47,323 nucleotides of DNA, taken from IMG/VR virus record IMGVR_UViG_3300028908_000003, positions 1-47,323 of that record, one strand, 5' to 3'. Shown one piece after another: positions 1 through 47,323 of this stretch. Numbering within the stretch: position 1 is the first letter of the stretch; the number at the start of each line of letters is the position of its first letter. A program made the translations under genes and the position numbers. The notes under the pieces are model-generated. The model was not told the origin of the DNA. It ran no database searches and saw only the letters and a program-made list of their open reading frames with translations. This DNA is from a virus.

Positions 1-96
1 TTCGGAAGCGGCGGAGGGTTGATGGGATACTTCTTCCATACGAGGAGAGTCCTAAAGAAGACGGGTGTCCTTCCTCCCAAGGGAACGCCGGCATGA
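1..96 (+). CDS. 3' end of the spanin-like lipoprotein gene (duplicate of 47197-47292)
   Basis: This is the last 31 codons plus stop of the gene that starts at 46924. It is visible here only because the circular genome was cut inside the gene. It encodes the glycine-rich part of the C-terminal membrane segment and a basic tail ending in PPKGTPA. The stop overlaps the next start as ATGA. Count it once, as part of the 46924 gene. Confidence 0.9.
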   Translation, partial: FGSGGGLMGYFFHTRRVLKKTGVLPPKGTPA

Positions 97-127
97 GTAG
101 ATTCAAGGTGATCATGAGGGATGGGCT
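1..127. repeat. Terminal direct repeat, left copy
   Basis: These 127 bases are identical to 47197-47323. The duplicated segment carries the end of the spanin-like lipoprotein gene and the first codons of the RusA-like gene, so both genes run continuously across the junction. A 127-base overlap equals a commonly used maximum assembler k-mer, so the simplest reading is a circular contig with an overlap left in place, not a biological terminal repeat. The unique genome is then 47,196 bp. Confidence 0.95.
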
Positions 128-512
128 TCCACCCTCGAAGAAGAATAAAACGATCATTGCGAAAAGGAGGGATGGCCGGCGGTTTGTGATGCCGAATCCT
201 ACGGTTCGGCGCTATGAGTCCCATATGAAGGAGCTCACCGTTCTCATGAACGCCGGCAAGAAGCCCATCTCTTCAGCGGTTCACCTGGACTTAGTGGCGG
301 ACCTGGAGCTTCAGCTTTTGCGGGTTGAAGCGAAAGAGGTGGATGTTCCTCCTTCCCTTCGGAGGTTTCTCGGAACCACTGATCTTGCTTCGGTGGGAGG
401 GAAGAGGTTGCCGGACCTGGTGAACATGCTGGATCTTGTGGCGGACGCGCTGGAAAAGGTGGCATACAAGAACGACAGGCAGATTGTGAGCGTGACCATG
501 AGGTGGTTATAA
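93..512 (+). CDS. RusA-like Holliday junction resolvase
   Basis: A 139-residue protein of the RusA endodeoxyribonuclease type, which cleaves four-way junctions and in phages debranches recombined or replicating DNA before packaging. The N-terminus has the family's PPSKKNK start. The C-terminal third has the signature block D108-L-V-N-M-L-D-L-V-A-D118-A-L followed by YKNDRQIV with D128. Compared with the usual DxDN...K...DD pattern, V110 stands where a second Asp is expected, D114 where a Lys is expected and N127 where the first Asp of the pair is expected. Activity may therefore be altered. It starts as ATGA on the stop of the lipoprotein gene. The RecT and exonuclease genes lie in the facing operon. 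The family assignment is good; the catalytic state is uncertain. Confidence 0.8.
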   Translation: MSRFKVIMRDGLPPSKKNKTIIAKRRDGRRFVMPNPTVRRYESHMKELTVLMNAGKKPISSAVHLDLVADLELQLLRVEAKEVDVPPSLRRFLGTTDLASVGGKRLPDLVNMLDLVADALEKVAYKNDRQIVSVTMRWL

Positions 513-543
513 GGACATCCTAATCAACATCGCCTCTGAAGCG

Positions 544-669
544 TTGGAGTTCGTGAATCTCGTGGTCTTCGTTGGAGATCTCATTGAGAATTTTCTGGAG
601 GACCCGTTGACCGGCTCTCATCCCTTTCTCGCTTCGGAAGGGGATACCGAGGACAAGAAGAAATGGTGA
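544..669 (+). CDS. Possible 41-residue small protein (TTG start)
   Basis: This reading frame fills the 150-base gap between the RusA-like gene and the next one and ends by overlapping its ATG (stop 667-669, next start 663). The predicted peptide has a hydrophobic N-terminal half (EFVNLVVFVGDLIENFL) and a charged tail ending DTEDKKKW. No ATG is available: TTG at 544 or GTG at 553 would be the start, and the ribosome site is poor, although an AAGGA lies at 511-515. The tight packing and sensible codon use argue for a gene; the start codon argues against. No function can be given. Confidence 0.3.
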   Translation: MEFVNLVVFVGDLIENFLEDPLTGSHPFLASEGDTEDKKKW

Positions 670-1286
670 AGGAACGTAAGGAGAATTCCTTCTTGGAGGG
701 AATTTCCGAAAAACCAGAGGATCCACGTCCACCCGCAGGAAAGGATCCGGGCCGCTCTCCTGCGGAAGGGGCCGATACTCGTAAATCTCGGGATCCTCTC
801 CTTCCTGAACGACAGCCTTCTTCCTCTTCTTCCTCAGAAACAGAAGATCTATTACAGCCTCCAGTCGTACCAGTCCCATCTTATTCTCCTCTGGACATCG
901 ACAAACTTACCAAGATCCTGACCGAGCCGGCCTTCCGGTCTGCTTCCAATCCTATCACGTATCTCGCCAAGAAGTTGAAGCTGGCACCTCCGGTAGTCTT
1001 GTCCATGTTGGGAGACTCGGAGGTCCAGACCGCCATGGCTTCGGTTCTTACCGTGGAGATTTTTGCCTTGATCCAGCCCGTCTTGCAACGGCTCAAGGAG
1101 ATCGCCATGAGTCCTAGCGTAGAAACCAAGGATTCCATTGCCGCGGCAAAGCTCCTCCTCACCCATATTACCAACCTGGTGGACTCCGGTGATGTGCTCA
1201 AGGTAAGAAAGTCTGGCCCGAATGGTGCGGTTTCCATGGCGGCGGAGTTGCGACGGAAGAAAAAAACCGGAGGTCGAAGAGTATGA
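663..1286 (+). CDS. Possible terminase small subunit (DNA-binding)
   Basis: A 207-residue protein. Residues 1-75 are charged, Pro/Ser-rich and probably disordered. Residues about 95-125 (YLAKKLKLAPPVVLSMLGDS) resemble the helix-turn-helix of small terminase subunits. This is followed by a long helical segment (VLQRLKEIAM...DSIAAAKLLLTHI) like the central oligomerisation domain of those proteins, and the C-terminus is strongly basic. A small terminase subunit recognises the packaging site and hands DNA to the ATPase. No other gene in the genome is a better candidate, and on the circle it lies just after the lysis genes. It sits away from the terminase ATPase gene at 22247, so this is a pattern-based suggestion. 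It overlaps the next gene by ATGA. Confidence 0.4.
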   Translation: MVKERKENSFLEGISEKPEDPRPPAGKDPGRSPAEGADTRKSRDPLLPERQPSSSSSSETEDLLQPPVVPVPSYSPLDIDKLTKILTEPAFRSASNPITYLAKKLKLAPPVVLSMLGDSEVQTAMASVLTVEIFALIQPVLQRLKEIAMSPSVETKDSIAAAKLLLTHITNLVDSGDVLKVRKSGPNGAVSMAAELRRKKKTGGRRV

Positions 1287-1528
1287 TTCGGTTCAAAGGC
1301 TTCAGGATCAAACCGTTCCCTGATGGCTGGGCGGTTGTGGATGAGTATGGGCGCCGGCGAAGCGAGGTCGTGCCTTACCATATCCAGGCTCAGCAGGACA
1401 TGCTACGGCTCATGATGGAGGAGAAGAATGCCAAGCAAAAGCAAGAAGCAGGAAAGGACCATGAGGGCGGCGTGCAAAAGCCCAAGCTTCCGGAAGAAGG
1501 TGGGAATCCCGAAGAAGGTGGCATGTGA
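1283..1528 (+). CDS. Small hypothetical protein
   Basis: An 81-residue protein starting as ATGA on the previous stop. Residues 1-50 look folded (FKGFRIKPFPDGWAVVDEYG and a short helix). The remainder is a Lys/Glu/Gly-rich low-complexity tail that overlaps, in another frame, the start of the 49-residue gene at 1428. The tail may be shaped by that overlap. I do not recognise a family. Confidence 0.6.
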   Translation: MIRFKGFRIKPFPDGWAVVDEYGRRRSEVVPYHIQAQQDMLRLMMEEKNAKQKQEAGKDHEGGVQKPKLPEEGGNPEEGGM

Positions 1529-1577
1529 ATTCATGCGTGCCGATGAAGCCAAAAAAAAGAGGGGCCGCCGCAGGTAG
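1428..1577 (+). CDS. 49-residue basic phage protein, overlapping gene
   Basis: The frame encodes a very basic 49-residue protein beginning MPSKSKKQERTMRAA, continuing FRKKVGIPKKVACEFMRADE and ending KKKRGRRR. From memory, this matches a small protein found in many phages and prophages, with the shape MPSKS-xQ-xxxMxA...F..KVGIP..V..EF..AD. A strong GGAGGAG lies at 1417-1423, four bases before the ATG. It starts inside the 3' end of the preceding gene and ends just before the hairpin at 1561. The function is not known; the charge suggests nucleic acid binding. Confidence 0.7.
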   Translation: MPSKSKKQERTMRAACKSPSFRKKVGIPKKVACEFMRADEAKKKRGRRR

Positions 1578-1600
1578 GAGCGAAAACCTGCAACGGCCCC
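1551..1600 (-). terminator. Intrinsic terminator of the leftward operon
   Basis: On the minus strand, a 15-base GGGGCCG...GCAGGT arm pairs with ACCTGC...GGCCCC across a ten-base loop, and TCTTTTTTTT follows directly. It lies 24 bases beyond the stop of the last leftward gene (1624). The plus strand has no T-run after the hairpin, so it should act leftward only. It sits between converging operons. Confidence 0.9.
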
Positions 1601-1623
1601 AGTGGAGGGAACCGCCCAACCCT

Positions 1624-2442
1624 CTATGCCTCAAAGTCTTCCCGTAGATCGGGAGGATTCGGCGGGGGCTGGTATTGCTTCTTGTAAGCCTGTACCAGGT
1701 GCGTTCCCTGGAAGCAGGCATTTAGACCAAGAGCCTGAGAAAAGATATTCTGCCATGAGAAGGCGTCCTTGTCAACCAGGATCATGGCCCGCGCCCATTC
1801 CTGGTAAAACTGCCAGACGTTGACTCTCCAACGCCCATCCACCCTCATGGATTTCTCCGGAACCCGTTTCAGGCGTCTCCTGTAGGCGTTGGATAGGTAG
1901 GATCGGACACTGGCCTTGGCCCTGGTCAGGATCCAGTCCCTCATGAGGGTCTGCTCTCCAATTTTCTTGAATTCCTCAAAGAGCGGGACGGCTTCCCTGG
2001 CGGTCTCAAGGATGGAGGCGAGTCTGGAGATTACAGGTAGATACCCCACCCCTCTCTTCCAGGACGTGGCCTTGATCGGAGCAGAGATCGCCATGGGGCC
2101 GAAATGTTCCGACTTATAGATGATGGCCCTCATCACGTAGAGGGGCTTGTCTCCGTTCATTCCTCCCCACCACATCCGCCAATAGATTCGATGGAAGGGT
2201 GGGAAAGCCGGCTCTCCTGGACAGTCCACCGCCCGGAAGGAGATTCCGCGCATCTCCGTCCGCCTGGTGATGTCCAGGTGGACCTTTTGCAGGTAGTCCA
2301 CCCAGGTCGAGGTAATCCAGTCCAGAAACTCGGCCGAGGTTTTTCCGTAGCCCAGGGCCCGGGGATGGGTCCACATCCCATCTCCATGCCGAATCTGGAC
2401 GCTTTTCTTGACGTGGAGAGGAGGTCTCCTCTTCTTTGCCAT
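1624..2442 (-). CDS. Hypothetical protein, last gene of the recombination operon
   Basis: A 272-residue protein with no domain I recognise. It is rich in Trp and Arg and has a basic N-terminus (MAKKRRPPLHVKK), a central helical region around residues 135-190 and a Pro-rich C-terminus (QPPPNPPDL). The start overlaps the RecT stop as TGATG, with AGGAGGG about eight bases upstream, so it is translationally coupled to RecT. It is the last gene before the terminator. Coupling to RecT suggests a role in DNA recombination or repair, but that is inference from position only. Confidence 0.75.
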   Translation of the reverse strand: MAKKRRPPLHVKKSVQIRHGDGMWTHPRALGYGKTSAEFLDWITSTWVDYLQKVHLDITRRTEMRGISFRAVDCPGEPAFPPFHRIYWRMWWGGMNGDKPLYVMRAIIYKSEHFGPMAISAPIKATSWKRGVGYLPVISRLASILETAREAVPLFEEFKKIGEQTLMRDWILTRAKASVRSYLSNAYRRRLKRVPEKSMRVDGRWRVNVWQFYQEWARAMILVDKDAFSWQNIFSQALGLNACFQGTHLVQAYKKQYQPPPNPPDLREDFEA

Positions 2443-3866
2443 CAGAAGATTCCCTCCTGATCCAATGCCCTACCGAAGAGCATGTAAACCTCCTGTAAGG
2501 TGAGGTCCTTAGCAGATGCCACCTCTTTCTCCAGGACCGTTGACACCCACCTTCTCATGGTTTCGGTGTCGTTACCGAACCTTTCCTTGAGGTAAGCCGC
2601 GAGGATAGGCCTCATCTTCCGCGGGTCCTCATCCTCACCTTCCAACTGGGCCCGCATGGCGTCAAGGGTCGCCTTGCTGGCTTTCCCGGTCCCCTGGTCT
2701 GGGTCTTCCAGGGGCTCTTTCACATCGTTGTTGAAGTTTTTCGCGGGAGCCACCTGGTCTTCCTCCTCAGAGCCATCAAGAACGGCTTCCTGGGCCGCTG
2801 GAGCGACGTTCGCGGCTCCCTCGTGGTCCAGAGCGGGTTCCTCCTCCGACGCCTCTGAGACGCTTCTATCGCCTCCTAGCGCCTCCTCTTCTTTCTGGGC
2901 CTCCTTCAGCTTCGCCAAGAGGACGACGCACTGTTTGTGTGTCAAGAAGGAGAGCTTGCGCTTCCTCTGGAAGCCGAGAAGCTGGCGGATGATCTCGGGA
3001 AACTCAAATTCCTGGAAGCCGGCCGCCTTCAAGGCCTCGGCAACCTTTGCATGGATGGAGGCATCGGCCCTTTGGGGCCCTCTCTTTTTGGGCTGAACGG
3101 GAGCCGGCTGGGGAGCTTCTTGGGTGGGCACGATCTCGTTCTCTTCAAAGGCTCCGGCTTCCTCGGCTTGGTCCTTGGGGTAAGGGTGGGGAACTTCTTT
3201 GACTGTGGGGGGCCCATTCGGAACATCCGGAGCCTCGGCTGCCTTGTATTGCTTGGTTTCCACCACTTCCACCGGTACATCTCGCAATACTTCTTCCAAT
3301 TCTTCTTTGGAGTAGAACCCGCCGATTACGTCGGGCGCCAGGAGTCGGACGGCTTCGCTGATCACTCTAGCTGTCAACATTTGCCGGGGGAACCGCTTCC
3401 AATTCTCCTTGAGCCCTCCAAACTTGGAAAGCGCGATTCCTTGGTCCTTTGCCATCTTCATCGTCCATTCCACCCGCAGAGGAGGGGCTTCTGGGTCGTT
3501 TGGAGCCCAGAATTCCGCAGCCACTTTGTCGTTGGTCCTCTCCAACCAGCGGACTTTCCCGCCGGCCTTGAGGAATTCGGCCAACATGCTCTCAGCCTTC
3601 ATAGTGGGTTGCCCCTCGATCACATGGAATCGGAGCATGGCTTCCATGGGGTGAATTTGCCGCGCCTGGGCCAGCATGAAGAGGGAAAACAGGTTTGCCC
3701 TCCTCTTTTCGATCGGGCCTTTGTAGGAAGGGAAGAGGTCGGACTGGGCCACGTTGTGAGCCACCTTCCACAGGTCCACCAGGGTGAAATCCTTGGACGT
3801 GGCAAGGGTTCCGCCTTCCTCTTTCTTCTCTACGACGGCATTCTTTTCTTTCTCTTTTTCTCTCAT
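2442..3866 (-). CDS. recT: RecT-family single-strand annealing recombinase
   Basis: A 474-residue protein. Residues about 25-200 form a RecT-type core. They include a segment on a minimal number of cells-per-screen style motif for the family (QARQIHPMEAMLRFHVIEG, then MKAESMLAEFLKAGG) and the characteristic block WKRFPRQMLTARVISEAVRL, followed by LAPDVIGGFYSKEEL. Such proteins bind single-stranded DNA, anneal complementary strands and work with a 5'-3' exonuclease. Residues 200-474 are an unusually long acidic, Pro/Glu/Ala-rich extension not typical of the family, probably a flexible linker with a small C-terminal helical domain. The gene overlaps the micro-membrane ORF upstream by ATGA. The exonuclease partner is likely the 4402-5232 gene. 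Confident family call. Confidence 0.85.
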   Translation of the reverse strand: MREKEKEKNAVVEKKEEGGTLATSKDFTLVDLWKVAHNVAQSDLFPSYKGPIEKRRANLFSLFMLAQARQIHPMEAMLRFHVIEGQPTMKAESMLAEFLKAGGKVRWLERTNDKVAAEFWAPNDPEAPPLRVEWTMKMAKDQGIALSKFGGLKENWKRFPRQMLTARVISEAVRLLAPDVIGGFYSKEELEEVLRDVPVEVVETKQYKAAEAPDVPNGPPTVKEVPHPYPKDQAEEAGAFEENEIVPTQEAPQPAPVQPKKRGPQRADASIHAKVAEALKAAGFQEFEFPEIIRQLLGFQRKRKLSFLTHKQCVVLLAKLKEAQKEEEALGGDRSVSEASEEEPALDHEGAANVAPAAQEAVLDGSEEEDQVAPAKNFNNDVKEPLEDPDQGTGKASKATLDAMRAQLEGEDEDPRKMRPILAAYLKERFGNDTETMRRWVSTVLEKEVASAKDLTLQEVYMLFGRALDQEGIF

Positions 3867-3949
3867 TTGAATCCTCCGTTATCGTGGTAAAGGTTATGGT
3901 GGAACCAGAGCACCAGGATTACCACCAGCAACCAAAATAAGACCCACAT
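3863..3949 (-). CDS. 28-residue membrane micropeptide upstream of RecT
   Basis: A short ORF reading MWVLFWLLVVILVLWFHH and ending HDNGGFK. Residues 2-16 are a single, almost purely hydrophobic membrane segment, with a short polar C-terminus. The ATG is preceded by GAAAGGAGCGAAGC, the same ribosome-site module found before three other genes of this operon, and the stop overlaps the RecT start as ATGA. Both details make chance unlikely. The function is unknown; it may be a small membrane effector or mainly couple RecT translation. Confidence 0.65.
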   Translation of the reverse strand: MWVLFWLLVVILVLWFHHNLYHDNGGFK

Positions 3950-3966
3950 GCTTCGCTCCTTTCAGT

Positions 3967-4060
3967 AAAAAGAAGGGGTTGCCGCAGGTCCTGGCAACAC
4001 ACCAGGAAGAGGGAACCGGAGAGGGCCGCATGGGCACGAAACAAACCCCGCGGCAACCCC
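3967..4060 (-). terminator. Terminator- or attenuator-like structure inside the leftward operon
   Basis: Read on the minus strand, an 11-base arm GGGGTTGCCGC (4060-4050) pairs perfectly with GCGGCAACCCC (3985-3975), which is followed by TTCTTTTTA. The 64-base loop contains a smaller CCTGG/CCAGG hairpin. It lies between the 4070 gene and the micropeptide and RecT genes. Because genes follow downstream, it may act as a partial terminator that sets RecT level. The long loop lowers confidence. Confidence 0.55.
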
Positions 4061-4069
4061 TGAAACCAT

Positions 4070-4393
4070 CTATTTAGCCTCCTTGATTTGGTGAAGCCGA
4101 TTCTTGATCGCATCCCAGCCGATCCAAAAGCTGGGAGCATCCTTCCCAGTTTCGTCAGGTCTTATTTCTCCTTCCGCTTGTAGAATAGACTTCTTTTTTG
4201 ACTCTGAAAAAACCGCTTTTGCGAAATATCCTTTAGGATAGTTCATTAGTCGCCCTTCTATCTCTTTCATTCTGAAGAGCAGACCTTTAGCTCCTCCCTT
4301 TAGTTTTATCACATAAGTTGGGTGCTGAAGAGTAGTTTTGCTTTCATAAACTTCCACATCCAACTTACACCTCAATTTCACATTATTCTCCAT
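4070..4393 (-). CDS. Hypothetical small protein between exonuclease and RecT
   Basis: A 107-residue protein starting MENNVKLRCKLDVEVYESK. The start is chosen because AAGGA lies five bases upstream and because a longer start would run back into the exonuclease gene. The first half is beta-like with alternating hydrophobic residues (YVIKLKGGAKGLLFRM). The second half is mixed, with a Trp-rich segment FWIGWDAIKNRL. No family recognised. Its place between exonuclease and RecT in a compact operon suggests a role in DNA recombination, by position only. Confidence 0.65.
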   Translation of the reverse strand: MENNVKLRCKLDVEVYESKTTLQHPTYVIKLKGGAKGLLFRMKEIEGRLMNYPKGYFAKAVFSESKKKSILQAEGEIRPDETGKDAPSFWIGWDAIKNRLHQIKEAK

Positions 4394-4401
4394 ATTAGTC
4401 C

Positions 4402-5232
4402 TTAATCCGCAACCTCTCCTCCCCATTCCTTCTCACACTCTTGCCAGTAAGGACAATACTTCCTCGAGCAGAGAAAGTGTTGGGAGTCCCGACCTGTAGG
4501 GAGCCAGACCCCGGACTTATATAAATCCTGGACCAGCTTCCTGGCGAAAGCAACCTTTCTAATAAACTGCTGCTTTGCCTTCTGGTCCACGTTCACCCAT
4601 TCCACTTGTATTTCAGGGTTCTTCTTTCTGATTGCCACATGGAAATAAAACTCATCAATTTCTTCCCCCAGCAGGCTTTGGGCCGCCAGGGAATACGCCG
4701 GCGCTTGCAAGGAATACAGGCTTTTGGCCCGTTTCCACCGCCGCCGCGCCGTTTTGTTATCCACCAAGATAAGCTTTTTTTGCCTGATCGGCTTAGCGAT
4801 TAGGTCCATCACCCCACGGACCCGCCAGGGAATCTCCTGCCAGCTCACCTCCCATGAAGCTTGTACCTTGACCGGGAGCAATTCCGACGCCACTTCCGCC
4901 GTCCAAAGGGACGCCAGCTTCAAACCGGCGTGTTGAATCTCTCCAGGTTTCTCACCTACCCCCCAATCCTCCACTTCCTCCTTCTCCTGGTCCCACTGCC
5001 AAGCAAAAACGTCCTTCGCTTTTCTTTTGTTGGTGAATGGAATCCCTTCTTCCATGGATTCCTGGTAACATATGTTTGTTGTCTCGTCCCAAGCGTTCCC
5101 GAAGGCCAGGGCCGGAGTTTTCGGCCGTTTCTCTTCCATCACATACTGCCGGAAGAACCGGTAGTGACAAACCGCCAAGGTAGAAAGGCGGTTTGGACTG
5201 AAAACCTCGATTAATTCTTCTACCTTTTTCAT
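4402..5232 (-). CDS. PD-(D/E)XK exonuclease, Cas4/RecB-nuclease type
   Basis: A 276-residue protein. It has an N-terminal Cys (C22) in VCHYRFFRQY and a C-terminal cluster C255, C260, C266 (CSRKYCPYWQEC), the usual four-Cys iron-sulfur arrangement of Cas4-like nucleases. The catalytic core is visible as RVRGVMDLI followed by LILVDNKTARR (the D...D-x-K pattern) and the Q-containing helix SLQAPAYSLAA. Such enzymes resect DNA ends to expose the single strand for an annealing protein, here RecT two genes downstream. The start at 5232 is favoured because it overlaps the upstream stop as ATGA and follows AAGGAGG; a start 16 codons earlier is possible but poorer. Confident. Confidence 0.85.
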   Translation of the reverse strand: MKKVEELIEVFSPNRLSTLAVCHYRFFRQYVMEEKRPKTPALAFGNAWDETTNICYQESMEEGIPFTNKRKAKDVFAWQWDQEKEEVEDWGVGEKPGEIQHAGLKLASLWTAEVASELLPVKVQASWEVSWQEIPWRVRGVMDLIAKPIRQKKLILVDNKTARRRWKRAKSLYSLQAPAYSLAAQSLLGEEIDEFYFHVAIRKKNPEIQVEWVNVDQKAKQQFIRKVAFARKLVQDLYKSGVWLPTGRDSQHFLCSRKYCPYWQECEKEWGGEVAD

Positions 5233-5420
5233 TCCTCCTCCTTGAATCGGCATTCCAGGAACGCCAGTGAAATTTGGCAATCCCTACGCCACCAGCCGGA
5301 ACGAAGTGCTTCCCGCAACTCCCGGACCGACCAACCAAACGCCTCAGCGTCTCTTCCAAGGCGCTTTTCTACCTCTCGGATCCTTTCCAGGATCCTTCTT
5401 ACTTGTCGATTTACCTTCAT
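5229..5420 (-). CDS. Small charged helical protein
   Basis: A 63-residue, Arg/Glu-rich protein (VNRQVRRILERIREVEKRLG...), probably two helices, ending FKEEE. It is coupled to the exonuclease by ATGA and preceded by GAGGTG. Its first 77 bases overlap the end of the upstream gene in another frame. No family recognised. The coupling suggests it is made in fixed ratio with the exonuclease. Confidence 0.55.
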   Translation of the reverse strand: MKVNRQVRRILERIREVEKRLGRDAEAFGWSVRELREALRSGWWRRDCQISLAFLECRFKEEE

Positions 5421-5604
5421 TCTTCACCTCTCTCCAGAATGTTTCTACTTCCACCACCTCAGGATATTTCATGGTCCGGCCGATTAGGTAGTAGACTAGA
5501 TTCATAGGCATTCGGAATACCGGGAATTTATTGTTCACGGCGTTCTCTCTGGACCAAAAGATCCAGACTTCCCCCCTAAAAACTTCTTTCATGTAGAGCC
5601 GCAT
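5344..5604 (-). CDS. Small hypothetical protein
   Basis: An 86-residue protein. Residues 1-60 look folded (KEVFRGEVWIFWSRENAVNN, then FRMPMNLVYYLIGRTMKYPEVVEVETFWREV). The last 25 residues are Lys/Pro/Arg-rich and lie in the overlap with the next gene. The ATG follows the stop of the upstream micropeptide directly (TAG-ATG). No recognised domain. Confidence 0.5.
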   Translation of the reverse strand: MRLYMKEVFRGEVWIFWSRENAVNNKFPVFRMPMNLVYYLIGRTMKYPEVVEVETFWREVKNEGKSTSKKDPGKDPRGRKAPWKRR

Positions 5605-5691
5605 CTACCTCATGGAGTCTATCAAAGCAATTATGCTAACGACTAACGCAATTAAGGACACCACTAGAGAAACCCAATACATCCAACCCAT
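5605..5691 (-). CDS. 28-residue membrane micropeptide
   Basis: A short ORF with sequence MGWMYWVSLVVSLIALVVSI continuing IALIDSMR. It is one continuous hydrophobic membrane helix with a short charged end. AAAGGA lies nine bases before the ATG and the stop abuts the next start. It is similar in size and design, but not in sequence, to the micropeptides at 3863 and 6616 in the same operon. Function unknown. Confidence 0.55.
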   Translation of the reverse strand: MGWMYWVSLVVSLIALVVSIIALIDSMR

Positions 5692-5696
5692 AACAA

Positions 5697-5855
5697 TTAT
5701 TCCTTTCTAGGCTTTTTCATGTTCAGAACCTTCCAGGGATCCCGGCCGGAGTCCTCAATCGCCCGGAAGATTCTTCGGAGAACAGGATCCGCCGGCACGG
5801 AGAGCCTTCCCTCCCGCCGGCGGATCAGGTATTCCACAGCTTTGAGAAGCGTCAT
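5697..5855 (-). CDS. Small basic hypothetical protein
   Basis: A 52-residue protein (MTLLKAVEYLIRRREGRLSV...) ending KVLNMKKPRKE. It is helical and basic. The start at 5855 is chosen because it overlaps the upstream stop as ATGA; starts at 5864 or further upstream have no better ribosome site. No family recognised. Confidence 0.5.
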   Translation of the reverse strand: MTLLKAVEYLIRRREGRLSVPADPVLRRIFRAIEDSGRDPWKVLNMKKPRKE

Positions 5856-6088
5856 TCTTTCCATGGAAGGATACCAAGCTGGAATTCGAGTTCTTCCATG
5901 GATTCCTTGATGAAGGCATCTGCCTTGTCCTGCCATTCCGCGAAAGAACGCCCGTCCTGGCGGTCGCTGTCCTCCCGCCAAAACTCCTCATTCACCACCT
6001 TGTCGAATTCGTACAAGGCTTCTTTCAGTTCCTTCACCTTCTGGTAAAGGGCCCGCAGGACCTCTTCGCTCGTTCTCTTAGCTTCCAT
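5852..6088 (-). CDS. Small acidic helical protein
   Basis: A 78-residue, Glu/Lys-rich protein that looks like a long helical hairpin (TSEEVLRALYQKVKELKEAL, then FDKVVNEEFWRED). The start MEAKRTSEE at 6088 is preceded by AGAGGAGG five bases away, a much better site than the longer alternative. It overlaps the upstream gene by 11 bases. No recognised function. Confidence 0.6.
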   Translation of the reverse strand: MEAKRTSEEVLRALYQKVKELKEALYEFDKVVNEEFWREDSDRQDGRSFAEWQDKADAFIKESMEELEFQLGILPWKE

Positions 6089-6299
6089 GGTTTCCTCCTC
6101 TGGCCAAGCCTGCCGAATAACCACGAAGGAAGATTCTCAATTCCCTGAGCCCTAAGGCCGTAAAGATTCCATCCCCCGCGAAATAACTCTTCTTTTCGGT
6201 AAAGACTCGGTACCGTGTCACACCATCCCCAGGCGCATAGTCATCAATGTAAAGCCCTAGGGATTCAGCCCATTCCATAAAGACTTTTCTTCCACTCAT
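6078..6299 (-). CDS. Small hypothetical protein
   Basis: A 73-residue protein starting MSGRKVFMEWAESLGLYIDD, with aromatic and Gly-rich centre (YRVFTEKKSYFAGDGIFTALG). The start is fixed by AAAGGAGGG four bases upstream. The same leader, AAAGGAGGGAACAATGAGTG, stands before the 6619 gene. No family recognised. Confidence 0.6.
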   Translation of the reverse strand: MSGRKVFMEWAESLGLYIDDYAPGDGVTRYRVFTEKKSYFAGDGIFTALGLRELRIFLRGYSAGLARGGNHGS

Positions 6300-6310
6300 T
6301 GTTCCCTCCT

Positions 6311-6619
6311 TTAGAAGCCTAGGCTTTCTTTCACTTCCTTCCTTTCGTCGTTGGTGAACGGTATCCATTCCCGCTCCCACTGCCAAAGATACTTTGCTGT
6401 CCACTTATCCCCTTCTCCCTTTCTGACGAAACGCAAAATATAATCCTTCGCCTCCTCAAAAGCCTTCCCTCGAAACGCCAGGCCTTCGATTAAATCCCCA
6501 CACTTCGAACAGAAAGGAAGCTTTTCTACTTCCTCTTCCTCATAGATCAGTTCCCCATCCTCGCAAAAGAGACAATATAATTCTCCGCCCTTTCTGAAGC
6601 CTACGATTCTATCACTCAT
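6311..6619 (-). CDS. Small zinc-ribbon protein
   Basis: A 102-residue protein with two CxxC knuckles, C16-L-F-C19 and C37-S-K-C40, separated by an acidic loop (EEEEVEKL). This is the pattern of a structural zinc ribbon. The C-terminal half is helical and Trp-rich (KYLWQWEREWIPF). The peptide WIPFTNDER is close to the IPFTNKRK of the exonuclease gene in the same operon, possibly by chance. The start follows AAAGGAGGG and overlaps the upstream micropeptide stop by ATGA. Role unknown. Confidence 0.65.
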   Translation of the reverse strand: MSDRIVGFRKGGELYCLFCEDGELIYEEEEVEKLPFCSKCGDLIEGLAFRGKAFEEAKDYILRFVRKGEGDKWTAKYLWQWEREWIPFTNDERKEVKESLGF

Positions 6620-6711
6620 TGTTCCCTCCTTTGGTAGTTGAACCAGGCCAGTTCGTACAGCGCCCAGGATGCCAGGACGCCAAACGCAACGCCAAAAAGG
6701 AAAGCTAACAT
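6616..6711 (-). CDS. 31-residue membrane micropeptide
   Basis: A short ORF beginning MLAFLFGVAFGVLASWALYE and ending FNYQRREQ. It encodes one hydrophobic helix followed by a polar, positively charged tail, which would favour the C-terminus in the cytoplasm. GAAAGGAGCGAATC precedes the ATG and the stop overlaps the next start as ATGA. Unrecognised; probably a real small membrane protein. Confidence 0.6.
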   Translation of the reverse strand: MLAFLFGVAFGVLASWALYELAWFNYQRREQ

Positions 6712-6747
6712 GATTCGCTCCTTTCGGTTACAGCCTTTCGCTCCTTC

Positions 6748-6990
6748 TTAGAATGTTCCCGGTCCCCAGTTAACCCAAAGGATTCCACTTTCCTCCCCTC
6801 TCAATCCAGCGAGAATCTCTTTCGCTTGGAAGGCCGGGATCCTGTAATCCCTAACGTTGATTCTTTCTTCCCCCTTCGCGTCAAAGTCGGGAATCAAGAT
6901 CTTCCAGAGAACCTCGAGCCCGTGCAGGACATTCTCTTTCATGGCCTCTTTGACTTGTTCCAGTTCATTCCGCGTAAGCTTTCTTTTCAT
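6748..6990 (-). CDS. Small hypothetical protein
   Basis: An 80-residue protein with a helical N-terminal half (KRKLTRNELEQVKEAMKENV) and a second half ending ILWVNWGPGTF. The ATG follows the module GAAAGGAGCGAGCC. Immediately upstream of that module is the GC-rich hairpin at 7010-7037. No family recognised. Confidence 0.6.
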   Translation of the reverse strand: MKRKLTRNELEQVKEAMKENVLHGLEVLWKILIPDFDAKGEERINVRDYRIPAFQAKEILAGLRGEESGILWVNWGPGTF

Positions 6991-7009
6991 GGCTCGCTCC
7001 TTTCGATTT

Positions 7010-7037
7010 AGGCCGGCCGGCCGAAGCCGACCGGCCT
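7010..7037 (-). promoter_or_regulatory. cUUCGg tetraloop hairpin between genes
   Basis: On the minus-strand RNA, AGGCCGGUCGGC pairs with GCCGGCCGGCCU (one G-U) across a UUCG loop closed by C-G, the most stable tetraloop class. It lies after the stop of the 7360 gene and six bases before the ribosome-site module of the 6990 gene. No U-run follows, so termination is unlikely. An RNA stability or processing element, or a barrier to ribosome run-through, fits better. Confidence 0.6.
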
Positions 7038-7060
7038 TTACAATACGGGCTTACATTTCG

Positions 7061-7360
7061 TCAGATAGAATCCCAAAGCCGGTACCAATCTTTTGCATCC
7101 ATCCCAGGATTGAGACCGGTAATCTGGATCCATCGGCTCCAGGATTCTTGGCGCCCCATTCCCTGGCGTTTCCATGCACTCGCAGTAGGGTATGGATCGG
7201 GCCGGGTAGAGACGAGAAATTTCTGCAAGGGAGCGGTGTCTCCCTCCAGGAACCTTTCCGCTTCCTCTTCCGTCAATTCTCCACGCTCAAGCTTGTCGAT
7301 GATCCCGTAGAATTCTTTCTCCTTGAGTTTGTCCAGTAAATCTTCTTTCATACCGTCCAT
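7061..7360 (-). CDS. First gene of the leftward operon, hypothetical
   Basis: A 99-residue protein. The N-terminal 45 residues are acidic and helical (KEDLLDKLKEKEFYGIIDKL, then GELTEEEAERFLEG). The C-terminal half is Trp-rich and basic. The ATG follows GAAAGGAGCGAGCC. It is the promoter-proximal gene of the early leftward operon, with a promoter candidate about 40 bases upstream. First genes in such operons often act on the host, but the sequence shows no domain. Confidence 0.6.
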   Translation of the reverse strand: MDGMKEDLLDKLKEKEFYGIIDKLERGELTEEEAERFLEGDTAPLQKFLVSTRPDPYPTASAWKRQGMGRQESWSRWIQITGLNPGMDAKDWYRLWDSI

Positions 7361-7398
7361 GGCTCGCTCCTTTCTTTATCCTTCCTCCCCCGCGCACT

Positions 7399-7427
7399 AA
7401 CTTACCATCGTCCGATTCATCCGTCAA
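7399..7427 (-). promoter_or_regulatory. Leftward sigma70-like promoter candidate
   Basis: On the minus strand: TTGACG, 17 bases, TAAGTT. The -35 matches five of six consensus bases and the -10 three of six, at optimal spacing. Transcription would start about 30 bases before the ATG at 7360 and serve the whole leftward operon. Confidence 0.5.
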
Positions 7428-7612
7428 CCTTGAGCCCATTCCCTCCTTTTAAGCCCTTGACGCTCTGCTATCGAGGCAACGCCGCTTCCTCCCTGTTTTC
7501 CCAATACCTTCCACACTCTCCACCTTCCCGTTACCTAACCTTTCCTTAACGGTTCCTTAACTCCTCTCTCCCTGTACCGTACACTCACTCTCCCTCCTTC
7601 TTCCCTTCTTAC

Positions 7613-7764
7613 TAGTACCATCTATCACTTAGAATGGGAAAGAGTACAGTACTTAGACGTTAGTACCATTCTTCTTCTTCGTACTGTACTGGAGTTATAT
7701 ATATATATATATATATTCTAGAGTACAGTACAGGAGAGGGATCCTAACGTGCCGTTAGTACCAT
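7613..7764. repeat. GTAC-motif repeats around a (TA)n tract
   Basis: AGTACAGTAC occurs at 7643-7652 and 7722-7731, and in reverse at 7681-7690. The last two form an inverted repeat around the (TA)n tract at about 7696-7716. TAGTACCAT occurs three times, at 7613-7621, 7661-7669 and 7756-7764; the last two share the longer CGTTAGTACCAT. Short direct and inverted repeats next to an easily melted AT tract are typical of iteron-type origins or multi-site operators. Confidence 0.65.
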
Positions 7765-8233
7765 ACCCCCCCCATAGGGGTCATAGGGTCCATTCGCTTT
7801 GGAGTCCCATGAGAGTAAAGTGACTCTCCTCCGTACGAATTTTTTAGTAATGGGTAGTTTTTAGGCTTAATGGGAGGTCTTAGGGTTTTAAGAGTTAAGA
7901 GACTTTTAAGAATTGGAGGGTACGGGGTTAGAAGGAGCAGGATGGATGGTGAGGAGGTACGGATGGGAACGGGTGGACACCCGGAGATGGGATTGGGACG
8001 GTAGTAGGGGGGAATGTGGGGTTGGAGTGAGGAGAAGGGACGAGGAGGCGTGTGTGACCGGCATATGGGCGCCTGGAGAGGCGTTTGGGGGAGGGGTAGT
8101 GGTTTGGGTAGGGTGGTGATGAACGTGGCTTGTAGGGGTGTTTAAACGGCTCTACGGGGAAATGCCAGATTTTAGGGTTTTGTAAGGTGGTGGGGGAAGA
8201 AAATTTGGTGGGTTGTGGTGCGGGAGGAGGGTG

Positions 8234-8262
8234 TTGACAGAACAGTGACGTTGGAGTAGGAT
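8234..8262 (+). promoter_or_regulatory. Rightward sigma70 promoter
   Basis: TTGACA (perfect -35) at 8234-8239, 17 bases, then TAGGAT at 8257-8262 (four of six). The predicted start is near 8269, about 40 bases before the first rightward gene, whose GGAGG ribosome site is at 8298. The same -10, TAGGAT at the same spacing, recurs in the minus-strand promoter candidate at 20569-20597. Confidence 0.7.
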
Positions 8263-8310
8263 GGGTTGTATGGTGATGAGAGAGGCGCATTTTTTTTGGA
8301 GGCATAGGCG

Positions 8311-8523
8311 ATGGCACTTGAACTTAAGTATTTCGTTCTGAAGCCCCGGTCAAAATACTACGGGGATCCGTGGGGAAGAGCAGCAAGGAAGGCGATGTTT
8401 ACCTTTGCCATCGAGATCGCGGGCGAGGACGAGGAGCTCTACCACGACTTGCTGGCCTGGATCAAACGAGAGGACGCTAGAGAGGAGAGTATGGCAAGGC
8501 TGGACGGTGAGGAGGGAGAATGA
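8311..8523 (+). CDS. First gene of the rightward accessory operon
   Basis: A 70-residue acidic protein: short beta-like start (ALELKYFVLKPRSKYYGDPW), then two helices (RAARKAMFTFAIEIAGED and LYHDLLAWIKRED). It resembles small hypothetical proteins common in phages that begin KYFVLxPRSK, from memory. It is the first gene after the strong promoter at 8234, with GGAGG eight bases before the ATG. It overlaps the next gene by ATGA. Function unknown. Confidence 0.7.
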   Translation: MALELKYFVLKPRSKYYGDPWGRAARKAMFTFAIEIAGEDEELYHDLLAWIKREDAREESMARLDGEEGE

Positions 8524-8888
8524 GAGAAATTTATGTGTTCAAGGTGGTGAGGGTGGAGTCGAAACGCTTGGTTTCGGCGATCTATAAGCCTTGCGATAAC
8601 GAAGACCTAATCACTTACATGGTTGGGGAACCTACGCGACCGCGTCCTGGATGGGGGCCTTTATCGGCGTTTGAGTCTTTGAGGGAGGCTCTCGTTTTCA
8701 GGGAGCGAAATATTTATGCGATTTATCCGAGCGAGATTTGGTTGGCGAGGGCCAAGTCTTCGAGCGAGAAAGCCCTGTGGCAACCGACAAGACCCTTTTA
8801 TACAAAAAGACATCCCAAACTACCGAGCTGGTGTCCGCCAGGTACTGTCCTCTGCGACGAGATTACCCTGATAGCGAGGGTTATGTGA
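8520..8888 (+). CDS. Array family A protein, copy 1
   Basis: A 122-residue protein and the first member of a three-copy family in this operon. Shared landmarks with the next gene: YVFKVVRV at residue 5, SAIYKP, an RPRPGWGPLSAFES block, a W near residue 75 in the middle, and the C-terminal PPGTVLCDEITLIARV. The spacing of these blocks is preserved although overall identity is modest, which indicates an old duplication. It starts as ATGA after GAGGAGGGAGA. Function unknown; position directly behind a strong promoter suggests an early, host-directed role. Confidence 0.75.
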   Translation: MREIYVFKVVRVESKRLVSAIYKPCDNEDLITYMVGEPTRPRPGWGPLSAFESLREALVFRERNIYAIYPSEIWLARAKSSSEKALWQPTRPFYTKRHPKLPSWCPPGTVLCDEITLIARVM

Positions 8889-9289
8889 TGCCGCGGGTGA
8901 TCAAGGTCTTTAAGGTTGTACGTGTTGTGAACGGTGTGTTGTTGTCTGCGATAGCGAAACCTCCGGAAGAGATTGTGTATCGGCCTGGGGAATGGACGGA
9001 GCGGAGGCCGAACAGGAGGAAGTGGGGGCCTTTGGCAGCCTTCGATTCAGAACGAGCTGCCGTTTGGTTTATTCGTGATACTTGGTGGGGTACTCGTGAT
9101 ACTGTCAGTAGCTTTTGGCCGATCCAGGTCTGGGAGGCTGAGGGCGTGAGATCTCGGGCAAGGATCTTACGCAAACCGTCTAGATTTCGCCACAGACGCA
9201 CCTATGAGATAAGAGATTTTCCTAGCGGCACTATTCTATGCGACAGGATCAAGCTGGTGATGCGCGTCTACCCGAAGGAGGGGAGATGA
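8888..9289 (+). CDS. Array family A protein, copy 2
   Basis: A 133-residue paralogue of the preceding gene: KVFKVVRVVNG, SAIAKP, RKWGPLAAFDSERAAVWF, IQVWEAEG and the C-terminal FPSGTILCDRIKLVMRV. It starts as TGATG on the previous stop with GAGGG upstream; a longer start at 8738 would run 150 bases back into copy 1 and is not supported. The C-terminal L-C-D-x-I-x-L-x-x-R-V block is the best diagnostic of the family. It is basic and Trp-rich. Unknown function. Confidence 0.75.
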   Translation: MPRVIKVFKVVRVVNGVLLSAIAKPPEEIVYRPGEWTERRPNRRKWGPLAAFDSERAAVWFIRDTWWGTRDTVSSFWPIQVWEAEGVRSRARILRKPSRFRHRRTYEIRDFPSGTILCDRIKLVMRVYPKEGR

Positions 9290-9516
9290 AGCGGATTGAA
9301 TTTGAGGCCTGGGTTACAAGGGATTATTCGTTCGACGTGACAACATGCCTGCACTTTCGGGAGCCGACCAAGATCCCAAGCAAGCCCCCGCTTGGAGAAT
9401 CGACCTGGGCGTCTGGTAGTCTTGGATTCATATTTGAGCGCTTTGATATTCCTCAGCCTAGACTGGAGCCTGGGCAGAAGGTGAAGGTCAAAGTAACGAT
9501 CGAGGAGGTGATATGA
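9286..9516 (+). CDS. Array family B protein, copy 1
   Basis: A 76-residue protein that opens the second family of the array: a start of the type (F/I)xxWV(A/T)(R/K)D (here FEAWVTRDYSFD), a mid-section with FREPTK, then a C-terminal strand L-x-PG-x-x-V-x-V-K-V-T-I (LEPGQKVKVKVTIEEV). The fold is probably a small beta protein. It resembles short proteins of WVARD...KP type seen in other phages, from memory. The start is ATGA with GGAGGGG. Confidence 0.75.
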   Translation: MKRIEFEAWVTRDYSFDVTTCLHFREPTKIPSKPPLGESTWASGSLGFIFERFDIPQPRLEPGQKVKVKVTIEEVI

Positions 9517-9767
9517 GTTTCACGATGTGGGTAGCTAGAGAATTGTTTCCACGTAAAAACAAGAAGCCTTTTGGGGATTATCACTTTTTCCTGAGAGAAG
9601 ACAGGATACACAAATTATGCTTTAATGATGGAACCGTAGACTTCTATGGGGCAGAATTTACTATCTGCGAGAAGGAAGGATGGAGAATTCTTAAGAAGGA
9701 AGGTCTCATGCTCGATCCTGGAGACGGTCCTGTAAAGATCGAAGTTGCCATAAGGAGGGTAGAATGA
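9513..9767 (+). CDS. Array family B protein, copy 2
   Basis: An 84-residue paralogue: FTMWVARELF at the start, FFLRED in the middle, VDFYGAEFTI, and C-terminal LDPGDGPVKIEVAIRRVE. The PGDGP-x-x-IEV-x-I-R-R ending is shared with copies 3, 4 and 5. ATGA overlaps at both ends and GAGGAGG before the start show tight translational coupling. Unknown function. Confidence 0.75.
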   Translation: MSFTMWVARELFPRKNKKPFGDYHFFLREDRIHKLCFNDGTVDFYGAEFTICEKEGWRILKKEGLMLDPGDGPVKIEVAIRRVE

Positions 9768-10045
9768 GCGCTAAGTTATGGATCGCCAGAGAGAGGTATA
9801 TTCCGTGTTATGATACATCAGAGGAAGAAATTCGCCAGTTGAGTGACTACCTCATCTGGAGGAACGAGAATGAAATCGTCAAGAGCAGTTACTGCAACGG
9901 ACATGTCAGGTTCGAGGGGTCCGACTACACACTCGGCTCACGCGTTTGGGAGCCTATCCTCAAAGAGGCGAGTCTTAGCCTTGAACCTGGCGATGGGCCA
10001 GTTCCTATCGAGGTAACGATTAGACGTTTGGACAAGGATGGCTGA
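9764..10045 (+). CDS. Array family B protein, copy 3
   Basis: A 93-residue paralogue: AKLWIARERYIP at the start, an insertion with EEEIRQLSDY, then GHVRFEGSDYTL and C-terminal LEPGDGPVPIEVTIRRLDKDG. It is coupled to copy 2 by ATGA with AGGAGGG upstream. The C-terminal half is more conserved between copies than the middle, as in the rest of the array. Confidence 0.75.
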   Translation: MSAKLWIARERYIPCYDTSEEEIRQLSDYLIWRNENEIVKSSYCNGHVRFEGSDYTLGSRVWEPILKEASLSLEPGDGPVPIEVTIRRLDKDG

Positions 10046-10058
10046 TGGGAGGAAGGAC

Positions 10059-10325
10059 ATGCCAATAGAATTTTGGATTGCTAGAGACAGGTTCTGGGAA
10101 GGCGAGAAATACACGGAAGAGAAGGCTAGCCACGCCTTGAGCATCTTCCTGGACAAAGAAGACGTTATTAAGTGGCAGCAAGGAGGAAAGGTCGCCTTCT
10201 ATGGGTATTGGTTGAAACTCTTCGACGAGAGGGTTGATCAAGTGCTGTCTGGGCTAGGGATCAACCTGGCACCTGGTGAAGGACCTGTGAGTATAGAAGT
10301 CAAGGCTAAAAAGTTAGGTGGATAA
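10059..10325 (+). CDS. Array family B protein, copy 4
   Basis: An 88-residue paralogue: IEFWIARDRFWEGE, IFLDKEDVI, GKVAFYGYWLKL, then LGINLAPGEGPVSIEVKAKKL. The start at 10059 has GGGAGGAAGGAC before it and is preferred over 10038, which lacks a ribosome site. It is closest to copy 5 at 10521: both have (W/V)ARDR, KKED or DKED, and LGI-x-LAPGEGP. Confidence 0.75.
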   Translation: MPIEFWIARDRFWEGEKYTEEKASHALSIFLDKEDVIKWQQGGKVAFYGYWLKLFDERVDQVLSGLGINLAPGEGPVSIEVKAKKLGG

Positions 10326-10328
10326 AAG

Positions 10329-10520
10329 ATGATCGAAGATGACGTGATCAGGTTAATGGGGAAAGACCCGTCCGAATATAATCATTGTGTTTCGTGCCAC
10401 GAGGATTATGCAAATGGAATTCCCATGGGTTTTGTAGAGATCGATGGTGAAGTTGTCGATGTTTGCTGCTACGTAATGACCGATTACGAAAAGTTCTCAA
10501 AACACAATACGGAGAGATAA
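10329..10520 (+). CDS. Small Cys-rich protein inserted in the array
   Basis: A 63-residue protein unrelated to its neighbours. It has C20-V-S-C23-H and a later C46-C47 pair, so it could bind a metal, though the second knuckle is not a standard CxxC. It is acidic and AT-richer than the structural genes. Its position between copies 4 and 5 of family B suggests a later insertion or a cargo gene in a shuffling locus. Confidence 0.65.
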   Translation: MIEDDVIRLMGKDPSEYNHCVSCHEDYANGIPMGFVEIDGEVVDVCCYVMTDYEKFSKHNTER

Positions 10521-10802
10521 ATGGGTGTAAAAATCTGGGTTGCTAGAGACAGGTTTTTTGTGGGGCAAGAAGGGATGGAAAGAAAACCTGATAACTCCGT
10601 TATCTTTTTTTCAAAGAAAGAAGATGCTGTTAAAGAGGATTACGGGGAGAAGGTCGTCTTTCTGGGAGGTTTCATGGAAGTGTCTGGTGATAATGCAGAC
10701 AATATCCTGCGTGACCTTGGGATTAGCTTGGCACCTGGTGAAGGGCCGATCCCGATTGAAATCACGGGGAGGAGGTTAGATTGTGGTGAAGAGGAAAGAT
10801 AA
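10521..10802 (+). CDS. Array family B protein, copy 5
   Basis: A 93-residue paralogue: VKIWVARDRFF, VIFFSKKEDAV, GEKVVFLGGFMEV, then LGISLAPGEGPIPIEITGRRL and an acidic tail. It starts directly after the previous stop (TAA-ATG). Copies 4 and 5 are the most alike pair, consistent with a recent duplication followed by, or preceding, insertion of the Cys-rich gene between them. Confidence 0.75.
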   Translation: MGVKIWVARDRFFVGQEGMERKPDNSVIFFSKKEDAVKEDYGEKVVFLGGFMEVSGDNADNILRDLGISLAPGEGPIPIEITGRRLDCGEEER

Positions 10803-11073
10803 AATAAGAATTGAAAGAACCGTTTGGGTTACAAAGGATGAGGACGAACCTATTTACGAAATTCTGCACTTTTCTAAACCATCCAAGACCGAACCAAGTG
10901 GTCTGTATGACAATGAAAGCAAGATCTGGTGGTCTGATTTATGGATCCGATTGAATTCATATCTCCCTAATTATGTGCCAGTTCTTAAGCCCGGAGAATG
11001 CCGAAAAGCGAAACTCATTATCATAGACGAAACCGATGAAGAGGAAGGTGACTGTGGTGAAGAAGACCTTTGA
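10783..11073 (+). CDS. Array family B protein, copy 6 (divergent, GTG start)
   Basis: A 96-residue, more distant paralogue: IERTVWVTKDED, ILHFSKPSKTEPSG, WSDLWIRL, then VLKPGECRKAKLIIID and a long acidic tail (DETDEEEGDCGEEDL). In its WVT(K/R)D and (S/E)KP or REP features it is closer to copy 1 than to copies 2-5. The start is GTG, in a TGTGGTGAAGA context after GGAGGAGG; the same context recurs at the next gene. Confidence 0.65.
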   Translation: MVKRKDKIRIERTVWVTKDEDEPIYEILHFSKPSKTEPSGLYDNESKIWWSDLWIRLNSYLPNYVPVLKPGECRKAKLIIIDETDEEEGDCGEEDL

Positions 11074-11779
11074 GCCGGTAGAGAACGGCATCAAGGCTTA
11101 CAAGGTGGTCAAGTGCATTCATGGCTACCAGATGTCGGTCTATCTCGGCAAGAGAATCAAGTATTATATCGGAGAGTTCGTTGAGAGGCCTAAGCCAAAA
11201 AATGGGTTTCAGCCTCGGGATGGAAGACCTTACAACGGGCCTTTGGTCGCCTGGAACAACCTGGAAGCCGCAAAGGCCTACCTGCAAACAATGCGTTCGT
11301 GCAAAGCGCAGCTTTGGGAATGCACCATCATCCCCTCCAAAGACCCTTACCCATGGTCCGGTATCTCCAGCGGTGAATTCTACGCCAGGAGATGGCAAAA
11401 AGAATATGACCCGAATGAAGTAATGTGCGATAAAATCAGGCTGGAAAAACTGATCGAGGAGGTAAGTTATATGCCTGAAGGTGCCATGGAAAAAGAAAAG
11501 ATCGGCGGGTGGAGAAAAAATCTACCTGGCAAGCCCCAAAGGACCCTCACGGTCGATGGCTACATCGCCAAGGATTACGGGTTCAAAGGAGCGTTCTTCT
11601 ACGAAGTCGAACCTCATTATGACGCCGTGAACAAGATATTCCATCCGATCATGATGGATAACGGGGAGCCGACCTTCTACTTCCACCTGGACGACACAAT
11701 GACGGAAGAAGTCTTCCGTCTGAAGAGCGGAGATCTGGTTGAGGCGAAGATTACGATCACCATCAAGAAAAGAAAGTAA
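11054..11779 (+). CDS. Fusion of array families A and B
   Basis: A 241-residue protein. Residues about 10-140 repeat the family A landmarks: AYKVVKC, a RPKP block, YNGPLVAWNNLEAAKAYL, a W in the middle, and EVMCDKIRLEKLIEEV. Residues about 165-241 repeat family B: VDGYIAKDYGFKGAFFYEVEP, FYFHLDD, then LKSGDLVEAKITITIKKRK. It closes the array and links the two families. GTG at 11054 is preferred, because the TGTGGTGAAGA context matches the 10783 start and AAGGTGA precedes it; ATG at 11036 is the alternative but lacks a ribosome site. Function unknown. Confidence 0.75.
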   Translation: MVKKTFEPVENGIKAYKVVKCIHGYQMSVYLGKRIKYYIGEFVERPKPKNGFQPRDGRPYNGPLVAWNNLEAAKAYLQTMRSCKAQLWECTIIPSKDPYPWSGISSGEFYARRWQKEYDPNEVMCDKIRLEKLIEEVSYMPEGAMEKEKIGGWRKNLPGKPQRTLTVDGYIAKDYGFKGAFFYEVEPHYDAVNKIFHPIMMDNGEPTFYFHLDDTMTEEVFRLKSGDLVEAKITITIKKRK

Positions 11780-11787
11780 CAGAGGAA

Positions 11788-12123
11788 ATGAGTTTAGACT
11801 ACGGGATTACAGCAAAAAATGATAAGTCTGGAAAGACTAAAAAATTTATGCATGTAGTTGATGAATACTATGCAAGTTTTGAAGATGGTTGGTGCTGGGT
11901 TCTTTATGAAAAAAAACAGGCCAAGTCTGGTAAGGATAAAGGCAAAACAATAATGCAGACTGTCGGATATTGGGGACAGCTTGAGCCTTTGCTTCGGGAA
12001 GCCGCAAGGAAGGTTGGTTACAAAAAGGCTGAAACCTTGGAGGAATATCTCCTCGAGTTTCAGAAGGCCGTGGAAAAGATCCGGGAGAAGTTGCCCGAGA
12101 TTGAGAGAGAAGGAAAGAAATAA
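11788..12123 (+). CDS. Hypothetical protein
   Basis: A 111-residue, Lys/Glu-rich protein. The N-terminal half is beta-like and aromatic (DEYYASFEDGWCWVLYEKK). The C-terminal half is a predicted long helix (TLEEYLLEFQKAVEKIREKL). The gene is AT-richer than the late genes, like the array before it. GAGGAAATG gives a short-spaced ribosome site. No family recognised. Confidence 0.65.
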   Translation: MSLDYGITAKNDKSGKTKKFMHVVDEYYASFEDGWCWVLYEKKQAKSGKDKGKTIMQTVGYWGQLEPLLREAARKVGYKKAETLEEYLLEFQKAVEKIREKLPEIEREGKK

Positions 12124-12129
12124 TGGTTG

Positions 12130-12191
12130 GGCGGGGGCGGCCTGTGTTGGAAGTAGGTCGAGCTGGTCTTTCTTTGATTGCCGCCTCCGCC
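12130..12191 (+). promoter_or_regulatory. GC-rich hairpin after 12123, possible weak terminator
   Basis: GGCGGGGGCGGC (12130-12141) pairs with GCCGCCTCCGCC (12180-12191), with one G-U on the RNA, across a 38-base loop. AGCCTTTTCC follows. The stem is very stable but the U-run is short, so partial termination or an RNA processing site is as likely as a full terminator. It separates the paralogue array from the next group of genes. Confidence 0.45.
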
Positions 12192-12193
12192 AG

Positions 12194-12215
12194 CCTTTTC
12201 CTAAAACAGGAAAGG
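12194..12215 (+). promoter_or_regulatory. Hairpin that covers a ribosome binding site
   Basis: CCTTTTCCT (12194-12202) can pair with AGGAAAGG (12208-12215). The right arm contains the first half of the AAAGGAGG ribosome site (12211-12218) of the gene at 12223, so folding would reduce its translation. Confidence 0.45.
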
Positions 12216-12222
12216 AGGCCAC

Positions 12223-12450
12223 ATGCCAACATCCGTTTTCATCGGCGGGCCAAAAGACGGGCTGGAGGTTGATATTGCAGTCGGCGTGGAATGGAGATTT
12301 CCCCTGCCGGCCGATAACAATCCAGCCAAATGCCCGAAGATGCCACCGCCCAGAGAGAGGTTCTGGGTAGCAAAATATACCTACGACAAAAGAAGGACCA
12401 TGAAAGCAAAAAGGCCGGTCTATGTTTTCGATGGATACGAGGAGATGTAG
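12223..12450 (+). CDS. Small GGPxDG-type hypothetical protein
   Basis: A 75-residue protein starting MPTSVFIGGPKDGLEVDI. Small phage proteins of this type have a GGPxDG motif near the start and a C-terminal Y-x-F-x-GY element; here the end is YVFDGYEEM. The genome holds a second, distant protein of this kind at 19916. The AAAGGAGG ribosome site may be masked by the hairpin at 12194. Function unknown. Confidence 0.65.
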   Translation: MPTSVFIGGPKDGLEVDIAVGVEWRFPLPADNNPAKCPKMPPPRERFWVAKYTYDKRRTMKAKRPVYVFDGYEEM

Positions 12451-12452
12451 TG

Positions 12453-12713
12453 ATGTTTGGAAAGAATGAGGATCAAACCGCTCTCATTTTGTGGGGAGTG
12501 AACCCTTTCGAGTATTTCGCCATCCAGGCGTTCATCAACTTGGAAGTCGTTCTGATCTTCTTCAAGCTTGTGGACGTCCATATCTCGTTCGCAACGATGT
12601 TGCTTCCTGTTCCCCTGTTCCTGGCGGCATATTTGCTCGTCGGCTTGACCAGGTATATCTTTCAAACGATCCAAGCAAAAAGGGCGTCTCATGAAAACGG
12701 AGAGGAAGGGTAA
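12453..12713 (+). CDS. Two-helix membrane protein
   Basis: An 86-residue protein starting MFGKNEDQTALILWGVNPFE. It has two hydrophobic stretches, about residues 20-42 (FAIQAFINLEVVLIFFKLV) and 47-70 (FATMLLPVPLFLAAYLLVGL), then a basic and polar C-terminus. Predicted to be an inner-membrane hairpin. Size and topology would suit a holin or a superinfection-exclusion protein, but its position in the accessory operon, far from the lysis cassette, makes holin only a possibility. Confidence 0.65.
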   Translation: MFGKNEDQTALILWGVNPFEYFAIQAFINLEVVLIFFKLVDVHISFATMLLPVPLFLAAYLLVGLTRYIFQTIQAKRASHENGEEG

Positions 12714-12903
12714 GTGGAAGTGCGCTGTGTGCGGTAAACCTGTCGGGAAACCTCCTATTATGGAACTATCCTGGCATGATGGGTATAAACTCTGTAGGCT
12801 TGTGTTCTGCGAGAAGTGCAGGATAGAGAACGCCAGATCAGCTATCGCGGCGTTTGCCAAATATATCAAACAAGTTGGAGGTAAAGAGAGGTATCGAAAA
12901 TGA
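12691..12903 (+). CDS. Small zinc-ribbon protein
   Basis: A 70-residue protein with C11-A-V-C14-G and C40-E-K-C43, a clear two-knuckle zinc ribbon, and a basic helical C-terminus (RSAIAAFAKYIKQVGGKE). It overlaps the membrane protein gene before it by 23 bases and the XRE gene after it by ATGA, so it may act together with the regulator. Confidence 0.7.
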   Translation: MKTERKGKWKCAVCGKPVGKPPIMELSWHDGYKLCRLVFCEKCRIENARSAIAAFAKYIKQVGGKERYRK

Positions 12904-13220
12904 CCACAAGCGAAGTTCCTTTGGCCTACGAAGAACTCGGAAAGAGGCTCAAGATCATCCGTCGTCGGCGTAGACTCTCCCAGAAAAGAGTCGCGGAAGC
13001 CCTCGGGTGGAGCCCGTCCAGAATATCAAGATACGAACACGCTAACCGCTGTATTGACCAGGAATCCTTGAACAAGCTGTTCCAAGCCTACGATGTGAAG
13101 GTGAAGGATGTCTTCGTCAATGAGAATGAATTCGTGAGGTTTGCAGACAGCTTGCTGCCGCTGGACTTTCCGATCCTGATCAAAAGCAGAGAGGAGGAAG
13201 AAGATGGCTTGGAAGGATGA
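12900..13220 (+). CDS. XRE-family transcriptional regulator
   Basis: A 106-residue protein with a classical Cro/C1-type helix-turn-helix at residues 13-68: GKRLKIIRRRRRLSQKRVAE, then ALGWSPSRISRYEHANR, with the recognition helix in SPSRISRYE. The C-terminal 35 residues are acidic and may mediate dimerisation. It is the only sequence-specific regulator I recognise in the genome. The perfect dyad at 14505-14526 and the repeats at 7613-7764 are the obvious sites it could bind; neither link is shown by the sequence. Confidence 0.9.
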   Translation: MTTSEVPLAYEELGKRLKIIRRRRRLSQKRVAEALGWSPSRISRYEHANRCIDQESLNKLFQAYDVKVKDVFVNENEFVRFADSLLPLDFPILIKSREEEEDGLEG

Positions 13221-13401
13221 GGTGTATGCCGCGCTGGACAGGGCGCTGGTCTATTTGAGCAACATCTCGGACGCAGACAACTACTCCGCTCAGAAGAAGG
13301 CGGAAGTGATGGAACAACTGAAGATGGCGAAGGAAAAGGTGAAGGTGGTGATGGCGGAAGAAGCAGAGGAAACGGAAGACAAGATCAATGAGGAGGAGTA
13401 A
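13204..13401 (+). CDS. Small helical acidic protein
   Basis: A 65-residue protein predicted to be almost all helix (DEVYAALDRALVYLSNISDA, then AEVMEQLKMAKEKVKVVMAE) with an acidic end. Strong GAGGAGGAAGAAG ribosome site. It overlaps the XRE gene by 17 bases and the following gene by TAATG. No family recognised. Confidence 0.65.
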   Translation: MAWKDEVYAALDRALVYLSNISDADNYSAQKKAEVMEQLKMAKEKVKVVMAEEAEETEDKINEEE

Positions 13402-13760
13402 TGAGCGGTGCGATTTGTCCTTATTGTGGACTAATTGGAGGGCATCGGAGAGGAGAGGTTTGCCCTGCCAAAGAATCTATTCTGGCTAGGCGACGCCTCA
13501 TAAAAGAGGATAATCGTAGAATAGCCAGGGAAAACAGAGAGATTGAACGAGGCAACAAAAGAAGGAGGCGGTGTATGGAGAAAATCCTTGAGTATCTGAT
13601 TCTTGGACGTAAAAGAAATGCAAAGGTATGGATCATCAAGCTGGTTTCCTCTGGGTTTCGTTCGGAGGATGGTTTGGTTTACGAACAGTGGTTGAACGAA
13701 AATCCTGAGAAACTAGAGAAAGAACTAAGGAGCCAGCTTGGAGTAAAATATCATGACTGA
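13401..13760 (+). CDS. Zinc-knuckle protein with basic coiled segment
   Basis: A 119-residue protein. The N-terminus has C6-P-Y-C9 and a further Cys at 21 (GEVCPAK) with His 15, which could make a single metal site. Residues 28-60 are a very basic helix (RRRLIKEDNRRIARENREIE and on). The C-terminal part is mixed. Nucleic acid binding is plausible from the charge. It is AT-richer than the late genes. Confidence 0.6.
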   Translation: MSGAICPYCGLIGGHRRGEVCPAKESILARRRLIKEDNRRIARENREIERGNKRRRRCMEKILEYLILGRKRNAKVWIIKLVSSGFRSEDGLVYEQWLNENPEKLEKELRSQLGVKYHD

Positions 13761-13971
13761 AATGGAAAAGCGCGAGGAAGAACATATCCAGGCGCTCAAG
13801 CACGCCACGGAAATCTTCACCTTCATCCGCCAGGTCACCAATGCAACCCTCTTCCTCGGTGCCGACCCGTGGAAGGCGAATGTAACCATTTCGTTGAAGG
13901 TCGAAGAGTGGATGAAGCGGTGGGTGGAGAAAGATCCCCAGAAGAAGGAGTCCGAGAAATGCGAGTCCTGA
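13753..13971 (+). CDS. Small hypothetical protein
   Basis: A 72-residue protein, helical at both ends (EKREEEHIQALKHATEIFTF and VEEWMKRWVEKDPQKKE) with a short loop between. It overlaps the previous gene by eight bases and the lipoprotein gene by 13. No family recognised. Confidence 0.6.
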   Translation: MTEMEKREEEHIQALKHATEIFTFIRQVTNATLFLGADPWKANVTISLKVEEWMKRWVEKDPQKKESEKCES

Positions 13972-14492
13972 AGCCTGTCCTGACCCTGTTGCTTCCTGCG
14001 ATCGTGGTGGCCTGCGACGCCTTCCAAAGGCCTCCTTCCTCGCCGTTCCTAACCTACTCCTTCCATCCGCTCCTATCGGCCGGCGGCAACATCCCGTCAC
14101 GGCAACAGGGAGCCAAGACTGCCAAGGTGGCGCCAGGGTCGATGGTAATGAGTCCTTCCCAGCTCATGCGATACGGGAACAACATGGCGAGTCTTGGGTA
14201 TCTGGTCGGCGTTCTCTCCTGCCTGGAAGTTGTCGGACAACGCTTCCCGGCCGATTACACCGACAAGATGCTGATCGGGAAGTATTGTCACAAAGGCAAG
14301 GTCCTGGACTTTGAAGTCAACTACTTTCGCATGATGAAGAAGGTCGTGAGACACATGACGGTGCGCATCATGCTGGATCTCTATGACGCCCAGAAGGAGG
14401 AAGCCAGACGAACCACGGAGGCCTTCCGTGACCTTCCTAAGCTCCCCAAGACCCCGCTCCTCCAGCAATTGCCCCTTGACTCCGGGAAATGA
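13959..14492 (+). CDS. Phage-encoded lipoprotein
   Basis: A 177-residue protein. The N-terminus MRVLKPVLTLLLPAIVVAC is a lipoprotein signal peptide: positive start, hydrophobic core and lipobox V-V-A-C19. The mature protein has a central hydrophobic patch (NMASLGYLVGVLSCLEVVGQ) with an extra Cys and a helical C-terminus ending in a Pro/Leu tail. The start at 13959 follows AAGGAG eight bases upstream. Phage lipoproteins of the early region often block superinfection; a lysis role is the alternative. The signal is clear; the function is inference. Confidence 0.7.
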   Translation: MRVLKPVLTLLLPAIVVACDAFQRPPSSPFLTYSFHPLLSAGGNIPSRQQGAKTAKVAPGSMVMSPSQLMRYGNNMASLGYLVGVLSCLEVVGQRFPADYTDKMLIGKYCHKGKVLDFEVNYFRMMKKVVRHMTVRIMLDLYDAQKEEARRTTEAFRDLPKLPKTPLLQQLPLDSGK

Positions 14493-14504
14493 ACCCCTCA
14501 AGAT
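14476..14504 (+). promoter_or_regulatory. Promoter candidate before the spike and late genes
   Basis: TTGACT (14476-14481), 17 bases, CAAGAT (14499-14504). The -35 is five of six; the -10 is weak (three of six). The predicted start falls inside the perfect dyad at 14505-14526, the usual place for a repressor operator. Confidence 0.4.
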
Positions 14505-14526
14505 CCTCCTTGTGCGCACAAGGAGG
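14505..14526 (+). promoter_or_regulatory. Perfect 22-bp dyad: operator or ribosome-site hairpin
   Basis: CCTCCTTGTGC and GCACAAGGAGG form a perfect uninterrupted dyad. The right arm contains the AGGAGG ribosome site of the next gene (ATG 14535), so an RNA hairpin would hide it. A second palindrome, GGCAATTGCC, follows at 14525-14534. As DNA, the dyad lies where a transcript from the 14476 promoter would start. Confidence 0.65.
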
Positions 14527-14534
14527 CAATTGCC

Positions 14535-15296
14535 ATGGAGATCTTTCTCGCTCCACGTCCTTTAGGCTCAGATAAGAACAAAGGCTCATCTGCTAAAGAC
14601 CCAAGGGTCTCCTTCCCATCACTGAAACCAAACTCCGAAGAGCCGCTCCACCTCTGGCTCCACCCAGGTACCACACTCGAAGAAGTGGACCTCTCGGGCT
14701 GGAAGCATGTCACGGTAATGCCCTGGGTTCCTTCTTTCTTCCACGGAGGTGGGGCCAAGCTGATCCGGGACTGGACCGACGAGGTTAGGGAAAAGTTCGG
14801 TCCGAAGCCTGTGATCTCCGAACTCACCATCCGTGGTTCTGGCTTCACCATCGTGAACGTCGAGATCAAAGGGGATCTCATTACCAAGGAGCAGAAGAGT
14901 AAGGTCTCGGAGAAGGAGGAGGAGCCGGATGAGCCCGTCCTGGTCGTGATCAAGGGCGTGAAGGCGAAGCGGTGGCTCGCAGATGACTGGGAGGTGGTGC
15001 AGGGAACCCTGGATGATGTCGAGATCGACACCGTGGAGATTGCAGCCTCTGAGGCGGCGACCGGCGTGGAGAAGGTCACATTGGTGGAAAACACGGACTT
15101 CTCCGGGAAACCGAAGGGGAACGTGAGGGTCCGCGAGTGGAAGAAGGTGCGCGGTAAGAAGGACAGGAACGGCAAGCCGAAGCCGAAGGAGAGCATCGGT
15201 CTCTTCAGGTTCAAGAGGTTTGATGTGAAGCTGGAGGCGAGCTCAGGAAAACCCTCGGGCGGCAAGTCCAAGGGAATGGATATGTTGGAGGGGTGA
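14535..15296 (+). CDS. Hypothetical protein at the head of the spike module
   Basis: A 253-residue protein. The middle (ELTIRGSGFTIVNVEIKGDL, then DEPVLVVIKGVKAKRWLADD and TVEIAASEAATGVEKVTLVE) alternates strand-forming residues. The C-terminus is a Lys/Gly-rich tail. It begins the rightward run that leads into the beta-helix gene, so a virion or attachment role is plausible. I do not recognise a domain. Confidence 0.6.
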   Translation: MEIFLAPRPLGSDKNKGSSAKDPRVSFPSLKPNSEEPLHLWLHPGTTLEEVDLSGWKHVTVMPWVPSFFHGGGAKLIRDWTDEVREKFGPKPVISELTIRGSGFTIVNVEIKGDLITKEQKSKVSEKEEEPDEPVLVVIKGVKAKRWLADDWEVVQGTLDDVEIDTVEIAASEAATGVEKVTLVENTDFSGKPKGNVRVREWKKVRGKKDRNGKPKPKESIGLFRFKRFDVKLEASSGKPSGGKSKGMDMLEG

Positions 15297-15297
15297 G

Positions 15298-17055
15298 ATG
15301 ACGGACTGGTACGTAGAAGCAGGAGCGACCGGAGGCACCGGCACCCAGATTGCACCGTTCGGGACACTAAGCGAACTACACGCGCACTGGAGCGACAACG
15401 ATAAGGCGTATTTGTCTGGGAGACTACGCGAGACCCTGTCACCAAAGAACGGGACCGTCGTTGACCAGTGGCCCGGGAAACCGGATGCCATCATTGATGG
15501 GAGCGATGTATTTGATACTTGGGTAGGTCCAGACGCTAACGGGGAATACTACACGGATGCATCCGATGACCCGAAAGTGGTTTTCTACGACGATGTGAAG
15601 CTCACAGAAGGGACCGTTGGTTCTCTTGCTTCAGGGGAATGGGGATGGGATAGCGCCAACTCCCGCATCTACATCAAAGACGACCCTACTGGGCATACGG
15701 TGGAGGCAGGCGTTAGGTATCAGTGTGTGAACGTGAGACAGTATGGAGCAACTGTTAGAAACATACAGGCAAGAAGGGGCCGTATATACAATTTTAACGC
15801 AGAGCCGTGGAATGGGTATACAATATCATTTATAGAAACCAAGTCCGTGGATTGCGGAACTTATGGCTATATGCTCTATTGCCATGGACTTGATTATTGT
15901 GGGAATATCATCGCTAAGAACTGCGAGGATTCTGGGTCATATATCTCCTACAGAACCCCGTATTGTGTTGATGGTTCAGTGGTCGTAGAAAATTGCAATT
16001 TTACAAGTAGAGCTAATACTACTATATGGATTCAGCAAAATACAGGAGGGAAGATCACTATAAGAAACGTAACAATTAACAATTATATATCAATAGACTC
16101 GAATTCTGGGTGCTACGTAGAAGTTGACAGGCTTGTAAGCAATTCGCCAGCAAACTTTGGAATTTATGTCAAAGACCAGTCCGGCGGCTACATCAACATT
16201 AAACAGGGCTCCGTGAAGAATTCCAGTTTCTACGGCGTTTACGTCACTAATATGTCTGCTGGGACGTGCATTGTCGACGGCGTGGACGTGGAAGGGGCTG
16301 GGAGCTACGGGATATACTGCACTAACGTCACTGGCGGGAACCTCCAAGTGGTGAGGAATAAGGTGCATGGAGGGGCAGATGACGGAATACGGCTAAATAT
16401 AGATGGCTCCGCTGCAACCAATATCATTGCGTTCAATGTGTCAGCCGGTAATGATCACCATGGAATCACGTTGAGTGGCGGCAATGGTTACAATGTGTAT
16501 AGGAACACTGTTGGAAGTGAAGCACTTGGGTATTACGGCATAAGGGTGTATAATAACTCCGGTGTAAACAGCACGATTCGCGGGAATGTAATGACAGGAG
16601 AGCGGGCCTTCTACTATACATCGGGAGACTCTACATCAGGACTGGATGAGGATAATAACTGTGTTCATAGTCCGATGGACTCAAAATGGATCGACGGCAT
16701 TACATACACCGACTTGGCTTCCTGGCAATCCGCGACCGGCCAGGATGCGCATTCCATCTCTGCGGATCCTAGGTTCAAGGATGCCAGCTCCGGAGATTAC
16801 CAACTTGCCGAGAATTCGCCTTGCATTGACGCTGGGTGTTTGATCGACGGAGCGCCTGAGAAGGACGCGAATTATATGGATGCGATCATGGGGCCAAAGC
16901 CTGATATGGGTGCCTATGAGTTCAATCCTTACCCGTTCGGCGCTCATTCAGCCTCGGCTTCCAGCTTGATGCGCGGCGTTTACAAGCGGTCCAGACCAGA
17001 CTACGACCCGGATGCTGATGCCCACAAAATGATCCAGCGCATAAGAAGAAAGTGA
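15298..17055 (+). CDS. Right-handed beta-helix protein, probable tailspike
   Basis: A 585-residue protein with the make-up of a parallel beta-helix. Residues about 130-440 are a run of short repeats rich in N, G, V, I and C, with turns such as VENCNF, IRNVTI and VDGVDVEG. The C-terminal part has the CIDAG...PDMGAYEFNPYP ending seen in many secreted beta-helix proteins. Trimeric beta-helix spikes bind or cut host surface glycans. There is no obvious virion-anchoring domain at the N-terminus, so it may bind another spike. The region 15700-16700 is visibly AT-richer than its neighbours, consistent with transfer or domain exchange. Ribosome site GGAGGGG. Confidence 0.75.
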   Translation: MTDWYVEAGATGGTGTQIAPFGTLSELHAHWSDNDKAYLSGRLRETLSPKNGTVVDQWPGKPDAIIDGSDVFDTWVGPDANGEYYTDASDDPKVVFYDDVKLTEGTVGSLASGEWGWDSANSRIYIKDDPTGHTVEAGVRYQCVNVRQYGATVRNIQARRGRIYNFNAEPWNGYTISFIETKSVDCGTYGYMLYCHGLDYCGNIIAKNCEDSGSYISYRTPYCVDGSVVVENCNFTSRANTTIWIQQNTGGKITIRNVTINNYISIDSNSGCYVEVDRLVSNSPANFGIYVKDQSGGYINIKQGSVKNSSFYGVYVTNMSAGTCIVDGVDVEGAGSYGIYCTNVTGGNLQVVRNKVHGGADDGIRLNIDGSAATNIIAFNVSAGNDHHGITLSGGNGYNVYRNTVGSEALGYYGIRVYNNSGVNSTIRGNVMTGERAFYYTSGDSTSGLDEDNNCVHSPMDSKWIDGITYTDLASWQSATGQDAHSISADPRFKDASSGDYQLAENSPCIDAGCLIDGAPEKDANYMDAIMGPKPDMGAYEFNPYPFGAHSASASSLMRGVYKRSRPDYDPDADAHKMIQRIRRK

Positions 17056-17061
17056 GGATCC

Positions 17062-19596
17062 ATGCTCTCCAAGTGGACCTTCCGAGTCAAGAACGAGAGC
17101 ACAAAGGCGCGGACCCAGCAGGTAATGCTTCCGATGCCTTTCCCGGACGAACCATGGCCTGGCGGTCGCATTGTTTGCACCAAAGGCCTCGGGTCCACTT
17201 ACGAGATGCCATGGTTCAGGATCGCGGCTTACCACAACCCGTCCAACCCGGAGAAGATCGGAAACCCGCGATTCATTCAGGTCCTAACCCCAGCCGTTAC
17301 TTTTTCGGCCGGGGAGGAAAAGGAGTTTGAACTCCAGATTGGTACCGCAGGCACAAACCCGATCGCAGAGCCAATCAATCCGATCAAGGTTCATGAAGAG
17401 CCGTCCAAAGGAGACATCGTCACTTCGGAGCCAATCGGAACCCAACCCATCATCAAAGAAGGAAATATCCGAAGCAGGTCCACAGGAACGGCCAAGATCT
17501 TCAAGCCCACTCCTGGTGACATCGTAACGAAAGAGCCCATCAAAGGATCTGGGGTGTATGTTGGCGGCAAGGTGCCTGTATGCCATTTCACCGGAGCCGT
17601 CGAATTCGACGAGAACTTTCTTACCGCTCAGTCGTTGGTCCTTTATTTCGATGGGGACTATTACGACATCGGTTACATCGGAACTCCTATGTTTTCGTGG
17701 GGCCAGGGCGGCTTGGTGATGAAGAAGAACGTGACCATCACCAACCGATTCAAAACCGAACTTCACCTGCGCGTCTACACCACCATCATGCCTGACTCGC
17801 CTTTCATCAAGGTGCTTTGCATCCTTGAGAATCAGCCGTATGAACAAATTGCCAAGAGCGGTGACGCGGCTGTTGCTCCGATCTATTGGGGAGAAAGAGG
17901 CGGAAGCGGAGGTGGCGTTGGTTTCCTGTTTTCCAATCCGGCCCTTTTGGTTCGTCGGGATAAACACCCAGGGAACCTTTACCAGACCACTTACAACGGA
18001 GACAAGTATTACGAATGGAGGATCTGGGAAGACCCTTACATTGAGTTCCTCGGAACTTGGCAAGGGAAGGCATGGGAGTTTCTGGTTTATCCCAACCAGA
18101 ACGATGTGAGTTATCTCCAGGTTGTGGATTATGTACGCAACGGGACGGTTCCGAGTGGGGCGAACAGTAAGGTTCTTTCGTGGCTTGCGGAGGACGAAGC
18201 GCCGCTTTGGGCTCTTCCAGACATTGAGACCTTGAGGGAAGCAAAAGCCTGGTGGTTCGGTGGGATCAAAAGCCCGCTGAACCCCGAGGATTGGACCACG
18301 CTCACCAATTTCCGGAACTCCTGGGACAGCGCTTTCAATACTTATTATGGGAAGGATTGGAGTTACTGGGGGGGAGCCGGCCAGAACGAGGCTTTCGGAG
18401 ACGACAAACATTCTGCTACGACTGGAACACCCAGGAATTCCCAAGGCGAACTTTGGGCCATGAGGGCCATCCAGGGGAAGAGGTCTCAATACCTGAAGCT
18501 GACCGTTGAGAGAGCCAGGGCCCAGGTCTTACGACCTTTGGCTCGCTGTTTTATGAGCGTCCTCAGCCAGACATCAAAATTGAAAAATACATATTTCCTT
18601 CAGTTCAAGGTTTACAAGCAGGGACTGGGAGAGCAGTGGGGGTGCTATAAGGAGCATATTTATCGGGTTGGGAAGGCGACGCCAGATCCGCGTGGAGACC
18701 ACAATATGGGGAATGCAGACGTTTATGAGCATCCCCACGGATGGGATCCTGCGAACTTTGGGCACATTGCAGCGGAGATGCTTGCAGATGCCCATATCTT
18801 TACCGCCGATCCATTTTCTTGGGACGAACTGGATTTCTACGGGAAGACCATCAAGTATGCGTGGCCCAACCCGCCAGATGGTGCTTTTGGGGGAGGGACC
18901 AGCTTTGGCCCGGCGAACTGGCCTAGCGAGACAAGAAGGGAAGGCCTTGTGGCCCTTGTGGGAGCCTTGGCTTACCAGGTCACGGGTAACCTGGATCCTT
19001 GGCAACATCTCCACGATAGAGCCAGGATGCTGGAGAGTTTCAGGAAAACCCTGACTGGTTTCCCGGACACTCCTTACCAGCTCGAACATGACAACGAACT
19101 GAACGAGAATTACACAAAGATAGGAACCAAGCTGAAGGCAACCACCCTCTTCCAGTCCGGGCATTATGTTCACGGAATGCTGGCGGTTGGATGGCCCCAG
19201 AATGCCTGGGATCAGATCCTGGGACATTGCTTGCCCTACCATGCTTGGGAGCTGAAGGATTGGGACACTGGGGCTGGCCGGCCGAAAGGACAGCCTGCCT
19301 ATTACTATGAGATCCGCCCGGCATACAACAGTCCTTCCAAGGATCCATCTTCTGGCAAGTGGAAGCCTAGGAGAGAATGGTGGTCCAGGAGCGTCGGGTC
19401 CTTCGGTACCATGGGGATGATCGTCTCGGCCATGAGATATGCCATTGCCACCCATCCCCAAAAAACCATGAGGGCCTTGATTGAGAACAGGTTACGTGAC
19501 ATGCTCGCCTACTACGGCCACGCCTACCAGCCAAATCCCGCATCCACAGGGGATGGGGACAAGTGGTGGGAATGGTGGGACGCAGAGGTGACATGA
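17062..19596 (+). CDS. Polysaccharide lyase- or glycosidase-like protein, probable spike enzyme
   Basis: An 844-residue protein. Residues 1-95 form a beta domain (LSKWTFRVKNES, then FIQVLTPAVTFSAGEEKEFE). Residues 100-175 are a Pro/Ile linker with repeated GDIVT(S/K)EPI units. Residues 175-400 are a beta-sandwich-like region. The C-terminal half, rich in Trp, His and Tyr, looks like an alpha/alpha toroid of the type in polysaccharide lyases (DHNMGNADVYEHPHGWDPAN, then SGHYVHGMLAVGWPQNAWD). The order beta domain, sandwich, toroid recalls exo-rhamnogalacturonan-lyase-like proteins. Such an enzyme next to a beta-helix spike suggests digestion of a capsule or slime layer. The enzyme class is tentative; substrate unknown. 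Confidence 0.5.
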   Translation: MLSKWTFRVKNESTKARTQQVMLPMPFPDEPWPGGRIVCTKGLGSTYEMPWFRIAAYHNPSNPEKIGNPRFIQVLTPAVTFSAGEEKEFELQIGTAGTNPIAEPINPIKVHEEPSKGDIVTSEPIGTQPIIKEGNIRSRSTGTAKIFKPTPGDIVTKEPIKGSGVYVGGKVPVCHFTGAVEFDENFLTAQSLVLYFDGDYYDIGYIGTPMFSWGQGGLVMKKNVTITNRFKTELHLRVYTTIMPDSPFIKVLCILENQPYEQIAKSGDAAVAPIYWGERGGSGGGVGFLFSNPALLVRRDKHPGNLYQTTYNGDKYYEWRIWEDPYIEFLGTWQGKAWEFLVYPNQNDVSYLQVVDYVRNGTVPSGANSKVLSWLAEDEAPLWALPDIETLREAKAWWFGGIKSPLNPEDWTTLTNFRNSWDSAFNTYYGKDWSYWGGAGQNEAFGDDKHSATTGTPRNSQGELWAMRAIQGKRSQYLKLTVERARAQVLRPLARCFMSVLSQTSKLKNTYFLQFKVYKQGLGEQWGCYKEHIYRVGKATPDPRGDHNMGNADVYEHPHGWDPANFGHIAAEMLADAHIFTADPFSWDELDFYGKTIKYAWPNPPDGAFGGGTSFGPANWPSETRREGLVALVGALAYQVTGNLDPWQHLHDRARMLESFRKTLTGFPDTPYQLEHDNELNENYTKIGTKLKATTLFQSGHYVHGMLAVGWPQNAWDQILGHCLPYHAWELKDWDTGAGRPKGQPAYYYEIRPAYNSPSKDPSSGKWKPRREWWSRSVGSFGTMGMIVSAMRYAIATHPQKTMRALIENRLRDMLAYYGHAYQPNPASTGDGDKWWEWWDAEVT

Positions 19597-19919
19597 TGAC
19601 TGTAACGCCGGTGGTACCTGAAGAGGCGATCCGGGAGATCAGGGAGGCAAAGGCCTATACCCAGGCCATCATGAGCGAAGTGGATGGGGACAGCTACGCG
19701 CTGGCCGCTACGCTCCTCTCCGCGATCGATTACAGCCTCTCCATCTTCTGGGAGGCGGCCTACTCCCAGGACAAGGAACTCCTCCTGGAGACCGTCCAGG
19801 CCGCCCTGGATGCGTGCGACCTCATGGGCGAGACCCATGGGCCGGACGTGAGCAAGATCCGCTCTAGACTCGCCTCAGCCCAGGTCAACATCCAGAATTG
19901 GGTGGTGGATGTGATATGA
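19593..19919 (+). CDS. Small helical hypothetical protein
   Basis: A 108-residue protein, nearly all predicted helix (EEAIREIREAKAYTQAIMSE, then YALAATLLSAIDYSLSIFWE). It starts as ATGA on the lyase-like gene's stop. It overlaps the next gene by ATGA. It has weak resemblance in size and helix pattern to the 21530 protein (ADKASLQQKVQAANNYIQGF), which also ends in a helical region. Unknown role, perhaps with the spike. Confidence 0.65.
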   Translation: MMTVTPVVPEEAIREIREAKAYTQAIMSEVDGDSYALAATLLSAIDYSLSIFWEAAYSQDKELLLETVQAALDACDLMGETHGPDVSKIRSRLASAQVNIQNWVVDVI

Positions 19920-20191
19920 AAGGACCCAAGTGGAAAGGTATCCCGTGCCTATTGAAAGGGGGACCCCTCGCAGGCTGGGAAACCGAGGTCTCGGCCCGTA
20001 CAAGGTTCGGCAAGCCTACGGATGAGCCTCCAAACGTGATCCCTATCTTCAGGAAGGGCCGCTATGTGATCAGCGGCAGAGACGGAAAAATGGTCGTTTA
20101 CACCTGGCTGCCAGCTTTGAAACGACCCGCAAAATGGGAGGAGAGAGGGGTTTCAAGGGCGCCGACCGGGCCGGAGGTGTCCAATGTATGA
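19916..20191 (+). CDS. Small GGPxxG-type hypothetical protein
   Basis: A 91-residue protein (MKGPKWKGIPCLLKGGPLAG...) with a GGPLAGWETEV element near the N-terminus and YVISGRDGKMVVYTW in the middle. It is a possible distant relative of the 12223 gene, which has the same layout. It starts as ATGA. It is the last plus-strand gene before the bidirectional-looking terminator at 20213-20257. Confidence 0.6.
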   Translation: MKGPKWKGIPCLLKGGPLAGWETEVSARTRFGKPTDEPPNVIPIFRKGRYVISGRDGKMVVYTWLPALKRPAKWEERGVSRAPTGPEVSNV

Positions 20192-20561
20192 GGTCAATGG
20201 TCCTGGTTCGGTAAAAAAAAAGGCTCAGGGAAGTCTGGTTTTCCCTGTCCGTGAGCCATTTTCCAATGACTCCAAGAACGATGGTGTCCCGTTCGAATGG
20301 GTCTTTTGTCCTTTTCCCAGCCAATTCTTTGGCCTGCAAGACGATCGAGGCCAGCTTGAAATAGGACCATTGGTGCGCTTCGCATCGCTCAAGGATCCGT
20401 TCTTCCAGGCCAACGTTCTTTCGGTAGGAGGGGAGAAAGAACCGGAGAAGAGTCCGGATCCCAGGAATGGTGGGAAGGAAGACATCCCGTCCTTGCCCGT
20501 CAATGACGTGGCGACTTTCCTTCGCCTTCAGATGGGAGAGGAAAGAGATCGTTCGCTCCAT
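20070..20561 (-). CDS. Minus-strand ORF, possible independently expressed cargo gene
   Basis: A 163-residue reading frame against the surrounding rightward genes. Residues 1-115 have normal protein character: helical with balanced charge (MERTISFLSHLKAKESRHVI, then LEERILERCEAHQWSYFKLA and FERDTIVLGVIGKWLTD). A promoter candidate lies directly upstream; transcription from it would start at or next to the ATG, giving a leaderless message. An intrinsic terminator lies at 20257-20213, inside the frame, and the last 45 residues beyond it look like antisense of the 19916 gene. Either the frame is interrupted near the T9 run or the true end differs. It competes with the plus-strand ORF 20184-20603. 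No family recognised. Confidence 0.4.
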   Translation of the reverse strand: MERTISFLSHLKAKESRHVIDGQGRDVFLPTIPGIRTLLRFFLPSYRKNVGLEERILERCEAHQWSYFKLASIVLQAKELAGKRTKDPFERDTIVLGVIGKWLTDRENQTSLSLFFYRTRTIDLIHWTPPARSAPLKPLSPPILRVVSKLAARCKRPFFRLCR

Positions 20562-20603
20562 GGTTCTGATCCTACCACAGAGGCTGAGGATGGTCAAGCA
20601 TGA
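20184..20603 (+). CDS. Plus-strand ORF opposite the minus-strand candidate
   Basis: A 139-residue frame with features of a gene: GGAGG six bases before the ATG, overlap with the preceding stop, and ATGA overlap with the gene at 20600. Its composition (many Pro, Phe, Ser and Gly, few helices) is what one expects of the antisense of a real gene, and its codons are in exact register with the minus-strand frame. Its codons 10-25 contain the terminator hairpin at 20222-20257. One of the two frames is probably a shadow; the sequence alone does not settle which. Confidence 0.4.
   Translation: MYEVNGPGSVKKKAQGSLVFPVREPFSNDSKNDGVPFEWVFCPFPSQFFGLQDDRGQLEIGPLVRFASLKDPFFQANVLSVGGEKEPEKSPDPRNGGKEDIPSLPVNDVATFLRLQMGEERDRSLHGSDPTTEAEDGQA
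20213..20257 (-). terminator. Intrinsic terminator, stronger on the minus strand
   Basis: GGCTCAGGGAA pairs with TTCCCT...GAGCC (six-base bulge, eight-base loop). On the minus strand the hairpin is followed by nine Ts. On the plus strand only ATTTT follows. It therefore ends leftward transcription and may weakly end the spike operon. Confidence 0.75.
20569..20597 (-). promoter_or_regulatory. Leftward promoter candidate of the 20 kb cassette
   Basis: On the minus strand: TTGACC (20597-20592), 17 bases, TAGGAT (20574-20569). The -35 is five of six. The -10 and spacing are identical to the rightward early promoter at 8234-8262. The ATG at 20561 lies about where transcription would begin. Confidence 0.55.
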
Positions 20604-20863
20604 GCGGCAAGTTCGAAAAGCTCACCATCAGGAGACTTCGGTATCTTTGCAACGAGCCGGCGGAATGCCTTCGTTGCGGGAAGATCCTTTCCCCGATCTT
20701 TGCTCCAGGCATCTATGAGCCGGCCGCTTTCGTGTGCAGGAAATGCGAATTCATGGTGATCGGAGTCCAGGCATGTTCGACATACAAGGCATCGCTGAAA
20801 AAGATACAGTCCAGAGGTTTGCAGAGGTCCTCAAGATACCAGAGGATACCTCCAGGAAAATAA
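20600..20863 (+). CDS. Zinc-ribbon protein
   Basis: An 87-residue protein with C23-L-R-C26-G and C46-R-K-C49, a two-knuckle zinc ribbon, ahead of a basic tail. The last 30 codons overlap the following gene in another frame and look less protein-like (Ser/Arg/Lys/Gln-rich). The functional part is probably residues 1-58. It overlaps the upstream ORF by ATGA. Confidence 0.65.
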   Translation: MSGKFEKLTIRRLRYLCNEPAECLRCGKILSPIFAPGIYEPAAFVCRKCEFMVIGVQACSTYKASLKKIQSRGLQRSSRYQRIPPGK

Positions 20864-21051
20864 TCTGGCTCATTGCCACTTGCTTCGAAGCCCTATCTGA
20901 AAATCTCGGGCTTGGGCTCCCAAGCATCGAGCCAAAGGTTTTCTTGGAGATCCTCTTAGACCAGATCGAAGGAAAAGAAAGACCAATTATCTTTGAGGAT
21001 CTTGATCGGTTGTTCCCAGGTCTTTCGACGATTATGAAGGAAAGGAGCTGA
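20773..21051 (+). CDS. Hypothetical protein before the structural genes
   Basis: A 92-residue helical protein (MFDIQGIAEKDTVQRFAEVL, then RKIIWLIATCFEALSENLGL). The start at 20773 has CGGAG seven bases upstream and lies inside the zinc-ribbon gene, an unusually long overlap of 91 bases for this genome. Ends ERS, two bases before the next start. No family recognised. Confidence 0.6.
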   Translation: MFDIQGIAEKDTVQRFAEVLKIPEDTSRKIIWLIATCFEALSENLGLGLPSIEPKVFLEILLDQIEGKERPIIFEDLDRLFPGLSTIMKERS

Positions 21052-21053
21052 CC

Positions 21054-21533
21054 ATGGCTTCCGGAAGATTCACGAAGGTGGGGATCGAGCGCGTGATGGA
21101 GATGGCTTTCCGAAGGACATACAACGGAGGCTCTCTTCCGACCAATTTCTATTTGGCACTCTGTACAGAGGCAGATGAACCAAACTCGCAGACAGAAAAA
21201 CTCAGCGACTTGGACGAGATTTCTGCCGGCAATGGTTACACTTCGGGCGGGATCGCAGTTGCTCCAAATTCAACAGACTTCGATGTTCTTGCCAAAGATC
21301 CCTCTTACCCTGAAGTCTACATCCAGATCGCAGACAAAACCTTCACGGCTTCAGGAGGAGAGATCCCTGCTGGAGGCCCTGCCATCCGGTATGCTGTCCT
21401 TACGGACGATAATGCAAGCGTGGCTGACAGGGAGGTTCTGGCTTTTTGGGATCTTGAATCAGATCGGGTAATCCCGGATGGGGAATACCTGAAGCTTAAG
21501 GACCTGGAGCTTAGGTGGGGGACCTTGGCATGA
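21054..21533 (+). CDS. Phage structural protein of the NFYLALCT / GNGYTSGG type
   Basis: A 159-residue protein. Landmarks: LPTNFYLALCTEADEPN near residue 29, then LDEISAGNGYTSGGIAV, an FTASGGEIP block, and IRYAVLTDDN. Several phage structural proteins share this layout, from memory, and it is typical of virion surface or tail-fibre-associated proteins. It starts three bases after the previous stop and is coupled to the next gene by ATGA. Location in the virion is inferred. Confidence 0.65.
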   Translation: MASGRFTKVGIERVMEMAFRRTYNGGSLPTNFYLALCTEADEPNSQTEKLSDLDEISAGNGYTSGGIAVAPNSTDFDVLAKDPSYPEVYIQIADKTFTASGGEIPAGGPAIRYAVLTDDNASVADREVLAFWDLESDRVIPDGEYLKLKDLELRWGTLA

Positions 21534-21988
21534 CCACCATCACGCCAAAGCCAGCAATGGCATACAACGTTCCCAACAACAGCCTCCAGTTGGAGGCTAG
21601 TGGGACATCTATGACGATAACGCCTCAACCTGCCAGGGCATTCAATGTTTGCCAAGGACAGACGGATATTACGATCTCCAATGGGAAGGAGTATTTCGCA
21701 CCGGACAATCTGGTTTACAACCTTCTCATAGCACGGAAAAGAGTGGAGTTAGGGTTCCACCAGGCTGTAAGTGATAATGAGTGGGAAGCGTTGAGAAACG
21801 CTTTCAAGGAGATTGAAGATGCCTTGGTTGAAATCTGGAGCGCCCAGGCTTCAGCAGACAAGGCGTCTTTGCAGCAAAAGGTTCAGGCTGCGAACAATTA
21901 CATCCAGGGTTTCCAGTATGAAGACTTGGTTCTTTACTTCGATAGGGCGAACGAGGATATTGTCAATTGGACTCCGCCGGTAGTTTAG
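21530..21988 (+). CDS. Hypothetical protein, probable virion component
   Basis: A 152-residue protein. The N-terminus contains two similar segments, TTITPKPAMAYNVPN and MTITPQPARAFNVCQ, an internal repeat of about 28 residues that suggests two small beta units. The C-terminal 90 residues are helical (ALRNAFKEIEDALVEIWSAQ). It is coupled to the 21054 gene by ATGA. A role beside that protein in the virion is likely by position. Confidence 0.6.
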   Translation: MTTITPKPAMAYNVPNNSLQLEASGTSMTITPQPARAFNVCQGQTDITISNGKEYFAPDNLVYNLLIARKRVELGFHQAVSDNEWEALRNAFKEIEDALVEIWSAQASADKASLQQKVQAANNYIQGFQYEDLVLYFDRANEDIVNWTPPVV

Positions 21989-21996
21989 GAGGAAAA

Positions 21997-22296
21997 ATGG
22001 AACTCAAGACGACGGGGGATTGGTATCTGATCAGGCGAGACGTGGAGGACGAGAGGACGAAAGGGGGCCTTATCCGGCCGGATACTGCAAGACGGCCGCT
22101 TCCAAGGGGGGTCGTGATCCAGGTTGGAGACGAGATTCGAAGGAAGCTAAGCAAAGGGGAGATTGAGGGCCCGCGTGTAGGGGATTATGTGTTCTTTCCT
22201 GACGCCGCAGCATGGGACGTTGAAATTGAAGGAGAGCCTTTAACCGGTGTTCATTACGGGGACATTACGGCCTGGAAAGCTCGCAAAGAAGCATGA
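21997..22296 (+). CDS. GroES-like co-chaperonin
   Basis: A 99-residue protein with the Cpn10 pattern along its length: MELKTTGDWYLIRRDVED (strand 1), TKGGLIRPDTARRPLPRG (the mobile-loop region and following strand), VVIQVGDE, then GPRVGDYVFF and the final strand DITAW. Length matches GroES (about 97). Phage co-chaperonins such as T4 gp31 replace host GroES on the GroEL ring so that the phage capsid protein fits and folds. Its place among the structural genes, six kilobases before the capsid gene, agrees with that role. The ribosome site GGAGG-AAAA-ATG fixes the start. The strand order and TKGG...PDTA motif make this a good call; the client is inferred. Confidence 0.75.
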   Translation: MELKTTGDWYLIRRDVEDERTKGGLIRPDTARRPLPRGVVIQVGDEIRRKLSKGEIEGPRVGDYVFFPDAAAWDVEIEGEPLTGVHYGDITAWKARKEA

Positions 22297-23362
22297 GCTG
22301 AAACTTCGGGCCTATGATGAGAATACCAGGAAGGACCTGATTCGTATTCTTAACTCCCTGGACCATCTACCTGTAGAGGAACAGAACATCCAGGGGTTTG
22401 AAGCTCTCCGTGCGTACTGGCCGGAAGAGGAGGAATGGATCCAGAATTGCCTATGGATTGCAACGAAGAAAAGGGGCGGAAAGCAACTGCTCAGATTCAA
22501 CTCTGTTCAGCAGGAAGTGAGCAAGGCCATCAAGAGAGTTGAGAACGAAGGTCGAGCTGTCCGCCTGATTATCCTCAAGGCCAGACAGATGGGACTTTCC
22601 ACTTACATTCAGTCCAGGTTCTTCACTGCAACCTGCCTGCATGAAGGGGTCCAGGTCTTCTCTGTAGGAAACAAGAAGAGCACCACCCAGAACCTTATGG
22701 GTATGTGCCGGCGGTTCCTTTCCAACCTGATCTTCAAGCCGCCGATGGAAGAAGAAACCAAGCTTAGCCTGGTATTCCAACATGATTCCTCCTTGAAGGT
22801 GGAGACGGCGCGAGCCGGAGAAGAGACGGGAAGGTCCGCTACTGCTCACATGGTTCATTTGTCGGAACTCGCCTTCTACCCGGACCCAGAATCGGCCATG
22901 ACTGCGGTCTTGCAGATCCAGGGAGATGGCCCAGGGACCTGGACGATTGTGGAATCCACGGCAAATGGTGCCGGGAACTACTTCCACCAGATCTGGCTTG
23001 ATGCCGAAGAAGGCAGGTCCGACTTCATCCCCCTATTCTTCCCGTGGTTCAAAGACCCAAGCTACAGGATGGAGATTCCTGATACGCAGAAGATTGTCTT
23101 TGAGAGATCCCTGGATGAAGAGGAAAAGAATCTCCGGGAAAGGTTCAACCTGGAACTGGAACAACTATTCTGGAGGAGATGGATCATCCGGAACAAATGC
23201 CACGGGTCCATTGATGTGTTCCACCAGGAATATCCATCAACTCCTGATGAAGCTTTTTTGCACTCAGGGGCTCCGGTGTTCGATATAAAAAGGCTTACCC
23301 AGTTGGAACAATACACCAGAAGGCCAAAAAGGTATGTTCTTGGGATGAAGGATAGTCCATGA
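22247..23362 (+). CDS. Terminase large subunit, ATPase half (split gene)
   Basis: A 371-residue protein holding the packaging ATPase domain. The Walker A-like motif is K111-ARQMGLST119, the Walker B region is HMVHLSELAFY at 201-211 (E207 catalytic, with S where Asp is usual) and the coupling motif is VESTANGAGNYF at 235-246. The frame ends at 23362 after DEAFLHSGAPVF, just where other large subunits pass into the nuclease domain. The nuclease is encoded separately at 23516, in the same frame, with a small ORF between. The protein would power DNA translocation into the portal. The GTG start lies in the co-chaperonin gene and has a poor ribosome site, so the exact N-terminus is uncertain. Confidence 0.85.
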   Translation: MFITGTLRPGKLAKKHELKLRAYDENTRKDLIRILNSLDHLPVEEQNIQGFEALRAYWPEEEEWIQNCLWIATKKRGGKQLLRFNSVQQEVSKAIKRVENEGRAVRLIILKARQMGLSTYIQSRFFTATCLHEGVQVFSVGNKKSTTQNLMGMCRRFLSNLIFKPPMEEETKLSLVFQHDSSLKVETARAGEETGRSATAHMVHLSELAFYPDPESAMTAVLQIQGDGPGTWTIVESTANGAGNYFHQIWLDAEEGRSDFIPLFFPWFKDPSYRMEIPDTQKIVFERSLDEEEKNLRERFNLELEQLFWRRWIIRNKCHGSIDVFHQEYPSTPDEAFLHSGAPVFDIKRLTQLEQYTRRPKRYVLGMKDSP

Positions 23363-23514
23363 GAAAGATAATCGTCCGCAGTAGAGCCAGTCTCAGGCCC
23401 AAATCCTTCAAGGAATTCTTGAAGGACATGAAGATCAAGTTGGTGGATGACCAGACGGTAAAGCTTTACCTGGAGTATATCATCCAGCATGAAGGTTTGA
23501 AGAAGTTCTTGTAA
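23359..23514 (+). CDS. 51-residue ORF between the two terminase halves
   Basis: A basic 51-residue protein beginning MRKIIVRSRASLRPKSFKEF, with a second helix VKLYLEYIIQHEGLKKFL at the end. It starts as ATGA on the ATPase stop and ends one base before the nuclease ATG, so it is coupled to both. It carries no homing-endonuclease motif and is not part of any terminase domain I know. It may help the two halves assemble, or be an unrelated insertion. Confidence 0.6.
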   Translation: MRKIIVRSRASLRPKSFKEFLKDMKIKLVDDQTVKLYLEYIIQHEGLKKFL

Positions 23515-23515
23515 G

Positions 23516-24268
23516 ATGGAAATCACGGCAATCGAGGCAGAGAATGGTCCGGTAAGAGTTTGGGAAGAACCCAAACCGAACATGGACTATGTAATCGGTG
23601 CCGATATTGCTGAAGGGAAAGTCTCAAAGGACATCCATGATCCTACCGGGAACAAGAGGGACTGGTCTGTTGCTTTCGTTTTGAAAGTGAAAGACGCTTC
23701 TATCGTCGCACAATACAAAAGCCAGGTAGATTCTGCGACTCTTGCCGTGGACCTATTCATGCTTGGGGCATGGTATAACTGGGCTCTCCTTGCTCCCGAG
23801 ACCAACTCAATGGGGATTGGCGTGGTTCACATGCTTTCCCAGGCCGGCTATCCAAACCTATATCAACCAAAGGTTGGTCCGTTCCAGGCAAACACAGGGA
23901 TGGCGGATTACCTTGGTGTTAGGGCTATGGGATGGGTGACGACAAAGGCAACCAAGCCCATCCTTGTGGCTGCGATCCATGAAGCCTTGGCGAACGGCAA
24001 CAGGATCCCGAGCGTGTCTCTCATTCGAGAACTCAAAACCATCGAATTCGACAGTAACGGGAGGATTGGAGCCCCTCAAGGAGGCCACGACGACCAGATG
24101 ATTGCCTATGGGATTGCGCTTGTGGTGCTCCAGGATTTCCTCGGTGGACGAGCTGGGAACGCAGATTTCAAACAAAACCTCCCAGATGAGGACGCTAGAA
24201 TTTGGCGATTGGTGAAGGAGGAGGATGAGAAGATGGCAGTTGAGGAGGAAGAATTTTATGGCTGGTGA
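23516..24268 (+). CDS. Terminase large subunit, nuclease half (split gene)
   Basis: A 250-residue protein with the RNase H-like nuclease domain of large terminases. Acidic motifs: YVIGADIAEG (D30), LLAPETNSMG (E95) and GGHDDQMIAYGIAL (D193, D194). This half would cut concatemeric DNA at the start and end of packaging. It begins with a few residues before the first strand (GPVRVWEEPKPNMDYV), a stretch normally reached after a linker from the ATPase. It has only a weak ribosome site, so translation probably depends on coupling to the 51-residue ORF. The C-terminus is acidic (EEDEKMAVEEEEF). Confidence 0.85.
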   Translation: MEITAIEAENGPVRVWEEPKPNMDYVIGADIAEGKVSKDIHDPTGNKRDWSVAFVLKVKDASIVAQYKSQVDSATLAVDLFMLGAWYNWALLAPETNSMGIGVVHMLSQAGYPNLYQPKVGPFQANTGMADYLGVRAMGWVTTKATKPILVAAIHEALANGNRIPSVSLIRELKTIEFDSNGRIGAPQGGHDDQMIAYGIALVVLQDFLGGRAGNADFKQNLPDEDARIWRLVKEEDEKMAVEEEEFYGW

Positions 24269-24530
24269 AGCTGTTTGGATGGTGGGAGCCCTTGTCGTTC
24301 TCAGCGTGAACGTTATCTTGACTCTGGGTGGAGCAGTCCTCCTTGTCAAATTTTACAACAAGATGGAAGAGGCAAGAGAACGAGAGCGGCGAGACCTGGT
24401 TGAGGTGCTGCGTGGTACGCCACTGGAAAGAGACGTTCAGGTGATCACGCCTGGAGAAGAGAAGCCATTGGAGGACATGACCGATGACGACCTTATTGAA
24501 GCCTTCAAGCGAGCGGAGCGACTCGGGTAA
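24258..24530 (+). CDS. Small membrane-anchored protein
   Basis: A 90-residue protein with one N-terminal membrane segment (VWMVGALVVLSVNVILTLGG AVLL region, residues 6-30) followed by a charged helix (KMEEARERERRDLVEVLRGT) and an acidic end. GGAGG lies nine bases before the ATG. It overlaps the portal gene by 47 bases. Possible minor virion or membrane protein; no family recognised. Confidence 0.6.
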   Translation: MAGEAVWMVGALVVLSVNVILTLGGAVLLVKFYNKMEEARERERRDLVEVLRGTPLERDVQVITPGEEKPLEDMTDDDLIEAFKRAERLG

Positions 24531-26511
24531 CGCTTTCATCCGCGAGGTTGTCGAGGAGAAGCGCTGGAACCGGGATATTCGTCAAAGGTTCGAGCGCCAA
24601 TGGCTTCTCAATTATGCCTTCTTCCTCGGGATTCAGCATGGCTCCTGGTCCACCCTTTTCGGGATGCCGCAGTTTTCTCCTTCCCAGGCCGGCCGGGTGA
24701 AGTATGTGGCAAACCAGATCAAGCACCGGGTTCTCAGGAGAGTTGCCCAGCTTGTTTCTCCGCCTGGCTGGCAGGTGGTCGCAAAAGATACCGACATCCA
24801 ACACGCCCTCGGCGCCAAGGTCGGTGAAGACCTTCTGAACCACCTCTATGAATCCCTTGGACTCCACAAAGAGATCACCAAGATGGTCTTCTACGGAGTC
24901 ACGATGGGAAGCGGGTTCTGCCGAATCCGTTTCGACTCATGGAAGGGACCGGCAAAGACCTTCTATTTCGACCCAGTCACCACAAGGCCCATCCCTCCTG
25001 AAACCTTGACACAGGAGCAGAGAGAAGAACTTTCCAGGCTTGGGTTTTCCAAGAGGATCGCAGAGGGGGAGATCACTGTTGAAGGCCTTTCTCCTTTCCG
25101 GGTCTACATCCCCCCTGTAGGGGAGGGAGAAGAGAGAAGCTGGGTGATGGTCGTATCTCTGGTCCCGAAGGATCGGATCTATGACGATTATGGATCCCAG
25201 ATCGGAGACATCGTCTCCAGTTCTGCCGGTGCCGGCAGGAAGGCTCTCTGGCTTCAGAACCTTTCCAAGCTTCAAGGTGCGATCGGGCCTTTTGGAGGCT
25301 GGGTCGTTGGTCCGGACGACGAAGATTTGGTATGGGTTAGGGAACTTTGGTATCGCGCCTGCGAACGCTTCCCGGAAGGTCGGTACATCGTGGAAGCCAA
25401 TGGGGTAACCATTCGGGATTCTTCCAACCCTAACCTTTCCCTAGGCTTCAATTTTCCCATCGTCCAATTCAATTACATTGACGTGGCGGAGAGAGTCTGG
25501 GGTGTTTCCATGGTCGAGGACCTCATTTGGCCCCAGAAGTCTTACAACGAGATGCACGAGATCCGCCAGGAGAACCTGAAGCTCATGGGACGCCCTCAGT
25601 GGCTGAATCCCAAGCAGTCTGGGGCAAGGATCACGAACAAGCCTGGTGGGATCATTGAATATGACCCAAGACATGGTGCGCCCCAACCAGTCAAGATTCC
25701 CACCGTGGACCAGGCTGTCGAACTCCAGGCCCAATGGTCACTGCGTGACATGCAGGACATCTCTTCTCAGCAGGACGTGACCCAGGCCAAGGTCCCGCCC
25801 AACATCCGGTCCGGCGTGGCAATCCAGTTACTCAAGGAGGGGGACCAGGAGGTGGTTTCTCCGGTCGTGAGGTCGCTTGAGAAGACCTTGAAGGATCTCG
25901 GCCAGAAGCTCCTGAAGTTCGTGGCAACTTTCTGGGACCCCGGAAAGATGATCCGGCTTTGGGGTAAGGATCAGATCCTTGACATCGAGCCCTTCCGGGA
26001 ACTGGCGATGAAGGACGCTTTCTCGGTGGTGATTCCTACAGGGTCCATGATGCCGAGATCCAAGGCAGCGCAGGCCCAATTCGCCCTGGAGGCTGCCCAG
26101 GCCGGACTCATTGACTACACCAACCCCCTCACCAGGAAGAAGGTCCTTGAGGTTCTTGAGTTAGGTAACCTTGACTCCATGCTCAAGGACGAACTCCAGG
26201 ATGTGAGGCGGGCGGAGATGGAGAACGAGATCTTCATGGTGAAGGGCCCGCAGGATGGGGCTTGGCCGGCCGTGGAGTCCTTCGACAACCACATGATTCA
26301 CAAGATGGTTCATGACCGGGCCCGGAAGACGGACATGTATGAATACTTGCCGATGGAGGCGAAGCTGGCCTTCGATGAGCATTGCAAGATCCACGACGAA
26401 GCGATCCAGCAGCAACTCCAGGCTCAGATGCAGATGGCTGAAGCAGTCAAGGGAACACCGGGAGAGAAGGGCCAGCCTTCACCTCCCAAGGACACGGGGC
26501 AAGCTGTATGA
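24484..26511 (+). CDS. Portal protein
   Basis: A 675-residue protein. Its length, place right after the terminase and content fit the portal of short-tailed phages, which forms the dodecameric ring at one capsid vertex through which DNA passes. Landmarks: N-terminal helices (RDIRQRFERQWLLNYAFFLG), ITKMVFYGVTMGSGFCRIRF, the long helix around VWGVSMVEDLIWPQKSYNEM, and the DISSQQDVTQAKVPPNIRSG region before a helical, Gln-rich C-terminus (QQQLQAQMQMAEAVKG) probably forming the barrel. Start 24484 has GGAGG about ten bases upstream. Confidence 0.85.
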   Translation: MTTLLKPSSERSDSGNAFIREVVEEKRWNRDIRQRFERQWLLNYAFFLGIQHGSWSTLFGMPQFSPSQAGRVKYVANQIKHRVLRRVAQLVSPPGWQVVAKDTDIQHALGAKVGEDLLNHLYESLGLHKEITKMVFYGVTMGSGFCRIRFDSWKGPAKTFYFDPVTTRPIPPETLTQEQREELSRLGFSKRIAEGEITVEGLSPFRVYIPPVGEGEERSWVMVVSLVPKDRIYDDYGSQIGDIVSSSAGAGRKALWLQNLSKLQGAIGPFGGWVVGPDDEDLVWVRELWYRACERFPEGRYIVEANGVTIRDSSNPNLSLGFNFPIVQFNYIDVAERVWGVSMVEDLIWPQKSYNEMHEIRQENLKLMGRPQWLNPKQSGARITNKPGGIIEYDPRHGAPQPVKIPTVDQAVELQAQWSLRDMQDISSQQDVTQAKVPPNIRSGVAIQLLKEGDQEVVSPVVRSLEKTLKDLGQKLLKFVATFWDPGKMIRLWGKDQILDIEPFRELAMKDAFSVVIPTGSMMPRSKAAQAQFALEAAQAGLIDYTNPLTRKKVLEVLELGNLDSMLKDELQDVRRAEMENEIFMVKGPQDGAWPAVESFDNHMIHKMVHDRARKTDMYEYLPMEAKLAFDEHCKIHDEAIQQQLQAQMQMAEAVKGTPGEKGQPSPPKDTGQAV

Positions 26512-26942
26512 GGACTGAAGATGGCTACGAAGAAGAAATGGATCCAGAAGGCGATCAAACACCCTGGGGCTCTTCATCGGGCTCTGGGGATCCCAGAGGG
26601 GGAGAAGATCCCTCAGAAGAAGCTTCAGGAAGCCGCGAAAAAGGGCGGGAAAGTTGGGAGGATGGCAAGGCTGGCGATCAAATTGGAGAAGATGAACAAG
26701 AAAAAGTAACCTTCCATCCTGTTACAAGAAGGTTCCTGGACAAGGTCCAGAGACTTTTTAGGGAACATGGAGTAAAGCATTATGTGGTAGGGTTTTACGA
26801 CCCTGATGCAGATAGTGACATTTGTCTGTTTGGTGGTTCTTGGGCTTGGAGAATCGGGTTCTGCCGGTCGCAGATGAGACGGTTTGAGCACGATTTCATC
26901 CATGGCTCCAAGGACGAGAAGAACCATGAGGAGGAAGAATGA
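26508..26942 (+). CDS. ORF containing a nested gene; C-terminal domain likely real
   Basis: A 144-residue frame starting as ATGA on the portal stop. Residues 1-66 are an acidic, Gly/Ser/Glu-rich low-complexity stretch encoded over the nested 62-residue gene. Residues 67-144 (TFHPVTRRFLDKVQRLFREH, then YVVGFYDPDADSDICLFGGS) look like a normal folded domain. No start codon exists between the nested gene and that domain. It is therefore made either from the full frame or by a -1 frameshift from the nested gene at 26700-26706. Function unknown; it resembles no family I can name. Confidence 0.55.
   Translation: MRTEDGYEEEMDPEGDQTPWGSSSGSGDPRGGEDPSEEASGSREKGRESWEDGKAGDQIGEDEQEKVTFHPVTRRFLDKVQRLFREHGVKHYVVGFYDPDADSDICLFGGSWAWRIGFCRSQMRRFEHDFIHGSKDEKNHEEEE
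26521..26709 (+). CDS. Small conserved phage protein, KWIQKAIKxPGALH type
   Basis: A 62-residue basic protein: KKKWIQKAIKHPGALHRALG, then IPEGEKIPQKKLQEAAKKGG and a Lys-rich end. From memory, short proteins with KWIQKAIKxPGALxxxLGVxxGxxIP are found in many phages beside virion genes. It is wholly nested in another frame of the 26508 ORF. The end, AAC-AAG-AAA-AAG-TAA, contains a slippery A-rich stretch directly before the stop; a -1 shift there would join it to the C-terminal domain of the 26508 frame. AGGA precedes the ATG. Confidence 0.75.
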   Translation: MATKKKWIQKAIKHPGALHRALGIPEGEKIPQKKLQEAAKKGGKVGRMARLAIKLEKMNKKK

Positions 26943-27526
26943 ACCAGAGGGGAACCACCAAGGCGGGGAATAAAGCTCAGGCTCCCGTCAAGGTCGAAGA
27001 GTTCCTGAAGAAAGACGATGTGGATCCTGTAGAAAGGAAGATCAGGAAACTCCAGCAGGACCAGAAAAAGGCCGTTCTTCAGGCGATTTCCAAGCTACCC
27101 ATGAAGGGAGCCGTGGAACTCAGGAGGGAGTTCGGGATTCTGATTCCTTTGAGGATCCTAGCGAAAGAGGGCTCGGAGCGCCGATGGGCTTACATGTGCA
27201 AGCGATGCGGGCACCAGGCCCTGGAGTTTATTGGGCTCCAGTTCGTCTACCAATCAGGCGAAGGCTGGGCCTTTTCGGATCAGCCACCGCTTGGGGTTCC
27301 CATTGACGAGATTCCTTGGGTCCAGGACCATCCCAAGGCCAGCCGACACGGGAAGGATCCCTTCAATATCAGGTGCCAGTTCTGCGGTGCCGAGGTGATC
27401 TTGAACCCAGACAGGACTCTTGTGCCAAAGAGAATCGTCACGATCGAGTCCATTGAGGACTACTGGAACCGGCGAGAAAAGAAAGAAAAGGATCGGAGCA
27501 AGTTCTGGAGAGGAACCCAAGGATAA
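26939..27526 (+). CDS. Zinc-ribbon protein before the scaffold
   Basis: A 195-residue protein. Residues 1-75 are charged and helical. A zinc ribbon is formed by C87-K-R-C90-GH and C146-Q-F-C149-G, with about 55 residues between including YQSGEGWAFSDQPPLGVP. The C-terminus is basic and helical (YWNRREKKEKDRSKFW). It starts as ATGA. It lies between portal and scaffold genes, so a head-assembly role is likely, but no relative is recognised. Confidence 0.65.
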   Translation: MNQRGTTKAGNKAQAPVKVEEFLKKDDVDPVERKIRKLQQDQKKAVLQAISKLPMKGAVELRREFGILIPLRILAKEGSERRWAYMCKRCGHQALEFIGLQFVYQSGEGWAFSDQPPLGVPIDEIPWVQDHPKASRHGKDPFNIRCQFCGAEVILNPDRTLVPKRIVTIESIEDYWNRREKKEKDRSKFWRGTQG

Positions 27527-27535
27527 GGAGGAACC

Positions 27536-28420
27536 ATGGATGCGAACGAACTGAACAAAGCCTTAAACCAGGCTTTTCGAAACGTGCTCAACGGCAATCC
27601 GGCCACGGAAGGGATCGAGACCCCTCAGAGCCCTCCTCAGAGCCCTCAGAAGCCCACGAACCCCTTGGCCCCCAAGGACCCCACCCCTCCACAGAACGTG
27701 GCTCCAAACCCTCCTGAACAACCTCAGACGCCCCCCAAGGAGGAAGATCCCCAGGAGATCGTGATTGATCCTTCCAAGCTGGAGAAGGCCAAGGTAAGGA
27801 TCAAGGAGGGCGAGGTCCTGAAGGAGGTTCCCATCCCTGCTCTGCTCCAGCAGGCCCAGAAGGTTAGGGAACTTGAGGAGAAGCTCAGGCTCCTGGAAGC
27901 CATGAAGGCCGTCAATCCGGCAAAGCCGCCCAAAGAAAAGGAAGAAAACAATCTTCCTCCTTTCATGGAGCAAGACGGCGATGCAGCCCTGAAGAAGGAG
28001 TTGCAGCAGCTCAAGTCAAAGCTCGAAGAGATCGAGCAGGAACGGATGATGGTCAAGATCCAGGAGTTCCAGCAGGCCAGGAAGAGCCAGGCCGAACAGG
28101 CCCTTGACTCTTACGTGATCTTCAAACAGAATCCCATCTTGAAGGACATCGCCAAGATGACCGTGGAGGGTTTCCTGGAAGCCCATCCTGACAAAGAAGT
28201 GACGGAAATCGTTGAGCATGTGGCTCAGCGGCTAACGGAGGTTGCCCGTTCACGGGAAGAAGCACTCCTGGAGCGAGCCGAACAGCGCCGCAGCCTTGGA
28301 GGCGGCCCCGCGCCAGGCCAGAAGACCACTATTCAAATTCCTTCGGAACTCAAGAAGGAAGACCTCCGAAACGACAAGGTTCGACAGGCTATCGAACAGG
28401 TCCTTCGAAGAAGGACGTAG
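27536..28420 (+). CDS. Capsid scaffolding protein
   Basis: A 294-residue protein directly before the major capsid gene. Residues 20-75 are Pro/Gln-rich (TPQSPPQSPQKPTNPLAPKD). Residues 75-270 are coiled-coil helices rich in Glu, Gln and Lys (AQKVRELEEKLRLLEAMKAV, then LKKELQQLKSKLEEIEQERM), and the basic C-terminal helix (SELKKEDLRNDKVRQAIEQV) is the usual capsid-contact end. Elongated acidic scaffolds guide capsid assembly and then leave. Strong AAGGAGG ribosome site. The call rests on composition and position. Confidence 0.75.
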   Translation: MDANELNKALNQAFRNVLNGNPATEGIETPQSPPQSPQKPTNPLAPKDPTPPQNVAPNPPEQPQTPPKEEDPQEIVIDPSKLEKAKVRIKEGEVLKEVPIPALLQQAQKVRELEEKLRLLEAMKAVNPAKPPKEKEENNLPPFMEQDGDAALKKELQQLKSKLEEIEQERMMVKIQEFQQARKSQAEQALDSYVIFKQNPILKDIAKMTVEGFLEAHPDKEVTEIVEHVAQRLTEVARSREEALLERAEQRRSLGGGPAPGQKTTIQIPSELKKEDLRNDKVRQAIEQVLRRRT

Positions 28421-28436
28421 AAAGGAGTAGTGGTCA

Positions 28437-29732
28437 ATGGCTACTTGGTACGACACCCCAGCAAATCTCGCTCAGTACAACGACATTTTCCGTGAGATCC
28501 TGCTTCCTCCGGTGCGGGATCAGATCAACAGGGAGGTGTTCCTGGTAAATGTTCTTGCCAGGCATACGGTCCCTGTTGGTGAAGGAAAGAAATGGGAAAT
28601 CCCGCTTTCCTACGGAAGGAACGAAGGTGTTGGTTCCACTCGTGAGAACCGATACCTTCCTCCGGCCGGCCGGCAGTCCATGGATCGTGCGTGGCTCCAG
28701 CCTGCGCACGTCTATGGAAGGATCCTTCTCACTGGTGTGGTCAAGGATCTCACCGAAGGGAATGTGGGATCTGTCGCAAACGCCCTCACGGAAGAAACTC
28801 GTGGCCTTGCCATCAACATGAAGCAGGAAATGTGCCGAATGCTGTATGGCGACGGCCAGGGCATTCTTGCCCAGGTGGATGGTTCCAAAACCCTCGCGGC
28901 CTCTGGTAGCGATTCCGTTACCGTCCATTACCCGTGGGGTGATTCGAGGGCTGAGAACCAGGCAACCTTCCACATCAGAGAGAACATGTATATCGCTTTC
29001 GTGGACGCATCCTCTCATGCCGTCCATGCAAGCGGTCTTGTGACTTCCGTTTCTTCGACGGCCGTGACCTTCACCATCATTTCTGGTGGTGGCGCTGTCG
29101 TGGATGATGATTACATCGTCCGCGTGAACGACGTCGGGTCCTCTGTCCCGAGTCTCCAGGATACGGGCCATTCCTATGATCCCGAGACCGATCCTGCCGA
29201 ACCTTACGGGTTGATGGCGATCGTTTCGGATTCCAACCCTGGTGCCTCTTCCGCCTTCATGGGTGTTCCTTCCTCGAACACGTGGTGGCAGGCATACGTT
29301 CCGAGTTCTGGCGGTGGTGGATCTCTTACGGATCTCGCTGTCCAGGAAGCGATGGACTCCGTTGGGATCGCTTCCGGCGAACATCCCAACCTGCTCCTGA
29401 CCACCTACAAGGTGAGAAGGGAATATGCCAACACCCTGACCTCTCTGAAGAGGTTCGTGAATACTACGACCCTCCAGGGCGGTTGGACTGCTGTCGAGGT
29501 GAATGGCTCTCTCATGGTTCCTGATTTCCTCGCTCCGGAGGCCATGCTGTTCCTGCTCAACACCAATGAACTGGCGTTGTGGCAGGTGAAGGACCTCCAG
29601 TGGATCGATGATGATGGAGCCATCCTCCACAGGTCCGAAAACGTGGACCGGTTCCAGGCCACCATGAAATGGCGGATGAACCTCGGAACCATGCGCCGGA
29701 ACGCCCATGGCTTGCTGTATGACGTTGCGTAA
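28437..29732 (+). CDS. Major capsid protein
   Basis: A 431-residue protein following the scaffold, with a strong AAAGGAG ribosome site. The N-terminal arm (MATWYDTPANLAQYNDIFRE) leads into a segment typical of HK97-fold capsid proteins (FLVNVLARHTVPVGEGKKWE, then RILLTGVVKDLTEGNVGSVA). An inserted Ser/Gly/Val-rich beta domain spans about residues 150-290. The C-terminal part contains EYANTLTSLKRFVNTTTLQG and the P-domain-like VEVNGSLMVPDFLAPEAMLF. It forms the icosahedral shell, and is a likely client of the co-chaperonin at 21997. The stop overlaps the next start as TAATG. Confidence 0.85.
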   Translation: MATWYDTPANLAQYNDIFREILLPPVRDQINREVFLVNVLARHTVPVGEGKKWEIPLSYGRNEGVGSTRENRYLPPAGRQSMDRAWLQPAHVYGRILLTGVVKDLTEGNVGSVANALTEETRGLAINMKQEMCRMLYGDGQGILAQVDGSKTLAASGSDSVTVHYPWGDSRAENQATFHIRENMYIAFVDASSHAVHASGLVTSVSSTAVTFTIISGGGAVVDDDYIVRVNDVGSSVPSLQDTGHSYDPETDPAEPYGLMAIVSDSNPGASSAFMGVPSSNTWWQAYVPSSGGGGSLTDLAVQEAMDSVGIASGEHPNLLLTTYKVRREYANTLTSLKRFVNTTTLQGGWTAVEVNGSLMVPDFLAPEAMLFLLNTNELALWQVKDLQWIDDDGAILHRSENVDRFQATMKWRMNLGTMRRNAHGLLYDVA

Positions 29733-30115
29733 TGCTTCGTCCACCGAAACACATTGAGGACGCCATCAGACGAGTCTTCCCTATGGTGAAGCTCGTCTGG
29801 TGGCGCAAAGGAAGGAGATGGGCGCTGATTTCTCTGGCCGGGAGAAATTTAGCGCCCATCCACCTTTACCAACCCAACGAGAAGCCGACGATGAAGAACA
29901 CTCTCGGGCTTCTCCGTGCCGCTTCCATTGCGCATCTCAAGAACCGTTGGGATGTAGACGAATGGCTTTGGAAGAACGTGGACAGCAAGAACGACAAGAT
30001 CATCCAAGAGGGCAGGGAGAAGCTTCAGGAAGCGAGTCACGAGGCTGCCAAGAGGATGATCTTCATCAACAAACCGAGCATCAGCATTGTGAACCCTTGG
30101 GGAAGAAAGAAGTGA
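29732..30115 (+). CDS. Hypothetical protein after the capsid gene
   Basis: A 127-residue basic protein (IEDAIRRVFPMVKLVWWRKG RRW at the start, helical AASIAHLKNRWDVDEWLWKN in the middle). The start overlaps the capsid stop by one base (TAATG) without its own ribosome site, so it depends on capsid translation. Genes here usually encode head completion or decoration proteins; no motif confirms that. Confidence 0.65.
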   Translation: MLRPPKHIEDAIRRVFPMVKLVWWRKGRRWALISLAGRNLAPIHLYQPNEKPTMKNTLGLLRAASIAHLKNRWDVDEWLWKNVDSKNDKIIQEGREKLQEASHEAAKRMIFINKPSISIVNPWGRKK

Positions 30116-30124
30116 GAGTTGGCT

Positions 30125-30994
30125 ATGAGACTTTCGGAGGCAATCGAGGAGGTCCGTAAGTATATCGGCGACCTCGGCGGAGAGAACTGGACGGACAAAC
30201 GTGTCTGCCAAGCGATTCAAACCGCAATCCGAAAGGTTCATGCCAAAGCAATCCAAGTCAATCCTGAATGGCAGATCCAGACCATTCAGATTACTCCTTC
30301 CGACTTGGAAACCACAGACGAAGGGACGATTTACAAGCTCCCCTTCTACGTTTCAGAGATCTATCGGATTATGAGGGGGGACATCCCAACCCTCATCTAC
30401 CCCAAGCTGAATCGATCTTCCATCTCTGGGTATGGCTGGAGGATGGCTTCGTCGTCCCCAAGAGCTGTCCTCTTGAGCGCCAATACCACGGAACTCCAGG
30501 CGTACACGGACTCCCCGAGGAATTACTATTGGCTTCAGTATAGAGGCCCGATTTGGGATCAATTCAAAGGGGAATCCGGAAACACATCGCCTGCCACCAG
30601 TACAGCAAATTGGGTGGCGAGAAATCTGACGGTGGGGAAGATCACCGAATTGGCGGACTCTTACCGAGGGGCCAAGCTTGCTTTCCAACATGGAGGGGTT
30701 TGGACCACGGGAATTGTCCTCACCAACACTTCACCTGCAAGCGGGGAAGCTACGTTTACGGTGGATGCCGCGGCGACGATCGAAGAAAATGATCCGATCG
30801 AAACGATACTTCCGTTTGATAGTCTCCTGGATGATCCGATTGCAGTTGTCGCGGCATTCACTCTTCTTACCTGGGAGGGGCATCAAAGAGGACAGGATAG
30901 ACTAGCTGCTCTTTATGCCGAAGCAATGGAACAAGTCGGGACGGTGGCAGGAGATCTTGGGAAAAGCCAAGATCAGGTAGAGATCGCATGGTAG
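30125..30994 (+). CDS. Head-to-tail adaptor candidate
   Basis: A 289-residue protein. The start MRLSEAIEEVRKYIGDLG followed by WTDKRVCQAIQTAIRKVHAK matches the helical opening common to adaptor or gp6-type connector proteins. After this come beta segments (IYKLPFYVSEIYRIMRGDIP) and a beta insertion (GKITELADSYRGAKLAFQHG, SGEATFTVDAAATIEENDPI) before a final helix pair. It lies between capsid and nozzle genes, where adaptors usually stand. ATG at 30125 is preferred over TTG at 30119. Confidence 0.6.
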   Translation: MRLSEAIEEVRKYIGDLGGENWTDKRVCQAIQTAIRKVHAKAIQVNPEWQIQTIQITPSDLETTDEGTIYKLPFYVSEIYRIMRGDIPTLIYPKLNRSSISGYGWRMASSSPRAVLLSANTTELQAYTDSPRNYYWLQYRGPIWDQFKGESGNTSPATSTANWVARNLTVGKITELADSYRGAKLAFQHGGVWTTGIVLTNTSPASGEATFTVDAAATIEENDPIETILPFDSLLDDPIAVVAAFTLLTWEGHQRGQDRLAALYAEAMEQVGTVAGDLGKSQDQVEIAW

Positions 30995-33900
30995 AGAGTA
31001 GAGCCTTGATTCCAGGTTCCGGGATGGGCGGAGGCCTTGTAACCCAGCCCCATCCTGCTCTATTGCAATCAGAGTTCACTCCTGATTCGCTCAACATGCA
31101 GTTCTCGAAGGGAGGGGCCTGCCGCCGCCCCGGCCTTGCTCCTTTTGCCCTTGGTGCCATTCGTGGAGGCGCGATCCATCCAGTCGTGAAGACCTGGCGA
31201 GGGGAGCCTGATGATTCTGCGTCCTACCCAGGCCAGGATGTTTTGAGGCGAGAATGGGGTGGATGCCTCCAGATTGGATGGTGCAGGCAATTCGAGAACG
31301 ATCACCTGGCAATCTATTTCAACTACACCCCAACATTCATTGACCTGCACAAGATCAACAGAGTGGGGACCAAGACGGTTCCTTACAGGCAATCCATCAT
31401 CGGGGTTCCATGGGTCAAGGGTGATACAGGGTATGCAACCCTGAATGGTTGGAGATGGCAGATCGGTATTGCCTACAAGTCTGATGTTTTGTTCGGAGGA
31501 TCTCCGCCGCCTGAAGGAGATTACTTCTTCTTCTTGCGAGTGGACAAGCCAGGCATGACTGGGTCCCCTACGAACGCCATCTATATTCATTGCAACATGC
31601 CCGTCCAGGTTGGGATGAGGTATGAGGTCCGTGTCCGTATGGACAAGCTGGAGAACGGCAAGTTCTCCTACCAGTTCATCACCTGTCGAGAGGATGGATA
31701 TTGTTGCCATACGGATTCCGGTGAACTCTCAGACGGCTGGGACGAAGACATCAAGAAGCCGATTCAAGTCTTTGGCCCATACCACCCGGATGTTGTGCTC
31801 ACAGAGGCAACCGATGTGATGCACGACATCCCGGCCGAAGGTGTGCTTGAAAGACTAGTGTTCCTGGACGGTTCTCTCATCGGGAACGAGAACGATCCTC
31901 TTCCCAACCTTTTCGGCATGAGCCAGAGGGTTGAAACGGAGAGGTTTGAAGAGGACTTGGCCGATGCTGTTATAGGCTATTGGCCTGGTGAAAGCGATCT
32001 TGATGGTTGGGTGAAAGATTATGGTCCGCAAGGCCATCATGCTTACTATGTTCCCTCCAGAGCAACTGTAAGGGTGGAAGAAAGACCTGCCGTCCAGCTA
32101 GATCCTTTCCATACGATGGCCTTGCGGGCTTTTTCTTACCATTCCGATTCTGCAATCCATCATCATACGGAACAGGACATCCTGAACCACATCATCGAAA
32201 GATATACCACCCCAACGCGAAAAAGTGATGGGTCGGCGCCCTTCGATTTTTTGTTAGGTGGAACCTTTGAACTTGATGGAAAGACTCCGTTTGGCTGGAG
32301 AGAAGGGCGCCACCTTTTAACTTTATTCGGCGACGATCCCAATACGACGAAACAGACGGATGAGCCTTATCCATGGTATCTTCCGCCCATGTTTCAAATC
32401 GGGTTCACTACGACCGGCGATATTTTTGCCAGGGTCGTGGTTGGATCCACGTATGAGACCGTCACGTTCCCATATTCCGGAGACCTTACCTCCAAACCGG
32501 TAAGGATTCTTTGCCATTTCATTGCGCATTGGGACACGTCCACGACGGACCTTCACATTGAGGTAACCTGTTACCTGAACGGGAAGAGCCTTGGTACCAG
32601 GACGGTCACCAACACAAGTGGGAACTGGTACGGAGGAGTCCGATGGTTGGTTGCTGGACCTTTCGCTGGAAAGGTTTATGACATCCAAATCCTCGGCAAG
32701 GCGGATGTTGCAGATCCTCTTCCTTTTGATTCTCCTGTAGGGATCGAGGACTTGGATCTCCCGGAAATGTTTTATTGGAGGACTTCGTCTGGCGTTCTCT
32801 GGAGTGATCCACCGCGCTCGACAAGATCCTATCTTGGAAGGGATTGCTTTCTGATCCCTGAATCCTGGATGAAGGATCTGACCAGCCAGGACAAATGGGC
32901 ATCCTTCTTTTCGGGGAATTTGCAGGGGCCAACGATCACTTCCTTTACCAACCCGGACGATGGAACATCCGATAACATTGCGGCAGAGGTCAACGGTAAG
33001 CTTGTTGCCGTCCGGGTTCTTGGGAATTGGGTATGCCAGCACGACAAGGTTTACCAGCCCAAACTTCCATCCAGACTGGCAGAGATCCGAACTCCCATGC
33101 AGGGAACATCTCCTGTAACGGTTCAGGATTACTGGACCGGTTTCCTTACTGGGAATGAGGATGACTTTGTTCTGAAGAGCCAGAACGATCTTTTTGGCGA
33201 CCTGTACATCGGGACACTCCATACAAATTACGCCTCGAACCTTGAGATACCTGCCTCACCTTTGGCTGTAAGGCACTGGCCTTTATTTTTCCATTCTCAC
33301 CATGACCTTGGAGTAGAGATTCGTGCTGGAGAACTTATCCCGGCCGAAAAGGATCATGGAGTAAGGCTTCTCTTTGAGGCTGGAGACAAGGTAATTGCTG
33401 GTGCTGGCAGGATCCTTTTTGTCCGTGAGCCTTACTGGAGAAAAGGCCGTGGGCTGACTTTGTTCGGAAGGAACAAAAGTTATTGGTGGGGGCCTGCCGG
33501 GATCGACATGATCCCTCAGCATGAGAACAATTACTCCGACCATACCACCACCTTTGCTTTCCGGTATTGTCGGGGTCACGAGGATTCCAAGCGCCGGCTT
33601 CTTTTCTCTATTGGTCGGGTCTTTTGGAAGAGTAAGGCGCGGGCACAATTGCCCCTATTCTGGGTGGAGGAAGAAGCCGGCCAACTTATCATTCGAGGAA
33701 GGCATTACGCTTCCGGCGTAGAAACTGAGCCTTTCAGCTATCGAACTTCCGAACTCAACGTTGCGAGCACGGATGGGACGACCTTTGCAGATGGATCCCC
33801 GCATTGGGTTGTGATCCAGGTGGACCCTGATGCAAGCGTGGCATCCGATGTGGTGAAGGTCTGGGTGGATGGGTTGGAAGTCTATGTATGGAACGACACG

Positions 33901-36081
33901 ATCAATCCGCCCATGGCCCAGGCACTCCCTTCAGGAGTGGAATGCGATGTTGTGGTCTTTGGTGGAAACCCTTGGCCCTTGCACAAGAATGCAAACCCAT
34001 GGACCACAGACGTCTTTTCTAATCCTGGGAAGGGGTGGATTGAAGAGTTCTATTGCATTCAAGACCAGGCTTCGAACCTGAAAGATTATGGGCTCTCATT
34101 AGGCGGAGGATGGCATGGGTCGGCGTCGCTGGATGCTGCCTTTGCCGGGGATTTCAGGCAAGCCCCCGCGGGGGATTACATCCAAGTATCCAGGAGCGGC
34201 GGGACTGGATACGTGAGGCTAAGAGGGTCCGACCTTGTTCCCGTTTCCTCCTCCCTCCCATGCCTCAATGGAACCAGGCCGAAGGCAATCCAGTATGGTG
34301 AAGAAATCTTTCTTGCGTGCGAGTCCGGCGCTCCAAGAAGGATCTTCACCAAAGGGAAGCCTTTTCAGCTTTCCTCCTCGGGCTGGGAAGTGGACTTCCT
34401 TGGGTTGCCAAAACCCCCGTTGACCGTCCTGGAATCCCGGTTGGTCTCCTCTTCATCTTCCGGGAAGGTAGGAAGGCTTGTGGCCGCTTCCACAGGCGGC
34501 TCTCTGCCATCCTCCGCCACCTATTCTGTTTACATTTCGTTCTATGACCAGGACCGTGATGCGCATTCCGATTTGATCTACATGGGCCAAGTCGCAATGA
34601 CTTCCGGCTCTACTACATACGACAGTTTTTACCTCTTCTTCATGCCGCGGCTTGCCCAGGGGAAGGGAACCCATACTTACATTTGGGTCAATGATGGTAC
34701 CGGCTACCAGCTTGCAAGAGTCTTGACCGGAACCGATGCCACTCATTGCCTGGTTCGCAACATCGATTATCAGGGTAGGACGATCGATTTTGAGTATGGC
34801 GAACCTCCTGTTGCCAGAACTCTTGAGATGGCTTCCGGCCGGCTTGTTCTGGGTGGCCTGTCTCAGATCAACGATAGAGCTTATGCTGGAAGCGGCGCTG
34901 GGAACCCCTATGTATTCCCTGCGGAAAACTATGTTGTTGCAGGGTCCGCGGATAGTGGGAAGATCGTGGATCTGGTGCATGTCCTCGGCCGGATTCTAAT
35001 CGTCCATCCAAGGAGACTTTCCTGGCTTACGATTCCTGGCCCATGGTCTGCTGTAAGAGAGGACCAAGTAACAGGATACAAAGGATTCATCTCGGTCCAT
35101 GAGCCGAAGAGACTGGAAAACATTGTTGCCGGCATGACCGAGGACGGCCCTGCAATTCTCCAGGAAACCGTTTTGGTCCCCAGAGGAAATGGGATCAAAC
35201 CGTCCCTGGAAGGGCTCTTGGGAAAACCTTGGGTTCTTACTTCTCTTCCCCAGACAGGCGAGGTTCTTTTCATTTCAGAGGGGGTGGACGGATTCTCCAA
35301 GATCTTCTCCTTGATCATGGGGGAAAGCGAGATCTGGGCTAAGTGGGAAGTCCCATCTATTACTTCCGTTGCAAGCGCTCATTTGGATGGAGTTCCTGTC
35401 CAGCTTGTTGGGACCAAGACCGGAAAGGTCTTTTATTTCTTGGAGCAGAATGGGGATGGGATAAGTCCTGTTACGAACATCCCTAAGAAGGCGACAATTA
35501 CCTATACTGGTGTTGGAAGTCTTTTCAAAGCGACCCCGGTGGAGGGATCTTTCAAGGAGTTGAGCCCTGATGCTGGTGCTGGCTTGGTCTTTGCAACGGA
35601 CGAGAAGGCAGTAGTTGGGACCTGCATGGAGGGAGACAGCCACATCCGTTGGGCCACTGGCGACGAGCAATACTTTCGGTTCGAAGGTGATCCCATCACA
35701 AACGTGGATGCTGCTGTTGGTGGGATTCAGGCATATTGGACGAGTCCGTGGTTAGATTTTGGAATGCCGACAAGGGCCAAGAAGGTTAGTCGGTTGTGGC
35801 TGATGTTTGAGGCTGTTCAAGAAACCTTGAAGGTCCTTTGGACCAGGGCGGTGAACCGAGAAGCCAAGAAGCAGGCTTTGACCAGATCCTTCCCTTCTCA
35901 GGAAGATGGGTTTGGAGAGATCGATATGACTTATGGTGTGATGGAATCGCCGCTCCAGATCATCGAGGGGAGAGGGTATGGGGTTTATTTCAGGTTCAAG
36001 GTTCAGGCAGCCACCAGGGAACAATGGTGGCTCTTCAAGTATTTCATTGAAGGCGAACTGGCAGGAATGAGGGCGGAATGA
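30988..36081 (+). CDS. Giant tail nozzle-like protein with lectin-like insertions
   Basis: A 1697-residue protein. The opening (TPDSLNMQFSKGGACRRPGL) is the start seen in tail nozzle or stabilisation proteins of short-tailed phages. Residues about 325-580 and 830-1045 look like concanavalin A/LamG-type sandwiches (AVIGYWPGESDLDGWVKDYG PQG; WVVIQVDPDASVASDVVKVW). Residues about 1090-1560 resemble a propeller-like nozzle core (PKAIQYGEEIFLACESGAPR, then GKIVDLVHVLGRILIVHPRR). The C-terminal 140 residues are a separate beta domain. Ordinary nozzles have 700-900 residues, so the extra domains roughly double the size. They may bind host glycans. The function comes from order, position and fold impression. 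Confidence 0.6.
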   Translation: MVESRALIPGSGMGGGLVTQPHPALLQSEFTPDSLNMQFSKGGACRRPGLAPFALGAIRGGAIHPVVKTWRGEPDDSASYPGQDVLRREWGGCLQIGWCRQFENDHLAIYFNYTPTFIDLHKINRVGTKTVPYRQSIIGVPWVKGDTGYATLNGWRWQIGIAYKSDVLFGGSPPPEGDYFFFLRVDKPGMTGSPTNAIYIHCNMPVQVGMRYEVRVRMDKLENGKFSYQFITCREDGYCCHTDSGELSDGWDEDIKKPIQVFGPYHPDVVLTEATDVMHDIPAEGVLERLVFLDGSLIGNENDPLPNLFGMSQRVETERFEEDLADAVIGYWPGESDLDGWVKDYGPQGHHAYYVPSRATVRVEERPAVQLDPFHTMALRAFSYHSDSAIHHHTEQDILNHIIERYTTPTRKSDGSAPFDFLLGGTFELDGKTPFGWREGRHLLTLFGDDPNTTKQTDEPYPWYLPPMFQIGFTTTGDIFARVVVGSTYETVTFPYSGDLTSKPVRILCHFIAHWDTSTTDLHIEVTCYLNGKSLGTRTVTNTSGNWYGGVRWLVAGPFAGKVYDIQILGKADVADPLPFDSPVGIEDLDLPEMFYWRTSSGVLWSDPPRSTRSYLGRDCFLIPESWMKDLTSQDKWASFFSGNLQGPTITSFTNPDDGTSDNIAAEVNGKLVAVRVLGNWVCQHDKVYQPKLPSRLAEIRTPMQGTSPVTVQDYWTGFLTGNEDDFVLKSQNDLFGDLYIGTLHTNYASNLEIPASPLAVRHWPLFFHSHHDLGVEIRAGELIPAEKDHGVRLLFEAGDKVIAGAGRILFVREPYWRKGRGLTLFGRNKSYWWGPAGIDMIPQHENNYSDHTTTFAFRYCRGHEDSKRRLLFSIGRVFWKSKARAQLPLFWVEEEAGQLIIRGRHYASGVETEPFSYRTSELNVASTDGTTFADGSPHWVVIQVDPDASVASDVVKVWVDGLEVYVWNDTINPPMAQALPSGVECDVVVFGGNPWPLHKNANPWTTDVFSNPGKGWIEEFYCIQDQASNLKDYGLSLGGGWHGSASLDAAFAGDFRQAPAGDYIQVSRSGGTGYVRLRGSDLVPVSSSLPCLNGTRPKAIQYGEEIFLACESGAPRRIFTKGKPFQLSSSGWEVDFLGLPKPPLTVLESRLVSSSSSGKVGRLVAASTGGSLPSSATYSVYISFYDQDRDAHSDLIYMGQVAMTSGSTTYDSFYLFFMPRLAQGKGTHTYIWVNDGTGYQLARVLTGTDATHCLVRNIDYQGRTIDFEYGEPPVARTLEMASGRLVLGGLSQINDRAYAGSGAGNPYVFPAENYVVAGSADSGKIVDLVHVLGRILIVHPRRLSWLTIPGPWSAVREDQVTGYKGFISVHEPKRLENIVAGMTEDGPAILQETVLVPRGNGIKPSLEGLLGKPWVLTSLPQTGEVLFISEGVDGFSKIFSLIMGESEIWAKWEVPSITSVASAHLDGVPVQLVGTKTGKVFYFLEQNGDGISPVTNIPKKATITYTGVGSLFKATPVEGSFKELSPDAGAGLVFATDEKAVVGTCMEGDSHIRWATGDEQYFRFEGDPITNVDAAVGGIQAYWTSPWLDFGMPTRAKKVSRLWLMFEAVQETLKVLWTRAVNREAKKQALTRSFPSQEDGFGEIDMTYGVMESPLQIIEGRGYGVYFRFKVQAATREQWWLFKYFIEGELAGMRAE

Positions 36082-36392
36082 GACCTCCACAGGACCCACA
36101 ACAGTTGCCGGCGTGGTTTTTGCGCTGGTGGATGGAGAATGATGGAGGGGATGCCGGCCTCGATCGTCTTGCCAGGTTGCTTCGTGGCCGTAAGATGGAC
36201 GTGAAAGTTGACCCAGGTGGGACGACGTTGGTTCACGATTTGGGCAGAGTCCCGGACGGGGTAGTGGTATGGGTTCCTGTAGGGCACTCGGAGTCCTTGA
36301 TTCAAGGAAACTCCTCTCCAACCTTGCGAACCATCACCGTAAGCTGTACGGGCACTACAGCCCAGCGAAGATTCCTCCTGGTGGTAGCATGA
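36078..36392 (+). CDS. Small virion-associated hypothetical protein
   Basis: A 104-residue protein: helical, Trp-rich N-terminus (LPAWFLRWWMENDGG), then beta strands (VDPGGTTLVHDLGRVPDGVV and TLRTITVSCTGTTAQRRFLL). The second half resembles short C-terminal domains of phage fibre proteins that end in antiparallel strands. It overlaps both neighbours by ATGA. Confidence 0.6.
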   Translation: MRPPQDPQQLPAWFLRWWMENDGGDAGLDRLARLLRGRKMDVKVDPGGTTLVHDLGRVPDGVVVWVPVGHSESLIQGNSSPTLRTITVSCTGTTAQRRFLLVVA

Positions 36393-36547
36393 AAAAAGCC
36401 ACCATGGAGGTGGTGGTTGTCAAAGAATTCTTAACAGGGATCGCCTTGGTGGTTCCTCTGACGCATGGTGTGCCTTTGGGAGAGTATGCTTTCTGCCTCC
36501 CTTCAACCGTGCTGGAGGTGAAAGATGGAATACTTGAACAGCGGTAA
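36389..36547 (+). CDS. Small hypothetical protein
   Basis: A 52-residue protein (MKKATMEVVVVKEFLTGIAL...) with beta-like, hydrophobic N-terminal half and KDGILEQR end. Start fixed by ATGA with the previous stop. It overlaps the next gene by 23 bases. No family recognised. Confidence 0.55.
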   Translation: MKKATMEVVVVKEFLTGIALVVPLTHGVPLGEYAFCLPSTVLEVKDGILEQR

Positions 36548-37202
36548 CCCTTACGGATATGTAACTTCCACCGGAAAGAACCTCTCCGATTTCCTGAAGA
36601 ACATCTCCATTTATCACCGTCCTGGGACCTCCGGCCGGCTGGATCTCATGCTGAACGACTGGGTCCGGATGGCTCCCATGCTCATTCCCCAGTATCTGGA
36701 GCAAAGCCCAGAGGCCCAGATGCTTTTCTCTGGAGAGGGCTTCCAGGATCTCGTAGCGCCCCAGATCCGGTCACTCCTGACTGGAGTAAGGACGACGGCC
36801 AAGTCAACCAGGGCGTCGCTGGCGGCCAGGGGGCTTGGGAGAAGCTCTCTTTCCACGGCCTTGGGGCAGGAAATCCTTGGTCGCGGGATGGAAGGAACGG
36901 CTTCCTTGCTGTCGCAGGCAAGGCTTGCAAGGTTCAACCAGGCCGTGGCTCTACGCAGCCAGATTGCAAACCTCCAGGCTGGTCTGACGGGTGCGGCAGT
37001 CCCGGCCATGCACAGGCCCACCAAGAAACGATCCTTCTGGAAAGGGGTCTTGCGTAGCGGGATCTCCTCTGCAATTGGAGGCGGGATCGGTGGGGCCATC
37101 GGGACTATCTTTGGGAATCCCGGCCAAGGTGTGAGTGGTGGACTCTTTGGGTCCCAGTCCATGAACCAGCAGATGTCCGGCCCTTATGGGGGATTCTTCT
37201 GA
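36525..37202 (+). CDS. Small ejection-type internal virion protein
   Basis: A 225-residue protein. The N-terminal part is mixed; residues 85-160 form an Ala/Ser/Leu/Arg-rich helix (RTTAKSTRASLAARGLGRSS). A Gly-rich hydrophobic segment around 178-200 (SGISSAIGGGIGGAIGTIFG) looks able to insert into membranes. Such small proteins, preceding larger ejected proteins, are typical of the pore-forming ejection set of short-tailed phages. GGAGGTG precedes the ATG. Confidence 0.65.
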   Translation: MEYLNSGNPYGYVTSTGKNLSDFLKNISIYHRPGTSGRLDLMLNDWVRMAPMLIPQYLEQSPEAQMLFSGEGFQDLVAPQIRSLLTGVRTTAKSTRASLAARGLGRSSLSTALGQEILGRGMEGTASLLSQARLARFNQAVALRSQIANLQAGLTGAAVPAMHRPTKKRSFWKGVLRSGISSAIGGGIGGAIGTIFGNPGQGVSGGLFGSQSMNQQMSGPYGGFF

Positions 37203-37216
37203 AAGAGAGGTGAGAG

Positions 37217-38104
37217 ATGAGACCTGAAGAGGTTTTGGCATACGCCCAGCTTCTTGGGCAGGGTGTTCAGGGTGGTCTCCAGGCCGCTATCTCCGGCCAG
37301 AGGAACAAACTCATCCAGGCCCAGCTCGAGATCCGGAAGCGCCAGTTGGAGGAATCTCTAGCTCTCCAGAAGGAAGGAATGGCGTTCCAGAGGGAGAAGT
37401 TCCAGGAGGCCAAGAGAGAATTTGGCGTTGAGACTTCGCTGAAGGAGAAGAGTCTGGCTCTACAGGAGAAGGCCCTCGCCATCAAGGCCGGTGCTCTTTC
37501 AGACCCTTTGGCTCTGGCTGCGAAGAGGTTTGGTTTGAGCGAGGCAGAGAAGGCCAAGCTCAAAGCCTTTTCCAGCATCTATGGAAAATGGACCAAAGCC
37601 ACCGGCCAGAAGGACCTGGTGAAGTTCGCTAACACCCCGATTGGGTACAAAGAACTCCAGCAAGCTGCATCAAACAACGCGGCCCTGGCTGCTCTTCTCT
37701 CTCTTCCCGGGATGGAAGGGCTCAAGAACAAGAAGGTTCCCATCCCATTGGGGAGCCTTTTTGGGTCTATGTCAAAACTCCTGAATTATTACCAGGCGGC
37801 CAAGTGGCTTGGACTGATTGAAGGGGATGTCAACATCAACATCAATCCTCCCCAGGAAACTGCGCCATCACCTGCAAAGCCTACCAAGACGACTGGGAAG
37901 AAAGAGGTTCGGTCCACGCCAAAGGCCATGACGCCCATCCTCCGATTCTCCCCCAAAGAGAGTGACCGGATCCGGAAGGCGGCTCTACGTGGCAAGGAGA
38001 AGCTTCTTCAGAGGAAGGTTGGCAAGAAACCTCGGAAGAAGGCAGCGGTACCGGGTCCGAAAGATTACGAATATCTCAAGAAATACGCTCCCAAGTGGAG
38101 GTAA
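37217..38104 (+). CDS. Coiled-coil ejection-type protein
   Basis: A 295-residue protein with a long helical, Gln/Lys/Glu-rich stretch at residues 15-90 (LIQAQLEIRKRQLEESLALQ, then GMAFQREKFQEAKREF). A globular middle (KWTKATGQKDLVKFANTPIG) follows, then a Pro/Ala/Thr/Lys linker and a very basic C-terminus. It lies between the small and the giant ejection-type genes. A role in the internal core or ejection channel is inferred. Confidence 0.6.
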   Translation: MRPEEVLAYAQLLGQGVQGGLQAAISGQRNKLIQAQLEIRKRQLEESLALQKEGMAFQREKFQEAKREFGVETSLKEKSLALQEKALAIKAGALSDPLALAAKRFGLSEAEKAKLKAFSSIYGKWTKATGQKDLVKFANTPIGYKELQQAASNNAALAALLSLPGMEGLKNKKVPIPLGSLFGSMSKLLNYYQAAKWLGLIEGDVNININPPQETAPSPAKPTKTTGKKEVRSTPKAMTPILRFSPKESDRIRKAALRGKEKLLQRKVGKKPRKKAAVPGPKDYEYLKKYAPKWR

Positions 38105-38107
38105 GCC

Positions 38108-41100
38108 ATGACCCAGCCGGTGGTCCCTGGAGCGCAAGATGCGCGCCAGCTCCAGCAACTTGACGAGGTCAAGCAGAAATGGGCGGAAGCCTATGCGTTG
38201 GAGCAGGCGAAGTGGGATGCTTGGACCCATACCAAGCTAGAAGAGCCTACCATTGACCTCTCGAAGGTGGTCCCCTCTGCTCCGCCACCGGTCTACGATG
38301 TCACCGAGATCATTACTCCTGACTTTGCCAAGAAGCTGGGTGTGGACCCCGAAAAGGCAGAGAGCGGCGAATACCTGAAAACCGGCAACCCCATCCAGGA
38401 ACTCTATAAGGTCCCATGGCAGAACCTCTTGCAGGTCGTTTCCATGACGGGATGGAAGGCCCCCACGGTTCCTGCGTCTGACGTAAATACTTACAGGGTC
38501 CTTCGTTCCCTTGCCATGCTCCCCAAAGAAAAGCGGATGGAGGGTCTTTGGCAGATACAGCAGCTCATCTATGAAAAGGGGGTTCTGGAGAGGATCGGGG
38601 ATGTAGCCATCAAGGAGGTTGTGGGCCAGGACACCTATGATTCCTGGCTTTCCATGTCGTCCAGTGGAGGACTGAAAAAGCTCCTCATGCAGGCTTTGGG
38701 GTCCATGCAGGACCTGAACGAGTCCTTCCTGGACGTGGCTTTCATGGACAAATTGACGGGTGCCATGGCAAAGCTGGGTTTCCCCCTTCATGAGGTGGAA
38801 GCTACGGCAGGAAAACTTGCGGAAGACTTGTGGAAAAAGGCCCCGGAGAACGTCCGGGACACCATGGTAGAACTCACTCAGAGGGCGGCCAGAAGGAAGC
38901 TCCTCGGGCTCTTTGGCTTGTCCTCCTCCTCGTGGTGGACCTCCATCATTGAGAATGCCGGCGGAGTGATGGGGTTCATTGCACCTTTTGGCCTTACCTC
39001 CACGGCCTTGAAGGCCGGCAAAGTAGGGATAAGAGCCGGCGAGATGATCCTCGGGAAGGCGGCCGTGAGGACGGCCGAGGCCCTGGAGAAGGTGGCCGGC
39101 AAGAGCGAAAGGGTTGCTAAGCTCTTCCAGGATGTCGGCGGCCTGGCAGAGAAAGCCGTCTCTGCCCCCAAGGTCAAAGCCCTCCTGAACATTGCTCGTG
39201 GCATTGGCGAGGAAGCCGCTGTTGGTGCTGGGTATGAAGCGCTCCTCTCCATCGAAGACAAACATGCAGACGCTGGCAGGGGGGCCCTCACATTCTCCCT
39301 CTTGCACGTAATGAGTCTTCTGACGGAAGCCATGGGCCGGAAAATTCCGGAGCGCACCTTCTGGAAGACCTTTTATGGGACCTTCAAAGGAGCTGCTACA
39401 GGTGCGGTCTTACACCACCTGGACTTCCATAACTTTGACGTTTTGTGGCGGATGCTCTCGGATCCTAAGAGCGTTTCGGACCCCGAGAGGCAGGCTTATT
39501 TCCAGGGCTTGGTCGGCTCCATGGCCGGCATGGGGCTGGCCGATGCCATGCAGGCATTCAACCAGGCCAGGGATATTGCCACGTTGGACCTTGCTGGTAA
39601 GACGCGGCAGTTTCTGGAAGCGACCAAAGATGAGGGTGCCAAGGCGATCATCCAGTCCCTGGACCGCCTAGTGAAGTTCAAGCTGGTACCGGAGTCTTCC
39701 AAGGAATGGGAAGAGCTGGATCCTGCGATCAAAGACAAGTCCATCATCATCGTCCAGGGGATGCGAGGAATCCCTGTTGAGGCGGTTAGAGAGGGCGTAG
39801 AGCCGCCGGATCCAACCTCCCCGGAGGTCCAGAAGGCTTTCCTGATTGACGGCCTCAGAGGTGCCTTAAAGAGCCCTGATCCTGCCGTGGCGAGGCTATG
39901 GGTCGAGCTGATGCAGGACATCGGCCACAAGATCCAGGCCGCTGGAGATAGCCAGGCAAAAGCCGCCGGCAACATCATCCTGAAGCTTGCGGATACAGTG
40001 GCAAAGCTTCGCGGGCTCAAGGGTATAAGTGGCTTGTTCGGAGACGGTTTGACTTGGATGCACAAGCCTTTGTCTCCGAACGAGGCGGAGGTGGTGGTCT
40101 CAAAGATCGCGTCGGCGTTGGAACCCTACATTGGGAAGGTCGGCCCCAAGGAGAATCACTTTGCCAAGCCGCCGGCCGCAGAGACAAAAATGGAGGCGCC
40201 CGAACCTCCAGAAGGAAAGGGGATCGTCCAGCTCAGGCTTGGCTCTGACGGCTCCAGAGAGGCCATCCTGAACCCGGAAGGAACCGAGGGAAGCCTTACC
40301 CTCAGATTCCATGGAAATGGCGTAGACATCGAATATGTGGACCAGGAGGGCCAGAAACATGTGGCTCATGGGTCCACCTACATGGGGGCCATGAGGGCCA
40401 TGGCGGACCAGCGGCCCAGCATGGAGCCTCAGACGTTGAGAAACCTGGATGCCCTCCAAGAAGTCCTCCAGCAGGACATGCACCAGAAGGGCTGGGACTG
40501 GCTCTACACGGGGGAATACCAGGAGGACCCCAACCGGTATGCCCTCATGGCGAAGACGGACTGGAAGACTCTCCTCCAATACATGACATCCGTCCCCCCG
40601 TCCGAGAGGAGCGCCAGGTTCCAGAGAATTGCGAGCGCCCTCCAGGATGCCGGGATGGATCTCAACTTCCTGGACCAGGTTTCCCAATCCCTTGGCGAGT
40701 TCAAGGACCGGACGGTCTCCAAATACATGGAAGGCCTGAAGGAGACCCTCTTCCAGGACTCCCTTTACCGGGCCGGTGAGCTTGTTTGGGTTGGGATCGA
40801 TGCGGAAGGGAAGCCAGTAGTCTCCAAGCGCTACTTGAAGGGCGCTGCGGAAGTCGGGCTTTCCAAAGATATGCCGCGCTCCCTGATTGAGACCACCCTC
40901 CACGAGATCGCGCTGGAGCGGGCAGACCAAAGACGGGTTCCCTCAGAACCGCTGGACCTCAAAAAGGTCTCTGACTGGAACCTCTACCGGATCGAGGTCA
41001 ACCCCAAAGATCCCAATGAGTTCCACGTGGAACAGGCCGGCCCTGGTAAGGAAATGAAAGACGGGGTGTATGTGGCTCTCGCCCCTATCAAAGACGGCTT

Positions 41101-44100
41101 CGTTGAGAGGATTCTACGATACAAGGATGGAAAGCTGGTCCAGGCTTCCGCTGCCGATGTTGTCAAGAAGGGCCGGACCATTTCGGCTATCTTGAGGAAA
41201 GCGGCCAATCTCTCTTGGTCGCAGTCTCGAAAGAGAGAAGTCGAAGGTTCCCTAACACTTACCAAAACTGCCACCAAGGCCATCAAGGATCTTAAGAAAG
41301 CCGGCGTGATCAATGATCAGGTGGAAGCCGCGCTCAAGCTCCTGGCATTGAAAGGGAAGAATCTGGATGTTGTTGTCCAGGTTCTGAAGAAGATCCCGGA
41401 CGTTCCGCTTGTGCATTACGGGGAGACTCCTACTGCCGGAGAAGCCAAGGCCTTGACGGAGAACGTGGTGGGCTACGTGAAGGGGCCTGCCGGAAAGGTT
41501 CCTTTCCAGGCCACGGTGATCTCCCTGGCCCATGGCGCCGACCACATCGATGCCATGCACGAGTTCCTCCATGCTTGGTGGTTCCAGGCTTCAGAGGCTC
41601 AGAGAAAGCAAGCCCTGGATGCAGTAATGGAACTTCCCCTTGCGCAAAAGCTGGCGGAAAAGGGGATGTATCCGGATGAGATCTTTGCTTCCGTCTTGAG
41701 CATCAAACTCCGCAAACCAAACCTTCTGACCCAGGATTTCCTCAAGAAGACCGGCATTCCAAAGGATGTGCCGCAGATCGTGGAATTCCTGGACAAGGCC
41801 TTGAGGGCTCAGGATGGAGGGATTTCCTCTCTGGACCAAGTCTACCGATCGATCTTGCTGGGTGAACCAGCCCTTCCCAAGAAAAAGACTTTGGGCCAGC
41901 TTGTTCCCATAAAGGAGGAACTTCCTGCAACCGTTACCACGCCGGAAGAAACCTCAAAAGCTTTGGAAGAGGCCGCCAAGGTTTCAGAGCAAAGTCCTCT
42001 GACCGAAAAAGTCATTGTCTTCCAAAAGGCCACGAAGGAGGAACCGGAGGAAATCACTTTCTCCAAGCTTGCAACCTCCAGAGAAGCGGCCGGGAGATAC
42101 GATAACGAGACTACGTATCTCAGGCAGATCCTTGTTCGTCGTGAACTTCCTTCCAGGGAAGAGATCCAGAGAGATTTAACCTCTCTTTACTACGCACTCG
42201 GCAACCCTTACCGTGTAACCTCAGACGGGATGGTTCACTTGGATCTTCCACATGCCTTCTCCCAGCCGATTGCAAAAGGTTGGAAGGCACCAGAGGAAGG
42301 ACTGGAAACCAGGGTAAAACTTGGATATTTGCTTGAGAAGGCTCCGGAAAGGGTTGCGGAATATGTCTCTATGGCGGTCCCGAAGGAGGCCAAGGAAGCC
42401 GGGGTTTCCCTCGGAGAAATCGGGGATCTTCTCAATTCAAAGACGGCCTTGTTCGTGAAGGAATTGAGCCGCCGGCTCCACAATAAAGGCATCAAGACTT
42501 TCCTTTTCACGTCAAGGATCGACCTTGCCCAAGATCTGATCGGCACCCCCGGTCTTCATGTATTCGAGCGGCTTTGGCCTGATCCATTCCAGGCTTACAA
42601 CGCTTCCATTTCCAAGGGATTCAAGGAACTTTACCTTTCCGATGTCGGGGCTGCTCCTTTGGATCTCACCCTGTCGCTGTTCATTGAGGAAGCCAAGAAG
42701 AACGGGATCCCTGACCCGATTCGTTTGATCAAGCGGATCAAAGTGAGGCCGAGCCTGAAGCGCAACCAAGAAATGTTTCAGGAAATGCTTCAGGTTTTGA
42801 GGCGTCATGGTATTATGGACCCCGAATCCTTGATGGTGCCGCCGCACGATGTGTCTCCACAAGTGGCGGCGAGTTACATCCAGGATCTTGGCAGAAAGAC
42901 AGAAATTCCTCCCTCGCCGCAGTCTTGGGAGAAATGGCCGGACCCGACGCCGGAGGTCCGACCTTCCTCCACTTCCTCATCACGCCTAGCCAGATCCCAC
43001 GAGTCAGAGACACGATTGAGGCTCTCAAAGGCAGCGGCGAGGGAGATTCTTTCTTCCATTGGTTCCAAGAAAGATTCCCTTCCTCCAAGAGAATACGTAG
43101 AAAAGCTTGGTGCCCATGCCAATGCAGTTTGGCTAAACGTGGGAGCCATCTACAAGGCGGTAAGGGAAGGGAAAGATCCATCTTCTTTGTGGTTTGTCAA
43201 AGGAGGGAAGATCCTTCCCAAGGATGGCAGGTCCGCAGAAATTCTGGACGAAGCCTTCCTATGGCATAAAGGCTCCAGGAAGAAAGTAATCAAGGCCATC
43301 GATGAGTTCCGGAAGGAAATCTCAGAACCTTTGGTGGACTACGAAAAGGCTTTTGAGAAGGTTATCAAGGTCCTGGATGAATGGGAGCTGAACAGGAAAC
43401 CACCGTCTCAGAAGGACCTTGTTCCTTTGGGTGCTTGGGCAGCGGCTGGAGGTGCCCAGGAAGATGGCACGTGGGGGAGGACTCCTCTCCTTGCCCTTGC
43501 GGATGCTCTCCGTGGGATCGTCCAGGCATATAGCCTCGTGAAAGTAGATTTCAACCTCGCCCGCCAGCTCATGGAGGAAGCGAGAACCATCCTCTCCGAC
43601 CCGGTCGTCTCTCTATTCGAATCTGAAACTCCAGATCCTCTCTATAAGAGGACCTTTGATGCCGCGCAAGGCACCTGGGCCAAGGGTGAATACCGCCTCT
43701 CTGTCGAGATCGATCCGGCCGGCCTGGACAAGGTGGAGGATGTAGTCAAAGACAAGGCCGTTGAAGAGATCGATCCAGCCACGGCAAGGAAAACCAGGTT
43801 CCTCTCCAAATGGGAACCTTATGTCCAGGATGTAACAGAAAAACAAGCTGTTACCCAGATTGATTTGCTTGGCTGGTTGACCGAGTGGTTTGCGGAAGGT
43901 GAGCAGGTTGTGGGAACCAACATGGCTCTTACCTTCCATGATGCGCTCTCCCTGGAGACCAAGGCCGAAGAGAACCACCAGAGAGAATTCCGCCGCGTAT
44001 TGAAGGATCTTCCAAAAGGAAAGCTCAAGGAAGAGGCGGAAGCGATCTTTATGCAGGCCGTGGATGCTGGCAATGATAAGGACCAATTCGAAGCGGCCAT

Positions 44101-46588
44101 GAAGCAGGCTCGGGATTTCATGGAAAGGAATCCCGGGAAAGGGAATTTGGTCGGTGCCATCGAGAGGTATGTGAAACTAATGAGGAGAGTAAGGAACCAT
44201 GTGCTTCCTTACACTCCGGCCATGATGAAGCTTCGACGTCACCTCTCAGCCTATAATATCAAGCTGGCCCATTACAGAAGCATGGTGGATCAGCGTTCCA
44301 GGGAGGTTTCTGCCGCTGAAAACCCGGATCAGGTTCAGAGGCTTGAGAGGTCACTCAAGTATTACAAGGACAAACTGAAAGAGGTGGAGGAGAAACGTTC
44401 CGAGATCGCCTCCACCATTTCAGAATACATCAAGAATTGGGGTTCTAAGTGGTATTATGCTCATAGGTTTGAGCGGGTTCATCCGCTTTGGGAGGGAGCA
44501 GGCCCCATCAAGAAGCTTTGGCTTTGGGCTGTAGGAGTCCCGAAGACCATTCCTTTGACCAAAGCTTATGATGAGATCACGAAGTTCGGAGAACAATCCC
44601 TGGCACCATCTTCCATTCTAGGCCGGCATCTTCGCCATAGGAAAGAAGGGAAGCTTGGGTATTCCATGGATTTCAGGAAGGTGATCCCTTCCTATCTTCG
44701 GTCGATCCATCGAGTGGTAGCCTACAACAGGGCCATGGAGGTCCTGGACGCCAGGATCAATGGACATTTCATGCCGGTGGAATCTTTCTGGCGGCAATTG
44801 AGAGAAGGCGAAGAACTCATCTACAAGGGAGGTAGGTGGAAATATATCGGTTGGCACGAGAACAAGAAGGGGAGCCCACTGATCGTCCTCCAAAGCCTTT
44901 CTGTCCCTTCTGATTTCCTGGAGGTAAGCCCGTTTGACCGAGCACTCCAGGCGAAAAGAGGTGGGATTCTGGATCTGTATGGTCCGGAAGCTGCCAGACG
45001 CGTCGAGGATTATTTGAAGAGGATCCGCGGCGTGAAGGCCATGCAGTCCGATGGAATCGTGATGGAATCCATTCGCGGAATCAATCGAAGATTCCGGAGC
45101 CTGTTTTACCATACTCTGCTAGGCCTTGGGAATTTCCCGGCTGCAACGCAAAACTTCATCGGCGGCCAGCTCATGAACGTGATCGAGTATGGCCCAGGCT
45201 ACTTCCAATCTTTCGCCAAATTCTTCAAAGATAAAGAATTCCGCGCGGAAGTCTCCCACTATATGAACACGTTTGCCGTTGCGGAAACCACTCTCTTCCG
45301 TAGAGAAATCCACGAAACTACCGCCGGCTCAGTGAAGGAGTTCCTTTCCAAACTTTCGTTCTTCCCATTCTCTTCAATCGAATTCCTGAACCGGTTCACT
45401 TCCTATGTCGCCGGATTCGACAAGGCGAAGCAGGAAGGATTGAGCGGAAGAGCTGCGCATCTCGCAGCTTTGCGTGGGGTTTCCCATACCCAGTTCCTCT
45501 TCTCTTCCGCAATGAGCCCAAAGGTGTTTCAGAATGAATTCTGGAAGACCTTCTTGATGCTATGGCAGTATGGTTTCCGCTTCACCGGGAGGTTTGGGAA
45601 GTGGACCACGATTGCCAGGAAGAATCCCGAGTTCCTCTTCCGTTACATTGCCATTGCCGGCCTTTCCAACTGGGTCCTACAGAGATATTTCGGACTCCAG
45701 GCCTTTGATGCCATTGGGTCTTACATGGATGAGATTCCAGGCTTCAAGAAGCTTGGCTTGAGTATTTGGGAGAAGACAGGGTGGAGGCCGCAGATCCCTG
45801 GGATCTTTCCCTTTGGTCTTGCTGCACCCGTAAAGGTTGTGGCTGACATGGCCGGCGCAACCACGGATACCATTACCGGCCAGGACCCCATGGCTTTGCA
45901 GAAGTTCCTCCAAAGGGACATCGGCCTTCTGATCGGGACCCAGACCAAGAGGTTCTTTGACCTCCTCTCTGCCGAAGAGCAGGACGACGGGTCTTATGTG
46001 ATTCGATACGCCGAAGATCTTGCGGAGTTCCTTGGACTCAAGCCAAGGTCTGGGGCGGTACAAAAGAAGAGAGAGAGCCACCAGGATCTGATCTTTGATT
46101 TCTTCGCCGGCTCCCATTCCACCTTGGACGAGACCCTCTACAACCATTTGAAGCTCATGGGATTTGTCGCGGATTCCATGAGGAATGAAGCCAAGCTGTA
46201 TCACAACCTGATTAAGAGAGGGGCCAGGCTGGCCGCCCTCGGATACAAGATCGAGGGGGCCGCGGCCATTCGAAACGGCGTCAAGAGCCTCATGGAGAAA
46301 GGGATGCCGGCCCCTTCCGCCAGCTATATCCTCAAGTATGCCCAGCTTGTGGATGCTCCCAAGGACTTTCAGGCGCTCCTTACTCTTGGCGTTCCTAAGA
46401 ACAAAAAGATCCAGATTCTCACAAGTCTCTTGCATGAAGAGAATGTTTCCGGTCATTATCAACATACCCTGGAAGAGCTCCAGGTGGTAACCAAGGCTCT
46501 TATTGGTAATGGCGAAGGAATAGACCCGGAGACTGCAAGAAACTTTGTGCGTGAATATAGGTTGTTTCAAGAGAAGGTAGAACGGTAA
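38108..46588 (+). CDS. Giant polyvalent ejection protein with zincin motif
   Basis: A 2826-residue protein, 18% of the genome. It belongs by size, position and sequence style to the large polyvalent proteins that are carried in the virion and enter the host with the DNA. Visible parts: an Ala/Gly-rich helical hydrophobic segment at about 280-330; a glycine-rich middle; a zinc metallopeptidase-like site H1151-E-F-L-H1155 with a possible third ligand E1191 (YPDEIFASVL); a long coiled segment at about 2040-2110; and a C-terminal aromatic helical region (FLMLWQYGFRFTGRFGKWTT) common to such proteins. I see no RNA polymerase motif or lysozyme signature. Likely roles are DNA delivery and protection from or processing of host proteins. 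Ribosome site GGAGG. Confidence 0.75.
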   Translation: MTQPVVPGAQDARQLQQLDEVKQKWAEAYALEQAKWDAWTHTKLEEPTIDLSKVVPSAPPPVYDVTEIITPDFAKKLGVDPEKAESGEYLKTGNPIQELYKVPWQNLLQVVSMTGWKAPTVPASDVNTYRVLRSLAMLPKEKRMEGLWQIQQLIYEKGVLERIGDVAIKEVVGQDTYDSWLSMSSSGGLKKLLMQALGSMQDLNESFLDVAFMDKLTGAMAKLGFPLHEVEATAGKLAEDLWKKAPENVRDTMVELTQRAARRKLLGLFGLSSSSWWTSIIENAGGVMGFIAPFGLTSTALKAGKVGIRAGEMILGKAAVRTAEALEKVAGKSERVAKLFQDVGGLAEKAVSAPKVKALLNIARGIGEEAAVGAGYEALLSIEDKHADAGRGALTFSLLHVMSLLTEAMGRKIPERTFWKTFYGTFKGAATGAVLHHLDFHNFDVLWRMLSDPKSVSDPERQAYFQGLVGSMAGMGLADAMQAFNQARDIATLDLAGKTRQFLEATKDEGAKAIIQSLDRLVKFKLVPESSKEWEELDPAIKDKSIIIVQGMRGIPVEAVREGVEPPDPTSPEVQKAFLIDGLRGALKSPDPAVARLWVELMQDIGHKIQAAGDSQAKAAGNIILKLADTVAKLRGLKGISGLFGDGLTWMHKPLSPNEAEVVVSKIASALEPYIGKVGPKENHFAKPPAAETKMEAPEPPEGKGIVQLRLGSDGSREAILNPEGTEGSLTLRFHGNGVDIEYVDQEGQKHVAHGSTYMGAMRAMADQRPSMEPQTLRNLDALQEVLQQDMHQKGWDWLYTGEYQEDPNRYALMAKTDWKTLLQYMTSVPPSERSARFQRIASALQDAGMDLNFLDQVSQSLGEFKDRTVSKYMEGLKETLFQDSLYRAGELVWVGIDAEGKPVVSKRYLKGAAEVGLSKDMPRSLIETTLHEIALERADQRRVPSEPLDLKKVSDWNLYRIEVNPKDPNEFHVEQAGPGKEMKDGVYVALAPIKDGFVERILRYKDGKLVQASAADVVKKGRTISAILRKAANLSWSQSRKREVEGSLTLTKTATKAIKDLKKAGVINDQVEAALKLLALKGKNLDVVVQVLKKIPDVPLVHYGETPTAGEAKALTENVVGYVKGPAGKVPFQATVISLAHGADHIDAMHEFLHAWWFQASEAQRKQALDAVMELPLAQKLAEKGMYPDEIFASVLSIKLRKPNLLTQDFLKKTGIPKDVPQIVEFLDKALRAQDGGISSLDQVYRSILLGEPALPKKKTLGQLVPIKEELPATVTTPEETSKALEEAAKVSEQSPLTEKVIVFQKATKEEPEEITFSKLATSREAAGRYDNETTYLRQILVRRELPSREEIQRDLTSLYYALGNPYRVTSDGMVHLDLPHAFSQPIAKGWKAPEEGLETRVKLGYLLEKAPERVAEYVSMAVPKEAKEAGVSLGEIGDLLNSKTALFVKELSRRLHNKGIKTFLFTSRIDLAQDLIGTPGLHVFERLWPDPFQAYNASISKGFKELYLSDVGAAPLDLTLSLFIEEAKKNGIPDPIRLIKRIKVRPSLKRNQEMFQEMLQVLRRHGIMDPESLMVPPHDVSPQVAASYIQDLGRKTEIPPSPQSWEKWPDPTPEVRPSSTSSSRLARSHESETRLRLSKAAAREILSSIGSKKDSLPPREYVEKLGAHANAVWLNVGAIYKAVREGKDPSSLWFVKGGKILPKDGRSAEILDEAFLWHKGSRKKVIKAIDEFRKEISEPLVDYEKAFEKVIKVLDEWELNRKPPSQKDLVPLGAWAAAGGAQEDGTWGRTPLLALADALRGIVQAYSLVKVDFNLARQLMEEARTILSDPVVSLFESETPDPLYKRTFDAAQGTWAKGEYRLSVEIDPAGLDKVEDVVKDKAVEEIDPATARKTRFLSKWEPYVQDVTEKQAVTQIDLLGWLTEWFAEGEQVVGTNMALTFHDALSLETKAEENHQREFRRVLKDLPKGKLKEEAEAIFMQAVDAGNDKDQFEAAMKQARDFMERNPGKGNLVGAIERYVKLMRRVRNHVLPYTPAMMKLRRHLSAYNIKLAHYRSMVDQRSREVSAAENPDQVQRLERSLKYYKDKLKEVEEKRSEIASTISEYIKNWGSKWYYAHRFERVHPLWEGAGPIKKLWLWAVGVPKTIPLTKAYDEITKFGEQSLAPSSILGRHLRHRKEGKLGYSMDFRKVIPSYLRSIHRVVAYNRAMEVLDARINGHFMPVESFWRQLREGEELIYKGGRWKYIGWHENKKGSPLIVLQSLSVPSDFLEVSPFDRALQAKRGGILDLYGPEAARRVEDYLKRIRGVKAMQSDGIVMESIRGINRRFRSLFYHTLLGLGNFPAATQNFIGGQLMNVIEYGPGYFQSFAKFFKDKEFRAEVSHYMNTFAVAETTLFRREIHETTAGSVKEFLSKLSFFPFSSIEFLNRFTSYVAGFDKAKQEGLSGRAAHLAALRGVSHTQFLFSSAMSPKVFQNEFWKTFLMLWQYGFRFTGRFGKWTTIARKNPEFLFRYIAIAGLSNWVLQRYFGLQAFDAIGSYMDEIPGFKKLGLSIWEKTGWRPQIPGIFPFGLAAPVKVVADMAGATTDTITGQDPMALQKFLQRDIGLLIGTQTKRFFDLLSAEEQDDGSYVIRYAEDLAEFLGLKPRSGAVQKKRESHQDLIFDFFAGSHSTLDETLYNHLKLMGFVADSMRNEAKLYHNLIKRGARLAALGYKIEGAAAIRNGVKSLMEKGMPAPSASYILKYAQLVDAPKDFQALLTLGVPKNKKIQILTSLLHEENVSGHYQHTLEELQVVTKALIGNGEGIDPETARNFVREYRLFQEKVER

Positions 46589-46827
46589 TGGAAGACCTCC
46601 ATGAAAGGGTAACCGTGGTTGAGACGAAGCTGAAGGCCATGCAGGATTTCTCCAGCCGCTGCTTACAGACGCGGCAACAGATAGAGAGAGAAATCATCAA
46701 GGAGGCCAAGGTGATGCGCCAGGACTTTGACCGAATCGTGGGAGGAATCCTGGTCCTGAAGTGGGGAGTAGGGTTCATCATCGCCCTGAACATGGTGATC
46801 GCAGCCTATTTAGCATTGAAGAAATGA
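46588..46827 (+). CDS. Coiled-coil membrane protein, XhlA- or holin-like
   Basis: A 79-residue protein with an N-terminal coiled coil (LHERVTVVETKLKAMQDFSS) and one C-terminal membrane segment (LVLKWGVGFIIALNMVIAAY). This layout matches haemolysin XhlA-type small proteins often found in phage lysis cassettes and some holins. TAATG overlap with the giant gene; ATGA overlap with the next. Confidence 0.6.
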   Translation: MEDLHERVTVVETKLKAMQDFSSRCLQTRQQIEREIIKEAKVMRQDFDRIVGGILVLKWGVGFIIALNMVIAAYLALKK

Positions 46828-46913
46828 AACCTCGACAAGTTGCTTTCGGCATGGTGATAGGGATTCTCGTGCTGGGAGCCTTCTTTCTCGGTGTTCTGCT
46901 TTTGTTAGGTTGA
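46824..46913 (+). CDS. 29-residue membrane micropeptide in the lysis cassette
   Basis: A short ORF: MKPRQVAFGMVIGILVLGAF, then FLGVLLLLG. It has a basic start followed by a single hydrophobic helix to the C-terminus. ATGA overlap before, GGAGG of the next gene directly after. Minimal single-helix proteins of this kind can act as holins or antiholins; the position fits, the activity is inference. Confidence 0.55.
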   Translation: MKPRQVAFGMVIGILVLGAFFLGVLLLLG

Positions 46914-46923
46914 GGAGGCGGAG

Positions 46924-47292
46924 ATGAAGTATTTCGTGATCGGCTTGGCGTTGCTTTTTCTTGGGATCTTTCTTGGGTCCTGTTCGATTCATGTTCCTCC
47001 GGAGGCCAGGAAGAAACTGGATGCTCTCCAGCAGGAGGCTCTTTTCGTCTACAAGAAGATCAATTCCGGGGAGTTGACGGTGGCCGAGGCCCAGGAGCAC
47101 CTGGCTAAGATCTATGCTCAGACCATCGAGGTTTTGAAGACCATTCCGCGACCCTTGAACATCAGCGACATTCTGAACTATTTGCTTTACATCCTCTTCG
47201 GAAGCGGCGGAGGGTTGATGGGATACTTCTTCCATACGAGGAGAGTCCTAAAGAAGACGGGTGTCCTTCCTCCCAAGGGAACGCCGGCATGA
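46924..47292 (+). CDS. Lipoprotein with C-terminal membrane helix, u-spanin-like
   Basis: A 122-residue protein. Residues 1-20 are a lipoprotein signal with lipobox L-G-S-C20 and Ser at +2, which favours the outer membrane. Residues 25-78 form a helical periplasmic part (ARKKLDALQQEALFVYKKIN). Residues 82-103 are a Gly-rich membrane segment (LNYLLYILFGSGGGLMGYFF), followed by a basic cytoplasmic tail. Lipid anchor at one end and membrane helix at the other is the plan of unimolecular spanins such as phage T1 gp11, which fuse inner and outer membranes at lysis. It follows two small membrane ORFs. No endolysin is next to it. The ribosome site is GGAGGCGGAG. The gene continues across the circle junction. 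Confidence 0.65.
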   Translation: MKYFVIGLALLFLGIFLGSCSIHVPPEARKKLDALQQEALFVYKKINSGELTVAEAQEHLAKIYAQTIEVLKTIPRPLNISDILNYLLYILFGSGGGLMGYFFHTRRVLKKTGVLPPKGTPA

Positions 47293-47323
47293 GTAGATTC
47301 AAGGTGATCATGAGGGATGGGCT
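47197..47323. repeat. Terminal direct repeat, right copy
   Basis: This is identical to bases 1-127; see that entry. It contains the end of the spanin-like gene and the start of the RusA-like gene. Confidence 0.95.
47289..47323 (+). CDS. Start of the RusA-like gene (duplicate of 93-127)
   Basis: The first codons of the RusA-like gene, MSRFKVIMRDG, seen again because of the circular overlap. The complete gene is at 93-512. Confidence 0.9.
   Translation, partial: MSRFKVIMRDG

What the first reader, a model, noticed from the sequence alone, without database searches (positions are those of the whole stretch)
8520..11779. Tandem array of two shuffled paralogous families, ending in a fusion gene
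Nine consecutive coding units fall into two families. Family A is at 8520, 8888 and the first half of the 11054 gene (FKVV..., GPL-x-A(F/W), CD-x-I-x-L ending). Family B is at 9286, 9513, 9764, 10059, 10521, 10783 and the second half of the 11054 gene (WVARD start, PG(D/E)GP...IEV end). Block spacing is kept while the middles vary. The array is the first big product of the strongest early promoter. Repeated duplication, one A+B fusion and one inserted Cys-rich gene suggest a fast-evolving early set, such as anti-defence or host-takeover proteins that work as modules. The function is inference; the paralogy is directly visible.
Basis: partly seen in the sequence, partly recalled or inferred. 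Interest (0 to 1): 0.8.

Follow-up and report, generated by a model that had tools for sequence, protein, structure and literature searches.

The report
Phage array of duplicated small genes
A previously unclassified bacterial virus carries ten small overlapping genes made largely by old gene duplications, including one gene in which two of the duplicated families are fused; one family probably has the shape of an ADP-ribose-transferring enzyme but lacks that enzyme's usual active-site residues, so its job is unknown and testable.

Summary
Family A (8520, 8888, N-terminal half of the 11054 gene) is certain. The other three (9286, 10783, C-terminal half of 11054) form a second group, here called C, that shares only the W-[VI]-[AT]-[RK]-[DE] start and L-x-PG-[EDQ] end with B; B-C homology is likely but unproven. 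Genes are tightly packed and overlapping. Neighbouring copies are closest; synonymous sites are saturated while replacements are not, so these look like old, constrained duplicates. No relative was found in IMG/VR, GTDB genomes, GenBank phages, Pfam or PHROGs. The predicted A domain (core pLDDT mostly 70-90) matches ADP-ribosyltransferase-fold proteins almost exclusively (2aua, Tpt1, Arr, PARPs; Z up to 5.8) and a DUF7666 viral protein, but has no invariant His and no Arg/His on strand 1: an atypical or inactive ART-like domain. B has a confident model (pLDDT 84) without a fold match. 'Early' expression and anti-defence function are not shown; the array heads the rightward gene run that also carries the virion genes.

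The parts
7440..8310 (.). divergent intergenic region from which the leftward and the rightward gene runs start; short direct repeats and palindromes near 7641-7764; promoter-like TTGACA-17-TAGGAT at 8234-8262
   Evidence: promoter count not above chance
8311..8523 (+). 70-aa gene before the array, unrelated to A, B or C
8520..8888 (+). A1, family A (122 aa)
8888..9289 (+). A2, family A (133 aa), nearest relative A1 (44% identity)
9286..9516 (+).
9513..9767 (+). B2, family B (84 aa)
9764..10045 (+). B3, family B (93 aa), sister of B2
10059..10325 (+). B4, family B (88 aa; alternative ATG at 10038)
10329..10520 (+). Cys-rich 63-aa protein with CxxC and CC, probable zinc ribbon; not related to A, B or C
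   Evidence: (phrog_36524 E 0.0019, PF24071 E 0.01, below cut-off)
10521..10802 (+). B5, family B (93 aa), sister of B4; predicted structure pLDDT 84
10783..11073 (+).
11054..11779 (+). A3-C7 fusion gene (241 aa from GTG 11054; alternative ATG 11036)
11090..11482 (+). A3 domain of the fusion, ART-like fold in the model
11516..11776 (+). C7 domain of the fusion; model unusable here (pLDDT below 50)

Best explanation
A co-translated accessory cassette at the promoter-proximal end of the rightward gene run of an orphan, podovirus-like tailed phage. It grew by old tandem duplications within three small families (A x3, B x4, C x3, with a Cys-rich gene between two B copies); the neighbouring A-then-C order seen at A2-C1 occurs again as one polypeptide in A3-C7. 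Most likely the products are small host-directed proteins, made together, that bind host molecules rather than virion parts. A is best read as an ADP-ribosyltransferase-like (ART-like) domain that has lost or replaced the usual catalytic residues and now binds a ligand or partner; C is its likely partner, because it is fused to A once and follows A once; B copies are divergent variants of a small beta-rich binder. Shown: the paralogy, the order, the gene overlaps, the fusion, the constraint on replacements. Predicted: the A fold, the B fold. Inferred: host-directed role, A-C partnership.
For: Paralogy; sisters are neighbours (B quartet 23|45 in 977 of 1000 bootstraps, A1-A2 44%); overlapping starts and ribosome sites; pN well below saturated pS. 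ART-like fold of A: all of the 50 listed PDB matches of the fusion model are ART-fold proteins of several distinct families or 2aua, itself reported as ART-like (PMC3024214): 2aua Z 5.8, rmsd 4.2, 92 aligned; Tpt1 8tg3 Z 5.1, 3.8, 90; Arr-2 9iba Z 4.5, 4.5, 92. In viral models the third hit is a DUF7666 protein with Foldseek probability 1.00 (E 0.026) and a PARP-catalytic protein also appears. The B model made the same way gave no ART match, so the list is not generic. Phage ARTs are known as host-hijacking proteins and are rare in podoviruses (PMC9503650).
Against: A-domain Z values are below 8, where the tool warns of common arrangements; Foldseek E-values are weak (0.02 viral, 0.95 PDB) and many listed chains are redundant PARPs. 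No sequence-level match to any ART or to DUF7666. No invariant His in A; strand 1 carries Lys in the motif [FY]KVV; the GPL-x-A-[FW] strand has no invariant His, Tyr or Ser, so NAD chemistry of the known kinds is unlikely. Nothing ties the array to a host target, and its transcription time is unknown. The A2-C1 to A3-C7 block link is weak (A3 nearer A2 than A1 in 756 of 1000, C7 undecided).
Confidence: 0.5

Rival explanations
1. The proteins are anti-defence factors: each copy blocks one host defence, and duplication made variants against different targets.
For: Small, clustered, orphan, duplicated proteins near an operon start are typical of phage anti-defence loci; tandem copies can raise counter-defence in T4 (PMC9391042, title and abstract only).
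Against: No match of the members in Pfam or PHROGs; no host known; the padloc library was not run; no sign of rapid change in the pN/pS values.
Confidence: 0.25
2. The A proteins are active, non-canonical ADP-ribosyltransferases acting on host proteins or RNA, with C as targeting domain.
For: ART-like fold list; invariant acidic residues E in YxxGE and D in CD-x-I-x-L; fusion with C.
Against: No invariant His; Lys where Arg or His is expected on strand 1; no acceptor of the H-H-h, H-Y-[EDQ] or R-S-E type (clades as in PMC9503650).
Confidence: 0.12
3. The products are accessory virion proteins, since the array opens the same rightward gene run that holds the beta-helix protein, terminase, portal and capsid.
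For: All genes from 8311 through the portal and capsid lie on the + strand.
Against: Regulatory and nucleic-acid genes lie between the array and the virion genes (HTH at 12900, a replication-initiation-like protein at 11788); small size and no match to structural families.
Confidence: 0.13

Closest known systems
ADP-ribosyltransferase superfamily (Tpt1/KptA, Arr, PARP, the Bacillus protein BC2332 = 2aua)
   Same: Predicted strand-helix order and overall arrangement of the A domain; matches from several distinct ART families
   Different: No sequence similarity; no H-H-h, H-Y-[EDQ] or R-S-E residue pattern; Z below 6; three tandem paralogues, one fused to an unrelated small domain
DUF7666 (PF24703)
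   Same: Third hit among viral models, Foldseek probability 1.00; similar small domain size (95 positions)
   Different: No HMM match in the window at E 1; whether DUF7666 is itself an ART family was not tested
Tandem arrays of small duplicated accessory genes in tailed phages
   Same: Small overlapping genes of unknown function, duplicated in tandem at the head of an operon
   Different: Three families interleaved, with a fusion; no relative in any searched collection

Membership tests
ART superfamily (family A) | ART fold | tested here: inconclusive
   Model pLDDT mostly 70-90 over residues 10-138; best Z 5.8, 5.1, 4.5 (2aua, Tpt1, Arr-2), listed rows all ART-like; Foldseek E weak
ART superfamily (family A) | catalytic residue pattern H-H-h, H-Y-[EDQ] or R-S-E | tested here: not met
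   No invariant His in the three copies; invariant Lys at [FY]-K-V-V on strand 1; invariant Arg residues lie outside strand 1
ART superfamily (family A) | sequence match to an ART family model | tested here: not met
   Pfam, PHROGs and PDB sequence searches empty of ARTs
ART superfamily (family A) | NAD binding or ADP-ribose transfer | not testable with these tools
   needs purified protein
DUF7666 (PF24703) | HMM score over the curated cut-off | tested here: not met
   no match at E 1 in the window
DUF7666 (PF24703) | same fold | tested here: inconclusive
   Foldseek probability 1.00, E 0.026, TM 0.28-0.29
   B2-B5 z 13-39; C1, C6, C7 against B mostly z under 3, best 3.1
   B model good, C7 model pLDDT under 50
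zinc-ribbon protein (10329-10520) | metal-binding Cys pairs and family match | tested here: inconclusive
   CxxC and CC present; PF24071 E 0.01 and phrog_36524 E 0.0019, weak

The most novel reading that the evidence does not exclude
A phage-made multi-part system in which duplicated, non-canonical ART-like proteins (A) work with a small partner domain (C, fused once) and a set of four diverged beta-rich binders (B) to modify or sequester host molecules: a kind of ART-derived toolkit without the known ART active site.
Probability: 0.12. Interest if true: 0.65.

Novelty: new member of a known kind. Interest (0 to 1): 0.38.

Why it matters
Clusters of small duplicated phage proteins without relatives are a large part of phage dark matter. 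Here the internal paralogy gave alignments good enough for a confident B model and a suggestive ART-like reading of A, which turns three unknown families into testable ones. If A is an ART-derived binder, it would be an example of that fold reused without its chemistry in a podovirus, where ARTs are rare.

Tried and rejected
Homologue searches all empty: viral contigs with B, A, C, the 844-aa protein and capsid; genome contigs with A and B; GenBank phages by DNA and by protein at E 1 and 10 (only chance-level hits). Portal-related records from IMG/VR and five podovirus genomes have no A or B; large phages neither (where the window itself served as positive control). PDB sequence searches with the A and B profiles gave only chance hits. 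DUF7666 sequences for a profile-profile test could not be obtained: no match in the records tried. B fold search: best PDB match YEATS Z 2.1, viral E 0.36, not meaningful. Mixed A/C alignment for a better fusion model put C copies on the A half, so it was not used. Paper searches found nothing on such an array. The idea that A and B are one family was rejected. Recent duplication was rejected: nucleotide identities 0.38-0.59, synonymous sites saturated.

Full report
What the window is. The window is a whole IMG/VR virus record of 47,323 bases and its two ends share a direct repeat of 127 bases, so the genome is probably complete. Portal and capsid are about 25% identical to those of Arthrobacter, Microbacterium and Cellulosimicrobium phages and of two podovirus genomes from Manatee Spring; nothing closer was found. 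Two divergent gene runs leave an intergenic region at 7440-8310: leftward with a PD-(D/E)XK nuclease and RecT, rightward with the array, an HTH regulator, a beta-helix protein and then the terminase, portal, capsid and very long virion-sized proteins.

The observation. Against shuffled sequences, A1, A2 and A3 are clearly one family (z 6-28), and B2, B3, B4 and B5 are clearly one family (z 13-39). The remaining three 'B' copies are a separate group: C1 and C6 match each other (z 8-10) and C7 matches their profile (z 4-5), but they match the B core at z 3 or less. Profiles of each group retrieve only their own members from all six frames of the window. What B and C share is the start W-[VI]-[AT]-[RK]-[DE] and the end L-x-[PS]-G-[EDQ]. 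Both together occur in 5 of 924 small ATG ORFs from 568 kb of this and related phages, all five in this array. I regard B-C homology as likely but unproven, because the motif was read off the same sequences.

History. B2-B3 and B4-B5 are sister pairs (quartet support 977 of 1000) and A1-A2 are sisters, so copies arose next to each other. Nucleotide identity is 0.38-0.59; synonymous differences are saturated while replacements are not. These are old duplicates kept under constraint, not a rapidly changing set. The gene order is A1 A2 C1 B2 B3 B4 Cys B5 C6 A3-C7. The A-then-C order of A2 and C1 recurs inside the fusion gene, which suggests that A and C work together; a block duplication fits but is only weakly supported (756 of 1000 for A3 nearer A2 than A1; undecided for C7).

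Structure. The B model (four paralogues) reached mean pLDDT 84, with six strands and one helix, and has no meaningful match among solved or viral structures. The fusion model is good only over its A half (blocks mostly 62-88 over residues 1-100 apart from one loop, and 82-87 over residues 121-140); the C half is below 50 and unusable. Fold comparison of that model returns ART-fold proteins of several distinct families: 2aua (Z 5.8), Tpt1 (5.1), Arr-2 (4.5), many PARPs near 3, and some bacterial toxin ARTs. 2aua is a Bacillus protein that its structural survey compared with the diphtheria-type ART fold (PMC3024214). Among viral models a DUF7666 protein comes third with probability 1.00. The scores are modest, but the consistency, and its absence in the B control, make an ART-like fold the best reading (about 0.6). 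The known ART clades are named after H-H-h, H-Y-[EDQ] and R-S-E residues (PMC9503650). Family A has no invariant His, has Lys on strand 1 and no invariant His, Tyr or Ser on the GPL strand, so it is probably not a usual ART enzyme.

Function. Host-directed binding proteins are the most likely reading (0.5), with anti-defence as one form of it; active non-canonical ARTs (0.12) and virion proteins (0.13) are the rivals. None is shown.

Verdict. A real, old, tandem array of three small orphan families with one fusion; ordinary in kind, unusual in that one family looks like a reworked ART fold. Interest 0.38.

Noticed in passing
22247-24268: The large terminase is split into two genes, ATPase part 22247-23362 and nuclease part 23516-24268, with a small overlapping ORF (about 23358-23513) between them; the podovirus MW202554 shows the same split with a small gene between.
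   Followed up: partly
7641-7764: Divergent intergenic region with direct repeats AGAGTACAGTAC (7641, 7720) and CGTTAGTACCAT (7658, 7753) and an AT-rich palindrome: operator-like; an HTH regulator gene lies at 12900-13220.
   Followed up: no
1-127 and 47197-47323: Direct terminal repeat of 127 bases, though the record is not marked as circular in the tool output.
   Followed up: no
14535-19596: Three proteins ahead of the terminase, 253, 585 (beta-helix, PF13229) and 844 aa; the first and last have no family match.
   Followed up: no
38108-46588: A single gene for a 2,826-aa protein with no meaningful family match.
   Followed up: no
11788-12123: Gene next to the array matches phrog_154, called replication initiation protein, at E 2.3e-7.
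   Followed up: no
12223-12450 and 19898-20191: Two small ORFs that both begin with a GGP-x-x-G stretch; possibly another paralogue pair.
   Followed up: no

Follow-up and report, generated by a model that had tools for sequence, protein, structure and literature searches.

The large terminase subunit (TerL) of the phage studied here is divided between two genes, with the ATPase motifs in one ORF, the nuclease motifs in another, and a small ORF standing between them. The sequence gives good support to a clean insertion that left two intact and coupled TerL genes. From conservation and structure prediction in this one uncultured genome, a functional two-chain terminase is more probable than a ruined gene.

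The terL locus and its three ORFs

The window, that is, the whole stretch of 47,323 bases of the virus record, begins and ends with the same 127 bases (1-127 and 47197-47323, an exact direct repeat), as would be left by an assembler closing a circular genome with a 127-base word. Because this repeat lets the contig close on itself, the phage genome, of about 47.2 kb, is probably complete. Over the whole record, about 88% of the bases fall in ORFs picked by codon score. Profile matches over the same record gave one ATPase match and one nuclease match, hence a single terL and no second intact copy; in a contig that closes on itself, the split terL is thus the only one of the phage. It belongs to a head module read in a single direction, which comprises a GroES-like co-chaperonin, the terL pieces, a small ORF, a portal of the P22/SU10 type (Pfam and PHROGs) and the major head protein (phrog_14242).

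An earlier note on this DNA had placed the ATPase and nuclease motifs on separate ORFs of the same frame around a 51-residue ORF, and the coordinates were confirmed (Table 1). The spacer ORF, read in a different frame, starts on the first stop through an ATGA overlap and ends beside the second start, with one base between its stop and the nuclease ATG (TAA-G-ATG), as the note had described. In the outer frame, six stops (at 23360, 23369, 23420, 23429, 23459 and 23498) interrupt the spacer region, so that the break cannot be explained by a single sequencing error, a point on which the note was likewise right. An alternative genetic code was rejected, since both TGA and TAA close the outer frame and one reassigned stop would not open it. 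In the spacer's own frame, a TAG (23353-23355) is found just upstream of its ATG. The nuclease start has the second weakest SD of the 30 starts scored, only that at 29732 being weaker.

Table 1. Features of the terL locus (positions in the window)
Feature	Position	Strand	Details
GroES-like co-chaperonin	21967-22296		directly 5' of terL, overlaps terL start; phrog_3188, E 2e-9
ATPase half of TerL	22247..23362	+	GTG start, 371 aa, TGA stop; SD-like GAAGGAGAG upstream
Presumed Walker A-like P-loop segment	22574..22603	+	residues 110-119; K111, R113, Q114, G116, S118 invariant, 75 sequences
Presumed Walker B segment and catalytic Glu E207	22847..22879	+	E207 invariant, 75 sequences
C-terminal tail of ATPase ORF, within the predicted nuclease fold	23270..23359	+	residues 342-371; helix 347-354, strand 361-367
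SD-like site GAAGGA	23347..23352	+	six bases before spacer ATG; pairing energy -5.5 kcal/mol
Spacer ORF	23359..23514	+	51 aa; start overlaps ATPase stop (ATGA)
Nuclease half of TerL	23516..24268	+	250 aa; own SD weak, -1.4 kcal/mol
Catalytic Asp D30, nuclease chain	23603..23605	+	conserved column; aligned with gp17; equivalent of T4 D401
Catalytic Glu E95, nuclease chain	23798..23800	+	conserved column; equivalent of T4 E458
Catalytic Asp pair D192-D193, nuclease chain	24089..24094	+	conserved columns; region of T4 D542

Openness of the spacer is by itself weak evidence of a gene, since off-frame stretches of the same 153 bases are open at 12-17% of positions. Its codon use is more telling: at 0.323 bits per codon it exceeds 76% of 826 windows taken from the real genes of this genome, whose mean is 0.221, and none of 991 stop-free off-frame windows does as well. 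By codon use the spacer therefore reads like a real gene, which argues for its translation. No homologue was found in Pfam and PHROGs (E up to 1), NCBIfam (E up to 10), PDB, the phage and plasmid collections or IMG/VR, and at the same thresholds in Pfam, PHROGs and NCBIfam no homing-endonuclease family was matched. Predicted alone, the product is a tail plus helices of poor confidence (pLDDT 59). Residues 16-46 (23404-23496) gave an ungapped 31-residue match of 5.6 bits to the nuclease profile of the terminase, over a part with helix-strand-helix structure. None of 1000 shuffles did as well, but 6 of 5000 windows from real proteins did; hhalign of the spacer against this profile gave E 0.01, with 3 of 300 as good. 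Against the ATPase profile, the match was equalled by 256 of 1000 shuffles. Descent of the spacer from a TerL fragment is a weak lead, which we do not claim.

Conserved residues, fold and relatives

The ATPase ORF matches the PHROG large terminase family phrog_2 (E 6e-15), the nuclease ORF matches phrog_2 (E 2.5e-5) and phrog_38407 (E 5e-16), and the profile of the TerL family matches T4 gp17 (E 3e-31). The first chain has a P-loop ATPase with a coupling motif and with segments that we take to be Walker A-like (residues 110-119) and Walker B (around E207); the second has an RNase H-type nuclease with an acidic triad (D30, E95, D192, D193). The ATPase, the RNase H-type nuclease and the strongly conserved residues are thus common to the T4 gp17-type large terminases (PDB 3cpe, 3ezk; phrog_2), the acidic triad of the gp17 nuclease being D401, E458 and D542 (PMC9958956). 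A TerL normally has both domains on a single polypeptide, and here they are on separate ORFs. T4 gp17 is one chain with a hinge reported as essential in PMC9958956, whereas two genes and a spacer ORF are found in this phage.

Column conservation was computed over 187 full-length relatives. The ATPase half keeps 37 of 37 columns that are 95% conserved and 52 of 53 at 90%, the nuclease half 15 of 15 and 22 of 22. Distances from the proline of QEYP to the first catalytic Asp were measured in 207 of 208 distinct related proteins, three broken loci (L153, L194 and L247) having been dropped beforehand. With the halves joined, this linker has 70 residues, and the relatives have a median of 65 (range 55-144, n=207), so that the linker residues that the earlier note suspected to be missing are all present. 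Were the spacer counted, the linker would have 121 residues; it exceeds 101 in one of the 207 relatives. The TerL sequence is complete, with no residues lost. In FastTree trees of the halves the branch of the record is long, at 1.3-1.4 changes per site. This indicates an old lineage and says nothing on when the split arose; it could be so recent that decay would not yet show.

An AlphaFold2 model of the read-through protein, built on 75 sequences, has a mean pLDDT of 85.7. Residues 341-370 of the ATPase ORF are predicted at pLDDT 85-93, the spacer, read out of frame, falls below 50, and the nuclease ORF takes over at model residue 424, its first strand spanning 426-430. Structures of isolated ATPases stop at model residues 338-346 (T4 2o0j at 342), and those of isolated nucleases start aligning at 338-343; the nuclease of RB49 (3c6a) superimposes with Z 22.5 over 186 of 198 residues at 2.1 Å and that of G20c (5m1o) with Z 23.0 over 180 of 188 residues at 1.9 Å. 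Since isolated nucleases align from 338-343, the nuclease fold takes in the final ~30 residues of the ATPase ORF. In the model, the cut is therefore placed about 30 residues inside this fold and not at the ATPase/nuclease boundary; it separates two strands, one on each chain, which would pair across the chains. By sequence alignment the cut is near residues 372/373 of T4 gp17, and the T4 ATPase-domain structure ends upstream, at 360. The claim of the earlier note that terL is split into ATPase and nuclease genes hence stands for the division of the motifs, but a cut at the domain boundary does not.

The 252 related loci scored comprised 8 named phage records, 164 IMG/VR loci and 80 loci of bacterial genomes, some of them sharing a contig. 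Both domains are on one uninterrupted ORF in 232, so the split is not a habit of the family, and none of the 252 is split at the same place as the record, the occurrence in relatives raised by the earlier note finding no example among these loci, all of them distant (best segments of 42% identity or less). Two loci (L153 and L194) are broken inside the ATPase and one (L247) inside the nuclease, in each case by frame or stop changes, in contrast to the clean cut of the record. Fifteen loci match the ATPase profile only: four are cut by the locus end, and the other 11 are long ORFs (510-592 residues) whose nuclease is out of the reach of the profile. The two loci that match the nuclease profile only are both cut by the locus end. 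Five more named phages have one CDS of 1533-1692 bases at terL. No close relative was found in IMG/VR through the nuclease, portal, capsid, spacer or 2826-aa protein, or at the DNA level in the phage collection; these scans rely on exact short peptides or words, so relatives may be overlooked. The split state is known from one genome, with no close relative sharing it.

In the nuclease tree the record stands beside a marine viral clade (SH-aLRT 95), while in the ATPase tree its position is another one, weakly supported. The placement of the nuclease tree is nonetheless not rejected by the ATPase data (AU p 0.459); in these trees five distant phage rows (L011-L015) were omitted. The larger FastTree trees likewise disagree between the halves, again with low support for the ATPase. 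A mosaic origin, with halves taken from different phages, is not supported. Two PHROG families are each matched by one half only, phrog_24361 (162 positions) by the nuclease and phrog_26724 (192 positions) by the ATPase, and from them TerL fragments may occur in other phages too; no first case is claimed. In the parts of the literature covered by our search, we found no terL with its ATPase and nuclease on separate genes that lacked an intron or intein.

Proposed origin and working of the divided terminase

The herpesvirus terminase gene, which is spliced from two exons, offers a parallel, as do the split topoisomerase and the bypassed gene 60 of phage T4. Group I introns in terL are reported for the Jug phages, with splicing backed by RNA reads (PMC12363816), and for Bacillus phages of the Bastillevirinae, with splicing backed by an assay (PMC11878797). 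There, as here, terL pieces lie within one operon; the accounts given in those papers have a ribozyme, often with a homing endonuclease, restoring one mRNA, in contrast to the 51-codon ORF and the lack of an Rfam intron in this phage. The TerL intein of cyanophage Mic1 (PMC7156551) is also an insert inside TerL, but one that is read in frame and protein-spliced, unlike the insert here with its stops and change of frame. An intein was rejected on these grounds, the insert being out of frame and the outer frame being closed by six stops. Aeromonas phage Aeh1 offers the best parallel in its nrdA, an essential enzyme described as functional in two genes with a gene between and no intron, after insertion of a homing endonuclease (PMC3653736). 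It counts in favour of a two-chain TerL, with the differences that the enzyme is another one and that the insert here encodes a 51-residue protein of no recognisable family.

We propose, with slightly better than an even chance of being right, that clean insertion of a small gene gave rise to a terminase of two chains, which come together again by fragment complementation, and that translation of the nuclease is coupled to that of the spacer. On this view, a coding segment of about 155 bases would have entered terL at a turn close to where the nuclease domain starts, deleting none of the gene and converting the single terL into three coupled genes. The spacer would be translated by termination-reinitiation at the ATGA, and ribosomes leaving it would restart at the nuclease ATG, which has little SD. 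Because this ATG adjoins the spacer stop with almost no SD of its own, the spacer would be at least a translation bridge. The two TerL chains would then associate without a covalent bond, the nuclease chain completing its fold by taking up the tail of the ATPase chain; it can do so because the hinge, along with one helix and one strand of the nuclease fold, has stayed on the ATPase chain. For T4 gp17, PMC9958956 reports that the separated domains keep ATPase and nuclease activity and lose translocation, the hinge being essential, which counts against a two-chain reading and in favour of a disabled gene. Complementation would, however, hold the chains to each other past the hinge on which translocation by T4 gp17 depends, a reason why the present split might function although the T4 domain split fails.

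The earlier note had wavered between a two-chain motor with a small partner and the remnant of an inserted element, and both are partly right, a clean insertion leaving two intact coupled genes being well supported. From the first, the two intact coupled TerL genes are retained, and the 51-residue product as a motor subunit is not borne out. From the second, the clean insertion is retained without a name for the element, in which neither a homing-endonuclease family nor an intron signature was recognised. For the spacer protein, the likeliest role is that of a passenger or a translation bridge; it is possibly a decayed homing-endonuclease remnant, or a third subunit of the motor. In the latter case the packaging motor would be of several chains, the ATPase chain lending its helix and strand and a dedicated small helical protein of 51 residues bridging the chains or regulating the nuclease in place of the covalent link. 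The gene-like codon use of the spacer, its own SD-like site and its position between the halves, with three products made in line, would fit such a role. We regard it as unlikely, considering that the spacer lacks a homologue in all databases searched, that its fold is poorly predicted (pLDDT 59) and that the relatives build the motor without it. Less likely still is a recent disabling insertion or recombination scar in a non-functional copy from a decaying prophage or a dead lineage. It would agree with the absence of the split from all 252 scored relatives, but neither half shows decay, both junctions resemble those of ordinary coupled genes, the contig closes on itself with most of its bases in codon-scored ORFs, and a consensus sequence would come more probably from a living population than from a dead phage.

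A single chain could also be made if the insert were removed before or during translation, by a short intron or by ribosome bypassing. Known terL introns make this conceivable, and the insert, a multiple of three in length, preserves the outer frame. Nevertheless, across the whole record no Rfam family matched at gathering, around the insert an E of up to 5 gave one irrelevant match (E 0.63, an lncRNA family), RNA folding is ordinary (z -1.1), and the insert has about 155 bases filled by an ORF whose codon use argues for translation, while the known introns averaged 802 bases in PMC11878797. An intron was rejected on its lack of an Rfam ribozyme and of unusual folding, its small size and its coding content; by eye, no matched take-off and landing codons for bypassing are conspicuous beside the first stop. 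Removal of the insert is accordingly rated as quite improbable. The spacer is open in its own frame from junction to junction, so that shifts at both ends would fuse all three ORFs, and two compensating frameshifts, by assembly error or programmed, might hide one long TerL with a 51-residue insert. Since both frames have stops, the shifts would be confined to about 8 bases (TAG 23353 to TGA 23360) and about 14 bases (TGA 23498 to TAA 23512), with a slippery run seen at neither junction. Moreover, chance would have to account for a start codon preceded by an SD-like site at a suitable distance, and the linker of 121 residues would compare with 101 or fewer in 206 of 207 relatives. This is the most improbable of the explanations considered.

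How movement of the ATPase domain reaches the domain that grips and cuts the DNA is an open question in viral packaging. Should packaging in this phage rely on two unjoined chains, the link need not be covalent, in contrast to the covalent hinge described for T4 (PMC9958956). A two-chain terminase would also allow the halves to be altered or dosed one by one in a natural system, and it would be another essential phage enzyme living in pieces, after the split nrdA.

Other features of the genome

Several ORFs lie at 19920-21053, none of them at the codon-score threshold used for gene picking, and no small terminase subunit was recognised there or elsewhere in the record. A single ORF of 2,826 residues (38108-46588) accounts for 18% of the genome, and scanning IMG/VR for its peptides gave no relative. 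The ORF at 29732-30115 has a start without any SD pairing that overlaps the stop of the capsid gene, likely another coupled start. For the major head protein (28437-29732), the nearest counterparts are in Arthrobacter and Microbacterium phages, at 25-27% identity. The kinship of the phage is thus mixed, with a capsid nearest to these phages, a P22/SU10-like portal and a terL nearest to marine and Bacillota loci.
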